Positions 1 through 64,000 of a stretch of 64,000 bases of DNA are shown in pieces. The notes beneath the pieces were generated by a model. The model was given only the letters and a program-made list of their open reading frames with translations, made no database searches and was not told the DNA's origin. Position numbers and translations under genes: made by a program. The stretch lies in the NCBI RefSeq assembly GCF_009193255.1, contig NZ_WACG01000001.1, positions 558,001-622,000 on the forward strand, read 5' to 3'. The DNA is from Arthrobacter koreensis. GTDB lineage: Bacteria > Actinomycetota > Actinomycetes > Actinomycetales > Micrococcaceae. How positions within the stretch are numbered: position 1 is the stretch's first letter; the number at the start of each line of letters is the position of its first letter.

Positions 1-179
1 CGGCCTTCAAGCAGGACGGGGATGGTGGCAGCCTGGATAGGCGAAGGGTTCTTGTAGCCGACGTCGGTCAGCGCGGCGAGGATGCGGGCATCCAGGTTGA
101 AATCGGAGAACAGGACCTCAGCTTCTACAGCTTCTGCGGCAGTGTTTTCTTCGACAATTTCTTGGGTGTTCTCAGGCAA
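1..179 (-). CDS. DEAD-box ATP-dependent RNA helicase, N-terminal part (runs off the window)
   Basis: Only the first ~59 codons are inside the window. Reading the minus strand from a TTG at 179 gives an acidic leader followed by FSDFNLDARILAALTDVGY and PSPIQ, which is the Q-motif of DEAD-box RNA helicases (aromatic residue, then GYxxPxxIQ) that precedes Walker A. These enzymes unwind RNA in ribosome assembly, mRNA decay or cold adaptation. TTG was chosen because a GAGG ribosome-binding sequence lies just upstream and no ATG or GTG sits between it and the Q-motif. Helicase motifs I-VI lie outside the window, so the subfamily (DeaD/CsdA, RhlE) cannot be set. Confidence 0.8.
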   Translation of the reverse strand, partial: MPENTQEIVEENTAAEAVEAEVLFSDFNLDARILAALTDVGYKNPSPIQAATIPVLLEG

Positions 180-511
180 GGGTATTCCTCATCAGTGGGG
201 CCGGGCAGCCGGTTCGAGCGGCTGCGAGTACATAAGTCCGGGCACTGTTGCAATCCCAGGCAGGACTCTCCGTCACAGCTGTGGGCCAGTATCACTGGGT
301 TGCGACCGCGGCTCGGTGTGACGATTTCTTTGCCGGCGCTCCCAGGAGATGAATCTGCCCGCATGTTTCATGCGGGCCCCAACACAACGTACCTGCAATG
401 GACTCTCAGTCCGCAGGGAAATCAGGGAATACCGGAGTGGGGGATTCCTCAAGTGTACGGCATGGGAGCCGCTTACCCACCCCGTAACGCCGTGAGGTCC
501 GGCACAGTGCC
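180..511. other. Intergenic leader of the DEAD-box helicase gene with a small hairpin
   Basis: This is the only gap over 300 bases. I see no convincing gene: ORFs in it lack ribosome-binding sites and family features. It contains a perfect 9-bp inverted repeat with a 3-nt loop at 357-377 (GCCCGCATG / CATGCGGGC). Its position upstream of the minus-strand helicase start suggests promoter plus 5' UTR. Long leaders are common for cold-regulated helicase mRNAs, but nothing here proves that. Confidence 0.4.
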
Positions 512-1177
512 CTAGACTGCGCCTGCCGGCGCTTCCTGCGCGGCCGGCTTGCGGCGCAGCACCTTGCGGATCTCCGGGGACAAGTACGTTCCCGCTTCCC
601 CGGCCTCCGACAAGCGGTAATGCTGTTCCGGCGAGAGCCCCTGGAACACGTCCGCCACGGTCACGCCGTGATCCGGACGGGAGATAACTTCTACGCTGTC
701 TCCGGACTGGATCGAGCCGCGGGAAACAACGCGCAGGTAGGTTCCCAGCCGTCCCGCGGCGGCGAACCGTGCCACCCACCGTGGCTGGCCCATGTACTGG
801 GCGAAGTTGCGGCAGGGGGTGCGCGGGCAGGTCACTTCCAGCACCACGTCCGTGCCGATCCGCCACTGCTCCCCTACCACTGCATGGGACGCGTCAATCC
901 CTGATACTCGGAGGTTTTCGCCGAAACGGCCAGGCGGCACGGACTCGCCGAGTTCGGCAGCCCACCAGTCCGCGTCCTCCTGCGAGTAGGCATACACGGC
1001 CTTGGACTCACCGCCGTGGTGCCTGCGGTCGGCCTGCACGTCACCGGTCAGGCCCAGGGCATAGACCTTGACCGGACCCTCGACGGCACGCTTGTCGATC
1101 GCGCTGACGCCAACCGCATCGGAAGTGGGCCGCAGGGCGTGCACGCGGCAGATGGCCAGGAGGGATCCGGAAGTCAT
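512..1177 (-). CDS. MOSC domain-containing protein (YiiM-like)
   Basis: 221 residues from the ATG at 1177; a TTG two codons earlier is less likely. The sequence has the MOSC core: GLTGDVQADRRHHGG near residues 42-56, a GRFGENL stretch near 83-89, and a conserved cysteine in PRTPCRNF (Cys122). The C-terminal tail resembles the 3-alpha domain of YiiM-type proteins. MOSC proteins carry a sulfur or molybdenum-cofactor handling domain; YiiM-like members detoxify N-hydroxylated bases and amines. A TAGACT hexamer (1185-1190, reverse) lies 7 nt before the start, so a leaderless transcript is possible. The substrate is unknown. Confidence 0.8.
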   Translation of the reverse strand: MTSGSLLAICRVHALRPTSDAVGVSAIDKRAVEGPVKVYALGLTGDVQADRRHHGGESKAVYAYSQEDADWWAAELGESVPPGRFGENLRVSGIDASHAVVGEQWRIGTDVVLEVTCPRTPCRNFAQYMGQPRWVARFAAAGRLGTYLRVVSRGSIQSGDSVEVISRPDHGVTVADVFQGLSPEQHYRLSEAGEAGTYLSPEIRKVLRRKPAAQEAPAGAV

Positions 1178-1187
1178 GGGCAACAGT

Positions 1188-2471
1188 CTAGGGGCGCGGA
1201 ACCTGGATATCGCCGGAGACCGGTGCGGCGCGCCACCACCGGCGTGGCCGGTCCGGCCACAGCAGCAGAACGAACCAGGCGAGCATGGCTGCGCCGCAGA
1301 AGACTCCCGCGCTGGACGCCATCAGCCACAGTTCGGGGGTTTGGGAATCGAGGTCCCCTGCACCCAGCAGGCCGCCGATTCCCTTGGGCGTCAGGTAGAA
1401 GGCCGCGGCCGTGGCCATGAAAAGTATCCATCCTGTAGCGCGCATGGCCCGGCGGCGCCGTGGCAGTCGCCAGGTCCCCGCAGCGACCAGCGGCAGGAAG
1501 AGCGCCACCCATACCCAGTGGTGGGACCAGGAGACCGGCGAGGCGAGCAGCATCAGCAGCGCTGCGGCGGACAGTGCCAGCAGGTCCGCTCCTGCACGTG
1601 CCGCCAGCCGAATGATGACCGCGGCGGCTGCCGCTGCGGCGAGGCACAGCAGCAGCCAGGGAACGGTGACGTCCGCATCGGGTCCGGCGAAGTGCAGCAG
1701 CGCGCCGCGGAAGGAGAGGTTGTCAACGTACGCTCCCCCGCCAACCCGCGAGGTGTCCGGGAGCAGTTCGCCCCAGTAGGTCTTCGACTCCCGGGGCAGG
1801 ATCAGGAACCCGAGTCCGAAGGTGGCAAGGAAACCGAAGGCCATGTTCCGCAGGCCACGCCAGTCTCCGCGGACCAGGTAATAGAACGCGAAGGCCAGTG
1901 GGGTCAGTTTCAGTCCGGCGGCCACGCCGGTGAGCAGGCCCCGGGGCCACTGCTCGCTGCGGTTCAGGAAATCGACCATGACCATTGCGAACAGGATGAT
2001 GTTCACCTGTCCAAGGGCCAGGGTGTCCCGCCACGGTCCGAGGGCAGTCACGAGGCCAAAGGCAACGATGGCTGCGGGCCGGAGCCAGAACCCCTTCAGG
2101 ACCGCCCGCAGGCCCGTGCCGCTGAAGTGCGCCACGAGCCACAGGGCAGTCAGTGCGGTCAGGGCCAGGGAGAAGCCGAGGAAAATGTTGAAGCCGATGG
2201 AGTCCCCGAAGGGCACAAGGACCGCGAACAGCAGGGCGGCTGCCGGAGGGTACGTGAACATCAGGGAGGGATTGGGAGGGTTGGGTATGCCCACCGAATA
2301 CAGTTCGCCGCTGGCTTTCAGGACCGTTTGTCCGCCGGCCACGTAGACCCGGAAGTCGATGCCGTCCCGCGGCGCAAGCACCATGGCGAGGGCCAGCAGT
2401 CCGGCGCAAAGCGCAGCAGCACCGAGCACCAGGGCCGCCGCCGCGGTCCGAGAACGCAGTCCCTGCGCCAT
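1188..2471 (-). CDS. GT87-family (DUF2029) polyprenol-phosphate mannosyltransferase-like membrane protein
   Basis: 427 residues from the ATG at 2471, which follows a strong AGGAGG ribosome-binding sequence; a longer frame upstream is rejected for that reason. About ten hydrophobic helices fit a GT-C fold. The N-terminal helix is followed by GIDFRVYVAGG, with Asp39 in the place of the catalytic aspartate of GT87 enzymes, and a FTYPPAAALLFA segment typical of actinobacterial GT87 proteins. Family members transfer mannose from polyprenyl phosphate to phosphatidylinositol mannosides or lipomannan at the outer membrane face. The acceptor here is not predictable. Its TAG stop lies 10 bp from the MOSC start. 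Confidence 0.75.
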   Translation of the reverse strand: MAQGLRSRTAAAALVLGAAALCAGLLALAMVLAPRDGIDFRVYVAGGQTVLKASGELYSVGIPNPPNPSLMFTYPPAAALLFAVLVPFGDSIGFNIFLGFSLALTALTALWLVAHFSGTGLRAVLKGFWLRPAAIVAFGLVTALGPWRDTLALGQVNIILFAMVMVDFLNRSEQWPRGLLTGVAAGLKLTPLAFAFYYLVRGDWRGLRNMAFGFLATFGLGFLILPRESKTYWGELLPDTSRVGGGAYVDNLSFRGALLHFAGPDADVTVPWLLLCLAAAAAAAVIIRLAARAGADLLALSAAALLMLLASPVSWSHHWVWVALFLPLVAAGTWRLPRRRRAMRATGWILFMATAAAFYLTPKGIGGLLGAGDLDSQTPELWLMASSAGVFCGAAMLAWFVLLLWPDRPRRWWRAAPVSGDIQVPRP

Positions 2472-2711
2472 CTGCTTCCCTCCTGTGCTGCCGCCGTTTT
2501 GGCGAGCAGGCGAGCGAGGCACACTCTACCCGCCTGCCCCGGCGCTGACGGGGGAAGGAGGCGATTTTGCCGCTGGTGTCCCGCAATCAGGCGGACGGAC
2601 TTACCGTGGCGTTCGTCATGTTCAAACCGCGGGGCCGCGGCTGCCGCTACCGTAGTCAGTGGACGGGATACCTGCGGTGGCTGCAGGCGGATCCCACTAA
2701 GGAGACCCAGC

Positions 2712-3128
2712 GTGAGCAAGACACATCCCCGGACCCCGATGCCCGCAGCGATGCGGCTGGCCACGGCAGCCTGGCTGATTGCCGCCGTCGTCCTGATCCT
2801 GGCCGGCGCATCCTTCCTTTTGACCGCCCAGACACAGCGGCAGGATTCCCAGGGCCTGCTGACGCTGGGAATCCTGGGGATCGCCCTCGGTGCCCTTACC
2901 GCCTTCTACTCCCTGCGGCTTCGCCGGGGAAAGCGGAGCAGCCGGGAAACCCTGACCACCCTGGCTCTCATCGCCGGCGTTCCCCTGCTGTTCCGCGGCC
3001 CGTCGCTGATGGCCCTCGGCGCCCTGCTGCTGGCCTGCGCGGTGCTGCTGTGGCTGCCGCAAAGCAGCCGCTTCTATGCAGTGACGGACCCCCGGGTCCG
3101 TCGGCGCCGTCTGGCGGGACGCCGCTAG
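2712..3128 (+). CDS. Small polytopic membrane protein of unknown function
   Basis: 138 residues from a GTG at 2712, with AAGGAG about 9 nt upstream (spanning 2699-2704). A much longer open frame runs through here from position 1068, but its first 1.6 kb is antisense to the mannosyltransferase gene and is not credible. The product has four predicted membrane helices, paired by short loops, and ends in an Arg-rich tail (RRRRLAGRR). No enzymatic motif is visible. It sits alone between two minus-strand genes. Confidence 0.55.
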   Translation: MSKTHPRTPMPAAMRLATAAWLIAAVVLILAGASFLLTAQTQRQDSQGLLTLGILGIALGALTAFYSLRLRRGKRSSRETLTTLALIAGVPLLFRGPSLMALGALLLACAVLLWLPQSSRFYAVTDPRVRRRRLAGRR

Positions 3129-3149
3129 GCGCACCGCCACACGGCGGAA

Positions 3150-4298
3150 TCAGAGCTGCTTCAGCGCCTGGTCCAGGTCCGCAATGAGGTCCTCAACGTC
3201 CTCGATTCCCACCGAGAGCCGCAGCAGGTTTTCCGGCACGGCCAGCTCTGTTCCCTTTACGGAGGCATGGGTCATTTCCGAGGGGTAGTTCATCAGGGAT
3301 TCAACTCCGCCAAGCGATTCGGCCAGCGTGAACACCTTCGTTGACTCCGCCACCTTGCGGGCTGCGGCTTCCCCGCCCTTGAAGCTCACGGAGACCATGC
3401 CGCCGAAGTCCTTCATCTGTGCCTTGGCGAGCTCATGGCCGGGATGCTCTTCCAGCCCCGGATAGAGCACCGACTCGACGGCGGGCTGCTCCTTCAGCCA
3501 TCGGGCCACGGCCATGGCGTTGGAGGAGTGCCGGTCCATGCGCACTCCAAGGGTCTTGAGCCCGCGGGTGGTGAGCCAGGCTTCCATCGGAGCCGAAACG
3601 GCACCCACGGCGTACTGGATGAAACCGATCTTTTCAGCGGCGGCGTCGTCGTTCAGGATCACCGCACCGCCCACCGCATCCGAGTGGCCGCCAATGTACT
3701 TGGTGGTCGAATGCACCACGATGTCCGCGCCGAAGGCGAGCGGCTGCTGCAGGTACGGGGAAGCGAAGGTGTTGTCCACCACCAGCAGGGCGCCGGCGCT
3801 GTGGGCCGCCTGCGCGACTGCGGCGATGTCCGAAATCTTCATCATGGGGTTCGACGGCGTTTCCAGCCACACGATTTTCGTGTTCCCGGCGGCGATGGCC
3901 GCTTCCAGGGCAGCGGTGTTGGACATGTCCACGGCTGCGTTGGTGATGCCCCAGGCCGAGAGCACCCGGTTGATCAGCCGGTAGGTTCCGCCGTACGCAT
4001 CGTTGCCCAGGACAATGTGGTCCCCGGGTGCGAGCAGGGCGCGGATCAGGGCGTCCTCGGCAGCCAGCCCAGAGCTGAAGGAGAAGGCGTGGCGTCCGCC
4101 TTCAAGGGCTGCCAGCTGGGCCTGCAGCGAATCCCTCGTGGGGTTGGTGCCGCGGCCGTACTCGTAGCCGTTGCGCAGGCCGCCAATACCGTCCTGCGCG
4201 TAGGTGGTGCTTTGGTAAAGCGGCGGAATGACGGCGCCGGTGGTGGGGTCCGGTGCCTGCCCGGCGTGGATAGCGCGGGTGTTGAAGCCTTCAGTCAT
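3150..4298 (-). CDS. metB: Cystathionine gamma-synthase / gamma-lyase (PLP enzyme)
   Basis: 382 residues, full length for the Cys/Met metabolism PLP family. It begins MTEGFNTRAIHAGQ, has the phosphate-binding FSSGLAA loop at 73-79, and the Schiff-base lysine in VVHSTTKYIGGHSD (Lys200). The enzyme forms cystathionine from O-acyl-homoserine and cysteine, or cleaves cystathionine; actinobacterial members often do both. It lies 57 bp downstream of a cystathionine beta-synthase on the same strand, so the pair probably forms an operon for reverse transsulfuration (homocysteine to cysteine). Sequence alone cannot separate synthase from lyase activity. Confidence 0.9.
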   Translation of the reverse strand: MTEGFNTRAIHAGQAPDPTTGAVIPPLYQSTTYAQDGIGGLRNGYEYGRGTNPTRDSLQAQLAALEGGRHAFSFSSGLAAEDALIRALLAPGDHIVLGNDAYGGTYRLINRVLSAWGITNAAVDMSNTAALEAAIAAGNTKIVWLETPSNPMMKISDIAAVAQAAHSAGALLVVDNTFASPYLQQPLAFGADIVVHSTTKYIGGHSDAVGGAVILNDDAAAEKIGFIQYAVGAVSAPMEAWLTTRGLKTLGVRMDRHSSNAMAVARWLKEQPAVESVLYPGLEEHPGHELAKAQMKDFGGMVSVSFKGGEAAARKVAESTKVFTLAESLGGVESLMNYPSEMTHASVKGTELAVPENLLRLSVGIEDVEDLIADLDQALKQL

Positions 4299-4355
4299 GG
4301 TTTGTTCCTCCTGTGCCGGCTGGCCGGCGGTCGGGATTTGTGCCGCGGGCCGGGC

Positions 4356-5726
4356 CTAGGCGCTGAGGTAGGAGAGCAGGTCTCGGCGGGTCAGGATGCC
4401 GTGCCAGCCTCCGCGGGAGGCGACCAGCAGCGTGTCAGCATCCGCCAGGCGTTCCATGGCGGCGGACACGGATTCAGCCGCACCGATCTGCGGGAGCTTG
4501 GCCGAGAGGTGGTCGCTGACGGGATCTGTTGGCTTGGCTTCGCCGCGGAAGAGCTTCTCTGTCAGCGAGCGCTCGTCCACCGAACCGTGGACTTCGCCGA
4601 GCACCGCGGGGGGTTCGTGGGCAAGCACCGGAAGTGCGCTGCCGTGCCGGGCCAGCAGTTCGACTGCCTCCAGTACGGTGGCGGACTTGGGCACGTACGG
4701 GGCTGCTTCGCCGCCGCGGGAGGCAAGCACGTCCGCAACGGTGGGGTCCTGGTCCGTCTCGGCCAGGAAACCGTGGGACTTCATCCAGCCGTCGTTGAAG
4801 ATCTTGCCGATGTAGCCGCGGCCGCTGTCCGGCAGCAGGACCACCATGACGTCGTCGGGCCCCAGGTCCTTGGCTGCGCGCAGCGCGGCGACTACCGCCA
4901 TGCCGGAGGAGCCTCCCACCAGCAGGCCTTCTTCGCGGGCCAGACGGCGGGTCATGGCAAAGGACTCGGCGTCGTTGACGGCAATGACCTCGTCAGGAAC
5001 CGAGGGGTCGTAGTTGCCCGGCCACATGTCCTCGCCCACGCCCTCGACGAAGTACGGGCGTCCGGTGCCGCCGGAGTACACCGATCCGTCCGGATCCGCG
5101 GCGATGATTTTCACCGGGCCGGAAGCCCGGTCCGCAGAGACTTCCTTCAGGTAGCGGCCGGTGCCGGTGATGGTTCCGCCGGTGCCTGCACCCGCGACGA
5201 AGTGGGTGATCCTGCCCTCGGTGTCATTCCAGATTTCGGGGCCGGTGGACTCGTAGTGGCTGGCCGGGGCCGCCGGGTTGGAGAACTGGTCCGGCTTGTA
5301 GGCGCCGTCGATCTCCCGCACCAGGCGGTCGGAGACACCATAGTAGGACTCGGGACTTTCCGGAGCGACGGCGGTGGGCGTCACCACTACCTCGGCACCG
5401 TAGGCGCGCAGGACGTCCCGCTTTTCAATACCAACCTTGTCCGGAGTGACGAAGATGCAGCTGTAGCCCTTCTGCTGGGCCACCAGCGCCAGCCCGACGC
5501 CGGTGTTGCCGCTGGTCGGTTCAACTACCGTCCCGCCCGGGCGGAGTCTGCCTTCCGCCTCGGCCGCTTCGATCATCTTCACGGCGATGCGGTCCTTAAT
5601 GGATCCGCCGGGGTTCAGGTACTCCAGCTTCACCAGCACCGTGGCTTGTATGCCTTCGGTGACGTGGTGGAGTTTCACCAGCGGGGTGTTGCCGATCAGG
5701 TCCAGGACAGTGTTGGCATACTTCAT
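4356..5726 (-). CDS. cbs: Cystathionine beta-synthase with C-terminal CBS domains
   Basis: 456 residues from MKYANTVLDL, the usual family start; the open frame extends 20 codons further but adds nothing conserved. PLP-dependent fold-type II core: SIKDR contains the cofactor lysine (Lys44) and PTSGNTGVGLA (70-80) binds the phosphate. A GAGTGGTITG stretch follows. Residues ~345-456 form two CBS modules as in mycobacterial enzymes. It condenses serine or acetylserine with homocysteine to give cystathionine. Upstream of metB on the same strand; no regulatory riboswitch is seen in the short upstream gap. Confidence 0.9.
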   Translation of the reverse strand: MKYANTVLDLIGNTPLVKLHHVTEGIQATVLVKLEYLNPGGSIKDRIAVKMIEAAEAEGRLRPGGTVVEPTSGNTGVGLALVAQQKGYSCIFVTPDKVGIEKRDVLRAYGAEVVVTPTAVAPESPESYYGVSDRLVREIDGAYKPDQFSNPAAPASHYESTGPEIWNDTEGRITHFVAGAGTGGTITGTGRYLKEVSADRASGPVKIIAADPDGSVYSGGTGRPYFVEGVGEDMWPGNYDPSVPDEVIAVNDAESFAMTRRLAREEGLLVGGSSGMAVVAALRAAKDLGPDDVMVVLLPDSGRGYIGKIFNDGWMKSHGFLAETDQDPTVADVLASRGGEAAPYVPKSATVLEAVELLARHGSALPVLAHEPPAVLGEVHGSVDERSLTEKLFRGEAKPTDPVSDHLSAKLPQIGAAESVSAAMERLADADTLLVASRGGWHGILTRRDLLSYLSA

Positions 5727-5849
5727 GGGCACCACGTTACTGGCTGTGCCGCGCAGGAACAGGCCGTGCTGAACACGGCGTAGCAAACTTGCTTACTGCC
5801 TGCCCTGTTTTGGGACAGAAGTTCACTCCGGACGTGCGAGCATGGTGGC

Positions 5850-6806
5850 ATGTCTTCCGGATCGGCCTGCCTGCGCAGGGAGTTTGAATCCTCCCGTCCG
5901 CTGGAAATCGCCGGCACCCTGAGGACCGTGGCGCTGGGCGCCTCCGACCCCACCGTGCAGGTCTCCCCAGCCGGAGCCTGGCTGGCTTTCCGCACCGCCG
6001 CCGGTCCGGCTACGCTCTGCCTGCGGCAGCACGCTGGGGCATTGCGCTCCCCCGCCCGGGTCTCCGCCCAGGCCTGGGGCCCGGGCGCAGATGAAGCACT
6101 GGCTTCCGTCCCTGCGCTGCTCGGTGAACAGGACGACTGGTCCTCCTTCGACGACCCTTCCTTCCTTGCCACCCTGCCTGCCGGAATCCGCGATGCCCGC
6201 CGCCACCATCCCGGCCTGCGGCTGCCCAGTACCGGAAGGATCCTGCAGACCCTGATACCGGTGGTGCTGGGCCAGAAGGTGACACAGATGGAGGCAGTCC
6301 ATGCCTGGCGCTACCTGGTTCGGCGGTTCGGCGAACCGGCACCCGGGCCGGTTCCGCCCGGCTTGATGCTTCCTCCCGACGCCGCCGGCTGGCGGCGCAT
6401 CCCCAGCTGGGACTGGCACCGCGCCGGAGTCGATTCGCACCGTTCCCGCACCATCCTGCGTGCCAGTGCCTCGGCGTCGGGCCTTGAGCGCCTGGCCGCC
6501 GAACCGCTGGGAGACGGGGTGAGCGCCAAGCTCCAGTCCCTGCCCGGCATCGGCCCATGGTCCGCGGCGGAGATCCTGCAGCGTACCCATGGTTCGCCGG
6601 ATCACGTCTCCGTGGGCGACTTCCACCTCGCCGCCTACGTGGGTGCGGCCCTCACCGGCAAGCGGACGGACGACGCCGGCATGCTGGCGCTGCTTGAACC
6701 GTGGCGCGGACACCGCCAGCGGGTGGTGCGGTTGATCGTCCTCACCGGTTTCCGGAAACAGGCTTACGGGCCCCGCCTCGCCCCTCAGGACCACCGCGGG
6801 CACTGA
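5850..6806 (+). CDS. DNA-3-methyladenine glycosylase family protein (AlkA-like, HhH-GPD)
   Basis: 318 residues. The C-terminal half carries the helix-hairpin-helix LPGIGPWSAAEIL (231-243) and, fifteen residues on, SVGDFHL with the presumed catalytic Asp257. The N-terminal ~120 residues match the accessory domain of AlkA-like base-excision glycosylases, which remove alkylated purines. The iron-sulfur cysteine cluster of Nth/MutY is absent. Transcribed away from cbs, with 123 bp between the starts. The substrate range is inferred from the family. Confidence 0.8.
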   Translation: MSSGSACLRREFESSRPLEIAGTLRTVALGASDPTVQVSPAGAWLAFRTAAGPATLCLRQHAGALRSPARVSAQAWGPGADEALASVPALLGEQDDWSSFDDPSFLATLPAGIRDARRHHPGLRLPSTGRILQTLIPVVLGQKVTQMEAVHAWRYLVRRFGEPAPGPVPPGLMLPPDAAGWRRIPSWDWHRAGVDSHRSRTILRASASASGLERLAAEPLGDGVSAKLQSLPGIGPWSAAEILQRTHGSPDHVSVGDFHLAAYVGAALTGKRTDDAGMLALLEPWRGHRQRVVRLIVLTGFRKQAYGPRLAPQDHRGH

Positions 6807-6844
6807 CCGCTCCCCCGGCCGCCGGTTCGCCTAGAGTTGGGTAA

Positions 6845-7123
6845 ATGAGCGCACCCGTAGACCTGACAGCCGTATTAGTTCCCAACCCCGGAGAGTTCTT
6901 CCGGGTCAAGCTGGCCCTGGAGATCGCGATCGAGCAGGTCCAGGCCGAACCCGGCTGCCTCCGCTATGAAATCACCGAGGAGTCCGAAGACCGGATCGTC
7001 CTGACCGAACAGTGGGCCTCCGAAGAGGACCTCGCCCGGCACTCCCGCGGGGCGGCCAAGCAGGACCTGGATGAGTCCCTCAGCGCCCTGTTGGCAGAAC
7101 CGGTGGCGCTGCACCGCGGCTAG
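6845..7123 (+). CDS. Antibiotic biosynthesis monooxygenase (ABM) domain protein
   Basis: 92 residues, the size of a single ABM/YgiN ferredoxin-like domain. It shows the typical pattern of this fold: an N-terminal strand (VDLTAVLVP), a helix, EPGCLRYEI, then IVLTEQWASEEDLARHSRG. Such proteins are dimeric cofactor-free monooxygenases or quinol-binding proteins, and many have no known substrate. It starts 38 bp after the glycosylase gene on the same strand, so co-transcription is possible. Confidence 0.75.
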   Translation: MSAPVDLTAVLVPNPGEFFRVKLALEIAIEQVQAEPGCLRYEITEESEDRIVLTEQWASEEDLARHSRGAAKQDLDESLSALLAEPVALHRG

Positions 7124-7134
7124 GGCCCCCTGCA

Positions 7135-7179
7135 CGGAACAGTTCGCTGGGTTGCCGCGGCGGCCCGGGAGCTGTTCCG
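7135..7179. terminator. Candidate bidirectional terminator between convergent genes
   Basis: CGGAACAG at 7135-7142 pairs with CTGTTCCG at 7172-7179 around a GC-rich interior, between the convergent ABM and amt genes. No clear T-tract follows, so this is tentative. Confidence 0.35.
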
Positions 7180-7189
7180 GCGGGGGCGG

Positions 7190-8773
7190 CTACGGGCTGA
7201 TTTCAAGCCGGTGGAGGGACTCCGGTTCAGCCCCGAAGCGCCGGAGCACAGCGGCTACCGCTTCCTCATGCTCGTCGTCGACCGCGGCGTACACCCGCAT
7301 CCGGTCCTCGAAATCCAGTTTCCGCACGTCGGAGCGGAAAACCTCGGTGCGGACGCGGCCGGTATAGACGGTGGTCTCCGTGAGTTCCATGCTCCTGGCC
7401 CCGGCCATCAGCAGGGCGTCGCGCAGCCCGTCAAGCCGTTCGGTGTTGACGACCGCGCTAATAACATGCCACGTTTCACCCGGCTGGGCCGCGAGCGGCG
7501 ACGCGCCGGCCCCGCGCCCGCTGGTTGTCGGGTGGGCTGTGATCCCGCTGAGTGAATAGGCAGATTGGCCCTGCTGCGCCTTGTCCAGGGAATCCTGTTC
7601 GGGCCCGGGTTCACGCAGCCCCAGGGTCCTGTTGATCAGGGCGGCTGCCAGCCAGCTGATCACGAAGGAAAACACCACTACGCAGACGATTGCCACCACC
7701 TGGTGCCACAGCAGGATTCCGCCGCCGCCGGCGAACAGCCCGTCCGCACTGACCGGGTTCACGCTGCTGTCCGCGAAGAACCCCACCAGGAATGAGCCGA
7801 GAAGGCCCCCAACGAAATGGACTGCGATCACGTCCAGGGCGTCGTCGTAACGCAGCAGGTGCTTCAGCCGGACCGCGAAGCAGCACACGCAGCCGGCGAT
7901 CAGCCCGATCAGCAGTGCCGAGCCCGTACTTACGTAGCCGGCGGAGGGTGTGATGGTGGCCAGGCCGGCAACGGCACCGGACACCGCACCTACCAGCGTG
8001 GAGTGACCGCTGGTCAGGCGTTCGACGATGAGCCAGGTAACCATAGCGGCGCTGCCTGCCACGTGGGTATTCAGCAGCGCCTGGGCGGCGATGGCGTTGG
8101 CCTGCAGCCCGTCTCCGGCGTTGAACCCGAACCAGCCGAACCACAGGATCCCACCGCCAACCAGCATGAGTGGGAGGTTGTTTGGCGAGGTCCGGAGGTT
8201 CGGCCATCCCCGGCGGCGCCCCACAACCAGGAGGACGGCCGCCGCCGCAGCTCCTGCGGAGGCATGTACCACGAGTCCTCCGGCCCAGTCCTGGGCTCCC
8301 AGCTGTGCCAGCCATCCCTTGGGGTGCCAGAGCCAGCGCGCAACCTGCGGGTACACCGCAATCGAGAAGACCACCAGGAACACGGTCCAGCCGGCGAACT
8401 TCAGACGCCCGGCCGTCGCCCCGGTAAGCAGGGCAGGTGTGATGATGGCGAACATCATCTGGTAGGCCACGAAGGCCAGGGCCGGGATGGTGACGCCCGT
8501 GGCCACGGTGTGGAATTGGGGCGTATCGACGTCGACCAGCGCGAAGGCGTCGAACTCGCCCAGGACGGAGTTTCCCCGGTTGCTGAACGCCAGCGTGTAA
8601 CCGACCAGCACCCAGGTGAGGGTGATGACACCGAGCGGAATGATGTTCTGCATCATCATGGCCAGGACGTTCCGTACCGGGACCATTCCGCCGTAGAACA
8701 GTGCCAGGCCGGGGGTCATGAACAGCACCAGCCCGGCGCACACCAGCACCCAGGCGGTATCCGCCCCGTTCAC
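7190..8773 (-). CDS. amt: Ammonium transporter fused to a C-terminal P-II-like domain
   Basis: 527 residues from a GTG at 8773, preceded by GGAG at the right distance; the frame stays open upstream but without family sequence. Residues 5-385 are a normal Amt channel with eleven helices. QDWAGGLVVH ends in the first pore histidine (His170) and DVIAVHF holds the second (His319). A low-complexity linker (386-433) leads to residues 434-515, which follow the P-II fold: VISAVVNTERLDGLRDAL, then TETTVY, then RVYAAVDDEHEEAV. The T-loop region is short and lacks the usual modified tyrosine. Free P-II normally plugs Amt; here a built-in regulator is inferred. See the finding. Confidence 0.9.
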   Translation of the reverse strand: MNGADTAWVLVCAGLVLFMTPGLALFYGGMVPVRNVLAMMMQNIIPLGVITLTWVLVGYTLAFSNRGNSVLGEFDAFALVDVDTPQFHTVATGVTIPALAFVAYQMMFAIITPALLTGATAGRLKFAGWTVFLVVFSIAVYPQVARWLWHPKGWLAQLGAQDWAGGLVVHASAGAAAAAVLLVVGRRRGWPNLRTSPNNLPLMLVGGGILWFGWFGFNAGDGLQANAIAAQALLNTHVAGSAAMVTWLIVERLTSGHSTLVGAVSGAVAGLATITPSAGYVSTGSALLIGLIAGCVCCFAVRLKHLLRYDDALDVIAVHFVGGLLGSFLVGFFADSSVNPVSADGLFAGGGGILLWHQVVAIVCVVVFSFVISWLAAALINRTLGLREPGPEQDSLDKAQQGQSAYSLSGITAHPTTSGRGAGASPLAAQPGETWHVISAVVNTERLDGLRDALLMAGARSMELTETTVYTGRVRTEVFRSDVRKLDFEDRMRVYAAVDDEHEEAVAAVLRRFGAEPESLHRLEISP

Positions 8774-9063
8774 TGCGCGGCTCCATGGCGTCCGCCCGTT
8801 GTTGCCGGCACTGGCGGGGATGCAGCCTGGTCCAGGGCTGCAGCAGCATCCCGGCAGATGAGCAGTTCGCGCATGGTGTCCCCGCTTCCAACTCGTGGCC
8901 CGCATGAGTGGTGCCGCCGGAGGTCCATGAAGCTGGAGGGGTGTCTCCGGCCCATCGAGTCTAGCGACGCGTAATCTGCGGGCGGAAGGTGCGGGCACGC
9001 AAAGGACCGCCGGGGAACGCACTTCGTGCTGATGCCGTCCCGGCGGCCCTGTGCGGAGCGCGC

Positions 9064-10290
9064 CTAGTTGGCGTTGGCGCCGGTGACCCCGTGGGGATCG
9101 ATGACGTACTTCCTGGCGGCACCCGAGTCGAATTCCCGGTATGCCTGCGGTGCATCGTCGAGGCGGATCGCGGTGGCGTTTACGGCCTTCGCAATCTGCA
9201 CTTTGTCATTCAGGATGGCCATCATCAGGTCCCGGTTGTACTTCATCACCGGGCACTGGCCGGTAGTGAAGGACAGCGACTTGGCCCAGCCGGTGCCGAG
9301 GCTGAGCGAGAGCGAACCCACCTTGGCCGCCTCGTCGATGCCACCCGGATCGCCGGTCACGTAAAGGCCCGGGATGCCCAGGGCCCCGCCGGCGGCAGTG
9401 ATGTCCATGAGCGAATTCAGTACGGTGGCGGGTGCTTCCTGCCCGGCTCCGTGTCCGTGTCCGCGCGCCTCGAAACCAACGGCATCCACACCGCAGTCAA
9501 CCTCCGGAACACCCAGGATCTGCTCGATCTGGTCTTTGGGGTCTCCCTTGGAGACGTCCACGGTTTCACAGCCGAAGCTGCGTGCCTGCGCCAACCGGTC
9601 CTCATTGAGGTCACCCACTATGACGACGGCGGCACCGAGCAGCTGGGCGCCCGCGGCGGCGGCAAGCCCCACCGGACCGGCGCCGGCGATGTAGACGGTT
9701 GAGCCGGTGCGCACTCCGGCGGTAACGGCTCCGTGGTACCCGGTGGGGAAGATGTCGGAGAGCATGGTCAGGTCCATGATCTTCTCCATGGCCTGGTCTG
9801 CGTCCGGGAACTTCAGCAGGTTCCAGTCTGCGTACGGAACCAGTGCGTATTCGGCCTGGCCGCCTACCCATCCGCCCATGTCCACGTAGCCGTAGGCGCT
9901 GCCCGGCCGGTCCGGGTTCACGTTCAGGCAGATTCCGGTCTTGCGTTCCTTGCAGTTGCGGCAGCGGCCGCAGGAAATATTGAAGGGGACGGAAACCACG
10001 TCGCCCACCTTGATGAATTCAACATCGGGTCCGGTTTCAACAACCTCTCCGGTAATTTCGTGGCCCAGGATCAGGTTGGGCGGGGCCGTGGTACGCCCGC
10101 GGACCATGTGCTGGTCGGAGCCGCAGATGTTGGTGGTCAGGACTTTTAGGATGGCTGCGTGGGGCAGTTTCCGCCCGACGTTGGCCGGGTTGACGCCCGG
10201 GCCGTCTTTCAGTTCGAAGGTGGGATAGTCGATGTCCTGGACTTCCACGACACCGGGTTCGATATAAGCAACTGCTCGATTACCGCTCAT
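9064..10290 (-). CDS. fdhA: Formaldehyde dehydrogenase, glutathione-independent (zinc-dependent, NAD)
   Basis: 408 residues, the length of the Pseudomonas putida-type enzyme. Medium-chain dehydrogenase: catalytic zinc ligands Cys56 (NICGSDQHM) and His77 (LGHEITGEV), structural zinc cysteines Cys107, 110, 113 and 121, and the nucleotide loop AGAGPVGLAAAA. The long insert GYVDMGGWVGGQAEY and the tightly bound-NAD features separate it from glutathione- or mycothiol-dependent forms. It oxidises formaldehyde to formate or dismutates aldehydes without a thiol cofactor. The ATG at 10290 follows a GAGG ribosome-binding sequence. Single-gene transcript by layout. Confidence 0.9.
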   Translation of the reverse strand: MSGNRAVAYIEPGVVEVQDIDYPTFELKDGPGVNPANVGRKLPHAAILKVLTTNICGSDQHMVRGRTTAPPNLILGHEITGEVVETGPDVEFIKVGDVVSVPFNISCGRCRNCKERKTGICLNVNPDRPGSAYGYVDMGGWVGGQAEYALVPYADWNLLKFPDADQAMEKIMDLTMLSDIFPTGYHGAVTAGVRTGSTVYIAGAGPVGLAAAAGAQLLGAAVVIVGDLNEDRLAQARSFGCETVDVSKGDPKDQIEQILGVPEVDCGVDAVGFEARGHGHGAGQEAPATVLNSLMDITAAGGALGIPGLYVTGDPGGIDEAAKVGSLSLSLGTGWAKSLSFTTGQCPVMKYNRDLMMAILNDKVQIAKAVNATAIRLDDAPQAYREFDSGAARKYVIDPHGVTGANAN

Positions 10291-10468
10291 TGGTATTCCT
10301 CGCCTTGTAACCTTGGTCGACGTTGACTGGGTTCCCCGGCAGGCGGGCAGCCGGTGGCCGCACAGCTCCCCCGGGTTGTCCGAGCCTACAACCGAAAAGT
10401 GCGCGCGGCTAGGGCGAAGATCTTCCCGAAAAACCGCAATCCGTGCACGGTTACGGGCGTTAACGCAC

Positions 10469-10505
10469 AGCAGGGAGCTCCTCCGCTGTGGAGGAGCTCC
10501 CTGCT
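10469..10505 (-). terminator. Strong hairpin downstream of thioredoxin
   Basis: A perfect 15-bp stem (10469-10483 with 10491-10505) and a 7-nt loop, 17 bp past the thioredoxin stop. No T-run follows on the minus strand, so it may act as a weak terminator or a 3'-stabilising hairpin. Confidence 0.6.
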
Positions 10506-10522
10506 AAAGCTTGTGCTGGGGG

Positions 10523-10921
10523 CTAGCTGGCCTGGCCGTCCTGGCCTGCTGCTGCCTGGCCCTGCTCCTGGGCTGCGATCTGCTCGTGGACAGCCTTCAT
10601 GTCCAGGCCCTTGACCGCTTCAACCAGTTCGCTGAACTGGTTGGCGTTGAGCGCGCCGGGCTGGGAAAAGACCAGCACCTTCTCGCGGAACGCCATCAGC
10701 GTGGGGATGGAGGTGATGCCTGCGGCGGCGGCCAGGCCCTGCTCTGCCTCGGTGTCCACCTTCGCGAAGGTGATGTCCTCGTGCTGCTGCGAGACGGCGT
10801 CGTAAACCGGTGCGAACTGCTTGCACGGGCCGCACCAGTCCGCCCAGAAGTCAACGAACACAATGTCGTTTTCCTCAATGGTTTCGGGGAACGTTGCCTC
10901 GGTGATGTCAATAGTTGCCAT
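10523..10921 (-). CDS. Thioredoxin family protein
   Basis: 132 residues from the ATG at 10921 (MATIDITEATF). The active site is canonical WCGPC with Cys30 and Cys33, within VDFWADWCGPCKQFAPVY, and the cis-proline loop is ITSIPTLM. The last ~20 residues are Gln/Ala-rich (EQIAAQEQGQAAAGQDGQ), an extension that trxA of E. coli lacks. It serves as a cytosolic disulfide reductant. It follows the MarR gene by 66 bp on the same strand. Confidence 0.9.
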   Translation of the reverse strand: MATIDITEATFPETIEENDIVFVDFWADWCGPCKQFAPVYDAVSQQHEDITFAKVDTEAEQGLAAAAGITSIPTLMAFREKVLVFSQPGALNANQFSELVEAVKGLDMKAVHEQIAAQEQGQAAAGQDGQAS

Positions 10922-10987
10922 ACCAGCCACGCTATCGCCCCAGCCGCGCCATGTCTGCAATTGTTCGCTCTGCGGTGAAGAACCGGA

Positions 10988-11434
10988 TCAGCTCATGGTG
11001 GAGAATCCCATGTGCGTGACCTTGGCGATCACGGGCAGAGCCTCGCGGAGTTTTTCCCGATCCCCGTCGCCCAGCCGTGCCAGCAGGTCGGAGAGCAGCG
11101 ACTCCCGCCTCTGGGTCTCCACTGTCAGCTTGCGGCGCCCGTCCGGTGTCAGGCTGACCCGCACCCCACGGGAATCCTCCGGGTCCGGGCTGCGGCGCAC
11201 CAGTCCGGCATGCTCCAGGCGGATGATCTGCTCCGTGGCGCTGGGCACCTTGACTCCCAGGTTCCTGGCTATGTCCGAGACGCGCATGCCGTCACCGGCG
11301 ACCATCCGCAGGGTTCCCAGCTGGTTGGAAGTGATCCCGAACTCCGTGTCCATATGGCGCACCAGGAAGACGGCCTCGCGCAGCGCTTCCCGGAAATCCT
11401 CGGCAAGCCGGTCCAGGGCCAGGTCCTCTTTCAT
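10988..11434 (-). CDS. MarR family transcriptional regulator
   Basis: 148 residues from the ATG at 11434 (MKEDLALDRL). The frame remains open for 102 codons upstream, but that stretch crosses the tRNA-Tyr gene and its terminator, so it cannot be coding. The winged-helix pattern is plain: LGTLRMVAGDGMRVSDIARNLG, then VPSATEQIIRLEHAGLVRR, then DSRGVRVSLTPDGRRK. Such dimers usually repress stress or efflux genes and sense small phenolics or oxidants. The bases just upstream (11444-11456) contain CTAG-ACGGC-CTAG, a short palindrome that could be its own operator. Confidence 0.85.
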   Translation of the reverse strand: MKEDLALDRLAEDFREALREAVFLVRHMDTEFGITSNQLGTLRMVAGDGMRVSDIARNLGVKVPSATEQIIRLEHAGLVRRSPDPEDSRGVRVSLTPDGRRKLTVETQRRESLLSDLLARLGDGDREKLREALPVIAKVTHMGFSTMS

Positions 11435-11556
11435 GCTTAGAAACACTAGACGGCCTAGCCACTGAGTTCTCGGGGACGTGCCCATAACGGGAGCTTTTAT
11501 GCCGAGATTTTGCCTGCGGTCCGCTTTTTCTGCCCCGGGACGTGCGGAAACAAAAA

Positions 11557-11590
11557 AATATCCCCGGTCCTTGGACCGGGGATATTCTCT
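11557..11590 (-). terminator. Rho-independent terminator after tRNA-Tyr
   Basis: On the minus strand a ~12-14 bp stem (AATATCCCCGGTCC and its complement, 11557-11586) is followed by a run of T residues. It lies immediately 3' of the tRNA gene, a textbook arrangement. Confidence 0.9.
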
Positions 11591-11596
11591 CTTCGG

Positions 11597-11678
11597 TGGC
11601 AGATGAGGGATTCGAACCCCCGTAGGCATTGCCAGCTGATTTACAGTCAGCCCCCTTTGGCCGCTCGGGTAATCTGCC
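11597..11678 (-). tRNA. tRNA-Tyr (anticodon GTA)
   Basis: The minus strand folds as a class II tRNA: the acceptor stem GGCAGAT pairs with ATCTGCC, the anticodon stem-loop is GCTGACTGTAAATCAGC with anticodon GTA, and the T-arm is GGGGGTTCGAATCCCTC. A long variable arm lies between them, as expected for bacterial tRNA-Tyr. The 3' CCA is not fully encoded (ACC then G). Followed by a strong terminator. Confidence 0.97.
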
Positions 11679-11769
11679 GAAGGCCTTCTTGCGAAGACTT
11701 TGTCCGCGGTAACCGCGGGCAAGACAACTTTACAGAACATTCGGCCAAGAATCGAATCGGGCCTCCGCG

Positions 11770-12219
11770 CTACAGTCCGCGGGCAATCCGGGCGCTGATC
11801 TGGGCGTAGAAATGCTCAGCCTGGGCGGCGGTCACACTGCCCCAGGCGACGGCGTTCGCCAGGTCCTGCCGGACACCGGCAAGGCGTTCGGCGCCCTGCC
11901 GGGCCTCGTCTTCCTGGACCGCCGCAACAGTTACCGCGGCCTCGTCACCGGCAGGAAAAGAGACGGACGCTTCCCGGGGTTCGCTTGCCTGGGCCGCTGC
12001 CGTGCCCACCCCTGTCACGGAGACAGCCGCCAGGACCGAGGAGGCCGCTGCCTGCCGCAGCCGGATTCCAGCCGAGCGGCGCGGCGACGCTGAGGTCACC
12101 TGTGCCGCAGCACCTGGCGGAAGCGGTTTCCCGGGCGGCACGGGTGCCTGTCCCTGTTCGCCAGCCGGCACGGCTGTCCGCGGAGGTTCCTTGGGGTCGG
12201 TGGGGTGCGTCGTGCTCAT
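11770..12219 (-). CDS. Hypothetical exported or membrane-anchored Ala-rich protein
   Basis: 149 residues from the ATG at 12219 ([10 protein letters not shown]), which has GGGG about 4 nt upstream. An N-terminal Pro-rich region of ~45 residues is followed by an Arg-flanked hydrophobic segment ([22 protein letters not shown], near 55-78) that could be a signal anchor. The rest is a soluble helical region rich in Ala, Glu and Gln that ends ARIARGL. No family is recognised. It is divergent from yajQ. Confidence 0.55.
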
Positions 12220-12370
12220 GAACCCCACCATTTCCCAGCCAGATGGGAGGATCGTCCACTGCGGCTGGGTGATTCCTGTGAGCTGCGGCGCTGCCCGCAC
12301 GCCGTGCCCACCTATTAGGCTGGTGCACAGGACATATCCACCTAACCCACGCACACCTAAGGAGCGCACT

Positions 12371-12862
12371 ATGGCCAGCGAGTCATCATTCGACGTCGTC
12401 AGCAAGATCGACAAGCAGGAAGTTGCCAACGCCCTGAACCAGGCCCAGAAGGAAATTGCCCAGCGCTACGACTTCAAGGGCGTCGGTGCCGAGGTTGATT
12501 TCAGCGGCGAGAAGATCCTGATGAAGGCCAATTCGGAAGAGCGCGTCAAGGCCGTCCTGGACGTCTTCCAGTCCAAGCTGGTCAAGCGCGGCATCTCCCT
12601 GAAGTCCCTCGATGACGGCGAGCCCTACGCCTCCGGCAAGGAGTACCGGATCGAAGCCTCCATGAAGGAAGGCATCGCCCAGGACCAGGCCAAGAAGATC
12701 AACAAGATGATCCGCGACGAAGGTCCCAAGGGCGTCAAGTCCCAGATCCAGGGCGATGAGCTGCGTGTCAGTTCCAAGTCCCGCGATGACCTGCAGGCCA
12801 CCATGGCCATGCTCAAGGGCGCGGACCTGGACGTTGACCTGCAGTTCATCAACTTCCGCTAG
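12371..12862 (+). CDS. yajQ: YajQ family cyclic-di-GMP-binding protein
   Basis: 163 residues, full length. It begins [21 protein letters not shown] and contains QRYDFKG and [11 protein letters not shown], both signatures of the YajQ/UPF0234 family; it ends LQFINFR. YajQ proteins bind cyclic-di-GMP or nucleic acid and can act with transcription factors; the role in actinobacteria is not settled. The start follows AAGGAG. The last 19 bases plus one form the left attachment repeat of the integrated element, so insertion leaves the coding sequence intact while separating the gene from its own terminator at 23,090. Confidence 0.93.
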
Positions 12863-12863
12863 G
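12844..12863. repeat. attL: left copy of 20-bp direct repeat
   Basis: GTTCATCAACTTCCGCTAGG, overlapping the end and TAG stop of yajQ. It is identical to 23048-23067. Confidence 0.92.
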
Positions 12864-12893
12864 TAGAGCGCGTATCACCTAGTCAGACGCGGA

Positions 12894-14015
12894 TTATTGG
12901 ACCTCAGTCCGCTCAGAGTCCGCAGGACCGTCAAGGACCGCAGCCATGAGTTCATCGGCTGCGGTCCTTGTTTTGTCTTCCGCGGTCGGCCACAAGTGGG
13001 TGTAGGTGTTCAATGTGATGGACGGCAGTGAATGCCCCAGGGCTCGCTGAACGGTTGCGACATCGCACCCTGAGGCGATCAGAGCAGAGGCATAGAAGTG
13101 CCGGAGGTCATGAAGGGTGAAGTCTTCCATCCCGCATGCTTCGCGGACCTCGCGCCAGTAGTAGCCAGCCATTCCCCTGTTCCAAAGATGTCCACCCGTT
13201 GAAAACAGCCACTGTTCATCGCCATGCACGCCCACGTGCTCAATGTGACGAGCGATCATCTCAGTGAGGCGGGCAGAGACAAAGATGACCCGCTCTGAGC
13301 CATGCTTAGGGGTCACCACTTCCGCCACCTTGCGATTCTCTCCCTGCACCTGCCGGTTGACCGTCAACGTCCGCCGCAGAAAGTCGACATCGCCCACCTG
13401 CAGGCCGGCTGCCTCACCGAGTCGAAGCCCGGCGAAGGCACACACGCCTATATAGGTCTCGAACCATTCGGGCGCAGCTTTCAGTGCTGAGGCCACCTGT
13501 TGCGTCGTCGGTATGGTCATAGCCACTTCGGGGCGGCGCTCTCTAGGCAATTTGATGTTGTCGGACGGGTCCAAGACGATTACTCGATCCGCTACGGCGC
13601 CTTTAAAGGCGGAACGCACCAGGTTGTATCGGACTTTCACGGTTGCCGGCGACAAACCAGACTTGCGAGTTGCTGCAGGCAGCGTCATCGACCTAACCCA
13701 TGCTTGGACATGGGAGGGCTTGATCTTCTTCATTTGCAGATCTGCGAAGGTGACGGATTGCAACGCCTGGGCAGCAGACAGTCTCGTCCCGCGTGACCAG
13801 ATCTGCAGTTCTGCCCACTGTGTAAACCACTGCGCGAACGTGATCGTCCCCGCTTTCGGATCCACATAGGTCCCGGTTACGACCGATGCCGTGACCTCAT
13901 CCAGCCACCGCTGCGCGTCTATCTTCCTGGCGAAGTGACGGGCATGCTCCTTACCTATTTCATCGCGGTAGCGGGCACGCCACCGCCCGTCAGGCCTCTT
14001 CTGGATCGACGCCAT
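12894..14015 (-). CDS. int: Tyrosine recombinase (integrase) of the yajQ element
   Basis: 373 residues. The N-terminus is an Arm-type DNA-binding domain (MASIQKRPDGRWRARYRD), followed by a SAM-like core-binding domain and the catalytic domain. Catalytic residues are all present: Arg198 (AGLRLGE), His302 and Arg305 (LHDLRHFYAS), His328 (LGHS) and Tyr338 (LNTYTHL). It integrates and excises the element through the 20-bp repeats. The stop lies 30 bp from attL, and the start overlaps the stop of the upstream HTH gene by one base. The last ~25 codons also contain a plus-strand terminator-like hairpin. Confidence 0.95.
   Translation of the reverse strand: MASIQKRPDGRWRARYRDEIGKEHARHFARKIDAQRWLDEVTASVVTGTYVDPKAGTITFAQWFTQWAELQIWSRGTRLSAAQALQSVTFADLQMKKIKPSHVQAWVRSMTLPAATRKSGLSPATVKVRYNLVRSAFKGAVADRVIVLDPSDNIKLPRERRPEVAMTIPTTQQVASALKAAPEWFETYIGVCAFAGLRLGEAAGLQVGDVDFLRRTLTVNRQVQGENRKVAEVVTPKHGSERVIFVSARLTEMIARHIEHVGVHGDEQWLFSTGGHLWNRGMAGYYWREVREACGMEDFTLHDLRHFYASALIASGCDVATVQRALGHSLPSITLNTYTHLWPTAEDKTRTAADELMAAVLDGPADSERTEVQ
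12932..12974 (+). terminator. Plus-strand terminator for yajQ inside the integrase gene
   Basis: A perfect 14-bp stem (12932-12945 with 12957-12970), an 11-nt loop, then TTTT. It faces transcription arriving from yajQ across attL. Since the native yajQ terminator now lies beyond attR, the element appears to supply a replacement. Confidence 0.65.
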
Positions 14016-14566
14016 CAGATCGTCAGCTGTCCACGCTCACGCGCCAATTTGATCCAGTGTGACGCCGTCCTAAGAGGAACTTCGAAGGCATCAGAGACGT
14101 ACTGCGCTGGCGGCACCAACTTGATCTTCGCCAACGTATATAGACGGGCCACCCATCGCAGGGTCTCAGGTTGCGGCCCTTTCTCCGCCATCCGAGGGAG
14201 CATCTCGGGATCACTGCCCATTGCGTTGTGCATGGACTGGAACAGCGGGAGCGCCTTCCCCTTCTGTTTCGTAAGGAGAGCTCGGTTGATGCAAAGTTTC
14301 AGCAACATCTGCACCGGAACGCTACGCAACAGGGTCCCGGTGACAGGGAAGTCATCGACTGGCGCCTCGATGGTCAATTCCCGCACCTCATAAGTGAACC
14401 TCTCATCACTCCAGAGGATCACCATACGAACCCTGGATGTCCGCTCAGGATCCCAGTTCAAATGATCATCCTGCGTAACGGTGGCCTCAATCCGTCGGAG
14501 GATAGTCAGCTCATCCCCAATGTTGACGAAGTTTGAGGGGCGAAGTGGGTAGTCGATTTCGATCAC
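14015..14566 (-). CDS. HTH protein translationally linked to the integrase
   Basis: 183 residues from a GTG at 14566. The first ~100 residues have no recognised family and contain many strands. The last ~45 (VARLYTLAKIKLVPPAQYV then FEVPLRTASHWIKLARERGQ) form a helix-turn-helix of the type common in actinobacterial proteins with replication or regulatory roles in integrative elements. Its stop shares a base with the integrase start, so the two are probably co-translated. It may control integrase expression or bind attachment-site arms; this is inference from position. Confidence 0.7.
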   Translation of the reverse strand: MIEIDYPLRPSNFVNIGDELTILRRIEATVTQDDHLNWDPERTSRVRMVILWSDERFTYEVRELTIEAPVDDFPVTGTLLRSVPVQMLLKLCINRALLTKQKGKALPLFQSMHNAMGSDPEMLPRMAEKGPQPETLRWVARLYTLAKIKLVPPAQYVSDAFEVPLRTASHWIKLARERGQLTI

Positions 14567-14583
14567 AGGGCTAGCGTACGACC

Positions 14584-14652
14584 ATTGTCAAGGGTCTGCA
14601 ATTGCGTTGCGTTGACAAGCAACGGCAATGCGTGATTGTCTGTGCTTGTCAA
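14584..14652. promoter_or_regulatory. Operator-like repeats in the divergent int/xis control region
   Basis: TTGACAAGCA at 14612-14621 and its exact inverse TGCTTGTCAA at 14643-14652 form a 10-bp inverted repeat. A third TTGTCAA lies at 14585-14591. They sit between the minus-strand HTH-int transcript and the plus-strand excisionase, where a lysogeny-type switch or Xis binding sites are expected. Confidence 0.6.
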
Positions 14653-14680
14653 GCATACGCAACCCAAGGACAGGAACCCT

Positions 14681-14875
14681 GTGGACACCGTGAAAGCCAT
14701 GAAGTTACTAACTCTCGACGAGGTGGCAGAAATGCTGCGGAAGTCGCCTGCACAGATGCGCTGGATGCGTCACAACGGGACAGGACCGCGATCTGCACGA
14801 CTGGGTGGACGGATCGTCTACAGGGAAGCCGACGTCATCGAATGGGTAAACCAGGCATTCGAGGAGAACAACTAG
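14681..14875 (+). CDS. Excisionase / AlpA-like helix-turn-helix protein
   Basis: 64 residues from a GTG at 14681, chosen because AGGA lies 6-9 nt upstream; an internal ATG at 14699 is the alternative. Sequence LTLDEVAEMLRKSPAQMRWMR, then GPRSARLGGRIVYREADVIEWV, is the MerR-like winged helix of excisionases (HTH_17). In integrative elements this protein steers recombination toward excision or activates the element's genes (AlpA). It is divergent from the integrase transcript and first in the long plus-strand gene block. Confidence 0.85.
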   Translation: MDTVKAMKLLTLDEVAEMLRKSPAQMRWMRHNGTGPRSARLGGRIVYREADVIEWVNQAFEENN

Positions 14876-14944
14876 GCATCTACCCAGCAGCACCAAGTCC
14901 GTTGTCAGACGGCAAGCACCCCAGCTGAGAAAAGGTACATAGCC

Positions 14945-15175
14945 ATGCCCACAGCAGACCTACCAAGCTTCACGACCATCAAGAAATGGATCCTCGAAGC
15001 AGCCAGGGACTCAAACACAAAGATGAGCGTGCGTCACGCGAAGAAACTCGCCGGCGACTATCTCGCCCAGAACGATCCCGACTGCTACAAGCGGATTACT
15101 CACGCTGATCCGGTAGGAGAAGGCGTAGCCAGACGGTGGACAGAGTTTCACCACCACCCAGTGAGGCTCGAATGA
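14945..15175 (+). CDS. Hypothetical protein, 76 residues
   Basis: MPTADLPSFTTIKKWILEAA is the start, with AAAAGG about 10 nt upstream. The product is basic and helical (SVRHAKKLAGDYLAQ) and ends in a His-containing tail. No family is recognised. Its TGA overlaps the ATG of the next tiny ORF by the ATGA pattern. Comparable small ORFs of unknown role lie between excisionase and replication genes in many actinobacterial integrative elements and phages. Confidence 0.55.
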   Translation: MPTADLPSFTTIKKWILEAARDSNTKMSVRHAKKLAGDYLAQNDPDCYKRITHADPVGEGVARRWTEFHHHPVRLE

Positions 15176-15252
15176 ACGCCTCGCAAGCAGCAAAAAGCGG
15201 CCTGGACACTCCCGCCAAGAAGTTCGTCCAGACCGCCAAACAATCCCTCTGA
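15172..15252 (+). CDS. Very small ORF, 26 residues, ATGA-coupled
   Basis: It starts in the stop codon of the preceding gene (ATGA) and encodes a short basic peptide (MNASQAAKSGLDTPAKKFVQ...). It is too short for family assignment. The evidence is the exact overlap and the same pattern in neighbouring genes. Confidence 0.35.
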   Translation: MNASQAAKSGLDTPAKKFVQTAKQSL

Positions 15253-15270
15253 AAGGAACAGATTCAACTA

Positions 15271-15414
15271 ATGGTCACTGTACACAAAACCAGCATCAAC
15301 GACCAGATTGAGGCCTTGCGGCAGCTCGGAGTCCACACGATCCAGGACCTGGCGCGATACGCCGATACACGCGGCATCCGACCTTCCGAACTGCTCGGAG
15401 GCGCAAATGTCTAG
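15271..15414 (+). CDS. Small hypothetical protein, 47 residues
   Basis: It begins MVTVHKTSINDQIEALRQLG, preceded by GAAAGGAA about 13 nt upstream. The sequence (GVHTIQDLARYADTRGIRPSELLGG) looks like a short helical, possibly HTH-like, protein. It overlaps the start of the next gene by eight bases. No family is recognised. Confidence 0.5.
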   Translation: MVTVHKTSINDQIEALRQLGVHTIQDLARYADTRGIRPSELLGGANV

Positions 15415-15655
15415 GGAAGCATCAACTGCCATAGAGACAAGGGTGTCGCCAGTACCGACCCCCTTGGTGTACCACTACCACCGGAACACCGACATCAGGT
15501 TCTCCCAAATCACCGGTGCGAGCATCAAAGCCCTATGCGGAGCCCAAGGCCCGGTAGGAAGCACGCCTCCCGCGGGGAGTCTCACGGGAGCTGGCACGGT
15601 CTGCCCCCTCTGCGCCACCGTCCTCGCCGACATCAGGAGCGGGGGAACGGTATGA
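15407..15655 (+). CDS. Small putative zinc-binding protein, DUF3039-like
   Basis: 82 residues from MSREASTAIE. The centre has HYHRNTD, then a Cys-containing stretch (KALCGAQG) and, after a Gly/Pro-rich loop, a CPLC knuckle followed by ATVLADI. The spacing resembles the small actinobacterial DUF3039 proteins with an ALCG...CPxC pattern, though I cannot confirm the match. It starts inside the preceding ORF and ends in an ATGA overlap with the next. The role is unknown; zinc binding is inferred from the cysteines. Confidence 0.55.
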   Translation: MSREASTAIETRVSPVPTPLVYHYHRNTDIRFSQITGASIKALCGAQGPVGSTPPAGSLTGAGTVCPLCATVLADIRSGGTV

Positions 15656-15804
15656 ACCCGCACGAGGACTACTACAACTCGATCCCGGACATGCGAGCCG
15701 AGATGCACAGGACCATCCGCAGCAGCATCGAATGGATAGACGTCCTGATCCACCGCCAAAGCCCCGGCAGCGCGTACGTACCTATGAGAAGTGGGAGTGC
15801 ATAG
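15652..15804 (+). CDS. Small hypothetical protein, 50 residues
   Basis: MNPHEDYYNSIPDMRAEMHR starts at an ATGA overlap with the upstream stop. It is an acidic/basic mixed helix with no family. It is followed one base later by the ATPase start region, so the chain 14945-17173 is probably one transcript. Confidence 0.5.
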   Translation: MNPHEDYYNSIPDMRAEMHRTIRSSIEWIDVLIHRQSPGSAYVPMRSGSA

Positions 15805-15805
15805 A

Positions 15806-17173
15806 TTGACAGACCAGGCGCACACAGAAACCAAGCGTCTCCTCCTCACCCCGGCAAGCCTCATCAAGAGTCGCCGCCAGAAATGGTTCTGGGAGCCCTA
15901 CAAAGGCTCAGGGGTCATCCCCTTGGGAACCGGGACCATTGCAGCCGGGCAGGGCGGGGAGGGCAAGACAACCTTCATGCTGCACCTCGCCGCGCTGCTT
16001 ACTCAGGGGCTGCTCCCCGGCGACCTCTAAGGAACCAAGGGGACGGTGATCATCATCGGGCCTGAGGACGACTGGGAGACCGTAATGATCCCCCGGCTGA
16101 CCGCAGCGGGCGCTGACCTTGACCGAATCTTCAAAATTGAGGTGCAGACCACCTTTGATGAATACACCCGGCAGCGATCCCTCCGCTTCCCTCTGGATAT
16201 GGACAGCATTCGTGAGGCCCAGCATGAGACGGGCGCGAAGCTGATCATCCTGGATCCGGCTCCGTCGCTCATGCATGGGGACATGAATAAGGTCCAGGAC
16301 GTCCGGGAAGCCTACGAACCGCTCATGGCACTCGCTCAGCAATGCGAAGTCGCGATGGTCCTGATCAACCACTTCGGGAAAGGTGCCGGCAGTGTCTCCG
16401 CGAAACTCTCCGGCTCCCATGCGTGGCGAGACCTCACGCGGTCCTACCTCGCATTCGCCAGCGATCCTGACACCGGGGAGCGTGTCTTCAGCCAGGACAA
16501 GAACAACTATGCCGAGTCCAAGGGCAGCTACAAGTTCCTGCTCGAGTCCGTCGATGTGGAAACCGACGACGGCGATACAACCAACGTCGCCAGGGTCAAC
16601 TTCCTAGGAGAAACGGACACCAACGTTTCGGACCTGATCAACCGGGAGCCAGGCGGTGAAGACGAGCAGGACGACAGAAACGCGGCACAGGCGTTCGTCT
16701 CGGACTTCATCCGTGATCGTGAGGGTTGGGAGGCGCCAGCAGCGGAGGTCCTCAAAGCAGGCAAGGCCGCCGGATTCACCGACAACGAGATCAAACACGC
16801 CCGGAGAAGATGCCGCAACCCGCGGATCGCCAGCGTCAAGAGTTCATTCGGGTCCGGGTGGGTCTGGCAGATGGAGCCGGAAGGTGCCACCCAACAGCTC
16901 GAAGGTGCCGAAGGTGCCAAGGTGCCACATGCAGAGAGTCTTGGCACGTTGGTGGCACCTTCCACCGAAGACGCCACCAAGATGCCTACGCCCGTAGAAC
17001 TGGCATCTTCGGCACCTTCGGCACCTTGGGAACCCACCGACGCCGAAATCCGACGCCTGGGAATGCTCCTGCCAAAGACGCCCGCCGAGGTCGAGACAGC
17101 AATGAAGACGACTCCCGAACGGGCCGCCGGCCTCTATTCATGGTTCGTCCAGAACCGAAAACGGACCGCATGA
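15806..17173 (+). pseudogene. RepA-like AAA ATPase (AAA_25), interrupted by an in-frame TAA
   Basis: Reading from a TTG at 15806 (GGGAG 8 nt upstream) gives LTDQAHTETKRLLLTPASL, then Walker A GQGGEGKTTF. After GLLPGDL a TAA at 16028-16030 stops the frame; the same frame resumes at once with GTKGTVIIIGPEDDWE and runs to 17173, including Walker B AKLIILDP (the Asp of motif B) and INHFGKG. Relatives usually have Tyr or another residue between L and G at this position, so one base change (TAT/TAC to TAA) explains the break. Full length would be ~455 residues. Family: hexameric RepA/KaiC-like helicase-loader ATPases of plasmids, phages and satellites. Readthrough or sequencing error are alternatives. 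Confidence 0.8.
16883..17025. repeat. Iteron-like GGTGCC repeats in the 3' part of the RepA-like gene
   Basis: GGTGCC occurs in direct orientation at 16883, 16904, 16913 and 16921, mostly within GAAGGTGCC. The inverted form GGCACC is at 16954, 17011 and 17020. The pattern suggests replication-initiator binding sites, but this is a guess from layout. Confidence 0.45.
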
Positions 17174-17267
17174 ACTCCATGTGTTCACCCCATAAACCCC
17201 GCGAAAGGCGGAACCCATGAATAACAGCTTCATCATCGTCACCGGCATTGAAGGAGTCAGTAAATGA
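17170..17267 (+). other. Two possible 16-codon ORFs chained by ATGA overlaps
   Basis: ATG at 17170 overlaps the ATPase stop and runs to 17220. A second ATG at 17217 overlaps that stop and runs to 17267, which overlaps the ATG of the next gene at 17264. They encode MNSMCSPHKPRERRNP and MNNSFIIVTGIEGVSK. These may be relay peptides for translational coupling and not functional proteins. Confidence 0.25.
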
Positions 17268-17491
17268 GCCTGGGACGCTACCTCTGGACCAACACCGTTC
17301 CGGGCGAAGGCTACGGCGAACAAATCGACATCGACGTGGATTCCCTGCCCAAGACATCCCTGCCACCAAACGTCACACTTCCCAATCTCCACATGGACGA
17401 GAGGACCGGGCTCATCATGCGATGCCAAGTACCCAACTTCTTCATCAGCCCGGACGGGCTCCTCTACCACTCCACCAACTACGGGAGCTGA
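17264..17491 (+). CDS. Hypothetical protein, 75 residues
   Basis: MSLGRYLWTNTVPGEGYGEQ starts after GAAGGAG at a good distance. The sequence has alternating polar/hydrophobic strands and ends DGLLYHSTNYGS. No family is recognised. It is one base from the next gene's start, in the same plus-strand block. Confidence 0.5.
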   Translation: MSLGRYLWTNTVPGEGYGEQIDIDVDSLPKTSLPPNVTLPNLHMDERTGLIMRCQVPNFFISPDGLLYHSTNYGS

Positions 17492-17492
17492 C

Positions 17493-17735
17493 ATGGCAAG
17501 AAGTAGATCGAAGGCAACCAGCCCCGACGGACGCCCCCGCGTGCAGCCTCGGCCCTACGCATGGAAAGACAAGGACGGAACCAGAACCGCAGGGATCGCT
17601 CTATGGGCCAGGAACGGCCTTGCAGGACATCTGACAGATGTGGAGGCGCGGGATCTGGCAGACCAACTCCACGACCTAGCAGACAACGCCTGCACCGAAC
17701 CGAAACTATCCACCGCCCAAACCGAACGACACTAA
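17493..17735 (+). CDS. Hypothetical protein, 80 residues
   Basis: MARSRSKATSPDGRPRVQPR is a basic, disordered N-terminus followed by a compact region (AGIALWARNGLAGHLTDVEAR DLADQL, split here for length). The C-terminal half is helical. No family is recognised. It is the last gene before a terminator hairpin, so it probably closes the first plus-strand operon of the element. Confidence 0.5.
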   Translation: MARSRSKATSPDGRPRVQPRPYAWKDKDGTRTAGIALWARNGLAGHLTDVEARDLADQLHDLADNACTEPKLSTAQTERH

Positions 17736-17749
17736 CCGTGCCGGAACAC

Positions 17750-17784
17750 AAGGCCACGCCAGCAAGCGATGCTGGCGTGGCCTT
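17750..17784 (+). terminator. Terminator hairpin within the element
   Basis: A perfect 14-bp stem (17750-17763 with 17771-17784) and 7-nt loop follow the gene ending at 17735. The tail is TTACT, not a full T-run. Confidence 0.7.
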
Positions 17785-17856
17785 ACTCATGTGACCAGCA
17801 AACGGGACACCCCATGCCCCAGGGCACACGAACCATTCCTCTTGAAAGGCAACACC

Positions 17857-18693
17857 ATGTTTCAGATCACCGAAGACGCAAGCAAGAACCTCGTCACCAT
17901 CAACCTCTTCGAACGTGCCACGAAAAAGGCCGGACTGAACCTCCCCGAGTTTGATCCCTCCACAGTCCCCGCACCCAACGTCACCGCCGCCACCCCTGAA
18001 GAAATCACAGCAGCAGTGCACAAGGCAGTCGCAGCAGGCAAAGATCCCCTCGCAGACAAGAGCGTGCAGCAGCTCATGATGAGGAAACTCCTCGTAGACC
18101 AGGTAGGAGGATTCCACTACCGCAACCAGCTCGCCATTACCAAAGCCAAGATGGAGCACATCAAGGCGCACGCACCGGACCTACTGCAGCAGCTGGACGA
18201 AGAGTTCACTGAAGCCGTGGACACCATGAGGGAACAGATTCCCGTAATCGGGCACCGAGACCTCAAGCACGCACTCACCGAGATCGACCGCGTCCGAGAC
18301 CACGTAGCGGAAGGCATCACCGCCGCATTCCGGGCACTCTCCAAAGCCACGACGATCGTAGAAGCACTCCCATACATCCTAGAAGCCTCGGGAGTGCGGC
18401 TCGCCTCAGGCGGACACTACGGGCTCCTCACCTACTGCAAGCCCACACACCAGCAGTTCATCGACCACCGGCTCAGCTCCCACAGCACGCAGAACAACCA
18501 CGGCAGAACCCACAACATCTGGGACCTCCTCAACGACGGCATCACCGTGGAACTCGCAACCACAGCAGAAGAGTTCAAAACCCGAATGCAACTGCTTGAA
18601 CGCGGACGCAACGAAGCCGGTCGAGACCTCCGTGCCGAAGCTGATCAGCACGCGACGGCCAAGCGACAGGCACGGATCTTCGGTCTCTCCTAG
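17857..18693 (+). CDS. Hypothetical protein, 278 residues, element-encoded
   Basis: The start is MFQITEDASKNLVTINLFER, with GAAAGG upstream. The product is largely alpha-helical: residues ~45-165 include a coiled-coil-like part (LAITKAKMEHIKAHAPDLLQQLDEEF, listed in two pieces of family-free sequence). It ends in a charged Lys/Arg helix. No catalytic motif is visible. It sits between the replication block and the terminase small subunit, so a structural, remodelling or interference function is possible, but nothing in the sequence decides this. Confidence 0.55.
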   Translation: MFQITEDASKNLVTINLFERATKKAGLNLPEFDPSTVPAPNVTAATPEEITAAVHKAVAAGKDPLADKSVQQLMMRKLLVDQVGGFHYRNQLAITKAKMEHIKAHAPDLLQQLDEEFTEAVDTMREQIPVIGHRDLKHALTEIDRVRDHVAEGITAAFRALSKATTIVEALPYILEASGVRLASGGHYGLLTYCKPTHQQFIDHRLSSHSTQNNHGRTHNIWDLLNDGITVELATTAEEFKTRMQLLERGRNEAGRDLRAEADQHATAKRQARIFGLS

Positions 18694-18702
18694 ACCACTC
18701 AC

Positions 18703-18797
18703 GGGTAGGGGCCATAGGTAGCGCCTAGACGCCCACCCCTATGCCCCTACCCACCACCCCTCACTTCGCTCCCCCGGGTATAGCGATATATCCCCGA
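18703..18797. repeat. Inverted repeats just upstream of the terminase small subunit gene
   Basis: GGGTAGGGGCCATAGG (18703-18718) pairs with CCTATGCCCCTACCC (18738-18752), leaving one mismatch/bulge. A second imperfect dyad, GGGTATAGCGATATATCCCC, follows at about 18776-18795. They could be a terminator of the upstream gene or a cos/pac-type packaging site. Confidence 0.5.
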
Positions 18798-18843
18798 GGA
18801 TCTGGATGAATCGACCTGCCATTGCCGGGTCAGAAAGGCACAC

Positions 18844-19188
18844 ATGGAACACAAGACCCCTTCAGGGTTGAAGTCTGGAGGCCGCAAACTGTGGCGTTCA
18901 ATCACCGATGAGTTCGAGTTGGGACAGCATGAACTGAGCATCCTGGTTGAGGCTGCACGGACTGTAGATGCCTTGGATGAGCTGGAAAGCATCGTCAGGG
19001 ACGAGGGAGTAACCAACATTTCTCCGCAGGGTGTGAGGGCTCATCCGGCACTTGTGGAGGCGCGGCAGCAGCGCGTGACACTGGCGAAGCTGGTCGCTTC
19101 GCTGCGGATCCCTTTGGAAGATGAGCAGGAGGCTGCGAGAACACCGCAGAAGCGCTCTGGGGTCCGGAGCATTTCGAGCATCCGATGA
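18844..19188 (+). CDS. terS: Phage terminase small subunit, P27-like
   Basis: 114 residues. Start context AAAGG then ATGGAACAC. The sequence SGGRKLWRSITDEFELGQHELSILVEAARTVD (given in family terms: glycine-rich start, WRSI, helical LxxAARxxD) and HPALVEARQQRVTLAKLVASL match the compact P27-type terminase small subunit. These recognise packaging sites and direct DNA to the large terminase. No large terminase is in the element, which is the state seen in phage satellites that redirect a helper phage's packaging. The stop overlaps the next gene (ATGA). Confidence 0.75.
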   Translation: MEHKTPSGLKSGGRKLWRSITDEFELGQHELSILVEAARTVDALDELESIVRDEGVTNISPQGVRAHPALVEARQQRVTLAKLVASLRIPLEDEQEAARTPQKRSGVRSISSIR

Positions 19189-19427
19189 GGCGGCGTCCGA
19201 AGGTTGTCCTCCTAGAGGATGGGAAGCCGTGGGATGGCAAGATTCCCGACTGGGCAGTCAGCTTCCGTGAGGACGCTTGGCCCGGATATGAGGCTTGGGA
19301 GCGCTGGGATGCGTGGTGGGACGCTTCCGCCGCTTGGGCGGAGAAACACATGCCGGAAGGATTCGACGCGCTTATGCAGCTAATGACCGAACCGCCTTCA
19401 AGGCCCTGGAACCCGTCCGACATCTAA
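19185..19427 (+). CDS. Hypothetical protein, 80 residues, coupled to terS
   Basis: MRRRPKVVLLEDGKPWDGKI starts in the terS stop (ATGA). It is Trp-rich (WERWDAWWDASAAWAEKHMP) and acidic. No family is recognised. Proximity suggests a packaging-related role, or a helper-phage interaction role; unproven. Confidence 0.5.
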   Translation: MRRRPKVVLLEDGKPWDGKIPDWAVSFREDAWPGYEAWERWDAWWDASAAWAEKHMPEGFDALMQLMTEPPSRPWNPSDI

Positions 19428-19686
19428 AAGACTTGGCGTCAACATCGCCGGCGGGCTGCAACAACGCATGTGCCGGATTGATGGTGGGGAGCGGTGCCTA
19501 CGTTCCGCACTGATCCACCAGCGCCATGCCGATAAATGAGCTGGGACTTATCAGAAAAGGAATGCCTTTCTTCCATCCCCGCTGCGGCAGACGTATGTCC
19601 CCGGCGCCCGCGAATACGTCGGCGCCGGGGACTGTCAGAGCCAACTTATAGACTTTGAACATTCGACAAACAAAGAGAGAAATAAC

Positions 19687-19866
19687 ATGGCACACAGGTA
19701 TGAATACACAGTCAATGAAGGACTCAACGGCCAACGGAAGGTGGCCGGCAACTCGTACACCTTCGCTGACGGGTACTTCCACTTCTTGGATGGAGACAAG
19801 ACCAAGGTCTTCTCCATCCGAGCGGAGAAGGTTTCCACGATTCAGCGGGCTGACACGACAAAGTAG
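19687..19866 (+). CDS. Small protein of 59 residues with its own terminator
   Basis: MAHRYEYTVNEGLNGQRKVA begins after GAGAGAA. The product is beta-rich (SYTFADGYFHFLDGDKTKVF) and ends ADTTK. It is just under the usual length cutoff for automatic ORF calls. The gene lies alone, with 260 bp upstream and a hairpin terminator directly downstream, which suggests a separately expressed small protein. No family is recognised. Confidence 0.55.
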   Translation: MAHRYEYTVNEGLNGQRKVAGNSYTFADGYFHFLDGDKTKVFSIRAEKVSTIQRADTTK

Positions 19867-19873
19867 GGCCAAC

Positions 19874-19916
19874 AGTGCTCCCCAGCTGTCTCTCAAGGCA
19901 GTTGGGGAGCACTTTC
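19874..19916 (+). terminator. Terminator of the 59-residue gene
   Basis: A 15-bp stem with one G-T pair (19874-19888 with 19899-19913) and a 10-nt loop is followed by TTC. It lies 8 bp past the stop. Confidence 0.75.
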
Positions 19917-19952
19917 ATGTCCGCCGAAACTACGGAGAAGAGGAGTAATTCC

Positions 19953-20282
19953 ATGTCAGAATTCACCGTTTCCAGAGGTAAGGATTCCAGCCTGTTGTTC
20001 CTACCGTTCTCAGCCATGAGCGAGATCGATACGCGTAGCTGGAATGCCCTCGGGGAGCTCATCGTGGCTGCACGAGCGCAAGGGCTACTCGCAAATGAGT
20101 CGACATGCGACCGCACATCGATCCCCGGGGGATGGAACATGATCGCCTCAAATCAGCATTTTGAACTTCTGTCAGGAGTGGCCCACGCTGCTGTCGAGGG
20201 CGACTATCAACCCTTAGTCGCCCTTCGAGACGGCAGGGCCGCCCCCTTGAGGGGCACCTCACCCCCGAACCGCCGCGTGTAA
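19953..20282 (+). CDS. Hypothetical protein, 109 residues
   Basis: The ATG at 19953 has AGAAGAGGAG in front of it. The product begins MSEFTVSRGKDSSLLFLPFS and shows a helix (WNALGELIVAARAQGLL) and a short loop. The C-terminus is basic and proline-rich. No family is recognised. It lies between a terminator and a 266-bp non-coding stretch, so it is probably monocistronic. Confidence 0.5.
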   Translation: MSEFTVSRGKDSSLLFLPFSAMSEIDTRSWNALGELIVAARAQGLLANESTCDRTSIPGGWNMIASNQHFELLSGVAHAAVEGDYQPLVALRDGRAAPLRGTSPPNRRV

Positions 20283-20476
20283 CTATTTCGTTGGTTCGCT
20301 GCGTTACAGTGTCTTCTCGGTCTGCGCCGCGCAACGGTGTGCGGCATTCGGTCAGAATTCGTGCTATTCACACGTCACACAGGGGCAACTAAGAGTGCAC
20401 GTTCTAGCCTCCTGGTGCTCGCTCACGGATAGCGTCGCAATATTGGCACCAGCGTAGAAGACCACCGGGCGACTTG

Positions 20477-20513
20477 CGGTACTTCGGTACTTGGTGCAGA
20501 CTGTGTATGCACC
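20477..20513. promoter_or_regulatory. Operator-like repeats upstream of the ribbon-helix-helix gene
   Basis: CGGTACTT occurs twice in tandem at 20477-20492. GGTGCA at 20493-20498 is inverted as TGCACC at 20508-20513. Repeats of this kind upstream of a ribbon-helix-helix gene are typical autoregulatory operators. Confidence 0.55.
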
Positions 20514-20548
20514 CTTCGGTGCCCACCCTCTATGTAGGAGGAGTATAA

Positions 20549-20806
20549 ATGGCTACAAATAGCCCTATTAAAGTAAGTGAAGAAGTCGATCAGCTCATTT
20601 CTCACGCAGCCCATTTTCTTGGCCGCAGCAAGAAAGATCTTGTTGATGCTGCAGTTCGCGACTATATCGAGGCTCACCGAGACGAACTGAACGCGAGCAT
20701 CCAAGAAGTCATGCACAAACTAGACGGCAGCAATGCTGCAGTTGTGTCGATGATGACTGGATACACTAAATCTGAGCTCGACGAACTGGGTGGCGTTCCA
20801 GAATAA
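20549..20806 (+). CDS. Ribbon-helix-helix DNA-binding protein, candidate antitoxin or cassette regulator
   Basis: 85 residues, preceded by an excellent GTAGGAGGAG site. The N-terminal half PIKVSEEVDQLISHAAHFLG then RSKKDLVDAAVRDYIEAHRD matches the ribbon-helix-helix fold: a beta strand, then two helices with the RSKKDLV turn. The C-terminal half (residues ~52-85) is a separate helical segment that could contact a partner protein. It is 26 bp from the following gene and has repeats upstream. The GC content here is below that of the rest of the window, which suggests transferred cargo. Confidence 0.7.
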   Translation: MATNSPIKVSEEVDQLISHAAHFLGRSKKDLVDAAVRDYIEAHRDELNASIQEVMHKLDGSNAAVVSMMTGYTKSELDELGGVPE

Positions 20807-20811
20807 TACCG

Positions 20812-20848
20812 AAGGGGACTTAGGATGTATCCATGCCTGAGTCCCCTT
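20812..20848 (+). promoter_or_regulatory. Hairpin enclosing the start codon of the 245-residue gene
   Basis: AAGGGGACT (20812-20820) pairs perfectly with AGTCCCCTT (20840-20848). The loop contains the ribosome-binding AGGA and the ATG at 20833, so the structure could limit translation of the downstream gene. Confidence 0.55.
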
Positions 20849-21570
20849 TCGTACGCCCGTCTAAGGCCGTACTCGACAAACTCGCCATCGCAGTCCCGGA
20901 TTTGGGCGTTGACCTCAGCAAACTTGACCATCCCCTGGTCGTTAAAGCACAAACTGTCCCCGGAAAAGTAGCTGCGGGCGGTTCGGTGCGGATCCAGAGC
21001 TTGAACGACCAGCCTTGGTATCAGGCTAAAGTAAACGATCTACGCGGGATTGTTGGATCATTCGAATGCCCCCACCCAGGCATGGACCTCCCTGTTTCGT
21101 GGTGGCTGAGCGACGCCGGGCACCGCAAGCAGGACAGCAGGCAGGATGACTTCTATGACAACTTGCCAGAGGACCCCACCACCAGGACACCGGTTCAGTG
21201 GGATTGGATGCGCTGGGACGCAGAGCGTGCTGTCGAGGCACAACAAGCGGTCAAAAGGGCAATTCGAACCGTTGGACGTGCGTCAATGAGGAGCGGCCAA
21301 ACCGAGTCTCTCCTCTTCACCGAGCGCTCTGAGGTTCGTGTTCGTATCAGGATCAAGGACCATGAGGATGCATATCTTGCCATTTCCATGTGCGGCGTTA
21401 CGGATAAAGAAACCTTTGCGCTGATCCTCTCGTCCTTCAAGGAAGTCCCTTCCGACGATTGGCTACCAGAGCCACAAGGAGCTGTAGGCATAAAGCCTGA
21501 GCCAGGTGAAATCATCTTTTCAACCTTGCTTTCAGTCGCGGCGCAGCATTCCCTGCTAAGCGAAGACTGA
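20833..21570 (+). CDS. Unknown protein, 245 residues, partner of the ribbon-helix-helix gene
   Basis: MPESPFVRPSKAVLDKLAIA is the start. Residues ~70-150 are rich in Trp, Asp and Arg (SWWLSDAGHRKQDSRQDDFY, PVQWDWMRWDAERAVEAQQA). The C-terminal ~90 residues are beta-rich (VRVRIRIKDHEDAYLAISMC). I recognise no domain. The two-gene arrangement resembles a toxin-antitoxin or phage-exclusion cassette, but no nuclease, kinase or transferase motif is visible. Low GC relative to its neighbours. It is followed by a convergent HTH gene. Confidence 0.6.
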   Translation: MPESPFVRPSKAVLDKLAIAVPDLGVDLSKLDHPLVVKAQTVPGKVAAGGSVRIQSLNDQPWYQAKVNDLRGIVGSFECPHPGMDLPVSWWLSDAGHRKQDSRQDDFYDNLPEDPTTRTPVQWDWMRWDAERAVEAQQAVKRAIRTVGRASMRSGQTESLLFTERSEVRVRIRIKDHEDAYLAISMCGVTDKETFALILSSFKEVPSDDWLPEPQGAVGIKPEPGEIIFSTLLSVAAQHSLLSED

Positions 21571-21618
21571 TCGCGCCCAAGATCGGTTCTGACCGGCCCC
21601 CGCCCGATGCAGCTAGGG

Positions 21619-21978
21619 CTAGGCTCTGGCTTCATGACAGACAGCAGGACCTTCCGTTCCCCCAGAAAAATAGAAGTGCCCCAGCTCTCGGCGCTGCTTG
21701 TTCTGCAGGCGTTTCAGAGCCAGTGGAGTCAGAGCGAAGATACTGTCAGGGCCTGGGCCATCCCCAAAAGGCTGCCAACTCTCGTCTGCCGCTCTCGGCT
21801 GGATCTGCTGTGCGAGTTCGTAGGCCTCGATCTCGACTAGCCGGAACCGCCAGAGATGCCCGAGTTTCCAAGCACCGGGAATGTCTCCAGCACGGGCGGC
21901 CTTTGTGATCCATTGGGGCCGGCGTTGCCATCTCTCTGCGAGTTGCTCGACCGTTAGGCTTCGTCCGTCATCTGTCAT
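21619..21978 (-). CDS. HTH (excisionase-like) DNA-binding protein, 119 residues
   Basis: Start ATG at 21978; the frame is open far upstream but without a credible start context. Residues 7-57 (SLTVEQLAERWQRRPQWITK, then AGDIPGAWKLGHLWRFRLVE) are an HTH_17 excisionase-type winged helix. The C-terminal ~55 residues are unrelated and helical. It may regulate the neighbouring cassette, with which it converges, or bind near attR. Confidence 0.65.
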   Translation of the reverse strand: MTDDGRSLTVEQLAERWQRRPQWITKAARAGDIPGAWKLGHLWRFRLVEIEAYELAQQIQPRAADESWQPFGDGPGPDSIFALTPLALKRLQNKQRRELGHFYFSGGTEGPAVCHEARA

Positions 21979-22073
21979 GGCCTGATCGTAGATGCACCTC
22001 AGATGTGAGCCTCGAAGACGCGCCACTGACCTAGACTCCCGCGCATGACGTTCATCAAAGGATCCGCCTAACC

Positions 22074-22313
22074 ATGGCCCGTTCATCAGAGTCCTACGCG
22101 ACAGCCCAGGAGATGGCCGCCAAGTACCGGATCGGGGCCGATACGGTCCGCCGGAAAGCGAGCTCGGGAAAATGGCCCTGCGACAGGATCGGCCGCCTCT
22201 ACCGCTTCTCCCCCGCACAGCAAGACGAAATAGCGCAAATCGTAGCCGGCACACAACACGGCGGATACGACAAAGACCGCATCGCAGCAGCACTCCGCAA
22301 ACTTCGGGACTAA
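22074..22313 (+). CDS. HTH (excisionase-like) DNA-binding protein, 79 residues
   Basis: MARSSESYATAQEMAAKYRI then GADTVRRKASSGKWPCDRIG and LYRFSPAQQDEI form the excisionase-type HTH with its wing. A short helical tail follows. It is divergent from the 21,978 gene with a 95-bp shared control region. AAAGG lies about 12 nt before the ATG. It is the third of five such modules in the element. Confidence 0.65.
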   Translation: MARSSESYATAQEMAAKYRIGADTVRRKASSGKWPCDRIGRLYRFSPAQQDEIAQIVAGTQHGGYDKDRIAAALRKLRD

Positions 22314-22398
22314 AGTGCGCTGGTGGGGCCCTATCCATTCCTGCAAATCGCCCTGGACGCCGCTGGCGTCCTTCCGTAGGAGACACAGGGGGCAGGGT

Positions 22399-22587
22399 CT
22401 AGCCCCTAGGCGCCTCCGAGGGCAGAGCGTCAAACCAGTCTTTGAGCTCTTCAGAACCGATGATGGGCCGAGATGTTGGATAGCGAGCTGCGAGGTTGCC
22501 GGCTTTGATGTGGGCCCGGATGACGTCTGCGCTGACACCGTATGCTGCGGCCGCTTCCTGGACTGTATAAGCCATCTTCTCAGCCAC
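22399..22587 (-). CDS. Small HTH (excisionase-like) protein, 62 residues
   Basis: Start is a GTG at 22587, since AAGGA lies 9 nt upstream; an ATG at 22575 is the alternative. MAYTVQEAAAAYGVSADVIR then AHIKAGNLAARYPTSRPIIG and SEELKDWFDAL is an AlpA/excisionase-type HTH. It is convergent with the preceding gene and divergent from the last gene before attR. Confidence 0.65.
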   Translation of the reverse strand: MAEKMAYTVQEAAAAYGVSADVIRAHIKAGNLAARYPTSRPIIGSEELKDWFDALPSEAPRG

Positions 22588-22676
22588 TCTCGGCCATCCT
22601 TACTCCTATGCAAATCCCCACATTTCTTAGTGAGCCTAGTTAGCTGGATCCAGCCTCACGGATAGGCTCGCCCTGC

Positions 22677-22925
22677 ATGACGCCCAATAACGAGAACACC
22701 GTCTTTCGAACCCCAGAAGAAGTGGCTCCCGAACTCGGGATGACCAAAACCGAACTCCGCAACTACTGCCGAGTCTCGGGCATCCACACCCGGCTCAGCA
22801 AAAACCGCATCATGCTCCACGCGGACGACATTGAAAAGCTCGTCGCATGGGTCCGCGACCGCAAGAACGCAGCCAACGACTGGACTGCCGAACCGGAGCC
22901 GGATCCGTTTGGGAGGCGGGGTTAG
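22677..22925 (+). CDS. Small HTH (excisionase-like) protein next to attR, 82 residues
   Basis: MTPNNENTVFRTPEEVAPEL then GMTKTELRNYCRVSGIHTRL and MLHADDIEKLVAWVRDR show the same HTH layout with a C-terminal helix. The start context is weak (AGG about 12 nt upstream). It is the last gene of the element, 122 bp from attR. Confidence 0.6.
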   Translation: MTPNNENTVFRTPEEVAPELGMTKTELRNYCRVSGIHTRLSKNRIMLHADDIEKLVAWVRDRKNAANDWTAEPEPDPFGRRG

Positions 22926-23047
22926 TCCGCAGAAAGTCCGCCGCAGGTCCACAAACGCACCTATTCGGCCATGCAGCACCAACACCATAAAGCCCGAAAG
23001 CTAGCGGTAAAACGACATACTCAGCGGAGCCCAACCATTGTCTAGAG

Positions 23048-23067
23048 GTTCATCAACTTCCGCTAGG
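23048..23067. repeat. attR: right copy of 20-bp direct repeat
   Basis: It is identical to attL at 12844-12863. It reproduces the last codons and stop of yajQ without an attached open frame, which marks the right boundary. Confidence 0.92.
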
Positions 23068-23089
23068 CCTCCGGCCCGGCCGGACACGA

Positions 23090-23129
23090 CGACGGCGGCG
23101 CACCCCGGGTTCGGGGAGCGCCGCCGTCG
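23090..23129 (+). terminator. Original yajQ terminator, displaced past attR
   Basis: CGACGGCGGCGC (23090-23101) pairs with GCGCCGCCGTCG (23118-23129), and an inner CCCCG/CGGGG extends the stem. It lies 23 bp after the reconstituted yajQ stop in attR, the expected site for the native terminator before insertion. Confidence 0.7.
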
Positions 23130-23149
23130 CTGTTCCGGCCGGAACCCGC

Positions 23150-23827
23150 TTAGGGTGCCAGCTCGACGTCGTCGGCCGCGGGCCCGTCCGTATCCGGATC
23201 TTCCAGCGCGGCGCCGCCAACGGCCTCTCCCTGCCAGGTAAGCAGCTCCCTGGCAGGACCGCTGGCGGCGGGACGCGATTCGAGCACCACGATTCCGGTG
23301 TTGCTCAGCGTGTTGTGGACAATGAAGTCCGGTCCCACGTTGCGGGCGCGCGCCGTGGCCCAGGCCCGGATGATCGCGCCATGGCTGAAGATCACCGGAG
23401 TCTCCAGGCCGGTGCGCTGCAGCTCAGCCACCACCTCGTCGAAACGTCCCAGGGTTTCGGCGCCGTCCGGTCCGCCGGGCATCTGCAGGGACAGGTCCCC
23501 CTGCACCCAGGCGTACACGGTGCGCAGATAGGCCTGGATGGACTCGCTGTCACCGCGCATCTCAAGGCTTCCTGCGGAGATTTCCCGCAGTCCGTCCCGA
23601 ACCTCGATCGGCTGGGCCAGGGCGTCGGCAAGCGGTGTTGCCGTGAGCTGCGTGCGCACCAGGTTGGAAGCATAGACCCCGCTGATCTGTTCGTGCCCCA
23701 GCGCCTGCGGCAGGGCCGCCGCCTGTGCCATCCCGAGGTCTGTCAGGCTGGGACCGGGTGCGCCGGTGTCCAGCAGCCGTTCAATGTTCGACGGCGTCTG
23801 GCCGTGGCGGACGAGGATCAGCCGCAT
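23150..23827 (-). CDS. Histidine phosphatase family protein (phosphoglycerate mutase-like)
   Basis: 225 residues. The phosphohistidine motif LVRHGQTPSN is at residues 5-14, the second histidine is in FSHGAIIRAW, and the acidic general acid lies in LREISAGSLE. The family includes broad-specificity phosphatases and cofactor-dependent mutases; the substrate cannot be called. The C-terminal ~30 residues are acidic and disordered. The stop is 20 bp from the displaced yajQ terminator. Confidence 0.85.
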   Translation of the reverse strand: MRLILVRHGQTPSNIERLLDTGAPGPSLTDLGMAQAAALPQALGHEQISGVYASNLVRTQLTATPLADALAQPIEVRDGLREISAGSLEMRGDSESIQAYLRTVYAWVQGDLSLQMPGGPDGAETLGRFDEVVAELQRTGLETPVIFSHGAIIRAWATARARNVGPDFIVHNTLSNTGIVVLESRPAASGPARELLTWQGEAVGGAALEDPDTDGPAADDVELAP

Positions 23828-23874
23828 CTGTGCTCGCTCTCTGTGTCGTTGCCGGTTCCGCTCGGGCAGTTCGG

Positions 23875-24747
23875 TTAGGAACCGAGGGGACGTCCCGCCA
23901 TGTTTTCGAGGCGGCGGATCCGGTCCGCCATCGGCGGGTGGGTGGCCAGCAGGCCGCGCACGCCGTTGCGGAACGGGTTGGCAATCATCAGGTGGGAGGT
24001 GTTGACCAGCTTCTGGTCCGTGTTGGGCAGCGGTGCCTGCTGGGTGCCGGTTTCCAGCTTGCGCAGCGCCGAAGCCAGCGCCAGCGGATCGTCAGTCAGC
24101 GTCGCACCGTCTTCATCGGCGTCGTACTCCCGGGTCCGCCCGATGGCCATCTGGATCAGTGAAGCGGCCAGCGGCGCGAGGATTGCCATGGCGATCATGG
24201 CCAGCGGGTTCTGGTTGCGGCGGTCCCCGCCGCCGAAGAACAGCAGGAACTGGCCGAGCGAGGTGATGACTCCGGCGATCGCGGCGGCAACCGAGGAGGT
24301 GAGGATGTCCCGGTTGTAGACGTGCATCAACTCATGGCCCAGCACGCCGCGAAGCTCGCGTTCGTTGAGCAGCTGCAGGATTCCCTGGGTGCAGCACACG
24401 GCAGCATTCTCCGGGTTGCGGCCGGTAGCGAAGGCATTGGGCGCCATGGTCGGCGAAATGTAAAGGCGCGGCATCGGCTTGTTGGCCTTGGCTGAGAGCT
24501 CACGGACAATCCGGTACATTTCCGGCGCCTGGGCCTCCGTGACGGGGACGGCGTGCATGGCACGGATGGCGAGCTTGTCACTGTTCCAGTAGCTGTACGC
24601 GGTGGTGGCGAGCCCGATGAACAGGAAAATCCAGATGAACGCGGAACTGCCCGTGCCACTGGACAGCAGGCCGCCGATACCCAGCAGCACAGCGAAGAGC
24701 ACCCCAAAGAGGGCTGCTGTCTTCAAACCGTTGAAATGTCGGTGCAC
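23875..24747 (-). CDS. htpX: Membrane zinc metalloprotease HtpX (M48B)
   Basis: 290 residues from a GTG at 24747, with AAGGA 10 nt upstream; this gives the usual start [15 protein letters not shown]. Two N-terminal membrane helices (~9-28 and 36-52) are followed by the HEXXH site GHELMH (His138, Glu139, His142) and a later EYDADEDGA with the third zinc ligand. Two more helices flank residues 155-205. HtpX degrades damaged membrane proteins under envelope or heat stress. It precedes the histidine phosphatase gene by 47 bp. Confidence 0.93.
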
Positions 24748-24876
24748 GTGTACACGATCCTTCCTAGGCGGGAGGCCCCGCCCTCCCATCAGGAGCGCAG
24801 GTCCAGAACCTTCCGCAGTACTTTTCCTCAGCGTTAACGTATCCGGGATCCACGCTGTTCCGCAGCGCCGCCCGGC

Positions 24877-26148
24877 TCAGGGCTCGGGATGCCGGGCGTC
24901 ATAGCGGGCAAACCCAGGCTGCAGCCGGGCCAGGACCAGGACGGCGACGGCGCAAGCCAGTCCACCGGCGACCGCGGCCCAGCCTTCGCCAAGGAAGGAC
25001 GCGTCGATACCGGCCACCAGGTCACCGAGCCGCGGCCCGCCGGCAACCACCACGACGAACACGCCCTGCAGCCGGCCGCGCATTGCATCCGGTGTGGCGG
25101 CCTGAAGGATGGTTGACCGGAAAACTCCGCTGATCGAATCCGCGATTCCAGCAGCTCCCATGGCAAGCGCCGCAGGCAGGAGCCATGGCGAGACTCCGCC
25201 GCCGTCGTGCTCCCCCGCCAGGACCACCACTACTCCAAAGGCCGAGACCGAAAGTCCCCATGCCACCACCGACCACATCACGGCCAGCCCCTGCCGGCGC
25301 ACCAGGCCCAGCGGGCCGGAGAACAGCCCGGCCAGGAAGGACCCCGCGGCGGTGGCTGCGAGCAGGATTCCGACGGTTTCCGCCCCGCCGCCGAGCATCA
25401 GGGCACCGATGGCCGGCAGCAGTGCCCGGGGCTGGGCCAGCACCATCGCGGCGAGGTCCACGATGAACGTCATGCGGATGTTTGGCCGGGTGCCCAGGAA
25501 CGTGAATCCCTCCAGGACGGATTTCAGCCCGGCTTTCTGCACCTGGCCCACGGGCGGCATCGGATCCAGCCGGTACAGCGCCCACATGGCGGCGGTGAAG
25601 GTCACGACGTCGATCGTGTAGGTCCAGCCGTAGCCAACCTGGCCCACGAGCACACCGGCCAGCAGCGGTCCGGCCGCCATCGCAATGCCGAAGGTGATCA
25701 TGCTCAGCGCGTTGGCGGCCGGAAGCAGTTCGGGCCGCACCAGCCGCGGAATGATGGCACTGCGGGCCGGATGGTTCAGGCCGCCGGCTCCGGCGTTCAC
25801 TGCCACCAGGGCGAACAGCAGCCATACGCTTTCAAGGCCCAGCCACGCCTGGACGGCAATGCCGATGGTGGTCAGCCAGAGGACGACGGCGGAAAACAGG
25901 GCCACCTTCCGCCGGTCATAGGCGTCCACCACGGACCCGCCGTAGAGTCCTGCCAGCACCAGCGGCACCAGCCCCACGACGCCGAGCATGCCGACGTAGA
26001 GGCTGGACTGCGTCAGCTCATAGACCTCCAGGCTGACGGCTACGAGTGTCAGCTGCGTGCCCACCGCCGAGAGCGCGGTTCCGGTCCAGAGCCGGCGGAA
26101 ATCCCGGCTTTCGCGCAGCGGGGAGAGGTCAGCTAGCAGTCTGGGCAC
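24877..26148 (-). CDS. MFS transporter, enterobactin exporter-like
   Basis: 423 residues with twelve predicted helices. The first loop contains the family pattern SVVDAYDRRKVALFSAVVLW (motif A variant), and residue patterns such as LNHPARSAIIPRLVRPELLP are typical of the EntS/MFS_3 group. Such proteins export siderophores, drugs or macrolides. No transporter-linked gene is adjacent, so the substrate is open. Confidence 0.85.
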   Translation of the reverse strand: MPRLLADLSPLRESRDFRRLWTGTALSAVGTQLTLVAVSLEVYELTQSSLYVGMLGVVGLVPLVLAGLYGGSVVDAYDRRKVALFSAVVLWLTTIGIAVQAWLGLESVWLLFALVAVNAGAGGLNHPARSAIIPRLVRPELLPAANALSMITFGIAMAAGPLLAGVLVGQVGYGWTYTIDVVTFTAAMWALYRLDPMPPVGQVQKAGLKSVLEGFTFLGTRPNIRMTFIVDLAAMVLAQPRALLPAIGALMLGGGAETVGILLAATAAGSFLAGLFSGPLGLVRRQGLAVMWSVVAWGLSVSAFGVVVVLAGEHDGGGVSPWLLPAALAMGAAGIADSISGVFRSTILQAATPDAMRGRLQGVFVVVVAGGPRLGDLVAGIDASFLGEGWAAVAGGLACAVAVLVLARLQPGFARYDARHPEP

Positions 26149-26220
26149 CAGAGCAGTCTAGGCGAGCGCCGCGGGTGTTCCGTGATGCCGTGCACTACGG
26201 GTCCGGCCAAAACGTCCCTT

Positions 26221-26255
26221 CCCGGAGCAAAGCATGCTTACGATATTGCTCCGGG
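26221..26255. repeat. Inverted repeat between the MFS and MBL genes
   Basis: CCCGGAGCAA (26221-26230) pairs perfectly with TTGCTCCGGG (26246-26255), loop 15 nt. It lies 42 bp before the MBL start, so it may be an operator or leader hairpin. Confidence 0.5.
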
Positions 26256-26296
26256 CCTTACGTCCGGGACGTCCGCACTGTCCACCAGGAGGATCC

Positions 26297-27040
26297 ATGC
26301 TGACCCGCAATGTTGCCGAGGGCATCCACTTGATTGAGCACGCCTACACCAATGCCTACCTGGTGGAGGGCGACGGTGAGGTGCTGATTGTGGACACCGG
26401 GCTGCCTGCCTCGCAGCACGCGATTTCCTCGGCTGTCCGCTCCCTCGGGTACGGCCCGGGATCGGTCAGCGCCATCGTGCTGACCCACGGGCACTTTGAC
26501 CACGTGGGCACGGCGGCGAAACTGCGCGCTGAGTTCCGGGCACCGGTGCTCGCCAATCCCGCGGACCACTACATTGCCGCCCACCCCTACCGCTACGGCC
26601 ACGAACGGCCCCGGTTCCAGTACCCGCTGCGCTTTCCGGCGTCCCTGCGCCAGCTCGGTGCCATGACGATGGCGGGCGCGCTGGTGGTCCGCGGCGTGGC
26701 CGACGTGCTGGATCTGGATGAGGCAGCTGCTGCAGCGCTGCCGGGCACACCCGCACTGATCCACACCCCGGGACACACCGCCGGACACACCGCGCTGCAT
26801 TTTCCGGACCGCGGGGCGCTGATTGCCGGCGACGCCCTTGTGACCCTGAATCCCTACACCGGTGGCCGCGGACCGCAGATCGTCTCCGGGGCGGCGACGG
26901 CGGACAGCGCCGCGGCGCTCGCCTCGCTGCAGGCGCTGGCGGAGACCGCAGCACCCACGGTGCTCACCGGGCATGGGGAGCCGTGGACTTCCGGCATCCA
27001 GTCGGCGGTCGAGCGTGCGCTCGCGCAGGGGGCAAGCTAG
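26297..27040 (+). CDS. MBL-fold metallo-hydrolase
   Basis: 247 residues from the ATG at 26297, behind a perfect AGGAGG. Metal site THGHFDHVG (His64, His66, Asp68, His69), plus HTPGHTAGHT and GDALVT further on, place it with glyoxalase II-like or lactamase-like hydrolases with two zinc ions. The family hydrolyses thioesters, lactones or phosphate esters. It is convergent with the alpha/beta hydrolase pair. Substrate not predictable. Confidence 0.88.
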   Translation: MLTRNVAEGIHLIEHAYTNAYLVEGDGEVLIVDTGLPASQHAISSAVRSLGYGPGSVSAIVLTHGHFDHVGTAAKLRAEFRAPVLANPADHYIAAHPYRYGHERPRFQYPLRFPASLRQLGAMTMAGALVVRGVADVLDLDEAAAAALPGTPALIHTPGHTAGHTALHFPDRGALIAGDALVTLNPYTGGRGPQIVSGAATADSAAALASLQALAETAAPTVLTGHGEPWTSGIQSAVERALAQGAS

Positions 27041-27060
27041 TCCCCTTCCGGCGGGCCGGG

Positions 27061-27792
27061 TCAGGCGCCCCCTGCCTCCACCTCGTCCACTACCAGCCGG
27101 TGCAGTTCCGTATCCCCCAGCGGCCGGAAGTGTCCCATTGCCTCCAGCTGCAGGTTGCGGGCGCCGTCGAGCCGGCTGCCGCCGGGAATATGCGGATCAA
27201 AGGCCGCGTAAATCGAAGTGATCCTGGCGTTTGCCTCCAGGCTGGCCTGCAATCCGCGCAGCAGTTCGTTACGCGGTGAGAACGCGCGGATGGACGGGAC
27301 CAGGAAATAGCGGGCATACGGCGAGCCGGAAAAGGGTGCGTTCACGGCAACCATGCGGCGGATGCGGTGCCCCTGCGGTCCCAGGAGGACATGCTTGCCG
27401 ATCAGCCCTCCCTTGCTGTGCGCAACAATCACGGCGCTGTCCAGGTCAGCCGCAGTCAGGTAGTGCTCCACCCGCCGCGCCATCTCGTCGATCCGGCCCC
27501 GGTTGTAGCCGAGCGTCGTGACGGTATGGACCGGGTGCCCGCGGGCCGCGAGGGCTTCGGCGAGCGGACGCAGCAGCTGCCAGTCCTCGTAGACTCCCGG
27601 GATCAGCACTACCGGTTCGCGCTGCCCGGCATCCGGGTCCGGATGCAGGTAGGCCGACGGATCTTCGCGGCACAGGAAACCCTGGACCTGCCGGCGGGCC
27701 ACGTAGGCGTAGTCTGCCGCCCACGCGGCGGCCAGCCGCAGGCGGTACTTCAGTCCGCGCTCGGCGTCCGGGCGGGACACCGTGCCGCTCAC
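27061..27792 (-). CDS. Alpha/beta hydrolase (lipase-like)
   Basis: 243 residues from a GTG at 27792 that overlaps the upstream gene's stop (GTGA). The nucleophile is Ser in VAHSKGGLIG, the acid is likely Asp in DPHIPGG, and the histidine is in MGHFRPLGD. The oxyanion region is VVLIPGVYEDWQLL. The fold resembles lipases of the AF-related class. Coupling to the preceding hydrolase indicates joint expression; the substrate is unknown. Confidence 0.8.
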   Translation of the reverse strand: MSGTVSRPDAERGLKYRLRLAAAWAADYAYVARRQVQGFLCREDPSAYLHPDPDAGQREPVVLIPGVYEDWQLLRPLAEALAARGHPVHTVTTLGYNRGRIDEMARRVEHYLTAADLDSAVIVAHSKGGLIGKHVLLGPQGHRIRRMVAVNAPFSGSPYARYFLVPSIRAFSPRNELLRGLQASLEANARITSIYAAFDPHIPGGSRLDGARNLQLEAMGHFRPLGDTELHRLVVDEVEAGGA

Positions 27793-28547
27793 CGCACGGC
27801 CTTCCGGAGTTTGCGCACCCACTCGGCGGTGGGTTCGGGGCTGTTCCACATCAGGACATGGGGCGCAGCGGGAACCTCACCGAGCACGACGCCGTCGCGG
27901 GACTCTTCCAGCCGGAGCAGCCAGGAGCGGGGAACGATCGGATCCCTGCTGCCGCTGACCACCGCCACCGGGCAGTGCGTGAGTGCCAGCCGCGCTTCCA
28001 TCCGGTGGTCCAGCATGCTGCGGAGGGTGCCGAGGTACCAGCGCGGGCCCGTGCGCAGGTAGTCGGTGAAGACGATGCGGTTTACGGCGAGGGTTTCGTG
28101 CAGCGTGTCCTGGGCCAGCCGGAAGGCCTGGGCGGCAGCATTCCGCTCGGCCCGGTTCACGGTAGGGGCAAGGAGCAGCATCGAAGCGACCAGCCCGGGG
28201 TCCGCGAGCGCGGCTTCCACCACAACCTGGCATCCCATGGAGTGGCCGGCCAGCAGGGCATCTTCAATACCGGCCTGCCGCAGGGCCCCGGTAACGGCCG
28301 CGCCGTAACCGGCCATCGTGAGGCCTGCCTGCGGACGCTCCATTCCGCCGTGGCCTGGCAGCTCCACCAGATGGACGTTGTGGTCCCGGGAGAGTTCGCA
28401 TGCCAGGGGCTCGAAGTAGCGTGAGGAAGCGCCGATTCCATGCACCAGGACTACGTCTGGTCCGGGCGTTCCGGACGAACGGAGTCCTACCTCAATCCCA
28501 CCCGTGCGCAGGCGGCGCACCCCGGGCCTGGCAGCTGTTGCGGACAC
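27789..28547 (-). CDS. Alpha/beta hydrolase
   Basis: 252 residues. HGIGASSRYF is the oxyanion loop, the nucleophile Ser is in LAGHSMGCQVV, and the Asp/His members are in GSRDPIVPRS and APHVLMWNSP. It is typical of the esterase/haloperoxidase-like branch. The stop overlaps the start of the next hydrolase by GTGA. No partner gene fixes the substrate. Confidence 0.85.
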   Translation of the reverse strand: MSATAARPGVRRLRTGGIEVGLRSSGTPGPDVVLVHGIGASSRYFEPLACELSRDHNVHLVELPGHGGMERPQAGLTMAGYGAAVTGALRQAGIEDALLAGHSMGCQVVVEAALADPGLVASMLLLAPTVNRAERNAAAQAFRLAQDTLHETLAVNRIVFTDYLRTGPRWYLGTLRSMLDHRMEARLALTHCPVAVVSGSRDPIVPRSWLLRLEESRDGVVLGEVPAAPHVLMWNSPEPTAEWVRKLRKAVR

Positions 28548-28615
28548 TTCGCCTCCTGGTTCGCGGCTGCACTCACGGCCGCGCTTCCAGCCTAAGCCGG
28601 AGACTTAGGGGAACC

Positions 28616-28638
28616 TTATTATGAATAGATCAGAATAA
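28616..28638. promoter_or_regulatory. Fur/PerR-box-like AT-rich palindrome upstream of the fur-family gene
   Basis: TTATT at 28616-28620 and AATAA at 28634-28638 flank ATGAATAGATCAG, a 23-bp imperfect palindrome in an otherwise GC-rich region. The position, 16 bp before the start, suits autoregulation by the Fur-type repressor and control of the catalase transcript. Confidence 0.6.
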
Positions 28639-28654
28639 GCTGTACTCTTGTTGC

Positions 28655-29122
28655 ATGACTTCCACAGCAGCCTCCGCGGCAACCACTGACAAGTGGTCAG
28701 CGCAGCTGCGTGCACACGGACGCCGGGTCACCAAGCAGCGCCTGGCCGTGCTGGACGCCGTCGACCATTCCCCCCACGCAGGGGCGGATGAAGTCGCAGC
28801 TATTGTGCGGACCACCCTTCCGGACATCAGCCTCCAGTCTGTCTACGTAGTCCTCACCGACCTCACGGAAACAGGAATGCTGCGGCGGATCGAACCGCCG
28901 CACTCCCCCGCCCTCTATGAGACACGCGTTGATGACAACCACCACCACGCCATGTGCACCGGCTGCGGGCGCATCGAGGACGTTGACTGCGCCGTCGGGC
29001 ATGCACCGTGCCTGACCCCCAGCAACACCCACGGCATGACCATCCAGATTGCCGATGTGCTCTACCAGGGCCTCTGCGCCGACTGCGCAGCGAAGCCGGA
29101 CACTGCCGTCAAGACTTCCTGA
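28655..29122 (+). CDS. Fur family transcriptional regulator (PerR/FurA-like)
   Basis: 155 residues. The winged helix has [15 protein letters not shown] near residues 22-36 and [19 protein letters not shown]. The metal-binding part has [10 protein letters not shown] and LCADCAAK, two CxxC pairs for structural zinc plus the His-rich regulatory site. It is directly upstream of a catalase on the same strand (44 bp), the PerR/FurA-KatA arrangement of actinobacteria. It probably senses peroxide by metal-catalysed oxidation and releases the catalase operon. Confidence 0.9.
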
Positions 29123-29165
29123 CCCCTTGGCTTTAACACTCCACCCAAAAGAAGAAAGAGAGAGA

Positions 29166-30656
29166 ATGTCGAACTTCACCACCACCCAGACCGGCACTCC
29201 GGTTGCCAGCGACGCACACTCGCTGTCCCACGGAGCTGACGGCGCGGTTGTCCTCCACGACCGCTACCTGGTTGAGAAGCTTGCCCAGTTCAACCGGGAG
29301 CGCATCCCGGAGCGCATCGTGCACGCCAAGGGCGGCGGCGCGTTCGGCGAATTCACCGTCACCGAAGACGTGTCCATGTACACCCGTGCCGCTGTTTTCC
29401 AGCCCGGCACCACCACCGAAACCATCCAGCGGTTCTCCTCCGTAGCCGGTGAAATGGGCTCGCCCGACACCTGGCGCGACGTCCGCGGTTTCGCACTGCG
29501 TTTCTACACCTCCGAGGGCAACTACGACATCGTCGGAAACAACACTCCGGTGTTCTTCATCCGCGACGGAATCAAGTTCCCGGACTTCATCCACTCGCAG
29601 AAGCGCCTCCCGGGTTCCGGCCTGCGTGACGCAGACATGCAGTGGGACTTCTGGACCCAGTCCCCCGAGTCCGCACACCAGGTCACGTACCTCATGGGCG
29701 ACCGCGGCATCCCGCGCTCCTGGCGTGAAATGCCCGGCTTCGGCTCCCACACCTACCAGTGGATCAACGCTGCCGGTGAGCGTTTCTGGGTGAAGTACCA
29801 CTTCACCTCGAACCAGGGCAACCACGAGATCACCGGTGCAGAGGCAGAGCGCATCGCCGGCGCCGACGCCGACTACTACCGCCGCGACCTCTACGAGAAC
29901 ATCGCAGAGGGCAACTTCCCGTCCTGGGACCTGCACGTCCAGGTCATGCCGTACGAGGATGCCAAGAACTACCGGTTCAACCCGTTCGACCTGACTAAGG
30001 TCTGGCCGCACGCTGACTACCCGCTGATCAAAGTGGGCACCCACACCCTGAACCGCAACCCGGAGAACTTCTTCGCCCAGATTGAGCAGGTGGCACTCTC
30101 CCCCGCCAACCTGGTTCCGGGCATTGCAGCCTCCCCGGACAAGATGCTGATGGCCCGCATCTTCTCCTACCCGGATGCCCAGCGCTACCGCGTTGGCACC
30201 AACTACAACCAGCTGCCGGTCAACGCGCCGAAGGCCCCAGTTAACAACTACTCCCAGGACGGCTACGGCCGCTTCGCCTTCAACTCCCCGGAAACCCCGG
30301 TCTACGCCCCGAACACCATGGGCGGCCCCGTGGCGGACCCGGGACTCGCCGGCGAAGGCACGTGGGAGAACGACGGCGCACTGGTGCGTTCCGCAGCGAC
30401 CCTGCACTCCGAGGACAGCGACTTCGGCCAGGCCGGCACGCTGTACCGCGAGGTGTTCGACGACGCCGCCAAGGAGCGTTTCCTGGAGACCATCACCGGT
30501 GCTGTTTCCGGTGTGCAGCGCCCGCACATCCGCGAAGCTGCGATCCAGTACTGGACCAACGTTGACGCCGGCCTCGGCGCCAAGCTGCGGGCCAACCTGG
30601 CTGCCGGTGAGACCACGGCCAACGAAAAGGCCGAGTTCGTCGGCGTCGCTGAGTAG
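29166..30656 (+). CDS. katA: Monofunctional heme catalase
   Basis: 496 residues, small-subunit catalase (clade 3). Distal histidine in [11 protein letters not shown] (His53), the asparagine region NTPVFFIRD, and the proximal heme-ligand tyrosine in [11 protein letters not shown] (Tyr335 by position, with Arg upstream) are present. It converts hydrogen peroxide to water and oxygen in the cytoplasm. Start ATG at 29166 behind a purine-rich GAAGAAAGAGAG stretch. Likely co-transcribed with the upstream Fur-type repressor and followed by a clear terminator. Confidence 0.95.
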
Positions 30657-30678
30657 CCTGCGGCCCTTCGGCTAGCTG

Positions 30679-30714
30679 AAAAGCGGCTGGTCCCTTCGGG
30701 GGCCGGCCGCTTTT
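30679..30714 (+). terminator. Catalase terminator
   Basis: AAAAGCGGCTGGTCCC pairs (with G-T pairs) with the following GGGGGCCGGCCGCTTTT and leaves a TTTTGT tail. 23 bp past the katA stop. Confidence 0.85.
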
Positions 30715-30719
30715 GTCTT

Positions 30720-30800
30720 CCCTCCCCATCGAGATGACAGAAACTGCCCGTCTCAGCGCTGTAACGTGCAGTTTCTGCTATCTCGATGATTTGGGGAGGG
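30720..30800. repeat. Long imperfect inverted repeat between katA and crtEb
   Basis: Left arm 30720-30748 (CCCTCCCCATCGAGATGACA, then GAAACTGC) is complementary to the right arm 30767-30800 (GCAGTTTCTG, TATCTCGATGATTTGGGGAG), with a short insertion in the right arm. It overlaps the last bases of the convergent crtEb gene boundary. It may be a bidirectional terminator or a repetitive element. Confidence 0.7.
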
Positions 30801-31688
30801 TTAGCGGGAGGGCCAGTACCAGATCAGCAGCATGGTGACGAGGAAACCGGTCAGGAAGTTCAGCTTCAGGAACCGCTTCCAGCCGGTGTTCGCTTCCTCG
30901 GACCGTTCGTCGGTAATACCCAGGAACGGAACGAGGTTCAGCAGGTACGGCACTGCCAGCAGTGCACCGAGCAGCGCGGGCCACGGGGTGAGCAGCATGA
31001 GGGCTCCGGCCGCAGCGTAGGCAGCGAAGGCCAGCCGCACTACGGTCTTGCCGCCAAGCACGGTGGCAATGGAAGACAGTCCGCCCTCGCGGTCGGGAAT
31101 GATGTCCTGCACGGCGCCAAAGGCCTGGCTCGCCATGCCCCACAGGAAGAACGCGCCCAGCACCGCCCAGAGTCCCGGGGTGAACTGCGCGCCGGCGAGC
31201 ACCAGCGCGTACACGGCCGGGGAGACGAAGTGCGTGCTCGAAGTAATGGAGTCGAGGAACGGCCGTTCCTTGAACCGCAGGCCGGGAGCGCTGTAAGCGA
31301 TAACCGCGAAAACGCTGACCGCCAGCACCAGCCAGGACAGCGGGGAGCCCAGAAACGCCAGCACCGCCAGGAACGGCACGTTGGCAGCGACCGCCGCCCA
31401 CAGCGTGATGCGGTGGAACCGGCGGTCCAGCAACGCTCCTTCCACGCCGCCCTTGCGTGGATTGCGCAGATCGGATTCATAGTCGAAGACGTCATTGATG
31501 CCGTACATGGCCAGGTTATACGGGATCAGGAAGTACAGCGTGCCGATCACCCATGCCGCGTCAATCCCGCCCGTGGTCAGCAGGTACGCGGCTGCGAAGG
31601 GGTAGGCAGTGTTGACCCAGGAAAGCGGCCGGGAGGAGAGCAGCAGCATCCGAAGGGTGCCGGGCGTGCGGGTGGCGGGGGCGCTCAT
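30801..31688 (-). CDS. crtEb: Lycopene elongase, UbiA-type prenyltransferase
   Basis: 295 residues, about eight helices. Prenyltransferase motifs NDVFDYESD (65-73) and a second acidic patch QDIIPDREGG match C50 lycopene elongases. It adds two C5 units (dimethylallyl) to lycopene to give flavuxanthin. It is last in the operon; its start overlaps the crtYf stop (ATGA). Gene order crtYe-crtYf-crtEb equals that of Corynebacterium glutamicum, which makes decaprenoxanthin. Confidence 0.93.
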   Translation of the reverse strand: MSAPATRTPGTLRMLLLSSRPLSWVNTAYPFAAAYLLTTGGIDAAWVIGTLYFLIPYNLAMYGINDVFDYESDLRNPRKGGVEGALLDRRFHRITLWAAVAANVPFLAVLAFLGSPLSWLVLAVSVFAVIAYSAPGLRFKERPFLDSITSSTHFVSPAVYALVLAGAQFTPGLWAVLGAFFLWGMASQAFGAVQDIIPDREGGLSSIATVLGGKTVVRLAFAAYAAAGALMLLTPWPALLGALLAVPYLLNLVPFLGITDERSEEANTGWKRFLKLNFLTGFLVTMLLIWYWPSR

Positions 31689-32020
31689 TGATTCTCCTCC
31701 GGGAGGGCGGCGCGCGGGGACAGCAGTTCCCAGAGCGCGGGCAGCAAAAGGACGGCGGCCAGCGGATAGGCGAAGTCTTCCAGCGGGGCCAGGCCCAGGA
31801 ACGCACCGGAGATGCGCTCAGGGTTATAGCCGAACAGGTCCACGGCGATCATCAGGTTGTCGAAGACGGCAGTCAGCGCCAGCAGCACCCCGGCGGTTCC
31901 GGCCAGGCGCAGGATGAAGCCGCGGTTGCTGAGGCCGGAACGACGGCGGCGCAGCAGTGCTGCTGCGAGCAGACCCGCAGCGGGGAGCAGGAAACAGAGG
32001 TTCAGCAGCCAGTAGGTCAC
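31685..32020 (-). CDS. crtYf: C50 carotenoid epsilon-cyclase subunit f
   Basis: 111 residues with three or four helices from a GTG at 32020. Segments WLLNLCFLLPAAGLLAAALL, PLEDFAYPLAAVLLLPALW and the polar FDNLMIAVDLFGYNP match heterodimeric lycopene-type cyclases, with PLEDF a conserved box. It overlaps both neighbours by four bases. Works with CrtYe to cyclise flavuxanthin to decaprenoxanthin; alone each subunit is inactive in known systems. Confidence 0.9.
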   Translation of the reverse strand: MTYWLLNLCFLLPAAGLLAAALLRRRRSGLSNRGFILRLAGTAGVLLALTAVFDNLMIAVDLFGYNPERISGAFLGLAPLEDFAYPLAAVLLLPALWELLSPRAALPEENQ

Positions 32021-32367
32021 CGCTGCGCCCCCGCCTGCGTGTGGGGCCTGCCGAAACGGGCCGCCGCTACCTTCAGCAGGCCGAACAGCACCATGGTGAG
32101 GTAGCAGAGGAAGGCCAGGAAGAACGCTTCTTCCAGCGGCAGGTGGGGTGCCAGTTCAAGGCCGAGCATGAATTGGGTTTCGCCGCGGTAGAAGATATCC
32201 AGGCCAATGCCGAAGAGGTCCCAGACCAGGAAGAATGCCAGTCCCGCAACCAGGACGGCCGCGGCACGCAGGGGTGCCCCGGAAAAGAAGAACAGCTGAA
32301 AACGGTGGTCCAGCAGCATCATGCAGCCGATCGATGCCAGCAGGAACAGCAGGTACAAAGCCCCCAT
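32017..32367 (-). CDS. crtYe: C50 carotenoid epsilon-cyclase subunit e
   Basis: 116 residues from the ATG at 32367 (MGALYLLFLLASIGCMML), which overlaps the crtI stop; the frame continues upstream into crtI but is not used. DHRFQLFFF, WDLFGIGLDIFYRGETQF and LPLEEAFFLAFLCYL are hallmark boxes of CrtYe/CrtYc-like subunits (PLEE, DIFYRG). It forms the cyclase with CrtYf. Confidence 0.9.
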   Translation of the reverse strand: MGALYLLFLLASIGCMMLLDHRFQLFFFSGAPLRAAAVLVAGLAFFLVWDLFGIGLDIFYRGETQFMLGLELAPHLPLEEAFFLAFLCYLTMVLFGLLKVAAARFGRPHTQAGAQR

Positions 32368-33977
32368 CAGTGTGTCTTCTCCGATACCCGGGGCGGCTCG
32401 GGAAGCGCCTCGGTGCTGGTGTCCCCGCGCAGGCGCTTGAGGACCAGCTCGGCGCTGATGAGGCACATCGGCAGCCCAATTCCAGGCAAGGTTGACCCGC
32501 CGGCGTACAGCAGGCCGTCCACCTTGCGGCTAGCATTGGTGCCGCGCAGGAAGGCGCTTTGCTTCAGCACGTGTGCCGGGCCCAGCAGCGTACCTTTCCA
32601 GGAATTGAAGTCCGCGGTGAAGTCGCCCGGTCCCACCGTCCGGCGCACGGTGATCCGCTCGGCGAGGTCCGGGATGCCGGCCCAGCCGGAGATCTGGGCA
32701 ATGACGGTGTCCGCCATCGCCTCAAGCCGCGGATCGCCCGCGCCGTCCACGCCGCCACTGCCCAGCGCGGGGTCCGACGGGACGGGGACCAGCACAAAGA
32801 GGTTCTCGTGTCCTTCAGGGGCGGCATCCTCATCCGTGGCTGAGGGCCTGCAGATGTACAGCGACGCCGGGTCCGGCACCGACGTGTGCTTGCCGAAGAT
32901 CTTTTCGAAGTTCGCTTCCCAGTCCTTGGTGAAGAGCAGGGTGTGGTGGGCCAGCTCCGGCAGTTCGCCGCGGACGCCCAGGTGCAGGAGGATACCGCCG
33001 GGGCCGGGGATGCGGGATTCCCAGTACTTCGGCGGGTAGGTCTGCAGCTGGGCGGGCAGCAACCGGGTTTCGGTGTGGTGCAGGTCAGCCGCGGAGACCA
33101 CCAGGTCGGCGTCGAGCACTGCAGGCATGCCGGCGGCGTCGCGGTATTCGACGCCGGTGGCCCGGGCCCTGCCGTTGCCCTGCTGCTCGGTGCGGATCGC
33201 GGTGACGTTGGCTTCCAGCTGGATCTTCACGCCCTCGGATTCGGCCAGGGAAGCGATCACCGTGATCAGCCGGTGGAACCCGCCGCGCGGATAGAGCACG
33301 CCGTCGGACAGGTCCAGGCGGCTCATCAGGTGGTACATGCTCGGCGTCGTGAACGGGGAAGAGCCCAGGAACACTGCCGGATAGCCCAGGATCTGCCGGA
33401 TCCGCGGGTCGGTGAACCGCTTCGCCACGAAGGAGCTCAGCGGCTGCAGCAGCAGCTTCGCCAGGCGAGGCCCGCGGGAGAGCACGTCCGGGCGCAGCAG
33501 CGGCAGGAAAGAGGCGAAGGTGCTGTAGAGGAAACGCTTCTTTGCCATGTCGTAGACCTCGGCAGCGGAATCCAGGTACTTCTCCAGCCGGGCGCCGGCT
33601 CCGGGTTCCAGCGACTCGAACAGTTCAACGTTCTTCGCACGGGTGGCCTGCACATCAACCGGAGCAGCCTCGTCCTCGAAGTACACGCGGTACCCCGGGT
33701 CCAGCTGCACCAGTTCCAGCTGTTCCTCCGCGCTGGTGCCCAGCAGGCGGAAGAAGTGGTCGAATACCTCGGGCATCAGGTACCAGGAGGGCCCGGTGTC
33801 GAAGCGGAAGCCTTCGGTTTCCCAGTTGCCGGTGCGGCCGCCGGGTGTGCTGTTCTTCTCCAGCACCGTGACGTCCAGGCCCTCGCGGGCCAGGAGGGCC
33901 GCGGTGGCGAGGCCGGTGATTCCCCCGCCAATAACGACGGCGGTACGCGGGCTGGACGTGGATTTTCCGGGGGTCAT
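32367..33977 (-). CDS. crtI: Phytoene desaturase (lycopene-forming)
   Basis: 536 residues. N-terminal FAD site VVIGGGITGLATAALLAREG, the usual GGRTGNW loop, and the C-terminal carotenoid-desaturase signature AGGSTLPGIGLPMCLISAEL. It converts phytoene to lycopene in four steps at the membrane. Its start overlaps the crtB stop and its end overlaps crtYe (ATGA each), which indicates a tightly coupled operon. Confidence 0.96.
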   Translation of the reverse strand: MTPGKSTSSPRTAVVIGGGITGLATAALLAREGLDVTVLEKNSTPGGRTGNWETEGFRFDTGPSWYLMPEVFDHFFRLLGTSAEEQLELVQLDPGYRVYFEDEAAPVDVQATRAKNVELFESLEPGAGARLEKYLDSAAEVYDMAKKRFLYSTFASFLPLLRPDVLSRGPRLAKLLLQPLSSFVAKRFTDPRIRQILGYPAVFLGSSPFTTPSMYHLMSRLDLSDGVLYPRGGFHRLITVIASLAESEGVKIQLEANVTAIRTEQQGNGRARATGVEYRDAAGMPAVLDADLVVSAADLHHTETRLLPAQLQTYPPKYWESRIPGPGGILLHLGVRGELPELAHHTLLFTKDWEANFEKIFGKHTSVPDPASLYICRPSATDEDAAPEGHENLFVLVPVPSDPALGSGGVDGAGDPRLEAMADTVIAQISGWAGIPDLAERITVRRTVGPGDFTADFNSWKGTLLGPAHVLKQSAFLRGTNASRKVDGLLYAGGSTLPGIGLPMCLISAELVLKRLRGDTSTEALPEPPRVSEKTH

Positions 33978-34894
33978 GGCGCCCTTTCGGCGTCGGGGGT
34001 GGAGTAGGCCGGGACGGAGGTGCGGCGCAGCCGGTGCCGGTAGACCGCGTCCGCTGCGATCCGCAGCTTGACGGGATTCGGTACCCGGATCCGCGTGGTG
34101 CGAAGCCGGGATGCCGGGGTCCGGCGCAGACGGCGGGCGAGCTCCGCGAACAGTTCCTGGGCCAGCGCGACGGCGGGGCGGCAGTCCCGGGGCAGCTCGG
34201 CGATGGCCGCCCCGGAGACGAGGAGGTCCGCTTCGATGTCGTCCAGCAGCCGGTGCTTGTCGGCCTCCGTGAATGCGTCCACGGTGACGCCGGGGAAGTA
34301 GCTGCGGCCCAGTGCCTCGAAGTCTTCCGCCAGGTCGCGGAGGAAGTTCACCTTCTGGAACGCGGAGCCCAGCCGCTGCGCTCCCTCGCGCAGGCGTTTT
34401 TCCTGGTCAGCGGGAACCGTCCGGCCGTCAAGGAAACACTGGAGGCACATCAGGCCGATCACTTCGGCGGATCCGTAGACGTAGTCCTCGAAACTGGCCT
34501 GGGTGTGTTCGGCCCGGGTCAGGTCCGCACGCATGGACCGGAAGAAGGGTCCGGTGAGGTCCGTGCCGATCCCGGTGCGGCGGGCGGTCAGTGCGAAAGC
34601 ATGGACCACCAGGTTCACGCTGTAGCCGGTGCGCAGCGCGTTTGCCGTCTCGGCCTCCAGGTCATCGAGCATGCGCCGGATCTCGGGTGGAGGAACCTCT
34701 GCGGCAGCGGCGACCCCGTCCACGATCTCATCCGCCAGCCGGACCAGCGCGTAGATGGTTTCGATCTGGCGCCTGGTCCGGGGTGCCAGCAGCCGGGAAG
34801 CAAGCCCGAAGGATGTGGAGTAGGCCCGGATCATGACTGCGGCCGTATCAACGGCAGCCTGGTTGTAGAGGGGCAGCCCCGTGGTCTGGCCCAC
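33974..34894 (-). CDS. crtB: Phytoene synthase
   Basis: 306 residues from a GTG at 34894, two bases after the crtE stop; the frame extends 49 codons into crtE, but the family begins near here. Asp-rich motifs are RLADEIVDGV (first DxxxD) and LRDLAEDFEALGRSYF (second). It joins two geranylgeranyl diphosphates to phytoene. No other start has a better context, so the exact first codon is moderately sure. Confidence 0.93.
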   Translation of the reverse strand: MGQTTGLPLYNQAAVDTAAVMIRAYSTSFGLASRLLAPRTRRQIETIYALVRLADEIVDGVAAAAEVPPPEIRRMLDDLEAETANALRTGYSVNLVVHAFALTARRTGIGTDLTGPFFRSMRADLTRAEHTQASFEDYVYGSAEVIGLMCLQCFLDGRTVPADQEKRLREGAQRLGSAFQKVNFLRDLAEDFEALGRSYFPGVTVDAFTEADKHRLLDDIEADLLVSGAAIAELPRDCRPAVALAQELFAELARRLRRTPASRLRTTRIRVPNPVKLRIAADAVYRHRLRRTSVPAYSTPDAERAP

Positions 34895-34896
34895 GG

Positions 34897-35964
34897 CTAC
34901 CGGCCCCGGTTCACGGAAGCGGAAACGACGTCGTCCAGCACCGCTGCCAGGCCAGCCGGCACCTCGGCGCACTCCAGGTAGCTGCGGGCACTCGAGGCGA
35001 AGTTCGCAGCGAGGTCCTGGGCGTACTGCCGGGCACCGCAATCCACCAGGATCCTGCGGGCACGGTCTGCGTCCTCCGGAGCCATGTCCGGGCGGCCAAT
35101 AATGCCGGAGAGCTCCGGCCAGCCGGCGGTCTGCGCGGCATAGGCGATCAGCACGGTGCGCTTGCCTTCGCGGAGGTCCCCCATACTGGACTTGCCCGTG
35201 GCGCTTTCATTGCCGAAAACACCCAGCAGGTCATCCACCAGCTGGTAGGCGATGCCAATGTCGCGGCCGAACCGGCCGAGGGCAGAGGCGACTTCGGTGC
35301 CGGCTCCGGCCAGGACCGCGCCGGCGCGCAGCGGGGCTTCGAAGGAGTACACGGCGGTCTTCAGCCGTTCCATGTCCAGGATCTCGGCCAGGGGCGGCGA
35401 GCCGGCCGCGAAGGAGAAGTCGACGTCGATCAGTTCTCCGCCGGCGGACGCGAAGACGGCTTCGTCAAGGATCCCTGCCAGGATTTCGCGGGTCATGGGG
35501 TCCGTGGAGACGGAGTCAAGCATGCGAAAGGCGCCGGTCAGGGCGAGGTCTCCGGCGATGATGCCCACGGACAGTCCGCGGTGCCGGGCTACTTCGGCTG
35601 GTTCGCCGGCAGTCTCGGCCATCCGGCGGTAGACCCCGGAGACGTTGTCCTGGCCGCGGCGGACAAAGTCCAGGTCAATCACGTCATCGTGGACGATCAG
35701 CGCGGTGTGCAGGAGTTCGAATGCCGCACCCACCCGGGCTGCCGCTTCCAGATCGGTTCCGCCCAGGTGTGTGTAGGCGGTCATCACGATCTGCGGGCGC
35801 AGCCTCTTGCCGCCAACCGTGGATTTTTCGAGGGTCTCCCAGAGGCTAAGGTAGCTGGGACTGATCCGCTCGGCGCGTTCCTTGGCCGCGGTGAAGAACC
35901 TGTCCAGGACACGGTCCACCTGCTGATGGCCAATTCTCTCGTCAGGCAAGTGTTCTGTCTCCAT
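34897..35964 (-). CDS. crtE: Geranylgeranyl diphosphate synthase
   Basis: 355 residues from the ATG at 35964; a GTG five codons earlier is possible. First aspartate-rich motif LIVHDDVIDLDFVRRG (DDVID), second QLVDDLLGVFGN, with GGKRLRPQIVM before them. It builds C20 diphosphate from isoprenyl units for the carotenoid pathway. Bulky residues are absent just before the first motif, in line with C20 product. It is first in the operon and divergent from idi with only 35 bp between the two starts, so the promoters must overlap, or the transcripts be almost leaderless. Confidence 0.93.
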   Translation of the reverse strand: METEHLPDERIGHQQVDRVLDRFFTAAKERAERISPSYLSLWETLEKSTVGGKRLRPQIVMTAYTHLGGTDLEAAARVGAAFELLHTALIVHDDVIDLDFVRRGQDNVSGVYRRMAETAGEPAEVARHRGLSVGIIAGDLALTGAFRMLDSVSTDPMTREILAGILDEAVFASAGGELIDVDFSFAAGSPPLAEILDMERLKTAVYSFEAPLRAGAVLAGAGTEVASALGRFGRDIGIAYQLVDDLLGVFGNESATGKSSMGDLREGKRTVLIAYAAQTAGWPELSGIIGRPDMAPEDADRARRILVDCGARQYAQDLAANFASSARSYLECAEVPAGLAAVLDDVVSASVNRGR

Positions 35965-35999
35965 GCATAAAGTAAACACGCTGATCGTTAGGGGAAGAA

Positions 36000-36530
36000 A
36001 TGCCGCAACGCCGGGAAGAAGTCATTCTGGTCGATAAAGGGGGCCAAATGATAGGTACAGCGGACAAGATGACCGTGCATACAAGCGACACGCCGCTGCA
36101 TCTGGCCTTCTCGACGCACGTCTACCACCCGGATGGCCGCATCCTCGTGACGCGGCGGGCGCTCTCCAAACTGACCTGGCCCGGAGTCTGGACCAACTCG
36201 TTCTGCGGCCATCCCGGTCCCGGTGAGGCCACCGAGGATGCCGTGGTGCGCCGGGCCGAACGCGAGCTGGGACTGACGCTGAACAGCATCGCCGTCGCGC
36301 TTCCCGAGTTCCGCTACCGGGCCGTTGATGCCTCGGGCATCGTGGAGAACGAGATCTGCCCCGTCTACACCGCCGTTGCGGAGGCCGACCCGGTCCCGGC
36401 CGCGGATGAGGTCATGGACTGGACCTGGGCCGATCCGGCGAAGCTGGTTGAATCCGTGCGGCTCACGCCCTGGGCTTTCAGTCCCTGGCTGGTGCTGCAG
36501 CTTCCCCTGCTTTACCCCGAAAACGCCTGA
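36000..36530 (+). CDS. idi: Isopentenyl-diphosphate delta-isomerase, type 1
   Basis: 176 residues, a Nudix-type IPP isomerase: catalytic cysteine in NSFCGHPGPGE, metal residues H in LHLAFSTHVYH, and the Nudix helix EATEDAVVRRAERELG. It interconverts isopentenyl and dimethylallyl diphosphate, which CrtEb and CrtE both need. GGGGAAGAA directly before the ATG fits a ribosome-binding site. It faces away from crtE, and its 3' end overlaps the next gene, on the other strand. Confidence 0.95.
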   Translation: MPQRREEVILVDKGGQMIGTADKMTVHTSDTPLHLAFSTHVYHPDGRILVTRRALSKLTWPGVWTNSFCGHPGPGEATEDAVVRRAERELGLTLNSIAVALPEFRYRAVDASGIVENEICPVYTAVAEADPVPAADEVMDWTWADPAKLVESVRLTPWAFSPWLVLQLPLLYPENA

Positions 36531-37251
36531 TCCAGCGTTCCCACGGCGGCGCTGCCTGCCAGTGCACCGCAAGGGTGTGGAAGGCCCGGCGGAAGCGGCG
36601 GACCAGGTTGGACCAGCCGGTCACCGCCCGCGGTGCCATGCCAACCACGAGGTTTCGGTCCCAGGCACAGCGGTAGTCCTGGCCCAGGTGCGCACTGAGG
36701 CAGACGTCGTCGTGCTGCTCCGGGTCTTCCCGGTGAACTGCCTGACCTACCTCGCGCCACACGTCCGTGCGCAGCGCCAGATTGGATCCGAACAGGGGGC
36801 GGTGGGCCAGCGCCAGCGTCATCGCCTGGTAGTAGGAACCGAGGTAGAGCCCGGAGAGGATCCGCCCGGCCCGGGGTGGGAAACCATAGAACCGTCCCGG
36901 TCCGCTGACGGCGGCGAGCTGCGGGTCGGCGGCGAAGTGTTCCGCTAACTGCTTAATCCATTCCGGCGGAAGGACGCAGTCCGCGTCGCATCTGGCAATG
37001 ATGTCCGAGGTGGCGGCGTCGTATCCGGCGGCGGCCGCGGCGGGGATGCCGGGCTTGGCTTCAAACACCACCCGGGCGCCGAGCCCGCGGGCCACCTCGG
37101 CACTGTTGTCGGTGCTGTTGTTGTCCACCACCACAATTTCGGCGGGCTGCACGCTCTGGACGGCCAGCGAGGCGAGACATGTCCTCAGCGCTTCGGCGTC
37201 GTTGAGGCATGGGATGACGACGCTGACGGACGGATGTGCGGGGGCTGGCAT
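36478..37251 (-). CDS. Glycosyltransferase family 2 protein
   Basis: 257 residues. VSVVIPCLNDAEALRTCLAS and VVDNNSTDNS form the GT-A nucleotide-binding start; ARCDADCVLP carries the metal-binding DxD. A hydrophobic segment near the C-terminus (SNLVRRFRRAF, W-rich) may associate with membranes. The acceptor is unknown. Decaprenoxanthin is glucosylated in Arthrobacter and Corynebacterium relatives, and the gene converges with idi (53 bp overlap), so a carotenoid glucosyltransferase role is possible but unproven. Confidence 0.75.
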   Translation of the reverse strand: MPAPAHPSVSVVIPCLNDAEALRTCLASLAVQSVQPAEIVVVDNNSTDNSAEVARGLGARVVFEAKPGIPAAAAAGYDAATSDIIARCDADCVLPPEWIKQLAEHFAADPQLAAVSGPGRFYGFPPRAGRILSGLYLGSYYQAMTLALAHRPLFGSNLALRTDVWREVGQAVHREDPEQHDDVCLSAHLGQDYRCAWDRNLVVGMAPRAVTGWSNLVRRFRRAFHTLAVHWQAAPPWERWIRRFRGKAGEAAAPARD

Positions 37252-37335
37252 GCCAGTGATCCTACGTGCAACTGGGCGGCTGATGCCCGCCGCGGAGTAT
37301 GGGCGGCCGAAGTTCTGCTCCGCTACGGTTAGAAC

Positions 37336-37968
37336 ATGATCGATGCCCTCCTGCGCCGACCGGCCTCTTCCTCCGAGGTGGTTTCGGACGGCATCCGCCT
37401 GCTGGGCGCAGTGAGCCTGCTGGTGGCCCTGCTCTGGTACGGCCCGGTTGAGGCAGCCCTGTTCTCACTGGTGCTGCTGGGCCTCCTGGTGTCCCGCTGC
37501 CTGCCGGCAGCCCCGCTGTTTTCTTCGCTCTACGGCCTAACCCTGCTCCTGGCCGCATGGAGCAGCGTGATGGACCTGTACGCACGGATTTCCTGGTGGG
37601 ACCTCGCCGTCCATTTCGCGGCCACCGGCACCATCGCTGTCATGGCCTGGTACCTGCTCGCAGCTTACGGGGCCGTGACGGCCTGGCAGGACTCCGGGCA
37701 GCCGGTTCCGGCCTTCGCGGTCCCAGCAGTGGTAACTGCGCTGGGCCTGGCCCTGAGCGTGCTGTGGGAGTTCGGCGAGTGGTGGGGGCACTACTACGTG
37801 GATGCCACGATCAACGTCGGCTACCGGGACACGATCGGGGACCTTGCGGCCGGCGGACTGGGCTCGGTGCTCTCCGGCATCCTGCTGGCGCGCCTGATGC
37901 GGCGGAACCCTCCCCCGGCACACCGTGGCGCACCCGGCAGCACGCTCCAGCGGCGGGTCCAGGGCTGA
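37336..37968 (+). CDS. Polytopic membrane protein, YjdF (DUF2238)-like
   Basis: 210 residues with six or seven helices. The C-terminal part has LWEFGEWWGHYYVDATINVG then YRDTIGDLAAGGLGSVLSG, a conserved polar-aromatic box reminiscent of DUF2238/YjdF proteins (WExxEW and DDTxxDLxAxxxGA). Function unknown. It stands alone between the glycosyltransferase and the terC-like gene and ends shortly before a shared terminator. Confidence 0.6.
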   Translation: MIDALLRRPASSSEVVSDGIRLLGAVSLLVALLWYGPVEAALFSLVLLGLLVSRCLPAAPLFSSLYGLTLLLAAWSSVMDLYARISWWDLAVHFAATGTIAVMAWYLLAAYGAVTAWQDSGQPVPAFAVPAVVTALGLALSVLWEFGEWWGHYYVDATINVGYRDTIGDLAAGGLGSVLSGILLARLMRRNPPPAHRGAPGSTLQRRVQG

Positions 37969-37985
37969 AGCCCTCCGTACACGAA

Positions 37986-38023
37986 GGAAGGGCCCCTCAG
38001 CATTGCTGCTGCGGGGCCCTTCC
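37986..38023. terminator. Bidirectional terminator between convergent genes
   Basis: GGAAGGGCCCCT pairs with CGGGGCCCTTCC (37986-38023) around a TCAGCATTGCTGCTG loop. It lies between the YjdF-like stop at 37968 and the terC-like stop at 38032. Confidence 0.8.
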
Positions 38024-38031
38024 GAAGTCAG

Positions 38032-39219
38032 CTACTTGCTGGAGTAGCGCGAGTGTTCCTCGTGGGCACGGGCCACTTCGGTCCGGATGTCCTCGATGTC
38101 CTTAACCTTGTCCCTGTACTTCTTGTCCATCTGCAGAATCTGCTTCTCTTCGTCGCAGAGTGCCCGGTAGATGCGCTCCCGCTCGGCCTCATCCGAGGTG
38201 TAGGAGAGGTCCAGGTAGGCGTTGGCATGGCGGCGGGCGTTGTTCACGGCGGTCTGGGCCTTGCCTGCCGGGCTGACCAGCGACGCAATGACGGTGATGA
38301 GCAGGACGCCGATGATGACGCTGAGTGACAGGCCTGTACTGACTTCGACCACTTCCACATGCTCGCCGTTATTGATGAACGGCAGGGTGTTCTCATGCAG
38401 GGCATGCAGCACAAGCTTCACGCCAATGAAGGCGAGGATGGCGGCCAGGCCGTAGGAAAGGTAGATCAGGCGGTCCAGCAGTCCGTCGATCAGGAAGTAA
38501 AGCTGGCGCAGGCCCATCAGGGAGAACGCGGTAGCCGTGAAGACAATGAAGGTGTTCTGCGTCAGGCCGAAGATGGCGGGAATCGAATCCAGCGCGAAGA
38601 GGATGTCGGTTCCACCGATTGCCACCATGACCAGCAGCATCGGGGTGAGGACCTTCTTGCCGTTTTCGACGGTCATCAGCTTGTCGCCGTCGTAGTGGTC
38701 CGTGGTGGGCAGGACGCGCTTGGCGATGCGGATGATGAAGTTGTTTGCCTCATCCTTCTCGCTGTCCTCGGGCTTGAGCAGGTTGCCGGCGGTGAGCAGC
38801 AGGATCAGTCCGAACAGGTAGAAGATCCAGGAGAAGGAGTTGATCAGCGCTGCGCCCAGGAAGATGAACCCGGTTCGCGCAATCAGCGCGAAGACAATGC
38901 CGAAAAGCAGGACCTTTTGCTGGTCCTCGCGGGGCACCCGGAAGGACGCCATGATGATCAGGAAGACAAACAGGTTGTCCACGGAGAGGGCTTTCTCCGT
39001 GATGTACCCGGCGAAGTACTCGCCGCCCATGGTGACGCCGCCGAAGACGAGCACCAGGATGCCGAAGATGACGGCCAGGCCCACGTAGATGGAGGACCAA
39101 ATGGCCGCTTCCTTCAGGGTTGGTATGTGGGCCTTGCGGATGTGGAAGAAGTAGTCGAAGGCCAGCAGGCCGAGGATGACGACGATCGTCACGCCCCAGA
39201 TCAGGGGGGAAACAGTCAT
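38032..39219 (-). CDS. TerC family integral membrane protein (metal exporter-like)
   Basis: 395 residues from MTVSPLIWGVTIVVI. About eight helices; EKALSVDNLFVFLIIM and GGTDILFALDSIPAIFGL are the repeated acidic DN/DS motifs of the TerC/Alx family. The C-terminus (~310-395) is a long charged helix (DEAERERIYRALCDEEKQIL). TerC/Alx proteins export or load manganese for secreted enzymes. A Mn2+-riboswitch-like leader lies directly upstream, which strengthens the metal role. Confidence 0.9.
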   Translation of the reverse strand: MTVSPLIWGVTIVVILGLLAFDYFFHIRKAHIPTLKEAAIWSSIYVGLAVIFGILVLVFGGVTMGGEYFAGYITEKALSVDNLFVFLIIMASFRVPREDQQKVLLFGIVFALIARTGFIFLGAALINSFSWIFYLFGLILLLTAGNLLKPEDSEKDEANNFIIRIAKRVLPTTDHYDGDKLMTVENGKKVLTPMLLVMVAIGGTDILFALDSIPAIFGLTQNTFIVFTATAFSLMGLRQLYFLIDGLLDRLIYLSYGLAAILAFIGVKLVLHALHENTLPFINNGEHVEVVEVSTGLSLSVIIGVLLITVIASLVSPAGKAQTAVNNARRHANAYLDLSYTSDEAERERIYRALCDEEKQILQMDKKYRDKVKDIEDIRTEVARAHEEHSRYSSK

Positions 39220-39231
39220 GGAGTCTCTGCT

Positions 39232-39355
39232 TTCGTAGGGTACACCAAAGGACCGCAAGTCTCTCCGGCAGCCATTGGCTGCCCGCTGGCCCCGGCCGGG
39301 CGTCGGTGCCCTACGTGTTGACGAGGTTCAGCGTGGGTGGATACTCCCCTACGAA
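39232..39355 (-). promoter_or_regulatory. yybP-ykoY-like (manganese) riboswitch leader of terC
   Basis: On the minus strand a 9-bp closing stem TTCGTAGGG / CCCTACGAA (39347-39355 with 39232-39240) encloses GGGGAGTA at its start, CGTCAACACG in the middle and GAGAGAC near the 3' side. These match the class's conserved GGGGAGUA and CGUCAA loop elements. The helix ends 12 bp before the start codon, so control of translation is plausible. The segment between GAGAGAC and the closing stem is longer than usual. Confidence 0.6.
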
Positions 39356-39447
39356 CCGTCCACTCTACCCGATGCGCGCTGCGGGGCGCGACGGACACGG
39401 CACTGACCATGGAAGGAACAAAAGCACACCGGCGGCTTTAACCACAA

Positions 39448-39475
39448 CCGCCGCACCCGAAACCGGGTACGGCGG
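39448..39475 (-). terminator. Hairpin after the DUF4193 gene
   Basis: CCGCCG and ACCCG (39448-39459) pair with CGGGT and CGGCGG (39463-39475) with a bulge. It lies 37 bp past the minus-strand DUF4193 stop. Confidence 0.5.
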
Positions 39476-39511
39476 CTGTGCCCGGCCCGGAAGGCGGCCG
39501 GCCGGGGACCT

Positions 39512-39811
39512 CTATCCCTCGCAGTCCTTGCAGTACTTGGTGCCGTTCTTCTCCACAGCGAACTGGGAGCGGTGGCGAACCAGGAAGCAGGAGCCGCAGG
39601 TGAATTCGTCTTCCTGGGCCGGCACTACGCGGACCAGCAGTTCCTCGCTGGAGAGGTCCGCGCCCGGCAGTTCGAAGGCTTCCGCCGCCTCGGATTCGTC
39701 CACGTCCACTACGGCTGACTGCTTGTCGCTCCGGCGGGCCTGAAGCTCTTCGATCGAAGCGGTTCCGGCGTCCTCTTCGACCTTGCGCGGTGCGTCGTAA
39801 TCAGTAGCCAT
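39512..39811 (-). CDS. DUF4193 domain-containing protein
   Basis: 99 residues from MATDYDAPRK at 39811; the frame extends upstream without a better start. The N-terminal ~55 residues are acidic. The C-terminal part has two cysteine knuckles, CGSC and YCKDC, in EFTCGSCFLVRHRSQFA and GTKYCKDCEG, a small zinc ribbon. DUF4193 is nearly universal in actinobacteria, with no known function but a transcription-related role often suspected. Confidence 0.85.
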   Translation of the reverse strand: MATDYDAPRKVEEDAGTASIEELQARRSDKQSAVVDVDESEAAEAFELPGADLSSEELLVRVVPAQEDEFTCGSCFLVRHRSQFAVEKNGTKYCKDCEG

Positions 39812-39929
39812 ATTCAGGCTCACTCTCCAATGCTTGGTGGGGGCTGTGGAACGGGGCAGTGCACCCCGATGGTAACCGGTACTGTCTGCCGTGCAGGTCA
39901 GAAGCGCAACAAGTGTGACACATTTCGGT

Positions 39930-42551
39930 TCAGCGTCCGGCCGAAGCCAGTTCCTGTTCCGCGCCGGTACCGTCCGGGGACTGCGCCGGACCCAGCAGGC
40001 GGGCACCTTCGACGTCCACGTCCGGAAGGATCCGGTCCAGCCACTTCGGAATCCACCAGGCGGATTTGCCCAGCAGGTGAAGCACGGCCGGAATCAGCGT
40101 CATGCGGATGACGAAGGCGTCCAGCAGGACGCCGATCGCCAGGGCGAAACCGATCGGGCGGACCATCGTCAGGTGCGCGAAGATGAAACCGGCGAACACC
40201 GAGACCATGATGATCGCGGCTGCGGTCACTACGCGGGAAGCGTGGTCAAAGCCGCTCCGGACAGCCTGGCGCGGATCTTCACCGTGCACGTAGGCTTCGC
40301 GCATGCCCGAGACCAGGAACATCTGGTAGTCCATGGCCAGCCCGAAGAGCACGCCGATCAGGATGATCGGCAGGAAGCTCAGGACTGCACCGGGGTTGTG
40401 CACGTCGAAGATACCGCCCAGCCAGCCCCACTGGTAGATCGCCACGACGGCACCGAAGCTGGCAGCCAGGGAGAGCAGGAACCCTCCGGTGGCGATCAGC
40501 GGCACCAGGACGGAACGGAAGACCAGCAGGAGCAGGACCAGGGACAGCCCGACGACGATCAGCAGGTAGACCGGCATGGCGTCCATCAGCTTGTCCGAGA
40601 CATCGATGTTGATGCCGGTCTGGCCGGTGATGGCGATCTCCACGCCCGTCTCGTCCTGAATCTGGCCCGCGTCGTCGCGAATGGTGTGCACCAGGTCCTC
40701 GGTGCCTTCGGCGGCCGGCCCGCCCTCGGGGATGACCTGGTAGACAACCATGCCGCCGTCGTCGCTCGTGGAGGCGGGGACCACCGTGGTGACGTTCTCC
40801 AGCCCGCGCAGCTTGCCGGCGACTTCATAGGTGAGGTCCGAGGCCTCCCTGTCCGTGAGACCGTCGGGCAGGTAGCCCACCACGATCACCGGTCCGTTGA
40901 TTCCTTCACCGAAGCTGTCCCCCAGCCGCTGGTACGCCTGGTACGCCGTGGAATCCACCGGTTCCGAACCGCCGTCGGGCAGTCCCACGCGCAGTGAACC
41001 GGCCGGAATGGCCATGGTTCCCAGCAGCAGGACGCTGAGGACCACGGTGATTACCGGGTGCTTCGTGACCAGCCGGCCCCAGCGGCGCGGGCTGCCGTTT
41101 TCCTTGTGTTGGGCTGCTGCGGCCTGGTCCTCCGGGGCCAGGGCCGCGTGCGGCGCTGGTGGAGTGATGCCGGCCTTGGCCCAGGCCTTCTTCGAGAGGA
41201 TGCGGTTCCCGATGAAGCCCAGGAAGGCGGGGGTGAGGGTCAGCGCCACCAGGATGGCCATGGCCACGGTGCCGGCTGCTGCCAGGCCCATCACGCTGAG
41301 GAACGGCAGTCCGGGAACGGCGAGCGCAGCCAGCGCGATCACCACGGTCAGGCCGGCGAACAGCACGGCGTTGCCGCTGGTACCGGTGGCTACGCCGGCC
41401 GATTCCTCCAGCTCCATGCCGTGCAGCAGCTGCGTGCGGTGCCGGTTGATGATGAACAGGGAGTAGTCGATGCCCACGGCGAGGCCCAGCATCAGCGCCA
41501 GCATGGGGGAAATTGACGTCATTTCCACCACGCCGGTGAGGGCCATGGTGGTGCCCACGCCGGCAATCACGCCCACCAGTGCCATCAGCAGCGGCAGTCC
41601 GGCAGCCACCAGGGTGCCCAGCATCAGGATGAGCACGACGGCGGCGACGGCCACGCCGATCCCTTCGGAGGGTCCAAACAGGGAGGAAACGTCCTCTACG
41701 ATCTCCTTGCTGAAGAACACCTGGACGCCGGAATCGGTGATCCGGTTGGCCGTGTCCTGCACTTCCTGGCGCTGTTCGGGAGTGACCGAGTATGACTGTT
41801 CCTGGAACTGGACCTCTGAGAAGGCGGTGGCGCCGTCCTCGGAGACAAAGCGCAGTCCGTCCGTGGCCTCAGCCAGGCGCTGGGCCTCCAGCAGCTCCTC
41901 TTCGCCGTCGGCCAGCCGGGCCACGCCGTCGTCGTAGGCGCCCTGCTGCTCCGCGAGCTGGGCTTCACCGGCAGCAAGCTGCTCTTCCTGTGCGCTGAGC
42001 TGCGCCCGGACAGCTTCTGCCTGCTGCACCTGTCCGGCAGCGTCGAGCTGGTCAGCCTGCATTTGTGCCATGGCGAGCTGGTCCCGGCCAGCGGCGAGCT
42101 GCGCCGCGGCGGCGTCGAGCTGCGGCTTGCCTGCCTCCAGCTGCGCACGGGCGGCCTCCAGCTCTGCCTGGCCTGCCGCGAGCTGGTCCGCGCTGCCGTC
42201 CAGCTGGGCCTGCATCTCGAAGGGATCACTGACGGACTTCAGGAAGTCGAGGCTGTTCAGCTCTGCCACCGTGTCCGTGACGGCCCGGCGCTCGGCTTCG
42301 GTGAAGGCCTCGCCGGATGAGGTTTCGAAGACGATCCGCCCGGATCCTCCGGCGGCATCCGGTACCCGGTTCCGCAGCTCGTCAAGGACACGCTGGCTCT
42401 CGGACCCGGGAATGGTGAAGTTGTTGGTGGTCGGAGCGCTGAAGGCTGCGAACGCCCCGCCAATGCCGAGGAGCATTACGAGCCAGGCGCTGAGGAACCA
42501 CCAGCGGTGCCGGAAGCTGAATTTACCGAGCCGGTAAAGCAGGGATGCCAT
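39930..42551 (-). CDS. MMPL/RND family transporter
   Basis: 873 residues. Two sets of membrane helices carry the RND-type signatures GLAVGIDYSLFIINRHR and GLAMDYQMFLVSGMRE. The first extracytoplasmic domain (~110-250) is a long coiled-coil-like repeat of Leu-Ala-Ala-Gly-Gln-type heptads (QLAAGQAELEAARAQLEAG and alike). MMPL proteins move lipids, siderophores or drugs across the membrane. It follows a tetR gene by 35 bp on the same strand, so substrate-responsive repression is likely. Confidence 0.9.
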   Translation of the reverse strand: MASLLYRLGKFSFRHRWWFLSAWLVMLLGIGGAFAAFSAPTTNNFTIPGSESQRVLDELRNRVPDAAGGSGRIVFETSSGEAFTEAERRAVTDTVAELNSLDFLKSVSDPFEMQAQLDGSADQLAAGQAELEAARAQLEAGKPQLDAAAAQLAAGRDQLAMAQMQADQLDAAGQVQQAEAVRAQLSAQEEQLAAGEAQLAEQQGAYDDGVARLADGEEELLEAQRLAEATDGLRFVSEDGATAFSEVQFQEQSYSVTPEQRQEVQDTANRITDSGVQVFFSKEIVEDVSSLFGPSEGIGVAVAAVVLILMLGTLVAAGLPLLMALVGVIAGVGTTMALTGVVEMTSISPMLALMLGLAVGIDYSLFIINRHRTQLLHGMELEESAGVATGTSGNAVLFAGLTVVIALAALAVPGLPFLSVMGLAAAGTVAMAILVALTLTPAFLGFIGNRILSKKAWAKAGITPPAPHAALAPEDQAAAAQHKENGSPRRWGRLVTKHPVITVVLSVLLLGTMAIPAGSLRVGLPDGGSEPVDSTAYQAYQRLGDSFGEGINGPVIVVGYLPDGLTDREASDLTYEVAGKLRGLENVTTVVPASTSDDGGMVVYQVIPEGGPAAEGTEDLVHTIRDDAGQIQDETGVEIAITGQTGINIDVSDKLMDAMPVYLLIVVGLSLVLLLLVFRSVLVPLIATGGFLLSLAASFGAVVAIYQWGWLGGIFDVHNPGAVLSFLPIILIGVLFGLAMDYQMFLVSGMREAYVHGEDPRQAVRSGFDHASRVVTAAAIIMVSVFAGFIFAHLTMVRPIGFALAIGVLLDAFVIRMTLIPAVLHLLGKSAWWIPKWLDRILPDVDVEGARLLGPAQSPDGTGAEQELASAGR

Positions 42552-42586
42552 GGATTTCTTTCTGTGGGCGGGTCGGGTGGGGCTGT

Positions 42587-43198
42587 CTAGCGGCTGAAGC
42601 CGTCGCGGAGGAACCCGATGGCTTCAGAGAAGAGTTCCTCAAGCAGCGTGAGGGTCTGCGGCGTGATCTTTCCCCGGGTGCGGTGCTGCCACTGTGCAAA
42701 CGCGGTGCGCCCGCAGGCGAGGACCGCGGCCACGAGGGTGCTGGTGTAGAACGGGTCCGCCTCCTGGCCCAGGCGGGTCTGCAGTGAGTCCACAATCCGG
42801 TGTTCGGCATGATCCCAGGCTTCGAGGTGGACCCGCGCCATGTCAGGGTTCTGTTCCGCCAGGCCGTGCAGCTCGGCCATGACGGCAAGGTTCGCGGGAT
42901 CGGCAGGCTGGGAGAGGGCATGGAGCATCGAGTCCACGATGTTCTCGTTGTGCGGACGCGCCTGGAAGTGGCCCAGCACGCCGTCCAGGAAGTCCTCCAT
43001 GGCGACGTTGAGTGCCGCCGTGGTGCTGGGGAAGTAATTGAAGAAGGTCCGGCGGGAGATCCCGGCTGCCTCGGCAATGTCGTCAATGGTGAACTGGCCG
43101 GCGCCTCTGCTGCGGACCAGTTCCAGGGTGGCATCGGCGATCGCCCGGCGGGTCGCGGTCTTATTCTGCTGCCTGCGGGAAACCTGCTGCTCAGTCAC
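42587..43198 (-). CDS. TetR family regulator of the MMPL exporter
   Basis: 203 residues. The N-terminal HTH has ATRRAIADATLELVRSRGAG, FTIDDIAEAAGISRRTFFNY and FPSTTAALNVAMEDFL, a standard TetR DNA-binding domain. The C-terminal ligand domain is not family-specific. By position (35 bp upstream of the exporter) it most likely represses the exporter and itself. No palindrome could be assigned with confidence. Confidence 0.88.
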   Translation of the reverse strand: MTEQQVSRRQQNKTATRRAIADATLELVRSRGAGQFTIDDIAEAAGISRRTFFNYFPSTTAALNVAMEDFLDGVLGHFQARPHNENIVDSMLHALSQPADPANLAVMAELHGLAEQNPDMARVHLEAWDHAEHRIVDSLQTRLGQEADPFYTSTLVAAVLACGRTAFAQWQHRTRGKITPQTLTLLEELFSEAIGFLRDGFSR

Positions 43199-43335
43199 AT
43201 CGCTACACTACGTGCAAGTTTGCACGAGAGGCAAATTCTTCCACCCAGAGGCGGATGTGGACACAGAGATGCCCGCCCCGGCTTCCCGGGACGGGCATCA
43301 TCCTGCTGTACGCGGGGCCGGAGCCCCGGCGCGGC

Positions 43336-43722
43336 CTAGCGGGTTTCGGGCTGCGGGCGAGCCGGATCCATCGCAGAATCCCCACCGGAGGTGTGCGACT
43401 TGTCCGCCGGGTTGGCCGTTCCTGCCACGGAGGAGGAACCGCTCGATCCGGACGAACCGGACGAACTGCTGGAGCTGCCGCCGGTGACGCTGTCCTTGGC
43501 GTGCGCAGCCGCATCCTTGGCGGAGGACGCAGCGTCCTTGGCTGCCCCGGTGACCTTGTCCTGGATCCCCGGCACCTTTTCCTTGGCCCACTCGGTCCCG
43601 TGGTTGACCGTGTCCTGGACCTTGGGATCGTTCCACAGGGACATGATCTTCTCCCGGCCGGCCTTGGAACCAATCAGGTAACCGACGCCGATCCCTGCCA
43701 GAAAAGTCATCTTCCTAACCAT
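43336..43722 (-). CDS. YtxH-like small membrane-anchored protein
   Basis: 128 residues from the ATG at 43722, which has GAGGAACACC in front; an ATG four codons upstream has no such context. MTFLAGIGVGYLIGSKAGRE is a single hydrophobic helix with the YtxH-type GYLxGSKAGRE box. An Ala/Lys/Asp repeat and then a Ser/Gly-rich tail follow. Actinobacterial members are associated with general stress, but this is family background only. Confidence 0.75.
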   Translation of the reverse strand: MVRKMTFLAGIGVGYLIGSKAGREKIMSLWNDPKVQDTVNHGTEWAKEKVPGIQDKVTGAAKDAASSAKDAAAHAKDSVTGGSSSSSSGSSGSSGSSSVAGTANPADKSHTSGGDSAMDPARPQPETR

Positions 43723-43826
43723 GGTGTTCCTCATTCCCGCCCCGCTCGAGGCATCATGATGTACCGTCCAATCCTGCGCCGCCTGAGGCTGCGGAGGAAT
43801 TAAACAGTAACCTTACTACCTGATGA

Positions 43827-44231
43827 CTACTGGGTCACATCCAGCAGCCGGGAGCGGATCAGAAACCGCTTTCCCTCCGGTGCCTCAAGCGAGAATCCGC
43901 TCCCCCGCCCGGTCACGACGTCGACGGTCAGGTGCGTGTGCTTCCAGTATTCGAACTGCTCTGCGGACATCCAGAACCCAATGCCGTCGCCATCCAGGTC
44001 AAAGACACCCAGCAGCACGTCCGCTTCGGAGGTGATGAAGTCCCCCTCCGGGTAGCACATGGGAGAGGAACCGTCACAGCAGCCGCCGGACTGGTGGAAC
44101 ATTAGCGGCCCATGCTGCTGCCTCAGGTACCTGAGCAGCTCCTGGGCCGCGGGCGTCAGGCCCACCCGGGACATGGTTTCTCCGGGCAGGGCGGGCGCGG
44201 CGCCCAGGATGTGGTCAGTGGCCTGGTCCAT
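43827..44231 (-). CDS. DUF779 domain-containing protein
   Basis: 134 residues. Conserved QSGGCCDGSSPMCYP and GFWMSAEQFEYWKHTHLTVD motifs mark the DUF779 family; the Cys pair and His suggest metal binding. Genes of this family are almost always found next to acetaldehyde/alcohol dehydrogenases, as here. The start overlaps the adh stop by one base (TAATG), so the two are co-translated. Confidence 0.9.
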   Translation of the reverse strand: MDQATDHILGAAPALPGETMSRVGLTPAAQELLRYLRQQHGPLMFHQSGGCCDGSSPMCYPEGDFITSEADVLLGVFDLDGDGIGFWMSAEQFEYWKHTHLTVDVVTGRGSGFSLEAPEGKRFLIRSRLLDVTQ

Positions 44232-45250
44232 TAGTACTCGACCACCACCCGGCCGTCGATCCTGCCGGCGGCCAGTTCATCGAAGATGTCATTGATGTCA
44301 TCCAGCGGCCGGGTGGCAATCTTGGGATGAATCAGGCCGCGCGCGTAGAAGTCGAGGGCCTCCACCATGTCCTGGCGGGTGCCGACAATCGAACCCCGGA
44401 TGGTCAGCCCCTTCAGCACGATGTCGAAAATCGGAGCCGGAAAATCTCCGGGAGGCAGGCCGTTGAAGACGATGGTTCCGCCGCGGCGGGCCATGCCGAT
44501 CGCCTGGCCGAAGGCCGAGGGATGCACTGCCGTCACGAGGACACCGTGGGCACCCCCGGTCTGGGCCTGGATTGCCTCCGCCGGGTCCTCGTTCAGCGCG
44601 TTGACCGTGACCTCGGCACCGAATTCGCGTGCCAGGGCCAGCTTGTCCTCGGCGATGTCCACCGCGGCAACCCGGAGGCCCATCGCCCTGGCGTACTGCA
44701 CGGCCACGTGTCCCAGCCCGCCGATTCCGGAAATAACCACCCACTCCCCTGGCCTGGTGTCCGTCACTTTGAGCCCCTTATAGACCGTGACGCCGGCGCA
44801 GAGCACGGGCGCCACTTCCACTGGGTCCGCCCCCTCGGGAATCCGGGCGGCGAATTTCTCGTCCACCAGCATGTACTCGCCGAAGGACCCATTGACGGTG
44901 TAGCCGCCGTTCTGCTGCTGCTCGCACAGGGTTTCCCAGCCTGTGCGGCAGTACTCGCAGACGCCGCAGGCGGACCACAGCCAGGCGTTGCCCACAATGT
45001 CGCCTTCCTTCAGCTCGGTTACTCCTTCCCCGAGCGAGACCACCCGGCCCACCCCTTCATGTCCGGGAATGAAGGGCGGGCTGGGCTTCACCGGCCAGTC
45101 CCCCTGGGCCGCATGCAGGTCCGTGTGGCAGACCCCGGTAGATACCAGCTTGACCAGGGCCTGCCCCGGTCCGGGGCTCGGAACATCCGTCTCGCCTACC
45201 GTGAGCGGTTCGGCAAGGGTGTTTACGACGGCGGCCTGCATGCGTTCCAT
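44231..45250 (-). CDS. adhP: Zinc-dependent alcohol dehydrogenase (AdhP-like)
   Basis: 339 residues. AAGGAG lies upstream of the ATG at 45250. Catalytic zinc ligands Cys41 (TGVCHTDLH) and His64 (GHEGVGRV), structural zinc cysteines in ACGVCEYCRTGWETLC, and the nucleotide loop SGIGGLGHVAVQYA. NAD(P)-dependent oxidation of short alcohols or reduction of aldehydes. It follows the aldehyde dehydrogenase by 57 bp on the same strand. Confidence 0.92.
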   Translation of the reverse strand: MERMQAAVVNTLAEPLTVGETDVPSPGPGQALVKLVSTGVCHTDLHAAQGDWPVKPSPPFIPGHEGVGRVVSLGEGVTELKEGDIVGNAWLWSACGVCEYCRTGWETLCEQQQNGGYTVNGSFGEYMLVDEKFAARIPEGADPVEVAPVLCAGVTVYKGLKVTDTRPGEWVVISGIGGLGHVAVQYARAMGLRVAAVDIAEDKLALAREFGAEVTVNALNEDPAEAIQAQTGGAHGVLVTAVHPSAFGQAIGMARRGGTIVFNGLPPGDFPAPIFDIVLKGLTIRGSIVGTRQDMVEALDFYARGLIHPKIATRPLDDINDIFDELAAGRIDGRVVVEY

Positions 45251-45307
45251 GTGGATCTCCTTAGTAGGGGGTGCACTGCTTGGGGACTGGCAGGTGGAAC
45301 CGGTGTC

Positions 45308-46831
45308 CTAGAAGAAGCCCTGCTTGGACTCGGCGTAGCTGACCAGCAGGTTCTTGGTCTGCTGGTAGTGGTCCAGCATCATGGCGTGGTTTTCGCGGCC
45401 GATGCCGGAGGACTTGTACCCGCCAAACGCCGCGTGCGCGGGGTAGGCGTGGTAGTTGTTCACCCAGACGCGTCCGGCCTGGATGTCACGGCCCGCACGG
45501 TATGCCGTGTTGCCGTCCCGGGACCAGACTCCTGCACCCAGGCCATAGAGCGTGTCATTGGCAATCGCCATGGCCTCACCGTAGTCAGAGAACCTCGTCA
45601 CTGAAACCACCGGGCCGAAAATCTCCTCCTGGAAGATGCGCATATTGTTCGTGCCCTCGAAGACGGTCGGTTCCACATAGAAGCCGCCGGCGAGGTCGCC
45701 GTCGAGCACGTTCCGCTTGCCGCCCGCCAGGACCTTGGCTCCTTCCTGGCCCGCAATATCCATGTAGGAGAGGATCTTTTCCAGCTGGTCATTGGAGGCC
45801 TGGGCTCCCACCATGGTGTTGGTGTCCAGCGGGTTGCCCTGCACCATCGCGGCGGTCCGGGCCAGGGCATCAGACATGAAGGAGTCATAGATCGATTCCT
45901 GGACCAGGGCACGGGAGGGACAGGTGCAGACCTCGCCCTGGTTGAGGGCGAACATATTAAAACCCTCCAGCGCCTTGTCGTAGAACGCGTCGTCCCGGGC
46001 GGCGACGTCGGCGAAGAAGATGTTCGGGCTCTTGCCGCCCAGTTCCAGGGTGACCGGGATGAGGTTCTGGCTGGCGTACTGCATGATCAGCCGGCCGGTG
46101 GTGGTCTCGCCGGTGAACGCGATCTTACGGATGCGCTTGGAGGATGCCAGGGGCTTGCCGGCCTCCACGCCGAATCCGTTGACAATGTTCAGCACACCGG
46201 CGGGGAGGAGGTCCGCGATCAGCTCGGCCAGCACCAGGATGGAGGCCGGCGTCTGCTCTGCAGGCTTGAGCACGACGGCGTTGCCGGCCGCGAGTGCAGG
46301 GGCCAGCTTCCACGTGGCCATCAAAATGGGGAAGTTCCACGGGATGATCTGTCCCACGACTCCCAGCGGCTCATGGAAGTGGTAGGCCGTGGTGTTGTCA
46401 TCAATCTGGGAGAGGGTGCCTTCCTGCGCGCGGATGGCACCGGCGAAGTACCGGAAATGGTCCACGGCCAGCGGCATGTCCGCGGCCAGGGTTTCCCGGA
46501 CCGGCTTTCCGTTGTCCCAGGTCTCGGCGACGGCGAGCATTTCGAGGTTTTCCTCGATCCGGTCCGCGATGCGGTTCAGGATGTTGGCCCGCTCGGCTAC
46601 CGAGGTCCTGCCCCAGGACGGTGCTGCCTTGTGCGCGGCATCCAGTGCCAGGTCAATGTCCTCGGAGGTGCCCCGGGCCACTTCGCAGAAGACCTTGCCC
46701 GTTACCGGTGAAACGTTCTCAAAGTAGCCGCCCTTCACGGGGGCGACCCATTCTCCGCCGATCCAGTTCTCGTAGCGGGGCTTGAATGAAACAAGTGCCT
46801 CGCCCTGGCCGGGCTGCGCGTAAACGGTCAT
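45308..46831 (-). CDS. Acetaldehyde/aldehyde dehydrogenase (NAD-dependent)
   Basis: 507 residues from the ATG at 46831 (GAGGAG upstream); the open frame runs further but is non-homologous. ALDH fold: [23 protein letters not shown] with the oxyanion/glutamate site, and [13 protein letters not shown] with the catalytic cysteine. It closely fits the ExaC/AldB group that oxidises acetaldehyde to acetate. Forms an operon with adhP and the DUF779 gene. Confidence 0.93.
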
Positions 46832-47023
46832 GACGTGTCTGCTCCTCATATTCGAGCGTTGGTACACAACGTCGGTGTCGTGTCCATCGGTGTGGTGAAC
46901 GGTACTCAGGCGGACGTAGCATCTGCGTAGCAGGGACAACCGCGTACCGTCTGGCGGCCCGCACCGAGCGGGTTTATGGTTACCTAGGGCAATTTCTTAG
47001 TAATCGAGATATAAGGAACGCTA

Positions 47024-48688
47024 ATGACTTCCGAACTTCCGGGTACCGGCTCCGAACGGGTGCCCAGCCGGTATATCCGCTACCGCTGGTGGGGCCTGCT
47101 GGCTATCAGCCTCGGCGTGGCAATGATCATCATGGACGCTACGATCGTGTCCGTCTCTGTCCCCTCGATCGTCGGGGACCTGGGCATTTCCAGCACCGAA
47201 ATCCAGTGGGTGCAGGAAATCTACACGCTGCTCTTCGCCGCCCTGCTGCTGACCTGGGGGCGGGTTGCGGACCGGGTTGGCCGGCGGCGGATCATGCTCA
47301 CCGGCGTCGTGCTCTTTGTCGCAGCGTCGGTGCTGTGCGCCGTCGCCGAATCCGGCGGCATCCTGATCCTCGGCCGCGCGGTCCAGGGCCTGGGCGGCTC
47401 AATGATCCTGCCCACCACGCTTGCGCTGCTGAACGCCAACTTCCAGGGCCGGGACCGCGGCATCGCGTTCGCCGTCTGGGGCTCAACGATTGGCGGCATG
47501 GCCGCCGTCGGCCCGCTGCTGGGAGGCTGGCTGACCGAGAATGCCAGCTGGCGCTGGGCGTTCGGCATCAACATTCCGGTGGGCGTGCTGGTAGTTGCAG
47601 GCCTGCTGCTGTTCGTGGCCGAATCCTCCGAAGCCGTGACCGGAGCCGCCCAGCGACTGGACCTGGGCGGGGCCGCACTGTCAATTCTGGGCTTCGGCGC
47701 GCTGGTCTTCGGCCTCATCGAAGGACGGAGCTACGGCTGGTGGGACGCCGCCGACGACGCGCCGTTCACGGTGGGAACCCTCTCCCCTGTTCCACTGGCC
47801 TTCGGGCTGGCGGCCGTGGCCCTGGTCAGCTTCGTGCTGCTGGAGCGCTCGCGGACCGCAGCGGGCAAGGGTGTCATCCTTGACCTCTCCCTGTTCCGCA
47901 TCCCATCCTTCGCCAACGGCAACGTGACCGCCCTGATTGTGAGCTTCGGAGAGTTCGGCCTGATTCTTTCGCTGCCGCTGTGGTTCCAGAACGTGCTGGG
48001 TTACACCGCATTCGAGGCCGGACTTGCCCTGCTGCCCCTGGCAATCGGTTCCTTCCTCGCCTCCGGCGGGGTCGCCTCACTGGCGCGGAAGTACAGCCCC
48101 GTGGTGGTGGTGCGGATGGGCCTGGCGCTCGAAATCCTCAGCATCTCCGCGCTGGCACTGCTGATCCGCCCGGACAGCACCGCCTGGCTCACTTCCCCCA
48201 TCCTGCTCTTCTACGGCATCGGCGTAGGGCTGGCCACCGCCCAGCTGACCTCCGTCATCCTGGCCGAGGTTCCCCTCGCGAAGAGCGGCCAGGGGTCCGC
48301 CACGCAGAGCACCGCCCGGCAGACCGGTTCTGCCCTGGGCATTGCCGTCCTGGGAACGGCGTTCTTCACGACGCTGAGAACCGGCACGGAGAACGCGGTT
48401 GCTGACGCCGTTGCCGGCACACCCCAGCTTTCCGGTGCCGTGGACTCGGTGAATGCCACATCCGGGGGCAGCATCACCGCACTGGCAGCGGATCCCCAGA
48501 CCGCGTTCATTGCGGACGCCGCGCGTGACGCCATGACCAGCGGCGCCTCCCTGGCCGGCTGGATCGCTGCCGTAGCCCTGCTCATTGGCTTCCTGACCAG
48601 CCTGCGGATCAAGCCGGTGTCCAGCCCGCAGGCGGACGAGCCAGCCGGAGTACGGGCAGCCGGGAGCGGCAAGGAGAACCACCCCTAG
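47024..48688 (+). CDS. MFS drug exporter, DHA2 (EmrB/QacA) family
   Basis: 554 residues with fourteen predicted helices. Motif A-like VADRVGRRRIMLTGVVLFV, the antiporter motif GPLLGGWLTENASWRWAF in helix five, and the loop DATIVSVSVPSIVGDLG in helix one are typical of DHA2 exporters. It exports cationic drugs, antibiotics or metabolites by proton antiport. Divergent from the aldehyde dehydrogenase with 192 bp between the starts; its end overlaps the regulator gene by four bases. Confidence 0.9.
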   Translation: MTSELPGTGSERVPSRYIRYRWWGLLAISLGVAMIIMDATIVSVSVPSIVGDLGISSTEIQWVQEIYTLLFAALLLTWGRVADRVGRRRIMLTGVVLFVAASVLCAVAESGGILILGRAVQGLGGSMILPTTLALLNANFQGRDRGIAFAVWGSTIGGMAAVGPLLGGWLTENASWRWAFGINIPVGVLVVAGLLLFVAESSEAVTGAAQRLDLGGAALSILGFGALVFGLIEGRSYGWWDAADDAPFTVGTLSPVPLAFGLAAVALVSFVLLERSRTAAGKGVILDLSLFRIPSFANGNVTALIVSFGEFGLILSLPLWFQNVLGYTAFEAGLALLPLAIGSFLASGGVASLARKYSPVVVVRMGLALEILSISALALLIRPDSTAWLTSPILLFYGIGVGLATAQLTSVILAEVPLAKSGQGSATQSTARQTGSALGIAVLGTAFFTTLRTGTENAVADAVAGTPQLSGAVDSVNATSGGSITALAADPQTAFIADAARDAMTSGASLAGWIAAVALLIGFLTSLRIKPVSSPQADEPAGVRAAGSGKENHP

Positions 48689-50013
48689 GCCAAGTCACGT
48701 TCAATCCGCTGCAGTCCGGCGACTATCCCCGCCCGGCGCGGGGAACGAGGGGGCAGGAGGCGAAGCGCCAGGCGCCACGCCTCGGCGTCGTTCGCAGCCT
48801 CCTCAAGCTTGAGGTACTGCAGCACGGTCTCGAGTCCGGCCTCGGCCAGGACCGCTTCGCGCAGCTCGGCGCTGAGGCCCCGGCGCAGTTCCACTATGCC
48901 CGGGGCCTGGGAATGCGGAAGCACGGGACCTTTGTAGATATTCAGTGCCAGCCGGTGGGCACCGCGGGAGAGGCAGGCACGGACCTGCCCCGCATCCAGC
49001 ACGATCTCCGCCGGCAGGCGGTAGGGCCGGGAGCCGGGAACAATGCGTGCTGAGACCGAGCGGGAGAGGAGTTTGCGCAGGCGAAGCATCTCCGCGCGCA
49101 CGCTGCCAACAGAGGCGGCCTCCGGGTAGGCCAGATCCGCCAGCTCTTCGGCGCTCAGTCCCCGCGGGTGCAGCGCCAGAAGCGTCATCAGTTCAGAGTG
49201 GCGCTGGCTGAGCTGCACCCGGTTCCCGTCCACGCACAGGTCTGCGGTGTCTGTTCCCAGGACCTGGAGGCTGTCCTGGTAGAGCGTGGAGCGGGGAGTG
49301 CGGGTTTCGCTGCCGCGCCGGGCCTGGCGGGCCCCGCTGGTCTGCAGGCGTTCGACCCTGAGCTGGGCAGTGGCCGCCGCCACCGCAGCCTGGACCAGGG
49401 CCAGTGTGTGGACCGCAACGGCTTCTTCCTTGCCGGTTATGTCCACCACGCCCAGCACACTGCCGGACTCAGGATCCTGGACCGGAACGGCCGTACAGGA
49501 CCAGGGATGGACCTGCGGGCTGAAGTGCTCCGCTCCGGCTATCTGCACGCTGCGGCCCGTGGCGAGCGCGGTGCCGGGAGCGCTGGTTCCCACCGCGTGC
49601 TCGGACCAGTCCGCTCCGGGCATGAACATCATGTTCTCCGCCCGGCGCAGGAGTTCCGGATCTCCGTCCACCCACAGCAGCCGCCCCAGCTGGTCGCCCA
49701 CGGCAACCAGCAGGCCGGTGTCCCTGCCCGGTTCAACAAGGAGGCGCTGGATAACCGGCATGATCGAGGCCAGCGGATGGGACTGGCGGTACGCGTCCAG
49801 TTCGGCACCTTCAAGGACCAGGGCGGACCTCGCCGCGTCGGGATCCGGGTGGTGCCGCAGCGAACGCTGCCAGGACTCGCGCACCCCGGGCCGCAGGACG
49901 TCCAGGACTTCGCCCTGGGAACGCAGGCTCTCATGCGCGCGCCAGGCGTCACGCTGGAGGCTCTCGGGGTTCCGGAAGACCCTTGCCTGCAGGGCACTGG
50001 AAGACTGCTGCAC
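48685..50013 (-). CDS. GAF-domain transcriptional regulator of the AcoR-like/GAF-HTH type
   Basis: 442 residues. Residues ~60-210 form a GAF sensor (VREGVRESWQRS-like start, then LGRLLWVDGDPELLRRAENM, GADWSEHAVGTSAPGTALAT, WSCTAVPVQDPESGSVLGVV). There is no sigma-54 AAA domain. The C-terminal ~170 residues (LSQRHSELMTLLALHPRGLS then GSVRAEMLRLRKLLSR) look like an OmpR/SARP-like winged helix for DNA binding. Regulators of this type sit next to acetaldehyde dehydrogenase genes and likely sense aldehyde or alcohol. Its target operon here starts at 46,831. Confidence 0.8.
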   Translation of the reverse strand: MQQSSSALQARVFRNPESLQRDAWRAHESLRSQGEVLDVLRPGVRESWQRSLRHHPDPDAARSALVLEGAELDAYRQSHPLASIMPVIQRLLVEPGRDTGLLVAVGDQLGRLLWVDGDPELLRRAENMMFMPGADWSEHAVGTSAPGTALATGRSVQIAGAEHFSPQVHPWSCTAVPVQDPESGSVLGVVDITGKEEAVAVHTLALVQAAVAAATAQLRVERLQTSGARQARRGSETRTPRSTLYQDSLQVLGTDTADLCVDGNRVQLSQRHSELMTLLALHPRGLSAEELADLAYPEAASVGSVRAEMLRLRKLLSRSVSARIVPGSRPYRLPAEIVLDAGQVRACLSRGAHRLALNIYKGPVLPHSQAPGIVELRRGLSAELREAVLAEAGLETVLQYLKLEEAANDAEAWRLALRLLPPRSPRRAGIVAGLQRIERDLA

Positions 50014-50177
50014 CGTCCAACCTATCCGCGTCGATAAGGAGACCGTTCGGGCCGGAGCAGGCGCGGATCCGCGTTGCCGTTCCGGGCAGCCAGCGGCTGC
50101 CCGTCCATAGTGACACGGCTCACTCCCGAGTTCCAGAGGTGCGCCCGCCGCTCTTGCGGCGGCCGGGCGTTAACGCA

Positions 50178-50209
50178 CTGAAGCCAGGCCCCTGCGGGCC
50201 TGGCTTCAG
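50178..50209 (-). terminator. Terminator of the ferredoxin reductase gene
   Basis: A perfect 14-bp stem with 4-nt loop (CTGAAGCCAGGCCC / GGGCCTGGCTTCAG), 17 bp beyond the stop at 50226. Confidence 0.75.
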
Positions 50210-50225
50210 TAAACGGGGACTAGGC

Positions 50226-51653
50226 CTAGTTGCTGCCTTCGCGGGAGACGCGGGTCATCTCTTCGCGGTCAACTACCTTGACGCGCTCGCGGACCAGGTC
50301 CCCAACTCCGGGATCGCCGTGGACATAGCCGGCGCCCAGCGTCTTCTCGTGGGCGTCGAGGCGCTTCCAGCCCTCCCAGGTGGTGTACTCCACGCCGCGC
50401 TCCTCGAGCAGGCGGATGATCGCCCCGGGCTCGGGCTCTTCGGCGGCGGGCAGGGTGCGGCGGTCTTCGAGCAGGTAGCCGATGGTCTCCAGCGCATCGC
50501 CCTTGGTGTGGCCGATCAGGCCAACCGGACCGCGCTTGATCCAGCCGGTGGTGTAGATGCCCGGTACCGGTGCGCCACTGGTGTCCACTACCCTGCCTCC
50601 CTCGTTGGGGATGACGCCGCGACGGGAATCGTAGCCAACTTCCGGCAGCTCGGACCCGAAGTAGCCAACGGCGCGGTAGACGGCCTGGACCGGGTAGTCG
50701 ATGATTTCGCCGGTGCCCCGGGCGTTGCCGGTACCGTCGAGTTCCGTGCGCTCCATCTTGATGCCGGCAACCTTGCCGGGGGTGGCGGGATCATCGTGGA
50801 TCTCCACCGGGGAGTGCAGGAAGTGCAGGTGCAGCCTGCGCGAAGCTCCGGTGTCCTGTTCCTCGACCAGCCAGTTGGTCAGCGTGTTGACCATGGTCTT
50901 GGTCTGGTTATTGGTGCGGATCTGCTCATCCGAGGCTTCGTCGAATTCGAAATCCTCCGGGTACAGGACAATGTCCACGTCACGGGAATGCGAGAGCTCC
51001 CGCAGCTCCAGCGGCGTGAACTTCACCTGGGCCGGGCCGCGGCGGCCAAAGACGTGCACGTCCGTGACCGGAGACTTCTTCAGGCCCTCGTAGACGTTGG
51101 AGGGAATTTCAGTGGTCAGCAGGTCATCCGCATGTTTGGAAAGGATGCGCGCGACGTCGAGGGCCACGTTCCCGTTGCCGATGACGGCGATTTCCTTGGC
51201 ATCCAGGGGCCAGTCGCGGGGCACGTCCGGGTTGCCGTCGTACCAGGAGACGAAGTCGGCGCCGCCGAATGAGCCTTCCAGCTCGACCCCGGGGATATCC
51301 AGCGGGGCGTCCTTCAGGGCACCGGTTGCGAAGATGATCGCGTCGTAGAAGTGCCGGAAGTCCTTCAGGGTCAGGTCACGGCCGTAGTTCACGTTGCCGA
51401 GGAAGCGGATGTCGCCGCGGTCCAGCACCTTCTCAAGTGCGTTGACGATGCCCTTGATACGGGGATGGTCCGGGGCCACTCCATATCGGATCAGGCCGTA
51501 GGGTGCCGGGTACTGGTCAAAGAGATCAATGCTGACTTCGAAGTCGCGGTCCGCTTTGGTCAGGATGTCAGCGGCGTACACGCCGGCCGGACCAGCACCG
51601 ATAATTGCGACTCGCATGGGACGCTGCGAGCTGTCCGGAGCTGAGTTAGACAC
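50226..51653 (-). CDS. fprA: Ferredoxin/adrenodoxin-type NADP reductase (FprA-like)
   Basis: 475 residues. FAD site VAIIGAGPAGVYAADIL near the N-terminus, PYGLIRYGVAPDHP, the NADP site AVIGNGNVALDVARIL, and the C-terminal GWIKRGPVGLIGHTKGDA are all family signatures of the adrenodoxin reductase class. It passes electrons from NADPH to ferredoxins for P450 or other enzymes. The C-terminal ~75 residues have an acidic tail. No ferredoxin gene is adjacent. Confidence 0.93.
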   Translation of the reverse strand: MSNSAPDSSQRPMRVAIIGAGPAGVYAADILTKADRDFEVSIDLFDQYPAPYGLIRYGVAPDHPRIKGIVNALEKVLDRGDIRFLGNVNYGRDLTLKDFRHFYDAIIFATGALKDAPLDIPGVELEGSFGGADFVSWYDGNPDVPRDWPLDAKEIAVIGNGNVALDVARILSKHADDLLTTEIPSNVYEGLKKSPVTDVHVFGRRGPAQVKFTPLELRELSHSRDVDIVLYPEDFEFDEASDEQIRTNNQTKTMVNTLTNWLVEEQDTGASRRLHLHFLHSPVEIHDDPATPGKVAGIKMERTELDGTGNARGTGEIIDYPVQAVYRAVGYFGSELPEVGYDSRRGVIPNEGGRVVDTSGAPVPGIYTTGWIKRGPVGLIGHTKGDALETIGYLLEDRRTLPAAEEPEPGAIIRLLEERGVEYTTWEGWKRLDAHEKTLGAGYVHGDPGVGDLVRERVKVVDREEMTRVSREGSN

Positions 51654-51791
51654 TTAGAGTCCTTCTACTTGGGAGTCGTGGCACGCAAATGGCGCACGTT
51701 TTTATATTCTAATTGCCTCCTTCCGCAGCGTCTAAACGGAGGCGCTCCAACGGCCGGGAATACGCCCACGGCGTAGCGGGTTGCACCGCAC

Positions 51792-52817
51792 ATGGCCAAC
51801 GAGAATTCCCCCAGCGCGCCGCTGTCCGGAGCAGCGCCGCGGACCGCCGCCCCTGTTTCCTCCGGGACCACCTCCGGCACCCCTTCCGCGCCAGCCGCAC
51901 CGGAGGAGAAGGCGAGCACCTCCGGACTGCTTTTTGGCATCGGCGCCTACGGCATCTGGGGCGTCCTCCCGCTCTACTTCCTGCTGCTCGAGCCCGCCGG
52001 ACCGGTTGAAATCGTCGCTGCCCGCGTGGTGTTCTCCCTTGTCTTCTGTGCGGTCCTGCTGACGGTCATGCGCTCGTGGCGGAAGGCGCTGACCGCCATG
52101 AAGGACCGCCGGGCGCTTATTACCCTGACCGCGGCAGCTCTGCTCATTGCGGTGAACTGGCTGGTATTCGCCTGGGCTGTCCTGAACGGGCATGCCGTCG
52201 AAGCGGCGCTGGGCTACTTCATCAACCCGCTGATATCCGTCCTCCTGGGGGTCCTGGTCCTCAAGGAGCGCCTGCGTCCGCTGCAGTGGGCGGCGATGGC
52301 GGTGGGATTCATCGCCGTGCTGGTGCTCGCCTTCGGGTACGGGACGGTTCCCTGGGTCGCGCTGGCTTTGGCCTTTAGCTTCGGCCTGTACGGGCTGGTA
52401 AAAAAGAACGTCGGCGGGAGGGTTGATGCTGTCTCCAGCCTCACCATCGAAACCGCCGTGCTCACCCCCATCGCCGCCGTCGTACTGGGAGTCCTGGCGG
52501 TGACCGGCTCCGGAACCCTGCTGGCCGAGGGGCCCGCACACTTCTGGCTGCTGGCCGCCTCCGGCATTGCCACCGCCGTTCCGCTGGTGTTCTTCGGCGC
52601 CGCGGCACGGCGCCTGCCCCTGAGCACCGTGGGCCTGCTGCAGTACCTGGCTCCGATCCTGCAGTTCACGCTCGCACTGCTGGTCTTCAACGAGGCGATG
52701 CCGGCCGAACGCTGGGCCGGCTTCGGGCTGGTCTGGCTGGCCCTGGTGCTGCTGAGCATCGACATGCTGGGTTCGCCGCGGCGGGCACGAATCCGGCGCG
52801 CCGCTGCCGCCGTCTAG
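51792..52817 (+). CDS. rarD: EamA/DMT family permease RarD
   Basis: 341 residues. The N-terminal ~42 residues are Pro/Ala/Ser-rich and likely disordered. Ten helices follow, with IGAYGIWGVLPLYFLLLEPA, ALGYFINPLISVLLGVLVLK and LSTVGLLQYLAPILQFTLAL, the typical RarD boxes. The substrate of RarD-type transporters is not established; chloramphenicol-related phenotypes are reported for the family. It is divergent from fprA. Confidence 0.9.
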   Translation: MANENSPSAPLSGAAPRTAAPVSSGTTSGTPSAPAAPEEKASTSGLLFGIGAYGIWGVLPLYFLLLEPAGPVEIVAARVVFSLVFCAVLLTVMRSWRKALTAMKDRRALITLTAAALLIAVNWLVFAWAVLNGHAVEAALGYFINPLISVLLGVLVLKERLRPLQWAAMAVGFIAVLVLAFGYGTVPWVALALAFSFGLYGLVKKNVGGRVDAVSSLTIETAVLTPIAAVVLGVLAVTGSGTLLAEGPAHFWLLAASGIATAVPLVFFGAAARRLPLSTVGLLQYLAPILQFTLALLVFNEAMPAERWAGFGLVWLALVLLSIDMLGSPRRARIRRAAAAV

Positions 52818-52829
52818 CGCTTGACCGGC

Positions 52830-52875
52830 GTGCCCCTGGTCCTCGCGGAGAGAACCAGGGGCACTTCGTTTTTTG
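52830..52875 (+). terminator. rarD terminator
   Basis: GTGCCCCTGGT (52830-52840) pairs with ACCAGGGGCAC (52854-52864), followed by TTCGTTTTTT. 13 bp after the rarD stop. Confidence 0.88.
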
Positions 52876-52879
52876 GCGG

Positions 52880-54433
52880 CTAGACCTCGGAGCGCTCGGC
52901 TTCCGCTGCCGAACGCGAGTCTCCGGTCCGCAGCGTCTCGCCGCGGAAGAAGCCCGGATGAATCCGGTACATCACAAGCATCAGCACCGCGCCCAGGATG
53001 ATCACGCCCATGCCCAGCACGAACACCAGTCCTACGCCGCCCACCGAGGAGCCGGACCCGTAGTTGGGGTCCATCGAATCGAAGGCCGTCTTGATGAACA
53101 TGACGAACAGGATGATGCCGCCAATCGCGGGTGCCAGGAACTTCAGCAGGAAGGACCGCGCACTCTCGAACGCATCACGCCGGAAGTACCAGACGCAGGC
53201 CAGCGCGGTAATGCCGTAATAGAAGCAGATCATCAGGCCCAGCGCCGTGATGGTATCCCACAGCGCGTTTTCTGAGAGCAGGCGCGTGACCACGTAGAAC
53301 GCCGACGCCGCAACGGCGGCAGCCACGGTGGCGTAGCCCGGGGACTTGTAGGCAGGGCTGATCCGGCCAAAGCGCCTGGGCAGGGCACGGTAGTGGCCCA
53401 TCGCCAGCAGGGTCCGCGCCGGGGAGACGAACGTGGACTGCAGCGAGGCGGCGGAGCTGGACAGGATGGACAGGGACATCAGGATCGCGAACGGTCCCAT
53501 CACCGGGGTGGCCAGGACCGCGAAGATACTCTCCTGGTTCTCCGGGTTGCCGGCACCCAGCTCGCCGTCGCCCACACCAGCGTAGGAGATCACAGCCAGC
53601 GCGATCATCATGTAGATGAGCACAATGACAAACACCGTAGCCGTGGCCGCACGGCCCGGAGTCTTGTCCGGGTCCTTGGTTTCCTCGTTCATGGTGAGGG
53701 TGACGTCCCAGCCCCAGTAGACGAAGATCGACAGTGAAACCCCGGCGGCGAAAGCGGAGAAGGATTCGACCGCGAACGGGTTGAACCAGTCCCAGCTGAT
53801 CTGCGTCGCATCGAAGGCGGTGCCTCCGGCCACGTGCGAGAAGGCAGCGATTGAGAACCAGGCCAGGACGATCAGCTGGAAGGCCACCAGCACGTACTGG
53901 ACGGTCTTGGTGGTCTCCACCCCCCGGTAGGAGATCCAGCAGGCAATGGCCACGAAGACCAGTGTGGTGGCGATGTTCAGCGGCAGGTTCAGGGTCAGGT
54001 CCGCCAGCGAATCGTTACCGGTGACCTGCGCGAGCATGAGGTAGAAGAAGTCCACCGCCACGGCCGCAAGGTTTGAGAGCACGATGATCGTCGCGGCAAT
54101 CAGCCCCCAGCCGCCCATCCAGCCCACCCAGGGACCGAACGCACGGGTGGCCCAGGTGAAGGACGTACCCGAATCCGGCATGGCGTTGTTCAGTTCCCGG
54201 TAGCCGAGGGCCACCAGGATCATGGGGATGAAGCCGACCAGGAAGATGGCCGGAAGCTGCACGCCCACCTCCGAAACGGTGGGGCCCAGCCCGGACGTCA
54301 GGGTGTACGCCGGGGCGATGCAGGAAATGCCAATGACGACGGCGCCAATCAGCCCAACCTGTCCGCCCTTCAGCCCCTTGCTGCTCAGTCCAGTGCCCCC
54401 GGCAGTGTTTTTGGTGCTGGTGCGGTTGCTCAC
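52880..54433 (-). CDS. APC family amino acid/polyamine permease
   Basis: 517 residues, twelve helices, starting from a GTG at 54433 that overlaps the stop of the universal stress gene (GTGA). GLIGAVVIGISCIAPAYTL and PDSGTSFTWATRAFGPWVG are the helix-one and helix-two/three motifs of APC transporters, in the putrescine/amino acid importer group. Operon order monoamine oxidase, universal stress protein, permease implies uptake of the oxidase substrate, most likely putrescine. Confidence 0.9.
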   Translation of the reverse strand: MSNRTSTKNTAGGTGLSSKGLKGGQVGLIGAVVIGISCIAPAYTLTSGLGPTVSEVGVQLPAIFLVGFIPMILVALGYRELNNAMPDSGTSFTWATRAFGPWVGWMGGWGLIAATIIVLSNLAAVAVDFFYLMLAQVTGNDSLADLTLNLPLNIATTLVFVAIACWISYRGVETTKTVQYVLVAFQLIVLAWFSIAAFSHVAGGTAFDATQISWDWFNPFAVESFSAFAAGVSLSIFVYWGWDVTLTMNEETKDPDKTPGRAATATVFVIVLIYMMIALAVISYAGVGDGELGAGNPENQESIFAVLATPVMGPFAILMSLSILSSSAASLQSTFVSPARTLLAMGHYRALPRRFGRISPAYKSPGYATVAAAVAASAFYVVTRLLSENALWDTITALGLMICFYYGITALACVWYFRRDAFESARSFLLKFLAPAIGGIILFVMFIKTAFDSMDPNYGSGSSVGGVGLVFVLGMGVIILGAVLMLVMYRIHPGFFRGETLRTGDSRSAAEAERSEV

Positions 54434-55311
54434 TGCGGTTCTCCTGACGTCTGGCGCTGCGGGGCGGGCGTGTAGTTCCGGGGAACCACGACCATGGGAA
54501 CCGGCAAGCTCCTCAGGACCTTGGAGGCGGTGGCACCGAGGAAGAGCTGGTTGGTCCGGGCAAGCCGGCTGGAGCCGATGATGAGGATCTCGCCGTCGTC
54601 GAAGTCCAGCTCGTCCACGGCGTTTTCGATGGTCCTGCCCTGGGCCACCACGCCTGCCACCTCACACCTGCCGCCGGTCAGGGACAGCGCGCGCTGCACC
54701 CTGTCGTCAATGTGGAGCTGTGCTTCCTCCACGGCGGCGTCGCCGGGGGCGTCCAGCGCGAGCAGGGAGAGCAGGCGGAGGGGAACGCCGCGGCGGGCTG
54801 CCGAGGCGCAGGCAACTTCCAGGACGTCCTCGGCGCCGCGCCGCTCCCCTACTGCGCAGGTGATGCGGGTGAGCGGATCCATCCGGCTGTAGCCGCGCGG
54901 TGCGAGGGCAACCGGCACGCTTGCCGCATGGAGCAGGGCGTTCGCAGCGCTGCCGACCGTGAAGCGCTTGAAGAGGCCGTTGCTTCCGGCGCCCACCACG
55001 ATCAGGCCCGCAGCGAATTCCTCTGCGGCTTCGATGAGGCCGCGCGCGTCCGAGTCGGCGGTGCGGATGTGTCCCCTGGCCTCGATGTCCGCCGGCACCA
55101 GGGCCAGCGCTTCATCCAGCCAGTCCCGAAGCTGGCGTGCCAGCAGGGTGGAGTACGTCCGTTCCGGCGGATACACCGCGGTGAAGGGCGACTCCTCCGG
55201 GTCCACGATCACCAGGTCCAGGGAAGCCCCCTGGGTCCGGGCAATGGTGCAGGCCAGGAACAATGCGTCCCTGCCGCGTTCAGTGGCCGTGTAACCGACT
55301 ACGTAGCGCAT
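54430..55311 (-). CDS. Universal stress protein, two tandem Usp domains
   Basis: 293 residues with two repeats (about 1-140 and 145-285). Each has the ATP-loop G-x2-G-x9-G(S/A): GAGSNGLFKRFTVGSAANAL in the first, GSSRLARTNQLFLGATASKV in the second. Tandem Usp proteins bind ATP and modulate partners. It is placed between the amine oxidase gene (six bases apart) and the permease gene (overlapping), so it may adjust transport or metabolism. Confidence 0.85.
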   Translation of the reverse strand: MRYVVGYTATERGRDALFLACTIARTQGASLDLVIVDPEESPFTAVYPPERTYSTLLARQLRDWLDEALALVPADIEARGHIRTADSDARGLIEAAEEFAAGLIVVGAGSNGLFKRFTVGSAANALLHAASVPVALAPRGYSRMDPLTRITCAVGERRGAEDVLEVACASAARRGVPLRLLSLLALDAPGDAAVEEAQLHIDDRVQRALSLTGGRCEVAGVVAQGRTIENAVDELDFDDGEILIIGSSRLARTNQLFLGATASKVLRSLPVPMVVVPRNYTPAPQRQTSGEPQ

Positions 55312-55317
55312 CGGTTC

Positions 55318-56682
55318 TTAGCCCTTGTACAGCGCAGCGATGCGCTCGGCGGTCTTGGCACCCATACGGACCGCGCCGTCGACGTGCTGGTAGCCCTCGG
55401 CGGCGAGGTCGGAGCAGGACCAGTGGATGGGGCCGACGGGTGCCAGCTGGTCCGGGCCGTAGCGGTGCAGGCCGCCGAGGTCGTAGCTGGCGGCGTACGC
55501 GCCGCGGGTCCATTCCTCGGATCCCCAGTCGGATTCGTAGTAGACCTCGGGGTTCAGGGCCTCCTCGCCGAGGTAGCCGGCGATGGATTCGAGGATCGCC
55601 TGGCGGCGTTCGCCGGCGCTGAGTTCGAACATCGCGTCGGCCTTCTCGTCCGACACGAAGCCCACCAGGGTGCCGCGGCTGTCCTTGTGGTTGGTGTTGT
55701 CGTAGACCTCCTGGACCAGCTCATGGGCACCGAAGCAGGTTCCGGAGAGCCCGGCCTCGCGCCAGAACGGCTTGGAGTACACAGCGTGGACCTTGATGAC
55801 CAGTCCCAGGGAGACGTGCTGGTGCATCTGGTGCTGGCGGCGCGGCAGCGGAGGATCGAAGGAGACCCGGGAGTACAGGTTCGGCGGAACGGCCATGATG
55901 GCGTAGCGCGCGTGGACGGTGACGCCGTCGGCCTCTGCCGTGACGGACGGACCCTCCTCGCTCCAGCGGAGCGTCCGGACCGGTGCGCCCAGGATGACGT
56001 CCTCACCCAGCTCAGCGGCCATCCGTTCGGAGACCTGCTGCATGCCGCCGGCCACCCGGCGGTCCAGGATGAAGTTTTCATCCACCAGGTTGGAGAACGA
56101 ACCCGCGGAGGACGCCATCAGCAGCGCCTGCAGGGTGGAGAAGGAATGCGCGGGCTTGGTGAGCATGCCACCGGCGACGAACAGTCCAATGTTGTTGCAG
56201 GCTTCCTCGTCGGAGGACTGCTCGCGCAGCCAGGCGGAGAAGGAGATGGTGTCCAGCGCCCGAGCGTCCGGATGCGTCCACGGTGCCGCCGGATCGGTCT
56301 TGGCCGTCAGTTCGTCCAGGAGGGTGATCAGGCGTTCCATTTCCTGCGCGGTGGATTCGGCAACCGGGAACATGTCACCGGAATAGCGGACCGCACGGTG
56401 GTCCGAGCCGATATACACGGACTCCCCCTCGCGGTAGCGCGGGAAGGTTTCCAAGCCCAGTTCCTCGACGAGCTCGCTAAGGGCTTCCTGGTCCGGGGAA
56501 ATCCATTGTCCGCCGATCTCCAGGAATGCGCCGTCGATCGTGTCCGACCAGGTGCGCCCGCCCACGCGGTCCCGCGCCTCCAGCACTGCCACGCTCAGGC
56601 CGGCAGCCTTCAGTTTCCTCGCCGCGGTCAGGCCGGACGGGCCTGCACCAATAATGACGACGTTCCGTTCCAGGGTTCGCAC
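55318..56682 (-). CDS. Flavin amine oxidase, putrescine oxidase-like
   Basis: 454 residues. FAD site VVIIGAGPSGLTAARKLKAA, GGRTWSDTIDG and FLEIGGQWISPDQ at the flavin isoalloxazine side, plus a C-terminal PIHWSCSDLAAEGYQHVDGA flavin-contact segment. It resembles the putrescine oxidases of Kocuria and Rhodococcus, which make 4-aminobutanal, ammonia and peroxide. The permease and gabT in the region support this over histamine or other monoamine substrates, but specificity is inferred. Confidence 0.85.
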   Translation of the reverse strand: MRTLERNVVIIGAGPSGLTAARKLKAAGLSVAVLEARDRVGGRTWSDTIDGAFLEIGGQWISPDQEALSELVEELGLETFPRYREGESVYIGSDHRAVRYSGDMFPVAESTAQEMERLITLLDELTAKTDPAAPWTHPDARALDTISFSAWLREQSSDEEACNNIGLFVAGGMLTKPAHSFSTLQALLMASSAGSFSNLVDENFILDRRVAGGMQQVSERMAAELGEDVILGAPVRTLRWSEEGPSVTAEADGVTVHARYAIMAVPPNLYSRVSFDPPLPRRQHQMHQHVSLGLVIKVHAVYSKPFWREAGLSGTCFGAHELVQEVYDNTNHKDSRGTLVGFVSDEKADAMFELSAGERRQAILESIAGYLGEEALNPEVYYESDWGSEEWTRGAYAASYDLGGLHRYGPDQLAPVGPIHWSCSDLAAEGYQHVDGAVRMGAKTAERIAALYKG

Positions 56683-56747
56683 TGTGTTTCCTCTCTCCAG
56701 CGGCCGACCTCCGGCCGCTCAAACCGAACGCTGTCTTCGACTCACAT

Positions 56748-56766
56748 AAATGAACAGCGTTCATTT
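56748..56766. promoter_or_regulatory. TetR operator palindrome upstream of the amine oxidase operon
   Basis: AAATGAAC-AGC-GTTCATTT is a perfect 8-bp inverted repeat with a 3-bp centre. It lies between the divergent amine oxidase (start 56,682) and TetR (start 56,863) genes. GAACGCTGT at 56726-56734 is a further half-site-like match. Confidence 0.85.
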
Positions 56767-56862
56767 GTACGGACACTCTAGCGGACCCCCGGCCCTGCGG
56801 GGAGAGTCTGTGCGAATATTAATTTTGGGCACCCGGGTGCCCCAGACCCCTGAAGGAGCGTG

Positions 56863-57522
56863 ATGGCGGGAGTACGCACACGGCGCAGTGCCGGCCGTCC
56901 GTCACAGCGTGTCCTGACACAGGAAAACATCACAGCAGCCGCCCTTGAGGTGATCACGTCCCGCGGCTACGAAGGCTTCACCATGTCTTCCCTGGCGGCG
57001 AGGCTGCAGGTGGCGCCGTCGGCCCTCTACAACCACGCGTCCTCGAAGGCCGAAGTACTGCGATGGATCCAGGACCACCTGATGGCCGGGGTGGACACGG
57101 CCTGTTTCGCGGAGCTTGACTGGCCTGACGCGGTGCGGACCTGGGCCCGCTCCTACCGGGAGGTCTTTGCCCGGCACACTCCGCTGATCGCCGTGATTGC
57201 CGTCCTGCAGGTCTCCGGCGCGCCGCGCACGCTGGCCATGTACGAAGCCGTCACCGAGGGTTTCCTGCGCGCGGGCTGGAACCAGGCGAGGATCATTCCG
57301 GCGATCGTGGCCCTGGAGTCCTTTATCTTTGGCTCGGCCTTCGACGCCGTTGCCCCGACAGACATCTTCGATACCGGGTCCCTGGCCTCGGAAAGCCCGC
57401 TCTTCACTGCGGCCGTTGCCGCAGCGCCCGGGCGGGAAAGCGGCAAGGCTGCCGAGCAGGCTTTTGAAACCGGGCTGGATGCCCTGATCCACGGCTTCGC
57501 GGGCACTCCCTCCGGTAACTGA
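56863..57522 (+). CDS. TetR family regulator of the amine oxidase operon
   Basis: 219 residues from the ATG at 56863, which has GAAGGAG at the right distance; a GTG one codon earlier is too close to it. The DNA-binding part is LTQENITAAALEVITSRGYE, FTMSSLAARLQVAPSALYNH and ASSKAEVLRW. The C-terminal domain is of the TetR_C type with many Ala and aromatic residues. Divergent position and the palindrome between suggest it represses the oxidase-usp-permease operon and itself, with an amine or aldehyde as likely inducer. Confidence 0.88.
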   Translation: MAGVRTRRSAGRPSQRVLTQENITAAALEVITSRGYEGFTMSSLAARLQVAPSALYNHASSKAEVLRWIQDHLMAGVDTACFAELDWPDAVRTWARSYREVFARHTPLIAVIAVLQVSGAPRTLAMYEAVTEGFLRAGWNQARIIPAIVALESFIFGSAFDAVAPTDIFDTGSLASESPLFTAAVAAAPGRESGKAAEQAFETGLDALIHGFAGTPSGN

Positions 57523-57546
57523 GCCCCGCAGGGTCCGGAAACCGCA

Positions 57547-57583
57547 AACGGGCGGCATCCGGAGTTACCGGATACCGCCCGTT
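57547..57583. terminator. Bidirectional terminator between tetR and gabT
   Basis: AACGGGCGG (57547-57555) pairs with CCGCCCGTT (57575-57583); an inner ATCCGG / CCGGAT continues the stem. It lies between two convergent genes. Confidence 0.75.
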
Positions 57584-57600
57584 AGGTACTGCGGGGCCTG

Positions 57601-58956
57601 CTAAGCCTGGGCGCGGATGGCTGCTTCCAGCACGTCCAGGCCGTCGGAGAGCAGGTCTTCGCTGATTACCAGCGGCGGAAGCAGGCGGATGACATTGCCG
57701 TACGTTCCGCAGGTGAGGATGATGACGCCCTCGGCCAGGCAGGCAGCCGCGATGTCCTTGGCGGCTGCGGCGTCGGGCGTCTTGGTGCCCGGCTTGACCA
57801 GTTCGAGTGCGAGCATGGCTCCGCGGCCGCGGACCTCACCGATGACACCGGTCTCTTCGGCAACCTTGCGCAGGCGCGGAACGGTGATTTCCTCGATGCG
57901 GCGGGCACGGCCGGCCAGATCCTGGCCTTCCATCGTCTCGATGGCGGCCAGCGCGGAGGCACAGGCAACCGGGTTGCCGCCGTAGGTGCCGCCCAGGCCG
58001 CCCGGGTGGACGGCGTCGAGCAGTTCTGCGCGGCCGGTAACGGCGGAAAGCGGCATTCCGCCGGCAATGCCCTTGGCCATGGTCATGATGTCCGGGACAA
58101 CACCCTCATGCTCGACGGCGAACCACTCGCCGGTGCGGCAGAAGCCGGACTGGACCTCGTCCGCGATGAAGACAATGCCGTTGGCCTTGGCCCACTCGGC
58201 CAGCCGCGGCAGGAAGCCCTCAGCCGGGACAATGAAGCCGCCTTCGCCCTGGATGGGCTCGATCAGGAGGGCAGCCAGCTGGTCCGCGCCGATCTGCTTT
58301 TCGATGGCGAGGATGGCGCGGTCGGCAGCTTCGGTGCCGGTGATCTCCGGGTTCTCTTCCCGGTAGGGGTAGCTCATGGGCATGCGGTAGATCTCGGAAG
58401 CGAAGGGGCCGAATCCGGTCTTGTACGGCATGGCCTTGGCCGTCAGGCCCATGGTCAGGTTGGTGCGGCCGTGGTACGCGTGGTCGAAGGCCACAACGGC
58501 CTGGCGGCCGGTTGCGGAGCGGGCAATTTTGATGGCGTTCTCGACTGCTTCGGCACCGGAGTTGAAGAGCACGGTGCGCTTCTCGTGGCTCCCGGGGGTC
58601 ACCTCGGCGAGCTTCTCGGCCACGGCGACGTAGCCCTCGTACGGGGTGACCATGAAGCAGGTGTGGGTGAAGTGCGCAACCTGCTCCTGGGCAGCTGCCA
58701 CGACGGCGGGGTCCGACGCTCCGACGCTGGTCACGGCAATGCCGGAACCGAGGTCGATGAAGGAGTTGCCGTCCACGTCGACGATGATGCCGCCGTCGGC
58801 ATCCTGGACGTAGACGGGGACGCTGGACGCAACGCCCTTGGCAACCACAGCGGCGCGGCGCTCATTCAGGGCGGCGGACTTCGGGCCCGGGAAGGAACCG
58901 GTGATGTTCCGCTTCTGTTCCAGCCGGAAGGCCGGGGCGGTAGCTGAGGTGCTCAT
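57601..58956 (-). CDS. gabT: 4-aminobutyrate aminotransferase
   Basis: 451 residues from the ATG at 58956; GAAAGAGG lies upstream. Class III PLP aminotransferase: IDLGSGIAVTSVG, FFNSGAEAVENAIKIARS-type cofactor loop (here VLFNSGAEAVENAIKIA), ADEVQSGFCRTGEWF and the PLP lysine in TMAKGIAGGMP. It converts GABA and 2-oxoglutarate to succinate semialdehyde and glutamate. The putrescine oxidase operon nearby suggests a joint putrescine-GABA route; no succinate semialdehyde dehydrogenase lies next to it. Confidence 0.93.
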   Translation of the reverse strand: MSTSATAPAFRLEQKRNITGSFPGPKSAALNERRAAVVAKGVASSVPVYVQDADGGIIVDVDGNSFIDLGSGIAVTSVGASDPAVVAAAQEQVAHFTHTCFMVTPYEGYVAVAEKLAEVTPGSHEKRTVLFNSGAEAVENAIKIARSATGRQAVVAFDHAYHGRTNLTMGLTAKAMPYKTGFGPFASEIYRMPMSYPYREENPEITGTEAADRAILAIEKQIGADQLAALLIEPIQGEGGFIVPAEGFLPRLAEWAKANGIVFIADEVQSGFCRTGEWFAVEHEGVVPDIMTMAKGIAGGMPLSAVTGRAELLDAVHPGGLGGTYGGNPVACASALAAIETMEGQDLAGRARRIEEITVPRLRKVAEETGVIGEVRGRGAMLALELVKPGTKTPDAAAAKDIAAACLAEGVIILTCGTYGNVIRLLPPLVISEDLLSDGLDVLEAAIRAQA

Positions 58957-59114
58957 GGGTGTTGCCTCTTTCGACAGGGGAATCGGATATGCGAAAAGTG
59001 ATGGATGCACTGCGCCGCAGTGATCCAAATTTACGCGCCGAGGACGCGATAAGGCACGGACACCCGCACAATGACATGTTGCGTCTGCGGTGCAAGCGCC
59101 CAAAAGACTGCCCC

Positions 59115-59120
59115 TATAGT
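59115..59120 (+). promoter_or_regulatory. -10 element of a leaderless pucR transcript
   Basis: TATAGT ends 6 nt before the GTG at 59127. No ribosome-binding site precedes the GTG, so the mRNA probably starts at or next to the start codon. No good -35 hexamer is apparent. Confidence 0.6.
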
Positions 59121-59126
59121 TGTTGC

Positions 59127-60554
59127 GTGCCTATCTCGCTCACCGATCTGCTGTCCGCCAAAGACCTGGACCTCGCCATCCGCGGCAGCGCTGCCGTCAC
59201 CCCGGTACCGGTCCAGTGGGTTGCGGTCACCGAACTCGAAGACCCTTCCCCCTTCCTCAGCGGAGGGGAGGTGGTGCTCACCACCGGAATGCGCCAGCGG
59301 ACCGGAGCCGTGCAGCGCCGGTTCGTGGAGAGCGTGCACCGTGCCGGTGCCCTGGCGATCGGCTTTGGAACCGGCCTGAGCCTGGAACGGGTGCCCGGCC
59401 CCCTGCTCGAAGAAGCAAACCGGCTGGGCCTGCCGGTGTTCGAGGTCCCCTACCGTACCCCGTTCATCGCGGTGGGCAAGCTCGTGGCCGATGCCCTTTC
59501 CGCGGACCATGTTGAACAGCTCCAGGAGCTGCTCTCCGGGCACCAGGTCCTCGCCAAGGCGCTGCTTTCGGGCCGCGGGCTGACCGGCCTGCTGAAGGAC
59601 CTGGCCGGAATCCTGGGAACCGACGTAGCCCTGCAGCAGTACGGCGCCGAGGTCTTCTCCACCAGCCTCCGGGCAACCGGCCCGGGCACGCAGACCGCCT
59701 GGCACCGGTTGCCGATCGCCACGGGCATGAGGGACCGCTGCACGCTTTCCGTCGCCAAGCCCTTCGGCCATCCGGACCTGCTTGCCTACGCGCAGAGCCT
59801 GATCAGCGTGGAGCTGAACAACCAGGCCCGGCGGAGGGTCAGCGAACGGGCAGTCAACGGCCAGCTGCTCGATGACATTGTGGCGGGCAAACTCACGGGC
59901 CAGGATGCCGTCCACCGCCTCCGGGCCGCCGGGGTCAGCACGGAACGGCGGCAGCTGACGCTCCTGGTGGAAGCCGGGACCGCGCAGGCCAAGCTGCTCG
60001 CCTCCCTGCCCCTGCCCCCGGCGCTGCAGGACGCCGTGAGCGCCACCTGCGAGGAGCGGCTGGCCGTCTGGGTTCCCGACGGCGATCCGGCCGTCCTCGC
60101 AGCGGAGCTCGGCGACTACCTGCAGGAAGCCGGGATCCCGGCCAAGGTGGGCGTGGGAGGCGCATACGCCGAACCCGCCGGCCTGCGCTGGGGATATTAC
60201 GAGGCCAAGGAAGGCCTGCTGCGCGGGGCCGCCGTCAACGAACCGGACCGGCTGAGCCTGGCGTCGCTCCTGATGGCCAGCCGTGACGTTCCGCTGGCCG
60301 ACCTGGCGGCGGAGGCGCTGGATCCGCTGCTGGCCTTCGACGCGGCCCACGACGCCGAGCTGGTCCCGACGCTTGAAAAGTACCTGGCCGTCAACGGTTC
60401 CGTGGCGAAGGTGGCCCAGGCACTGGGCCTGCACCGGAATACCGTCCGCTACCGGCTCACGCAGATTGCGGACCTCTCCGGGTATGACCCGGCCGTGACT
60501 GCCGACCGCGTGCATCTGTACCTCGCACTGAGTGTGCGGCGCCTCACCGCCTAG
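59127..60554 (+). CDS. PucR family transcriptional regulator
   Basis: 475 residues from a GTG at 59127 (VPISLTDLLSAKDLDLAIRG). The N-terminal PucR sensor domain (~1-120) has LSGGEVVLTTGMRQ; a middle GGDEF-like/CdaR region follows; the C-terminal HTH is TLEKYLAVNGSVAKVAQALG and LHRNTVRYRLTQIADLSG. Such regulators activate catabolic genes. It is divergent from gabT with a shared 170-bp region and likely controls it in response to GABA or a related metabolite. Confidence 0.88.
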   Translation: MPISLTDLLSAKDLDLAIRGSAAVTPVPVQWVAVTELEDPSPFLSGGEVVLTTGMRQRTGAVQRRFVESVHRAGALAIGFGTGLSLERVPGPLLEEANRLGLPVFEVPYRTPFIAVGKLVADALSADHVEQLQELLSGHQVLAKALLSGRGLTGLLKDLAGILGTDVALQQYGAEVFSTSLRATGPGTQTAWHRLPIATGMRDRCTLSVAKPFGHPDLLAYAQSLISVELNNQARRRVSERAVNGQLLDDIVAGKLTGQDAVHRLRAAGVSTERRQLTLLVEAGTAQAKLLASLPLPPALQDAVSATCEERLAVWVPDGDPAVLAAELGDYLQEAGIPAKVGVGGAYAEPAGLRWGYYEAKEGLLRGAAVNEPDRLSLASLLMASRDVPLADLAAEALDPLLAFDAAHDAELVPTLEKYLAVNGSVAKVAQALGLHRNTVRYRLTQIADLSGYDPAVTADRVHLYLALSVRRLTA

Positions 60555-60645
60555 GCAGCCCGCCCCTGTCCCGGGCCGCGGAAGCGCGGCTTCGGCCGGG
60601 CGGCGCGGTTTTGTGCCGGTTTAGGCCGGACTTTACGCTGTAGGG

Positions 60646-61278
60646 ATGGACTTGCCAGCTAAGCCCGCCAGGACCCTTCACTGGGCGGGCATTGACGACC
60701 CCGGACGCCGGGATTCCGCGGTCGTATCCTTTCGCGAAAGCGAGCTGGCCGCCAGCGGCACATCCACCTGCGACGACTACTGTGTCACCTGGTCCCTGTC
60801 CACCTCCCCCGGCTGGGTCACCCGCAGGCTCGAGGTCAAGGTGACCGGGCAAGGCTGGTCCCGTTCACTGGAACTCGTCCGGTCCATCGACGGGCGCTGG
60901 GATTCCCACGCAAGCACCAGCGGAAGCGTGGACCTGCCCGCCCCCGGCATTGAGGATCCAAGGTCCCTGGACAATGCCCAGGACTGCGACCTTGGCCTCT
61001 GCCCGCTCACGAACACCATGCCAATCCTGCGGCTGGACCTGCTCAACAACTCAGCCCCGCCGGATGAGACCAGGCTGACCATGGCGTGGGTGGAGGTACC
61101 CAGCCTCCGGGTCCTTGCCAGCGAGCAGGTGTACTCCCAGGTGTCCCCCTACCGGGACGAACGCGGCAGCGCGATTGTCCTCTACTCCTCCGATTCCGGC
61201 GGGTTCACCGCCGAAATTACCGTGGATTCCGACGGCGTGGTGCTGGACTACCCCGGCCTGGCCCGCCGCACTGCCTGA
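60646..61278 (+). CDS. Putative glycolipid-binding domain protein (DUF1089)
   Basis: 210 residues. It has the layout of the family: WAGIDDPGRRDSAVVSF near the N-terminus, VTWSLSTSPGWVTRRLEVKV, DGRWDSHASTSGSVDLPAPG and CPLTNTMPILRLDLL in the middle, then a beta-rich C-terminus ending LDYPGLARRTA. The fold of the PA1994-like group is related to lipoprotein glycolipid carriers. Function untested; no neighbour indicates the ligand. Confidence 0.75.
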   Translation: MDLPAKPARTLHWAGIDDPGRRDSAVVSFRESELAASGTSTCDDYCVTWSLSTSPGWVTRRLEVKVTGQGWSRSLELVRSIDGRWDSHASTSGSVDLPAPGIEDPRSLDNAQDCDLGLCPLTNTMPILRLDLLNNSAPPDETRLTMAWVEVPSLRVLASEQVYSQVSPYRDERGSAIVLYSSDSGGFTAEITVDSDGVVLDYPGLARRTA

Positions 61279-61371
61279 GAGGCCGGGGCCTGGACCCCTG
61301 CACGTCAGGGACCGTCCCCGCCCGCGGCTAGGATAGAAGTTCGTCCGTCTGCAACGTTGGAGCCCCCCGCA

Positions 61372-61794
61372 ATGAGTGAAATGTTCCTCGATAAATTCCG
61401 TGCCCTGGTCCCGAAGTACCTCGAGGACAATTGGCGTCCCGAAGACGGGCTGAGCGCCGATGAACTCGACGAGATGCTCGATGAGCATGACTTCTCCATC
61501 CCGCTCGTCCTGCGTGAGTTCTACCTGGCGCTGGGCGGCTGCGAGGACCTCATGGAGGCGTACCACTTCTTCTGGGATCCGGACGAGCTCGAACTCGAAG
61601 ACGGGTTCCTGCTGTTCCTGGAGGATGAGGACGAGAAGTTCGCCTGGGGCTTCCGTGCCGGCCAGCTGGACGTTCCGGACCCCATCGTCTGGCGGCGGAA
61701 CAACGCGCGCGGCGAATGGCAGAGCGAAGAAGGAACGTTCAGCGAATACGTCTTTGACATGTTCGAGTGGGTCTTCGAAGACGACGAGGACTAA
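61372..61794 (+). CDS. SUKH (SMI1/KNR4) domain-like protein
   Basis: 140 residues from the ATG at 61372, with GGAG 9-12 nt upstream; a TTG five codons earlier is less likely. Very acidic. IPLVLREFYLALGGCEDLME and YHFFWDPDELELEDGFLLFL, then WRRNNARGEW, have the pattern of the SUKH fold (LPxxLxxFYxxxGG...). SUKH proteins are often immunity proteins against contact toxins; here it stands alone with no toxin nearby, so a housekeeping or orphan role is equally likely. Confidence 0.65.
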   Translation: MSEMFLDKFRALVPKYLEDNWRPEDGLSADELDEMLDEHDFSIPLVLREFYLALGGCEDLMEAYHFFWDPDELELEDGFLLFLEDEDEKFAWGFRAGQLDVPDPIVWRRNNARGEWQSEEGTFSEYVFDMFEWVFEDDED

Positions 61795-61803
61795 GGCCCG
61801 AAC

Positions 61804-61847
61804 GCAGAACGGCTGCCCGGTGGAAACCGGGCAGCCGTTCTGCTTTT
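61804..61847. terminator. Strong terminator between convergent genes
   Basis: An 18-bp perfect stem (61804-61821 with 61826-61843) and a 4-nt GGAA loop, followed by TTTTAA. It lies between the SUKH-like stop and the convergent polyprenyl synthase stop. Confidence 0.9.
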
Positions 61848-61873
61848 AAGGGTTTTGAGGCTGGTTCAGCCGA

Positions 61874-62932
61874 TTAGGCTTCGCGCTCCACGACTGCTTC
61901 AGCGAAGGCCGCGAGCGAGGACTTGATGACCGAGTCCGGCATCGGTGCCAGCGCCGCGACCGCGTCGGCGGCCCACTGGCGGGCCACCTCCCAGGCTTCG
62001 GCGGTGGCGCGGTTGCCGCGGACGGCCGCGACGGCGGCGGCCAGCGCCTCGTCGGAGGTCAGGTCAGAATCCACGAGCTCCAGCACAGCAGCTGCTTCAG
62101 CGTCCCCGGCGGCAGCGTTGCGGCGCAGCAGCAGCACCGGCAGCGTGGGCACGCCTTCCCGCAGGTCCGTTCCAGGAGTCTTGCCGGACTTGTCCTGCAG
62201 GCCCGCAACGTCAATGACGTCGTCGGCGAGCTGGAAGGCCACGCCCACCTTCTCGCCGTAGTCCACCATGATTTTCACGGTCTGCGGATCTGCTCCGCCA
62301 AACAGCGCGCCCAGCTGGCCCGAGGCCGCAATCAGCGATCCGGTCTTCCCCGCAATGACGGAGAGGTAGTGGGCCAGGGGATCTTCGCCGTCGGCCGGCC
62401 CCATGGTCTCCTGCAGCTGGCCCATGACCAGGCGCTCGAAGGTGCGGGCCTGGATGCCGAGGGCTTCGGCGCCCAGGAGCGAGACCAGTGAGGATGCCCG
62501 GGCAAAGATCAGGTCGCCGGTCAGGACGGCAACGGAGTTCCCCCAGACTTCGTGTGCGGTCGGTGCACCGCGGCGCACGGGCGCGGAATCCATCACGTCG
62601 TCGTGATAGAGGGTGGCAAGATGCGTCAGCTCAACAACGACGGCGGCCATTCGCACCTGGTCATTGCCCGGGTTCGGGCCCAGGTGGGAAGCAAGCAGGA
62701 CCAGCAGCGGGCGCACGCGCTTCCCGCCCGCCTCCATCAGGTGCCGGGAGGTTGCGTCCGCGAAGGGGTCCGAATTGGCGATCGCCTCGCGCAGTTCCTC
62801 TTCGACCTTTTCCAGGCCGGCCACAATGGCTGGGCCCAGGACGGGATCTTCCGCGAGCGGGGTGAACCCGGGAGGCAGCGCCATCTCGGCGTCCCCGAGG
62901 GCATCCGGGCTGGCATTGGTGGATTCAGTCAC
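61874..62932 (-). CDS. Long-chain polyprenyl diphosphate synthase
   Basis: 352 residues. First aspartate-rich motif YHDDVMDSAPVRRG (DDVMD), second QLADDVIDVAG (DDVID), with GGKRVRPLLVLLA before them. The residues before the first motif are small, which allows long products. It is distinct from CrtE (34,897) and sits beside a geranylgeranyl reductase-family gene, so its likely role is the menaquinone side chain (C40-C50). It is on the same strand as, and 39 bp downstream of, the reductase gene. Confidence 0.9.
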   Translation of the reverse strand: MTESTNASPDALGDAEMALPPGFTPLAEDPVLGPAIVAGLEKVEEELREAIANSDPFADATSRHLMEAGGKRVRPLLVLLASHLGPNPGNDQVRMAAVVVELTHLATLYHDDVMDSAPVRRGAPTAHEVWGNSVAVLTGDLIFARASSLVSLLGAEALGIQARTFERLVMGQLQETMGPADGEDPLAHYLSVIAGKTGSLIAASGQLGALFGGADPQTVKIMVDYGEKVGVAFQLADDVIDVAGLQDKSGKTPGTDLREGVPTLPVLLLRRNAAAGDAEAAAVLELVDSDLTSDEALAAAVAAVRGNRATAEAWEVARQWAADAVAALAPMPDSVIKSSLAAFAEAVVEREA

Positions 62933-62971
62933 TGTTCAAGGCTAACTTCTCGTGGGGACGGGTTGGCAGGG

Positions 62972-64000
62972 TCAAACTCTGGCATTGCGGCCCGCGCCCT
63001 GAACGGGCTGCGGCGCGCCGTCCTGGTTGGAGGCGGCCGGAACCAGCATTTCCATCAACGCAATCACTCTATCCTCGATCCGCCGCGGCGAGTCGTCCGT
63101 GAGGTTGGCCAGCATCCGGACCACGAATCGCATCAGGACGGGGATTGGCATGCCGGTGCGCAGCGCCAGCTTCATCACGGCGGGTTTGCCGATGAGGCCG
63201 GCGAAGACGCGGCCCAGGGTGAAGTGGCTGCCCCACTCGGACCGGACGCGTCCGGCGTAACCCTCCAGCGCGGCGTCGTACGCCGCCTCCGGTGCCAGGA
63301 TTCCGGGGGTCCTGCGGGCCTGTTCGGCGGAGACGATGTAATCGGCCGCGAAGCGCGCGGACTCCATGGCGTAGGAAATGCCCTCACCGTTGAACGGGCT
63401 GACCATGCCGCCCGCATCGCCAAGCAGCAGCAGCCCGGGCGAATAGTGCGGGGTGCGGTTGAAACCCATCGGCAGGGCTGCGCCGCGGATCTCCCCCACC
63501 TGGTTTTCCGGGGTGAACCCCCATTCAGCGGGCATGCCGGCAGTCCAGTCGCGCAGGACCTGGCGGTAGTCGAGGCGGCCGAATTCCTTGGAGGAGTTCA
63601 GGATGCCCAGGCCGACGTTGGAGGTCCCGTCACCGACGCCGAAGACCCAGCCGTACCCCGGCAGCGGGTTGCCCGCGGCGTCGGGCAGTTCCAGCCAGCC
63701 TTCCATCCAGTCATCGTTGGTGCGCGGGGACGTGAAGTAGGTGCGCACGGCAACGCCCAGCGGACGGTCATCGCGCTTTTCGAGCCCCAGGCTCAGCGCC
63801 GTGCGGGTGGAGTTGCCGTCTGCGGCCAGCACGACGTCGGCGGTGAATTCCCGCACCTCGCCCGTTTTCCGGCCGTTTTCGTCAAGGACATTCGCGACGA
63901 CGCCGCGTACCCGCCCGTCGTCGTTCCGGAGTGCCTCGGTGACGCTGTGGCGTTCAAGGATGCGGGCACCGGCAGCGCGGGCATGCTCCGCCAGTTCCTC
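62972..64000 (-). CDS. Geranylgeranyl reductase family FAD-dependent protein, 5' part outside the window
   Basis: The frame is open to the window edge (343 codons before the stop). The reading continues past the last internal Val start (63,856), with EELAEHARAAGARILERHSV at the edge. TADVVLAADGNSTRTALSLG, PGYGWVFGVGDGTSNVGLGI and LLLGDAGGMVSPFNGEGISY AMES are the flavin and GD motifs of the geranylgeranyl reductase family, which includes mycobacterial MenJ (reduces one menaquinone isoprene double bond). The N-terminal FAD GxGxxG motif lies beyond position 64,000. Confidence 0.88.
   Translation of the reverse strand, partial: EELAEHARAAGARILERHSVTEALRNDDGRVRGVVANVLDENGRKTGEVREFTADVVLAADGNSTRTALSLGLEKRDDRPLGVAVRTYFTSPRTNDDWMEGWLELPDAAGNPLPGYGWVFGVGDGTSNVGLGILNSSKEFGRLDYRQVLRDWTAGMPAEWGFTPENQVGEIRGAALPMGFNRTPHYSPGLLLLGDAGGMVSPFNGEGISYAMESARFAADYIVSAEQARRTPGILAPEAAYDAALEGYAGRVRSEWGSHFTLGRVFAGLIGKPAVMKLALRTGMPIPVLMRFVVRMLANLTDDSPRRIEDRVIALMEMLVPAASNQDGAPQPVQGAGRNARV

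What the first reader, a model, noticed from the sequence alone, without database searches (positions are those of the whole stretch)
12894..22925. The element has the gene set of a phage satellite: int, alpA/xis, rep-like ATPase, terS, and no capsid genes
Integrase, excisionase-type HTH, RepA-like ATPase and a P27-type terminase small subunit occur in this order, but large terminase, portal, capsid, tail and lysis genes are all missing in 10 kb. This is the hallmark of phage-inducible chromosomal islands, which pack their DNA in a helper phage's particles using their own TerS. Satellites are well known in Firmicutes and Proteobacteria; few are described in actinobacteria. I infer a satellite, and a remnant prophage is the main alternative.
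Basis: partly seen in the sequence, partly recalled or inferred. Interest (0 to 1): 0.9.

Follow-up and report, generated by a model that had tools for sequence, protein, structure and literature searches.

The report
Actinobacterial phage satellite with own TerS
This 10-kb insert looks like a small element that spreads by stealing the shells of other bacterial viruses; cousins at the same chromosomal spot carry different kits for doing so, which points to a little-described satellite family of soil actinobacteria, though packaging itself is untested.

Summary
The element is 12844-23067: 10,204 bp between 20-bp perfect repeats at the 3' end of yajQ. The site is empty in 15 of 28 other genus genomes. 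It encodes a tyrosine integrase, an AlpA/HTH_17 protein, an AAA_25 helicase and a TerS (phrog_1496, 5e-18). No large terminase, portal, capsid or tail gene was found.

Prophage decay is unlikely. TerS is under purifying selection (dN/dS 0.04-0.14), and relatives in other genera, at other att sites, keep a similar order. In 0 of 37 TerS loci does an identified TerL follow TerS; it does in 6 of 6 phages viewed. Twelve related integrases (own included) sit in elements with exchanged modules: TerS, capsid, TerS plus tape measure, or none recognised.

A conserved two-box DNA site lies just upstream of terS. I infer that it is the packaging (cos) site. A sibling in the same attB lacks TerS, has a capsid gene, and carries DNA related to the end junction of Arthrobacter phage Tiff81.

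Caveats: this copy's helicase gene has an in-frame stop; the window's site resembles no deposited phage; no helper was found; induction and packaging are untested.

The parts
12844..12863 (.). attL, 20-bp core GTTCATCAACTTCCGCTAGG, overlapping the end and stop codon of yajQ (DUF520, 12372-12862)
   Evidence: D12; PF04461 1.2e-61
23048..23067 (.). attR, identical 20 bp
   Evidence: uninterrupted attB in 15 of 28 other genus genomes
12894..14015 (-). tyrosine integrase (373 aa)
   Evidence: 88% and 82% identical integrases in the same attB of G027 and G007; dN/dS 0.056 to G027
14015..14566 (-). 183-aa ORF in the position where sibling L083 has an Xre-type repressor; putative regulator of this element
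   Evidence: no Pfam/PHROG match; L083 repressor phrog_4 2.9e-6; weak similarity to int-adjacent ORFs in L033 and L036 (E 0.004-0.005); function inferred from position
14636..14875 (+). AlpA/excisionase-type HTH_17 protein, divergent from int
   Evidence: PF12728 1.4e-11, PF05930 0.0038 below cut-off; phrog_66 5.1e-8
15308..15655 (+). ORF with DUF3039 match
   Evidence: PF11238 1.4e-5; similar ORF in L018
15791..16030 (+). N-terminal piece (Walker A) of an AAA_25 replication helicase, ended by an in-frame TAA at 16028-16030
   Evidence: PF13481 1.2e-5, just below cut-off; 94-96% identical to the intact 455-aa protein of L083
16046..17173 (+). C-terminal piece of the same helicase
   Evidence: PF13481 2.9e-9; phrog_10729 3.8e-25; 88% identical to L083
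17264..17491 (+). 75-aa ORF shared with the sibling L083
   Evidence: 67-68% identity
17493..17735 (+). 80-aa ORF shared by many elements of the family
   Evidence: 39-57% identity, in part over short stretches, in 11 relatives; not found in L016
17857..18693 (+). 278-aa helical protein, function unknown
   Evidence: matches in 9 of 395 family genomes, own included; one judged spurious; no phage match at E 1e-3; model pLDDT 88.5 without a fold match at E<=0.001
18703..18752 (+). stem-loop between the 278-aa ORF and the conserved site
   Evidence: z-score -3.7; stems of other sequence at the same place in L013, L014, L015 (z -3.3 to -3.8) and weakly in L018 (-1.6); five elements folded
18776..18817 (+). 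conserved two-box site, putative cos/TerS site (box 1 18776-18785, box 2 18802-18817), 26 nt before the TerS start
   Evidence: function inferred; profile does not score phage ends
18844..19188 (+). terminase small subunit (TerS), 114 aa
   Evidence: phrog_1496 5.3e-18; 58-89% identical in six other Micrococcaceae elements; tree clade 99/98 of 10 rows without any of the 5 phages included
19185..19427 (+). 80-aa TerS partner ORF, start overlaps the TerS stop (ATGA)
   Evidence: 27-68% identity in 8 relatives directly after TerS; dN/dS 0.07-0.13 in two pairs
20549..20806 (+). ribbon-helix-helix/VapB-like protein, cargo region
   Evidence: PF07704 7.5e-4 and PF09957 0.0049, both below cut-off
20833..21570 (+). 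245-aa ORF without known family, cargo region
   Evidence: no Pfam, PHROG or PADLOC match
21619..22023 (-). HTH_17 protein of the right end
   Evidence: PF12728 3.8e-7 for the longer ORF 21619-22386; 75% identical over 56 aa in L083
22074..22313 (+). HTH_17-like protein
   Evidence: PF12728 1.3e-4, below cut-off
22399..22587 (-). HTH_17-like protein of the right end
   Evidence: PF12728 9.9e-6, just below cut-off; relatives in L083, L170, L172
22677..22925 (+). HTH_17-like protein of the right end
   Evidence: PF12728 0.0046, below cut-off; 53% and 44% identical in L170 and L172

Best explanation
It is an integrative phage satellite (PICI-like) that encodes its own TerS. Shown by sequence: it sits between 20-bp repeats at the yajQ 3' end, brings its own integrase, AlpA-like protein and (interrupted) helicase, and keeps a TerS gene, with a partner ORF, under purifying selection and without any TerL or virion gene that I could recognise. 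Inferred: after infection by a cos-type helper phage the AlpA-like protein and integrase excise it, the helicase drives replication, TerS binds the conserved two-box site just before terS, recruits the helper's TerL, and so steers packaging into helper heads. With 10.2 kb and no recognised capsid-size gene, concatemers (4 x 10.2 = 40.8 kb) in heads of phages of 41-43 kb are the simplest case; a monomer in a small head is possible if the 278-aa protein remodels capsids. Because it brings its own TerS, its site need not match the helper's cos, whereas the TerS-less sibling at the same attB carries DNA related to the cos region of an Arthrobacter phage. This copy may be crippled, since its helicase gene is interrupted.
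For: att repeats and empty sites; TerS family and conservation; similar gene order in other genera and at other att sites; an identified TerL after TerS in 0 of 37 loci against 6 of 6 phages viewed, and no tblastn hit of four phage TerLs in 28 regions; related integrases in 12 of 395 family genomes, own included, and no TerL or portal recognised in any of those elements; 9.2-10.2 kb in six TerS elements without tape measure; anti-phage genes in the cargo slot of two relatives, AbiD 1.2e-50 in L013 and PD-T4-5 5.6e-12 in L018; one conserved site per genome, upstream of terS, in 5 of 9 genomes; sibling with capsid gene, endonuclease-like ORF and DNA related to the Tiff81 end junction.
Against: No helper identified: the window's site has no actinophage match among 50,697 phage records, and a profile of the site does not score the joined phage ends. 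In-frame stop in the helicase. TerL and portal searches of the own genome were negative, but the Pfam models miss several actinophage TerLs, so they say little either way. Phage and satellite TerS rows mix in the deep tree. No transfer, particle or induction data exist here.
Confidence: 0.8

Rival explanations
1. A decayed prophage that lost TerL, head, tail and lysis genes and by chance kept int, helicase and TerS.
For: Interrupted helicase gene in this copy; a sibling at the same attB has a capsid gene; TerS rows of phages and satellites mix in the deep tree.
Against: Similar gene set at other att sites in other genera with TerS dN/dS 0.04-0.14; sizes 9.2-10.2 kb in six elements; no TerL or portal recognised in any of 12 related-integrase elements; the sibling's capsid gene is open.
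Confidence: 0.08
2. A genuine satellite lineage, but this copy is dead: the interrupted helicase stops replication, so it stays as an island with cargo.
For: In-frame TAA at 16028-16030 where two relatives are intact.
Against: int and terS are open; replication functions could come from the helper; a sequencing error could make the stop. Compatible with the main reading at family level.
Confidence: 0.4
3. The conserved two-box site is a promoter or regulator site for terS rather than the packaging site.
For: It ends 26 nt before the start codon; its profile does not score phage end junctions, nor that of sibling L083.
Against: Its position matches the ends of linear phage records, which lie 52-127 bp before TerS in 5 phages (that such records open at cos is recalled, not from a call); box 1 of contig L034 reads the same 12 bases as the end junction of phage Footloose (by eye); the TerS-less sibling carries DNA related to a phage end junction.
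Confidence: 0.35
4. An integrative plasmid or conjugative element (AICE-like) with a RepA-like helicase and a captured terS-like gene.
For: int, xis and a helicase are shared with integrative plasmids (recalled); several ORFs are unknown.
Against: No relaxase or FtsK/TraB-like family among the ORFs scanned; TerS is conserved together with its upstream site; relatives carry capsid or tape-measure genes.
Confidence: 0.03

Closest known systems
SaPI-type and Gram-negative PICIs that encode TerS (PMC6092414, passages seen)
   Same: Integrase, regulator, AlpA-like activator (as in the Gram-negative ones), replication module, own TerS in some, no full virion gene set.
   Different: Sequence relation not tested; conserved cos-like site next to terS; no recognised capsid-remodelling gene; actinobacterial host; helper unknown; helicase interrupted in this copy.
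cos-type SaPIbov5 with Ccm, a homologue of the helper capsid protein (PMC8569155, start of abstract seen)
   Same: Works like the sibling L083: cos plus an own capsid-protein homologue, no TerS found.
   Different: No sequence relation tested; L083 shares its integrase and helicase with the TerS-type window element.
PICMI satellites of Vibrionaceae (PMC10803314, passages seen)
   Same: Small, no capsid remodelling; packaging as concatemers of helper size is the mode I infer here.
   Different: The authors found no terS in PICMI and no cos or pac site in its helper; the window element has TerS and a conserved site.
Candidate PICIs of Mycobacterium (PMC10654092, passages seen)
   Same: Actinobacterial, integrase-bearing phage-like islands.
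   Different: They were defined by integration genes plus a capsid gene; the window element has no capsid gene.
Streptomyces satellites MulchRoom and MiniFlayer (PMC10690885, passages seen)
   Same: Actinobacterial satellites.
   Different: They encode both terminase subunits, portal and capsid and parasitise virulent phages.
11-kb Mycolicibacterium records JSForest2 and Alyssa1 (OR387116, OR387110)
   Same: TerS of the same broad family (32-36% identical), no annotated TerL.
   Different: They carry capsid, connectors and tape measure, and a serine integrase.

Membership tests
Phage satellite (PICI-like) | Chromosomal integration at a specific att site with own integrase | tested here: met
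   20-bp repeats, integrase, uninterrupted site in 15 of 28 genus genomes
Phage satellite (PICI-like) | Size about 7-20 kb (range given in the abstract of PMC13376191, seen) without a full set of virion genes | tested here: met
   10,204 bp; no virion family among the ORFs scanned
Phage satellite (PICI-like) | Own replication module | tested here: inconclusive
   AAA_25 helicase present but split by a stop; intact in relatives
Phage satellite (PICI-like) | Own packaging-redirecting gene (TerS or equivalent; present in some PICIs) | tested here: met
   TerS phrog_1496 5.3e-18, purifying selection
Phage satellite (PICI-like) | Conserved family of elements across hosts rather than single remnants | tested here: met
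Phage satellite (PICI-like) | Induction by a helper phage | not testable with these tools
   needs infection experiments
Phage satellite (PICI-like) | Packaging in helper particles | not testable with these tools
   no particle data; IMG/VR contig L034 has an 85% identical TerS, but its origin from particles is unknown
Phage satellite (PICI-like) | Helper present or identifiable | tested here: inconclusive
   own genome negative for PF20441, PF04860, PF03354, but those models miss some actinophage TerLs, and the Tiff81 portal belongs to PF05133
cos-type packaging | cos site recognised by terminase | tested here: inconclusive
   conserved site in the expected place; profile does not score phage end junctions; sibling L083 has DNA related to a phage end junction
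Capsid-forming PICI | Own capsid, portal and terminase genes | tested here: not met
   no such gene recognised in the window element
Decayed prophage | Degraded structural genes, or relatives with a full gene set at the same integrase | tested here: not met
   none recognised in 12 related-integrase elements
P27 (Terminase_4) TerS family | Match to PF05119 above cut-off | tested here: not met
   no match for the window TerS; two distant relatives match below cut-off

The most novel reading that the evidence does not exclude
One integrase-helicase chassis, mostly at the yajQ 3' end of Micrococcaceae, carries interchangeable helper-hijack cassettes: TerS with a private cos (window), capsid plus endonuclease plus a helper-like cos (G027), or TerS with a tape measure gene that could retool the helper's tail (G344, G380). 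A private TerS frees the element from having to match the helper's cos; without it the element must mimic that cos.
Probability: 0.5. Interest if true: 0.75.

Novelty: new variant of a known kind. Interest (0 to 1): 0.62.

Why it matters
Satellites shape phage resistance and gene transfer, yet the actinobacterial ones that I found described carry capsid genes. A TerS type without capsid genes, in hosts for which many phages are deposited, gives a tractable system. The exchange of packaging cassettes on related chassis at one att site makes a general question testable: how satellites switch between redirecting packaging, mimicking a helper's cos and remodelling virion parts.

Tried and rejected
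Helper search: PF20441 and PF04860 gave 0 of 9 genomes, PF03354 gave 5 of 37; the five are outside the family, and their hits lie on other contigs than TerS or more than 300 kb from it, so they could be resident prophages. My control showed that Pfam misses the TerLs of Hum25 and Bbif-1, matches that of Footloose below cut-off, catches only the nuclease piece of Tiff81, and that Tiff81's portal belongs to another Pfam family. I do not count the negatives as evidence of absence. All 12 genome-search runs were then used.

Similarity of the window's site to phage cos: blastn of a 50-nt consensus found four weak matches, none of them to a named actinophage; 161 nt of the window found nothing. A profile built from 12 sites did not list the joined ends of Hum25, Footloose, Malibo, DumpsterDude, Tiff81, JSForest2 or Alyssa1, nor the L083 region, nor the TerS upstream regions of L028, L033 and L036; it listed L031 (6.5 bits), L017 (4.9) and L020 (2.9), while the best of 2800 shuffles reached 6.8. 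Exact matches of box 2 in four viral contigs (L037-L040) lie inside ORFs and look like chance. With 3 mismatches box 2 also occurs once elsewhere in the window, at 41394-41411.

Folds: the 278-aa protein has a confident helical model but no match at E<=0.001; the TerS model (pLDDT 76) lists HK97 small terminase among its top matches only at E 0.8-3, not significant.

Rejected rows: G300, a weak match of the 278-aa protein inside an unrelated ORF; G038, whose element has the 278-aa gene but no TerS found and a transposase, left out of the TerS counts; L178 (TerS plus tape measure, 13.25 kb) left out of the size range of plain TerS elements; L017 left out of the box identities because box 2 is not evident there. 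AICE or plasmid reading: no relaxase or FtsK family.

No Rfam match in 12700-23200. Papers on Micrococcaceae satellites or M. aichiense satellites: none found in the held library.


Full report
Boundaries. The 20-mer at 12844-12863 and 23048-23067 is the one perfect repeat of that length listed around the finding (D12, among the 20 largest of at least 60 families; 8e-5 chance pairs expected). The left copy is the end of yajQ (DUF520). Element G+C is 0.583 against 0.664 for the rest of the window. The joined flanks match over all 527 nt in 15 of 28 other genus genomes, and over 447 nt in two more, so attB is the 3' end of yajQ. G027 and G007 have 8.6-kb and 5.0-kb insertions at the same site.

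Genes. Integrase, HTH_17/AlpA protein, AAA_25 helicase and TerS are confirmed. The helicase is split by an in-frame TAA at 16028-16030; relatives are intact (430 aa in L018, 455 aa in L083). Both pieces show low dN/dS against L083 (0.03 and 0.07), so the stop looks recent or is a sequencing error. The stop of TerS overlaps the start of an 80-aa ORF. No virion, TerL or lysis family was seen in the scanned ORFs.

A family of elements. The 278-aa protein matched 9 of 395 family genomes, own included. One (G300) is judged spurious and one (G038) has no TerS that I found. The other seven (own included) show, as far as their contigs reach, helicase or primase, 80-aa ORF (not in L016), 278-aa ORF, TerS and partner ORF, then variable cargo; int and a regulator-position ORF are visible in four (window, L015, L016, L018), the integrase of L016 in two pieces. 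TerS is 58-89% identical to the window's in the other six. A genome-contig scan confirmed 12 loci among 63 candidate stretches; five have the contig lengths of genomes already found, the others are A. rhombi, Ruania, two Rhodococcus, Agromyces, Frankia and a Myxococcota bin. Repeat-to-repeat lengths of TerS elements without a tape measure gene: window 10.20, L015 9.47, L016 9.21, L018 9.65, L029 10.15, L030 10.12 kb, at tRNA ends or other sites; L014 gave no convincing repeat; L178, with TerS and tape measure, is 13.25 kb. TerS dN/dS is 0.04-0.14 in seven pairs, dS 0.74-2.9 and thus partly saturated; partner ORF 0.07-0.13; 278-aa protein 0.48. At E <= 1e-12 TerS relatives occur in 17 of 395 further order genomes and 12 of 393 further class genomes.

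Not prophages. In six phages TerL starts within 20 nt of the TerS end. In the 37 TerS loci given to (the window, L031, L034-L036, L174 and L178 were not in that run, nor the short contigs of G750 and G1089) none has an identified TerL there. Two (L143, L146) have unidentified ORFs of 384 and 323 aa within 200 nt. Tape measure similarity lies downstream in L132, L134, L128, weakly in L137 and L147, and a capsid gene in L139 (L128 by PHROGs). Four phage TerLs gave no tblastn hit in 28 regions. PHROGs scans of 61 of 78 ORFs of at least 250 aa (17 overlapping ones dropped), from 12 elements with both repeats plus L013 and L174, and of 28 such ORFs from five further integrase relatives, list no TerL or portal; both lists are cut (25 of 64 and 25 of 38 families), so single matches weaker than 9e-45 and 1e-19 respectively would not show. 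The TerS tree puts the window in a clade of 10 rows with support 99/98 and no phage; the five phage TerSs included lie outside on long branches, mixed among other satellites.

Module exchange. Integrases with E <= 1e-120 occur in 12 of 395 family genomes, own included. I looked at all 12: window TerS; G027 scaffold-like ORF (phrog_4708 0.0014), capsid (PF05065 1.3e-24; phrog_10 1.1e-30) and an endonuclease-VII-like ORF below cut-off; G007 none recognised, 5 kb; G046 capsid (phrog_10 1.9e-53); G269 capsid (phrog_10 2e-25) and D5-type primase; G380 TerS with a tape measure gene; G344 TerS with a 769-aa protein whose best PHROG is labelled endolysin and the next tape measure; G097 a tape-measure-like ORF; G235 a tail-fibre-like ORF; G204, G283 and G179 no recognised module. 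Seven of the 12 lie at yajQ by flank or core repeat (window, G027, G007, G046, G235, G204 by a core with 3 mismatches, G380). Blastp used four phage TerLs and two portals (one partial) as references.

Packaging site. Upstream of terS a two-box DNA site is conserved: in seven close elements box 2 has 0.89 mean pairwise identity, box 1 0.63, the linker 0.49 (L017 left out). With one mismatch allowed, box 2 occurs once in 5 of 9 genomes, always before terS, and the reversed control never; of the other four, G226 has a more diverged copy. Diverged versions are visible upstream of TerS in Rhodococcus and Agromyces elements. In five phages the linear record opens 52-127 bp before TerS; that such records open at cos is recalled convention. 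The sibling L083 gave one phage hit, bases 1-38 of the linear record of Arthrobacter phage Tiff81 (E 2e-3), and the alignment crosses Tiff81's joined ends at 78% over 81 nt, with alignable endonuclease-like genes upstream (60% over 319 nt). Against this reading for the window: no phage match and no profile score, not even for L083. I hold the cos reading of the window site at about 0.6.

Cargo. The slot right of TerS holds an AbiD gene (1.2e-50) in L013 and a PD-T4-5-like gene (5.6e-12) in L018; only these two relatives were scanned with PADLOC. In the window it holds an RHH protein and a 245-aa ORF of unknown family, a plausible but untested defence or addiction pair.

Literature. PICI features and TerS/cos strategies: PMC6092414 (passages). 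Mycobacterium candidates: PMC10654092 (passages). Streptomyces satellites: PMC10690885 (passages). Actinobacterial prophage survey that suspects satellites among small elements: PMC10023795 (two passages). PICMI: PMC10803314 (passages). SaPIbov5 Ccm: PMC8569155 (start of abstract). The listings showed no description of this family; the library lacks most subscription papers, including two that I tried.

Verdict. New variant of a known kind.

Noticed in passing
L034 1-4543; L174 7578-10937; L178 6013-9796; L128 9821-13858: TerS followed by a tape measure gene in elements or contigs without recognised TerL: satellites that may bring their own tail-length protein.
   Followed up: partly
L002, L003 (OR387116, OR387110): 11-kb Mycolicibacterium aichiense records deposited as phages have TerS, capsid, connectors and tape measure but no annotated TerL, portal or lysis genes; they look like satellites.
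   Followed up: partly
L083 6660-7100: TerS-less sibling element carries an endonuclease-like gene and DNA related to the end junction of Arthrobacter phage Tiff81, a lead to its helper.
   Followed up: yes
window 16028-16030: In-frame TAA in the helicase gene; two relatives have the gene intact.
   Followed up: partly
L016 15500-16588; L178 15879-16984: In two elements of different genera the integrase is split at about the same place, after 61 matched residues at the N-terminus.
   Followed up: no
window 11595-11678; L015 15602: tRNA-Tyr lies just upstream of yajQ; in L015 a related element uses what looks like the tRNA-Tyr end in the same neighbourhood, so two att sites of this family lie close together.
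   Followed up: no
L031: Contig binned as Myxococcota carries a TerS of this family beside a tape measure gene; binning error or wide host range.
   Followed up: no
L046, L050, L090: Pfam TerL models miss the TerLs of phages Hum25 and Bbif-1 and the ATPase part of Tiff81's; PHROGs finds those of Hum25 and Tiff81.
   Followed up: yes
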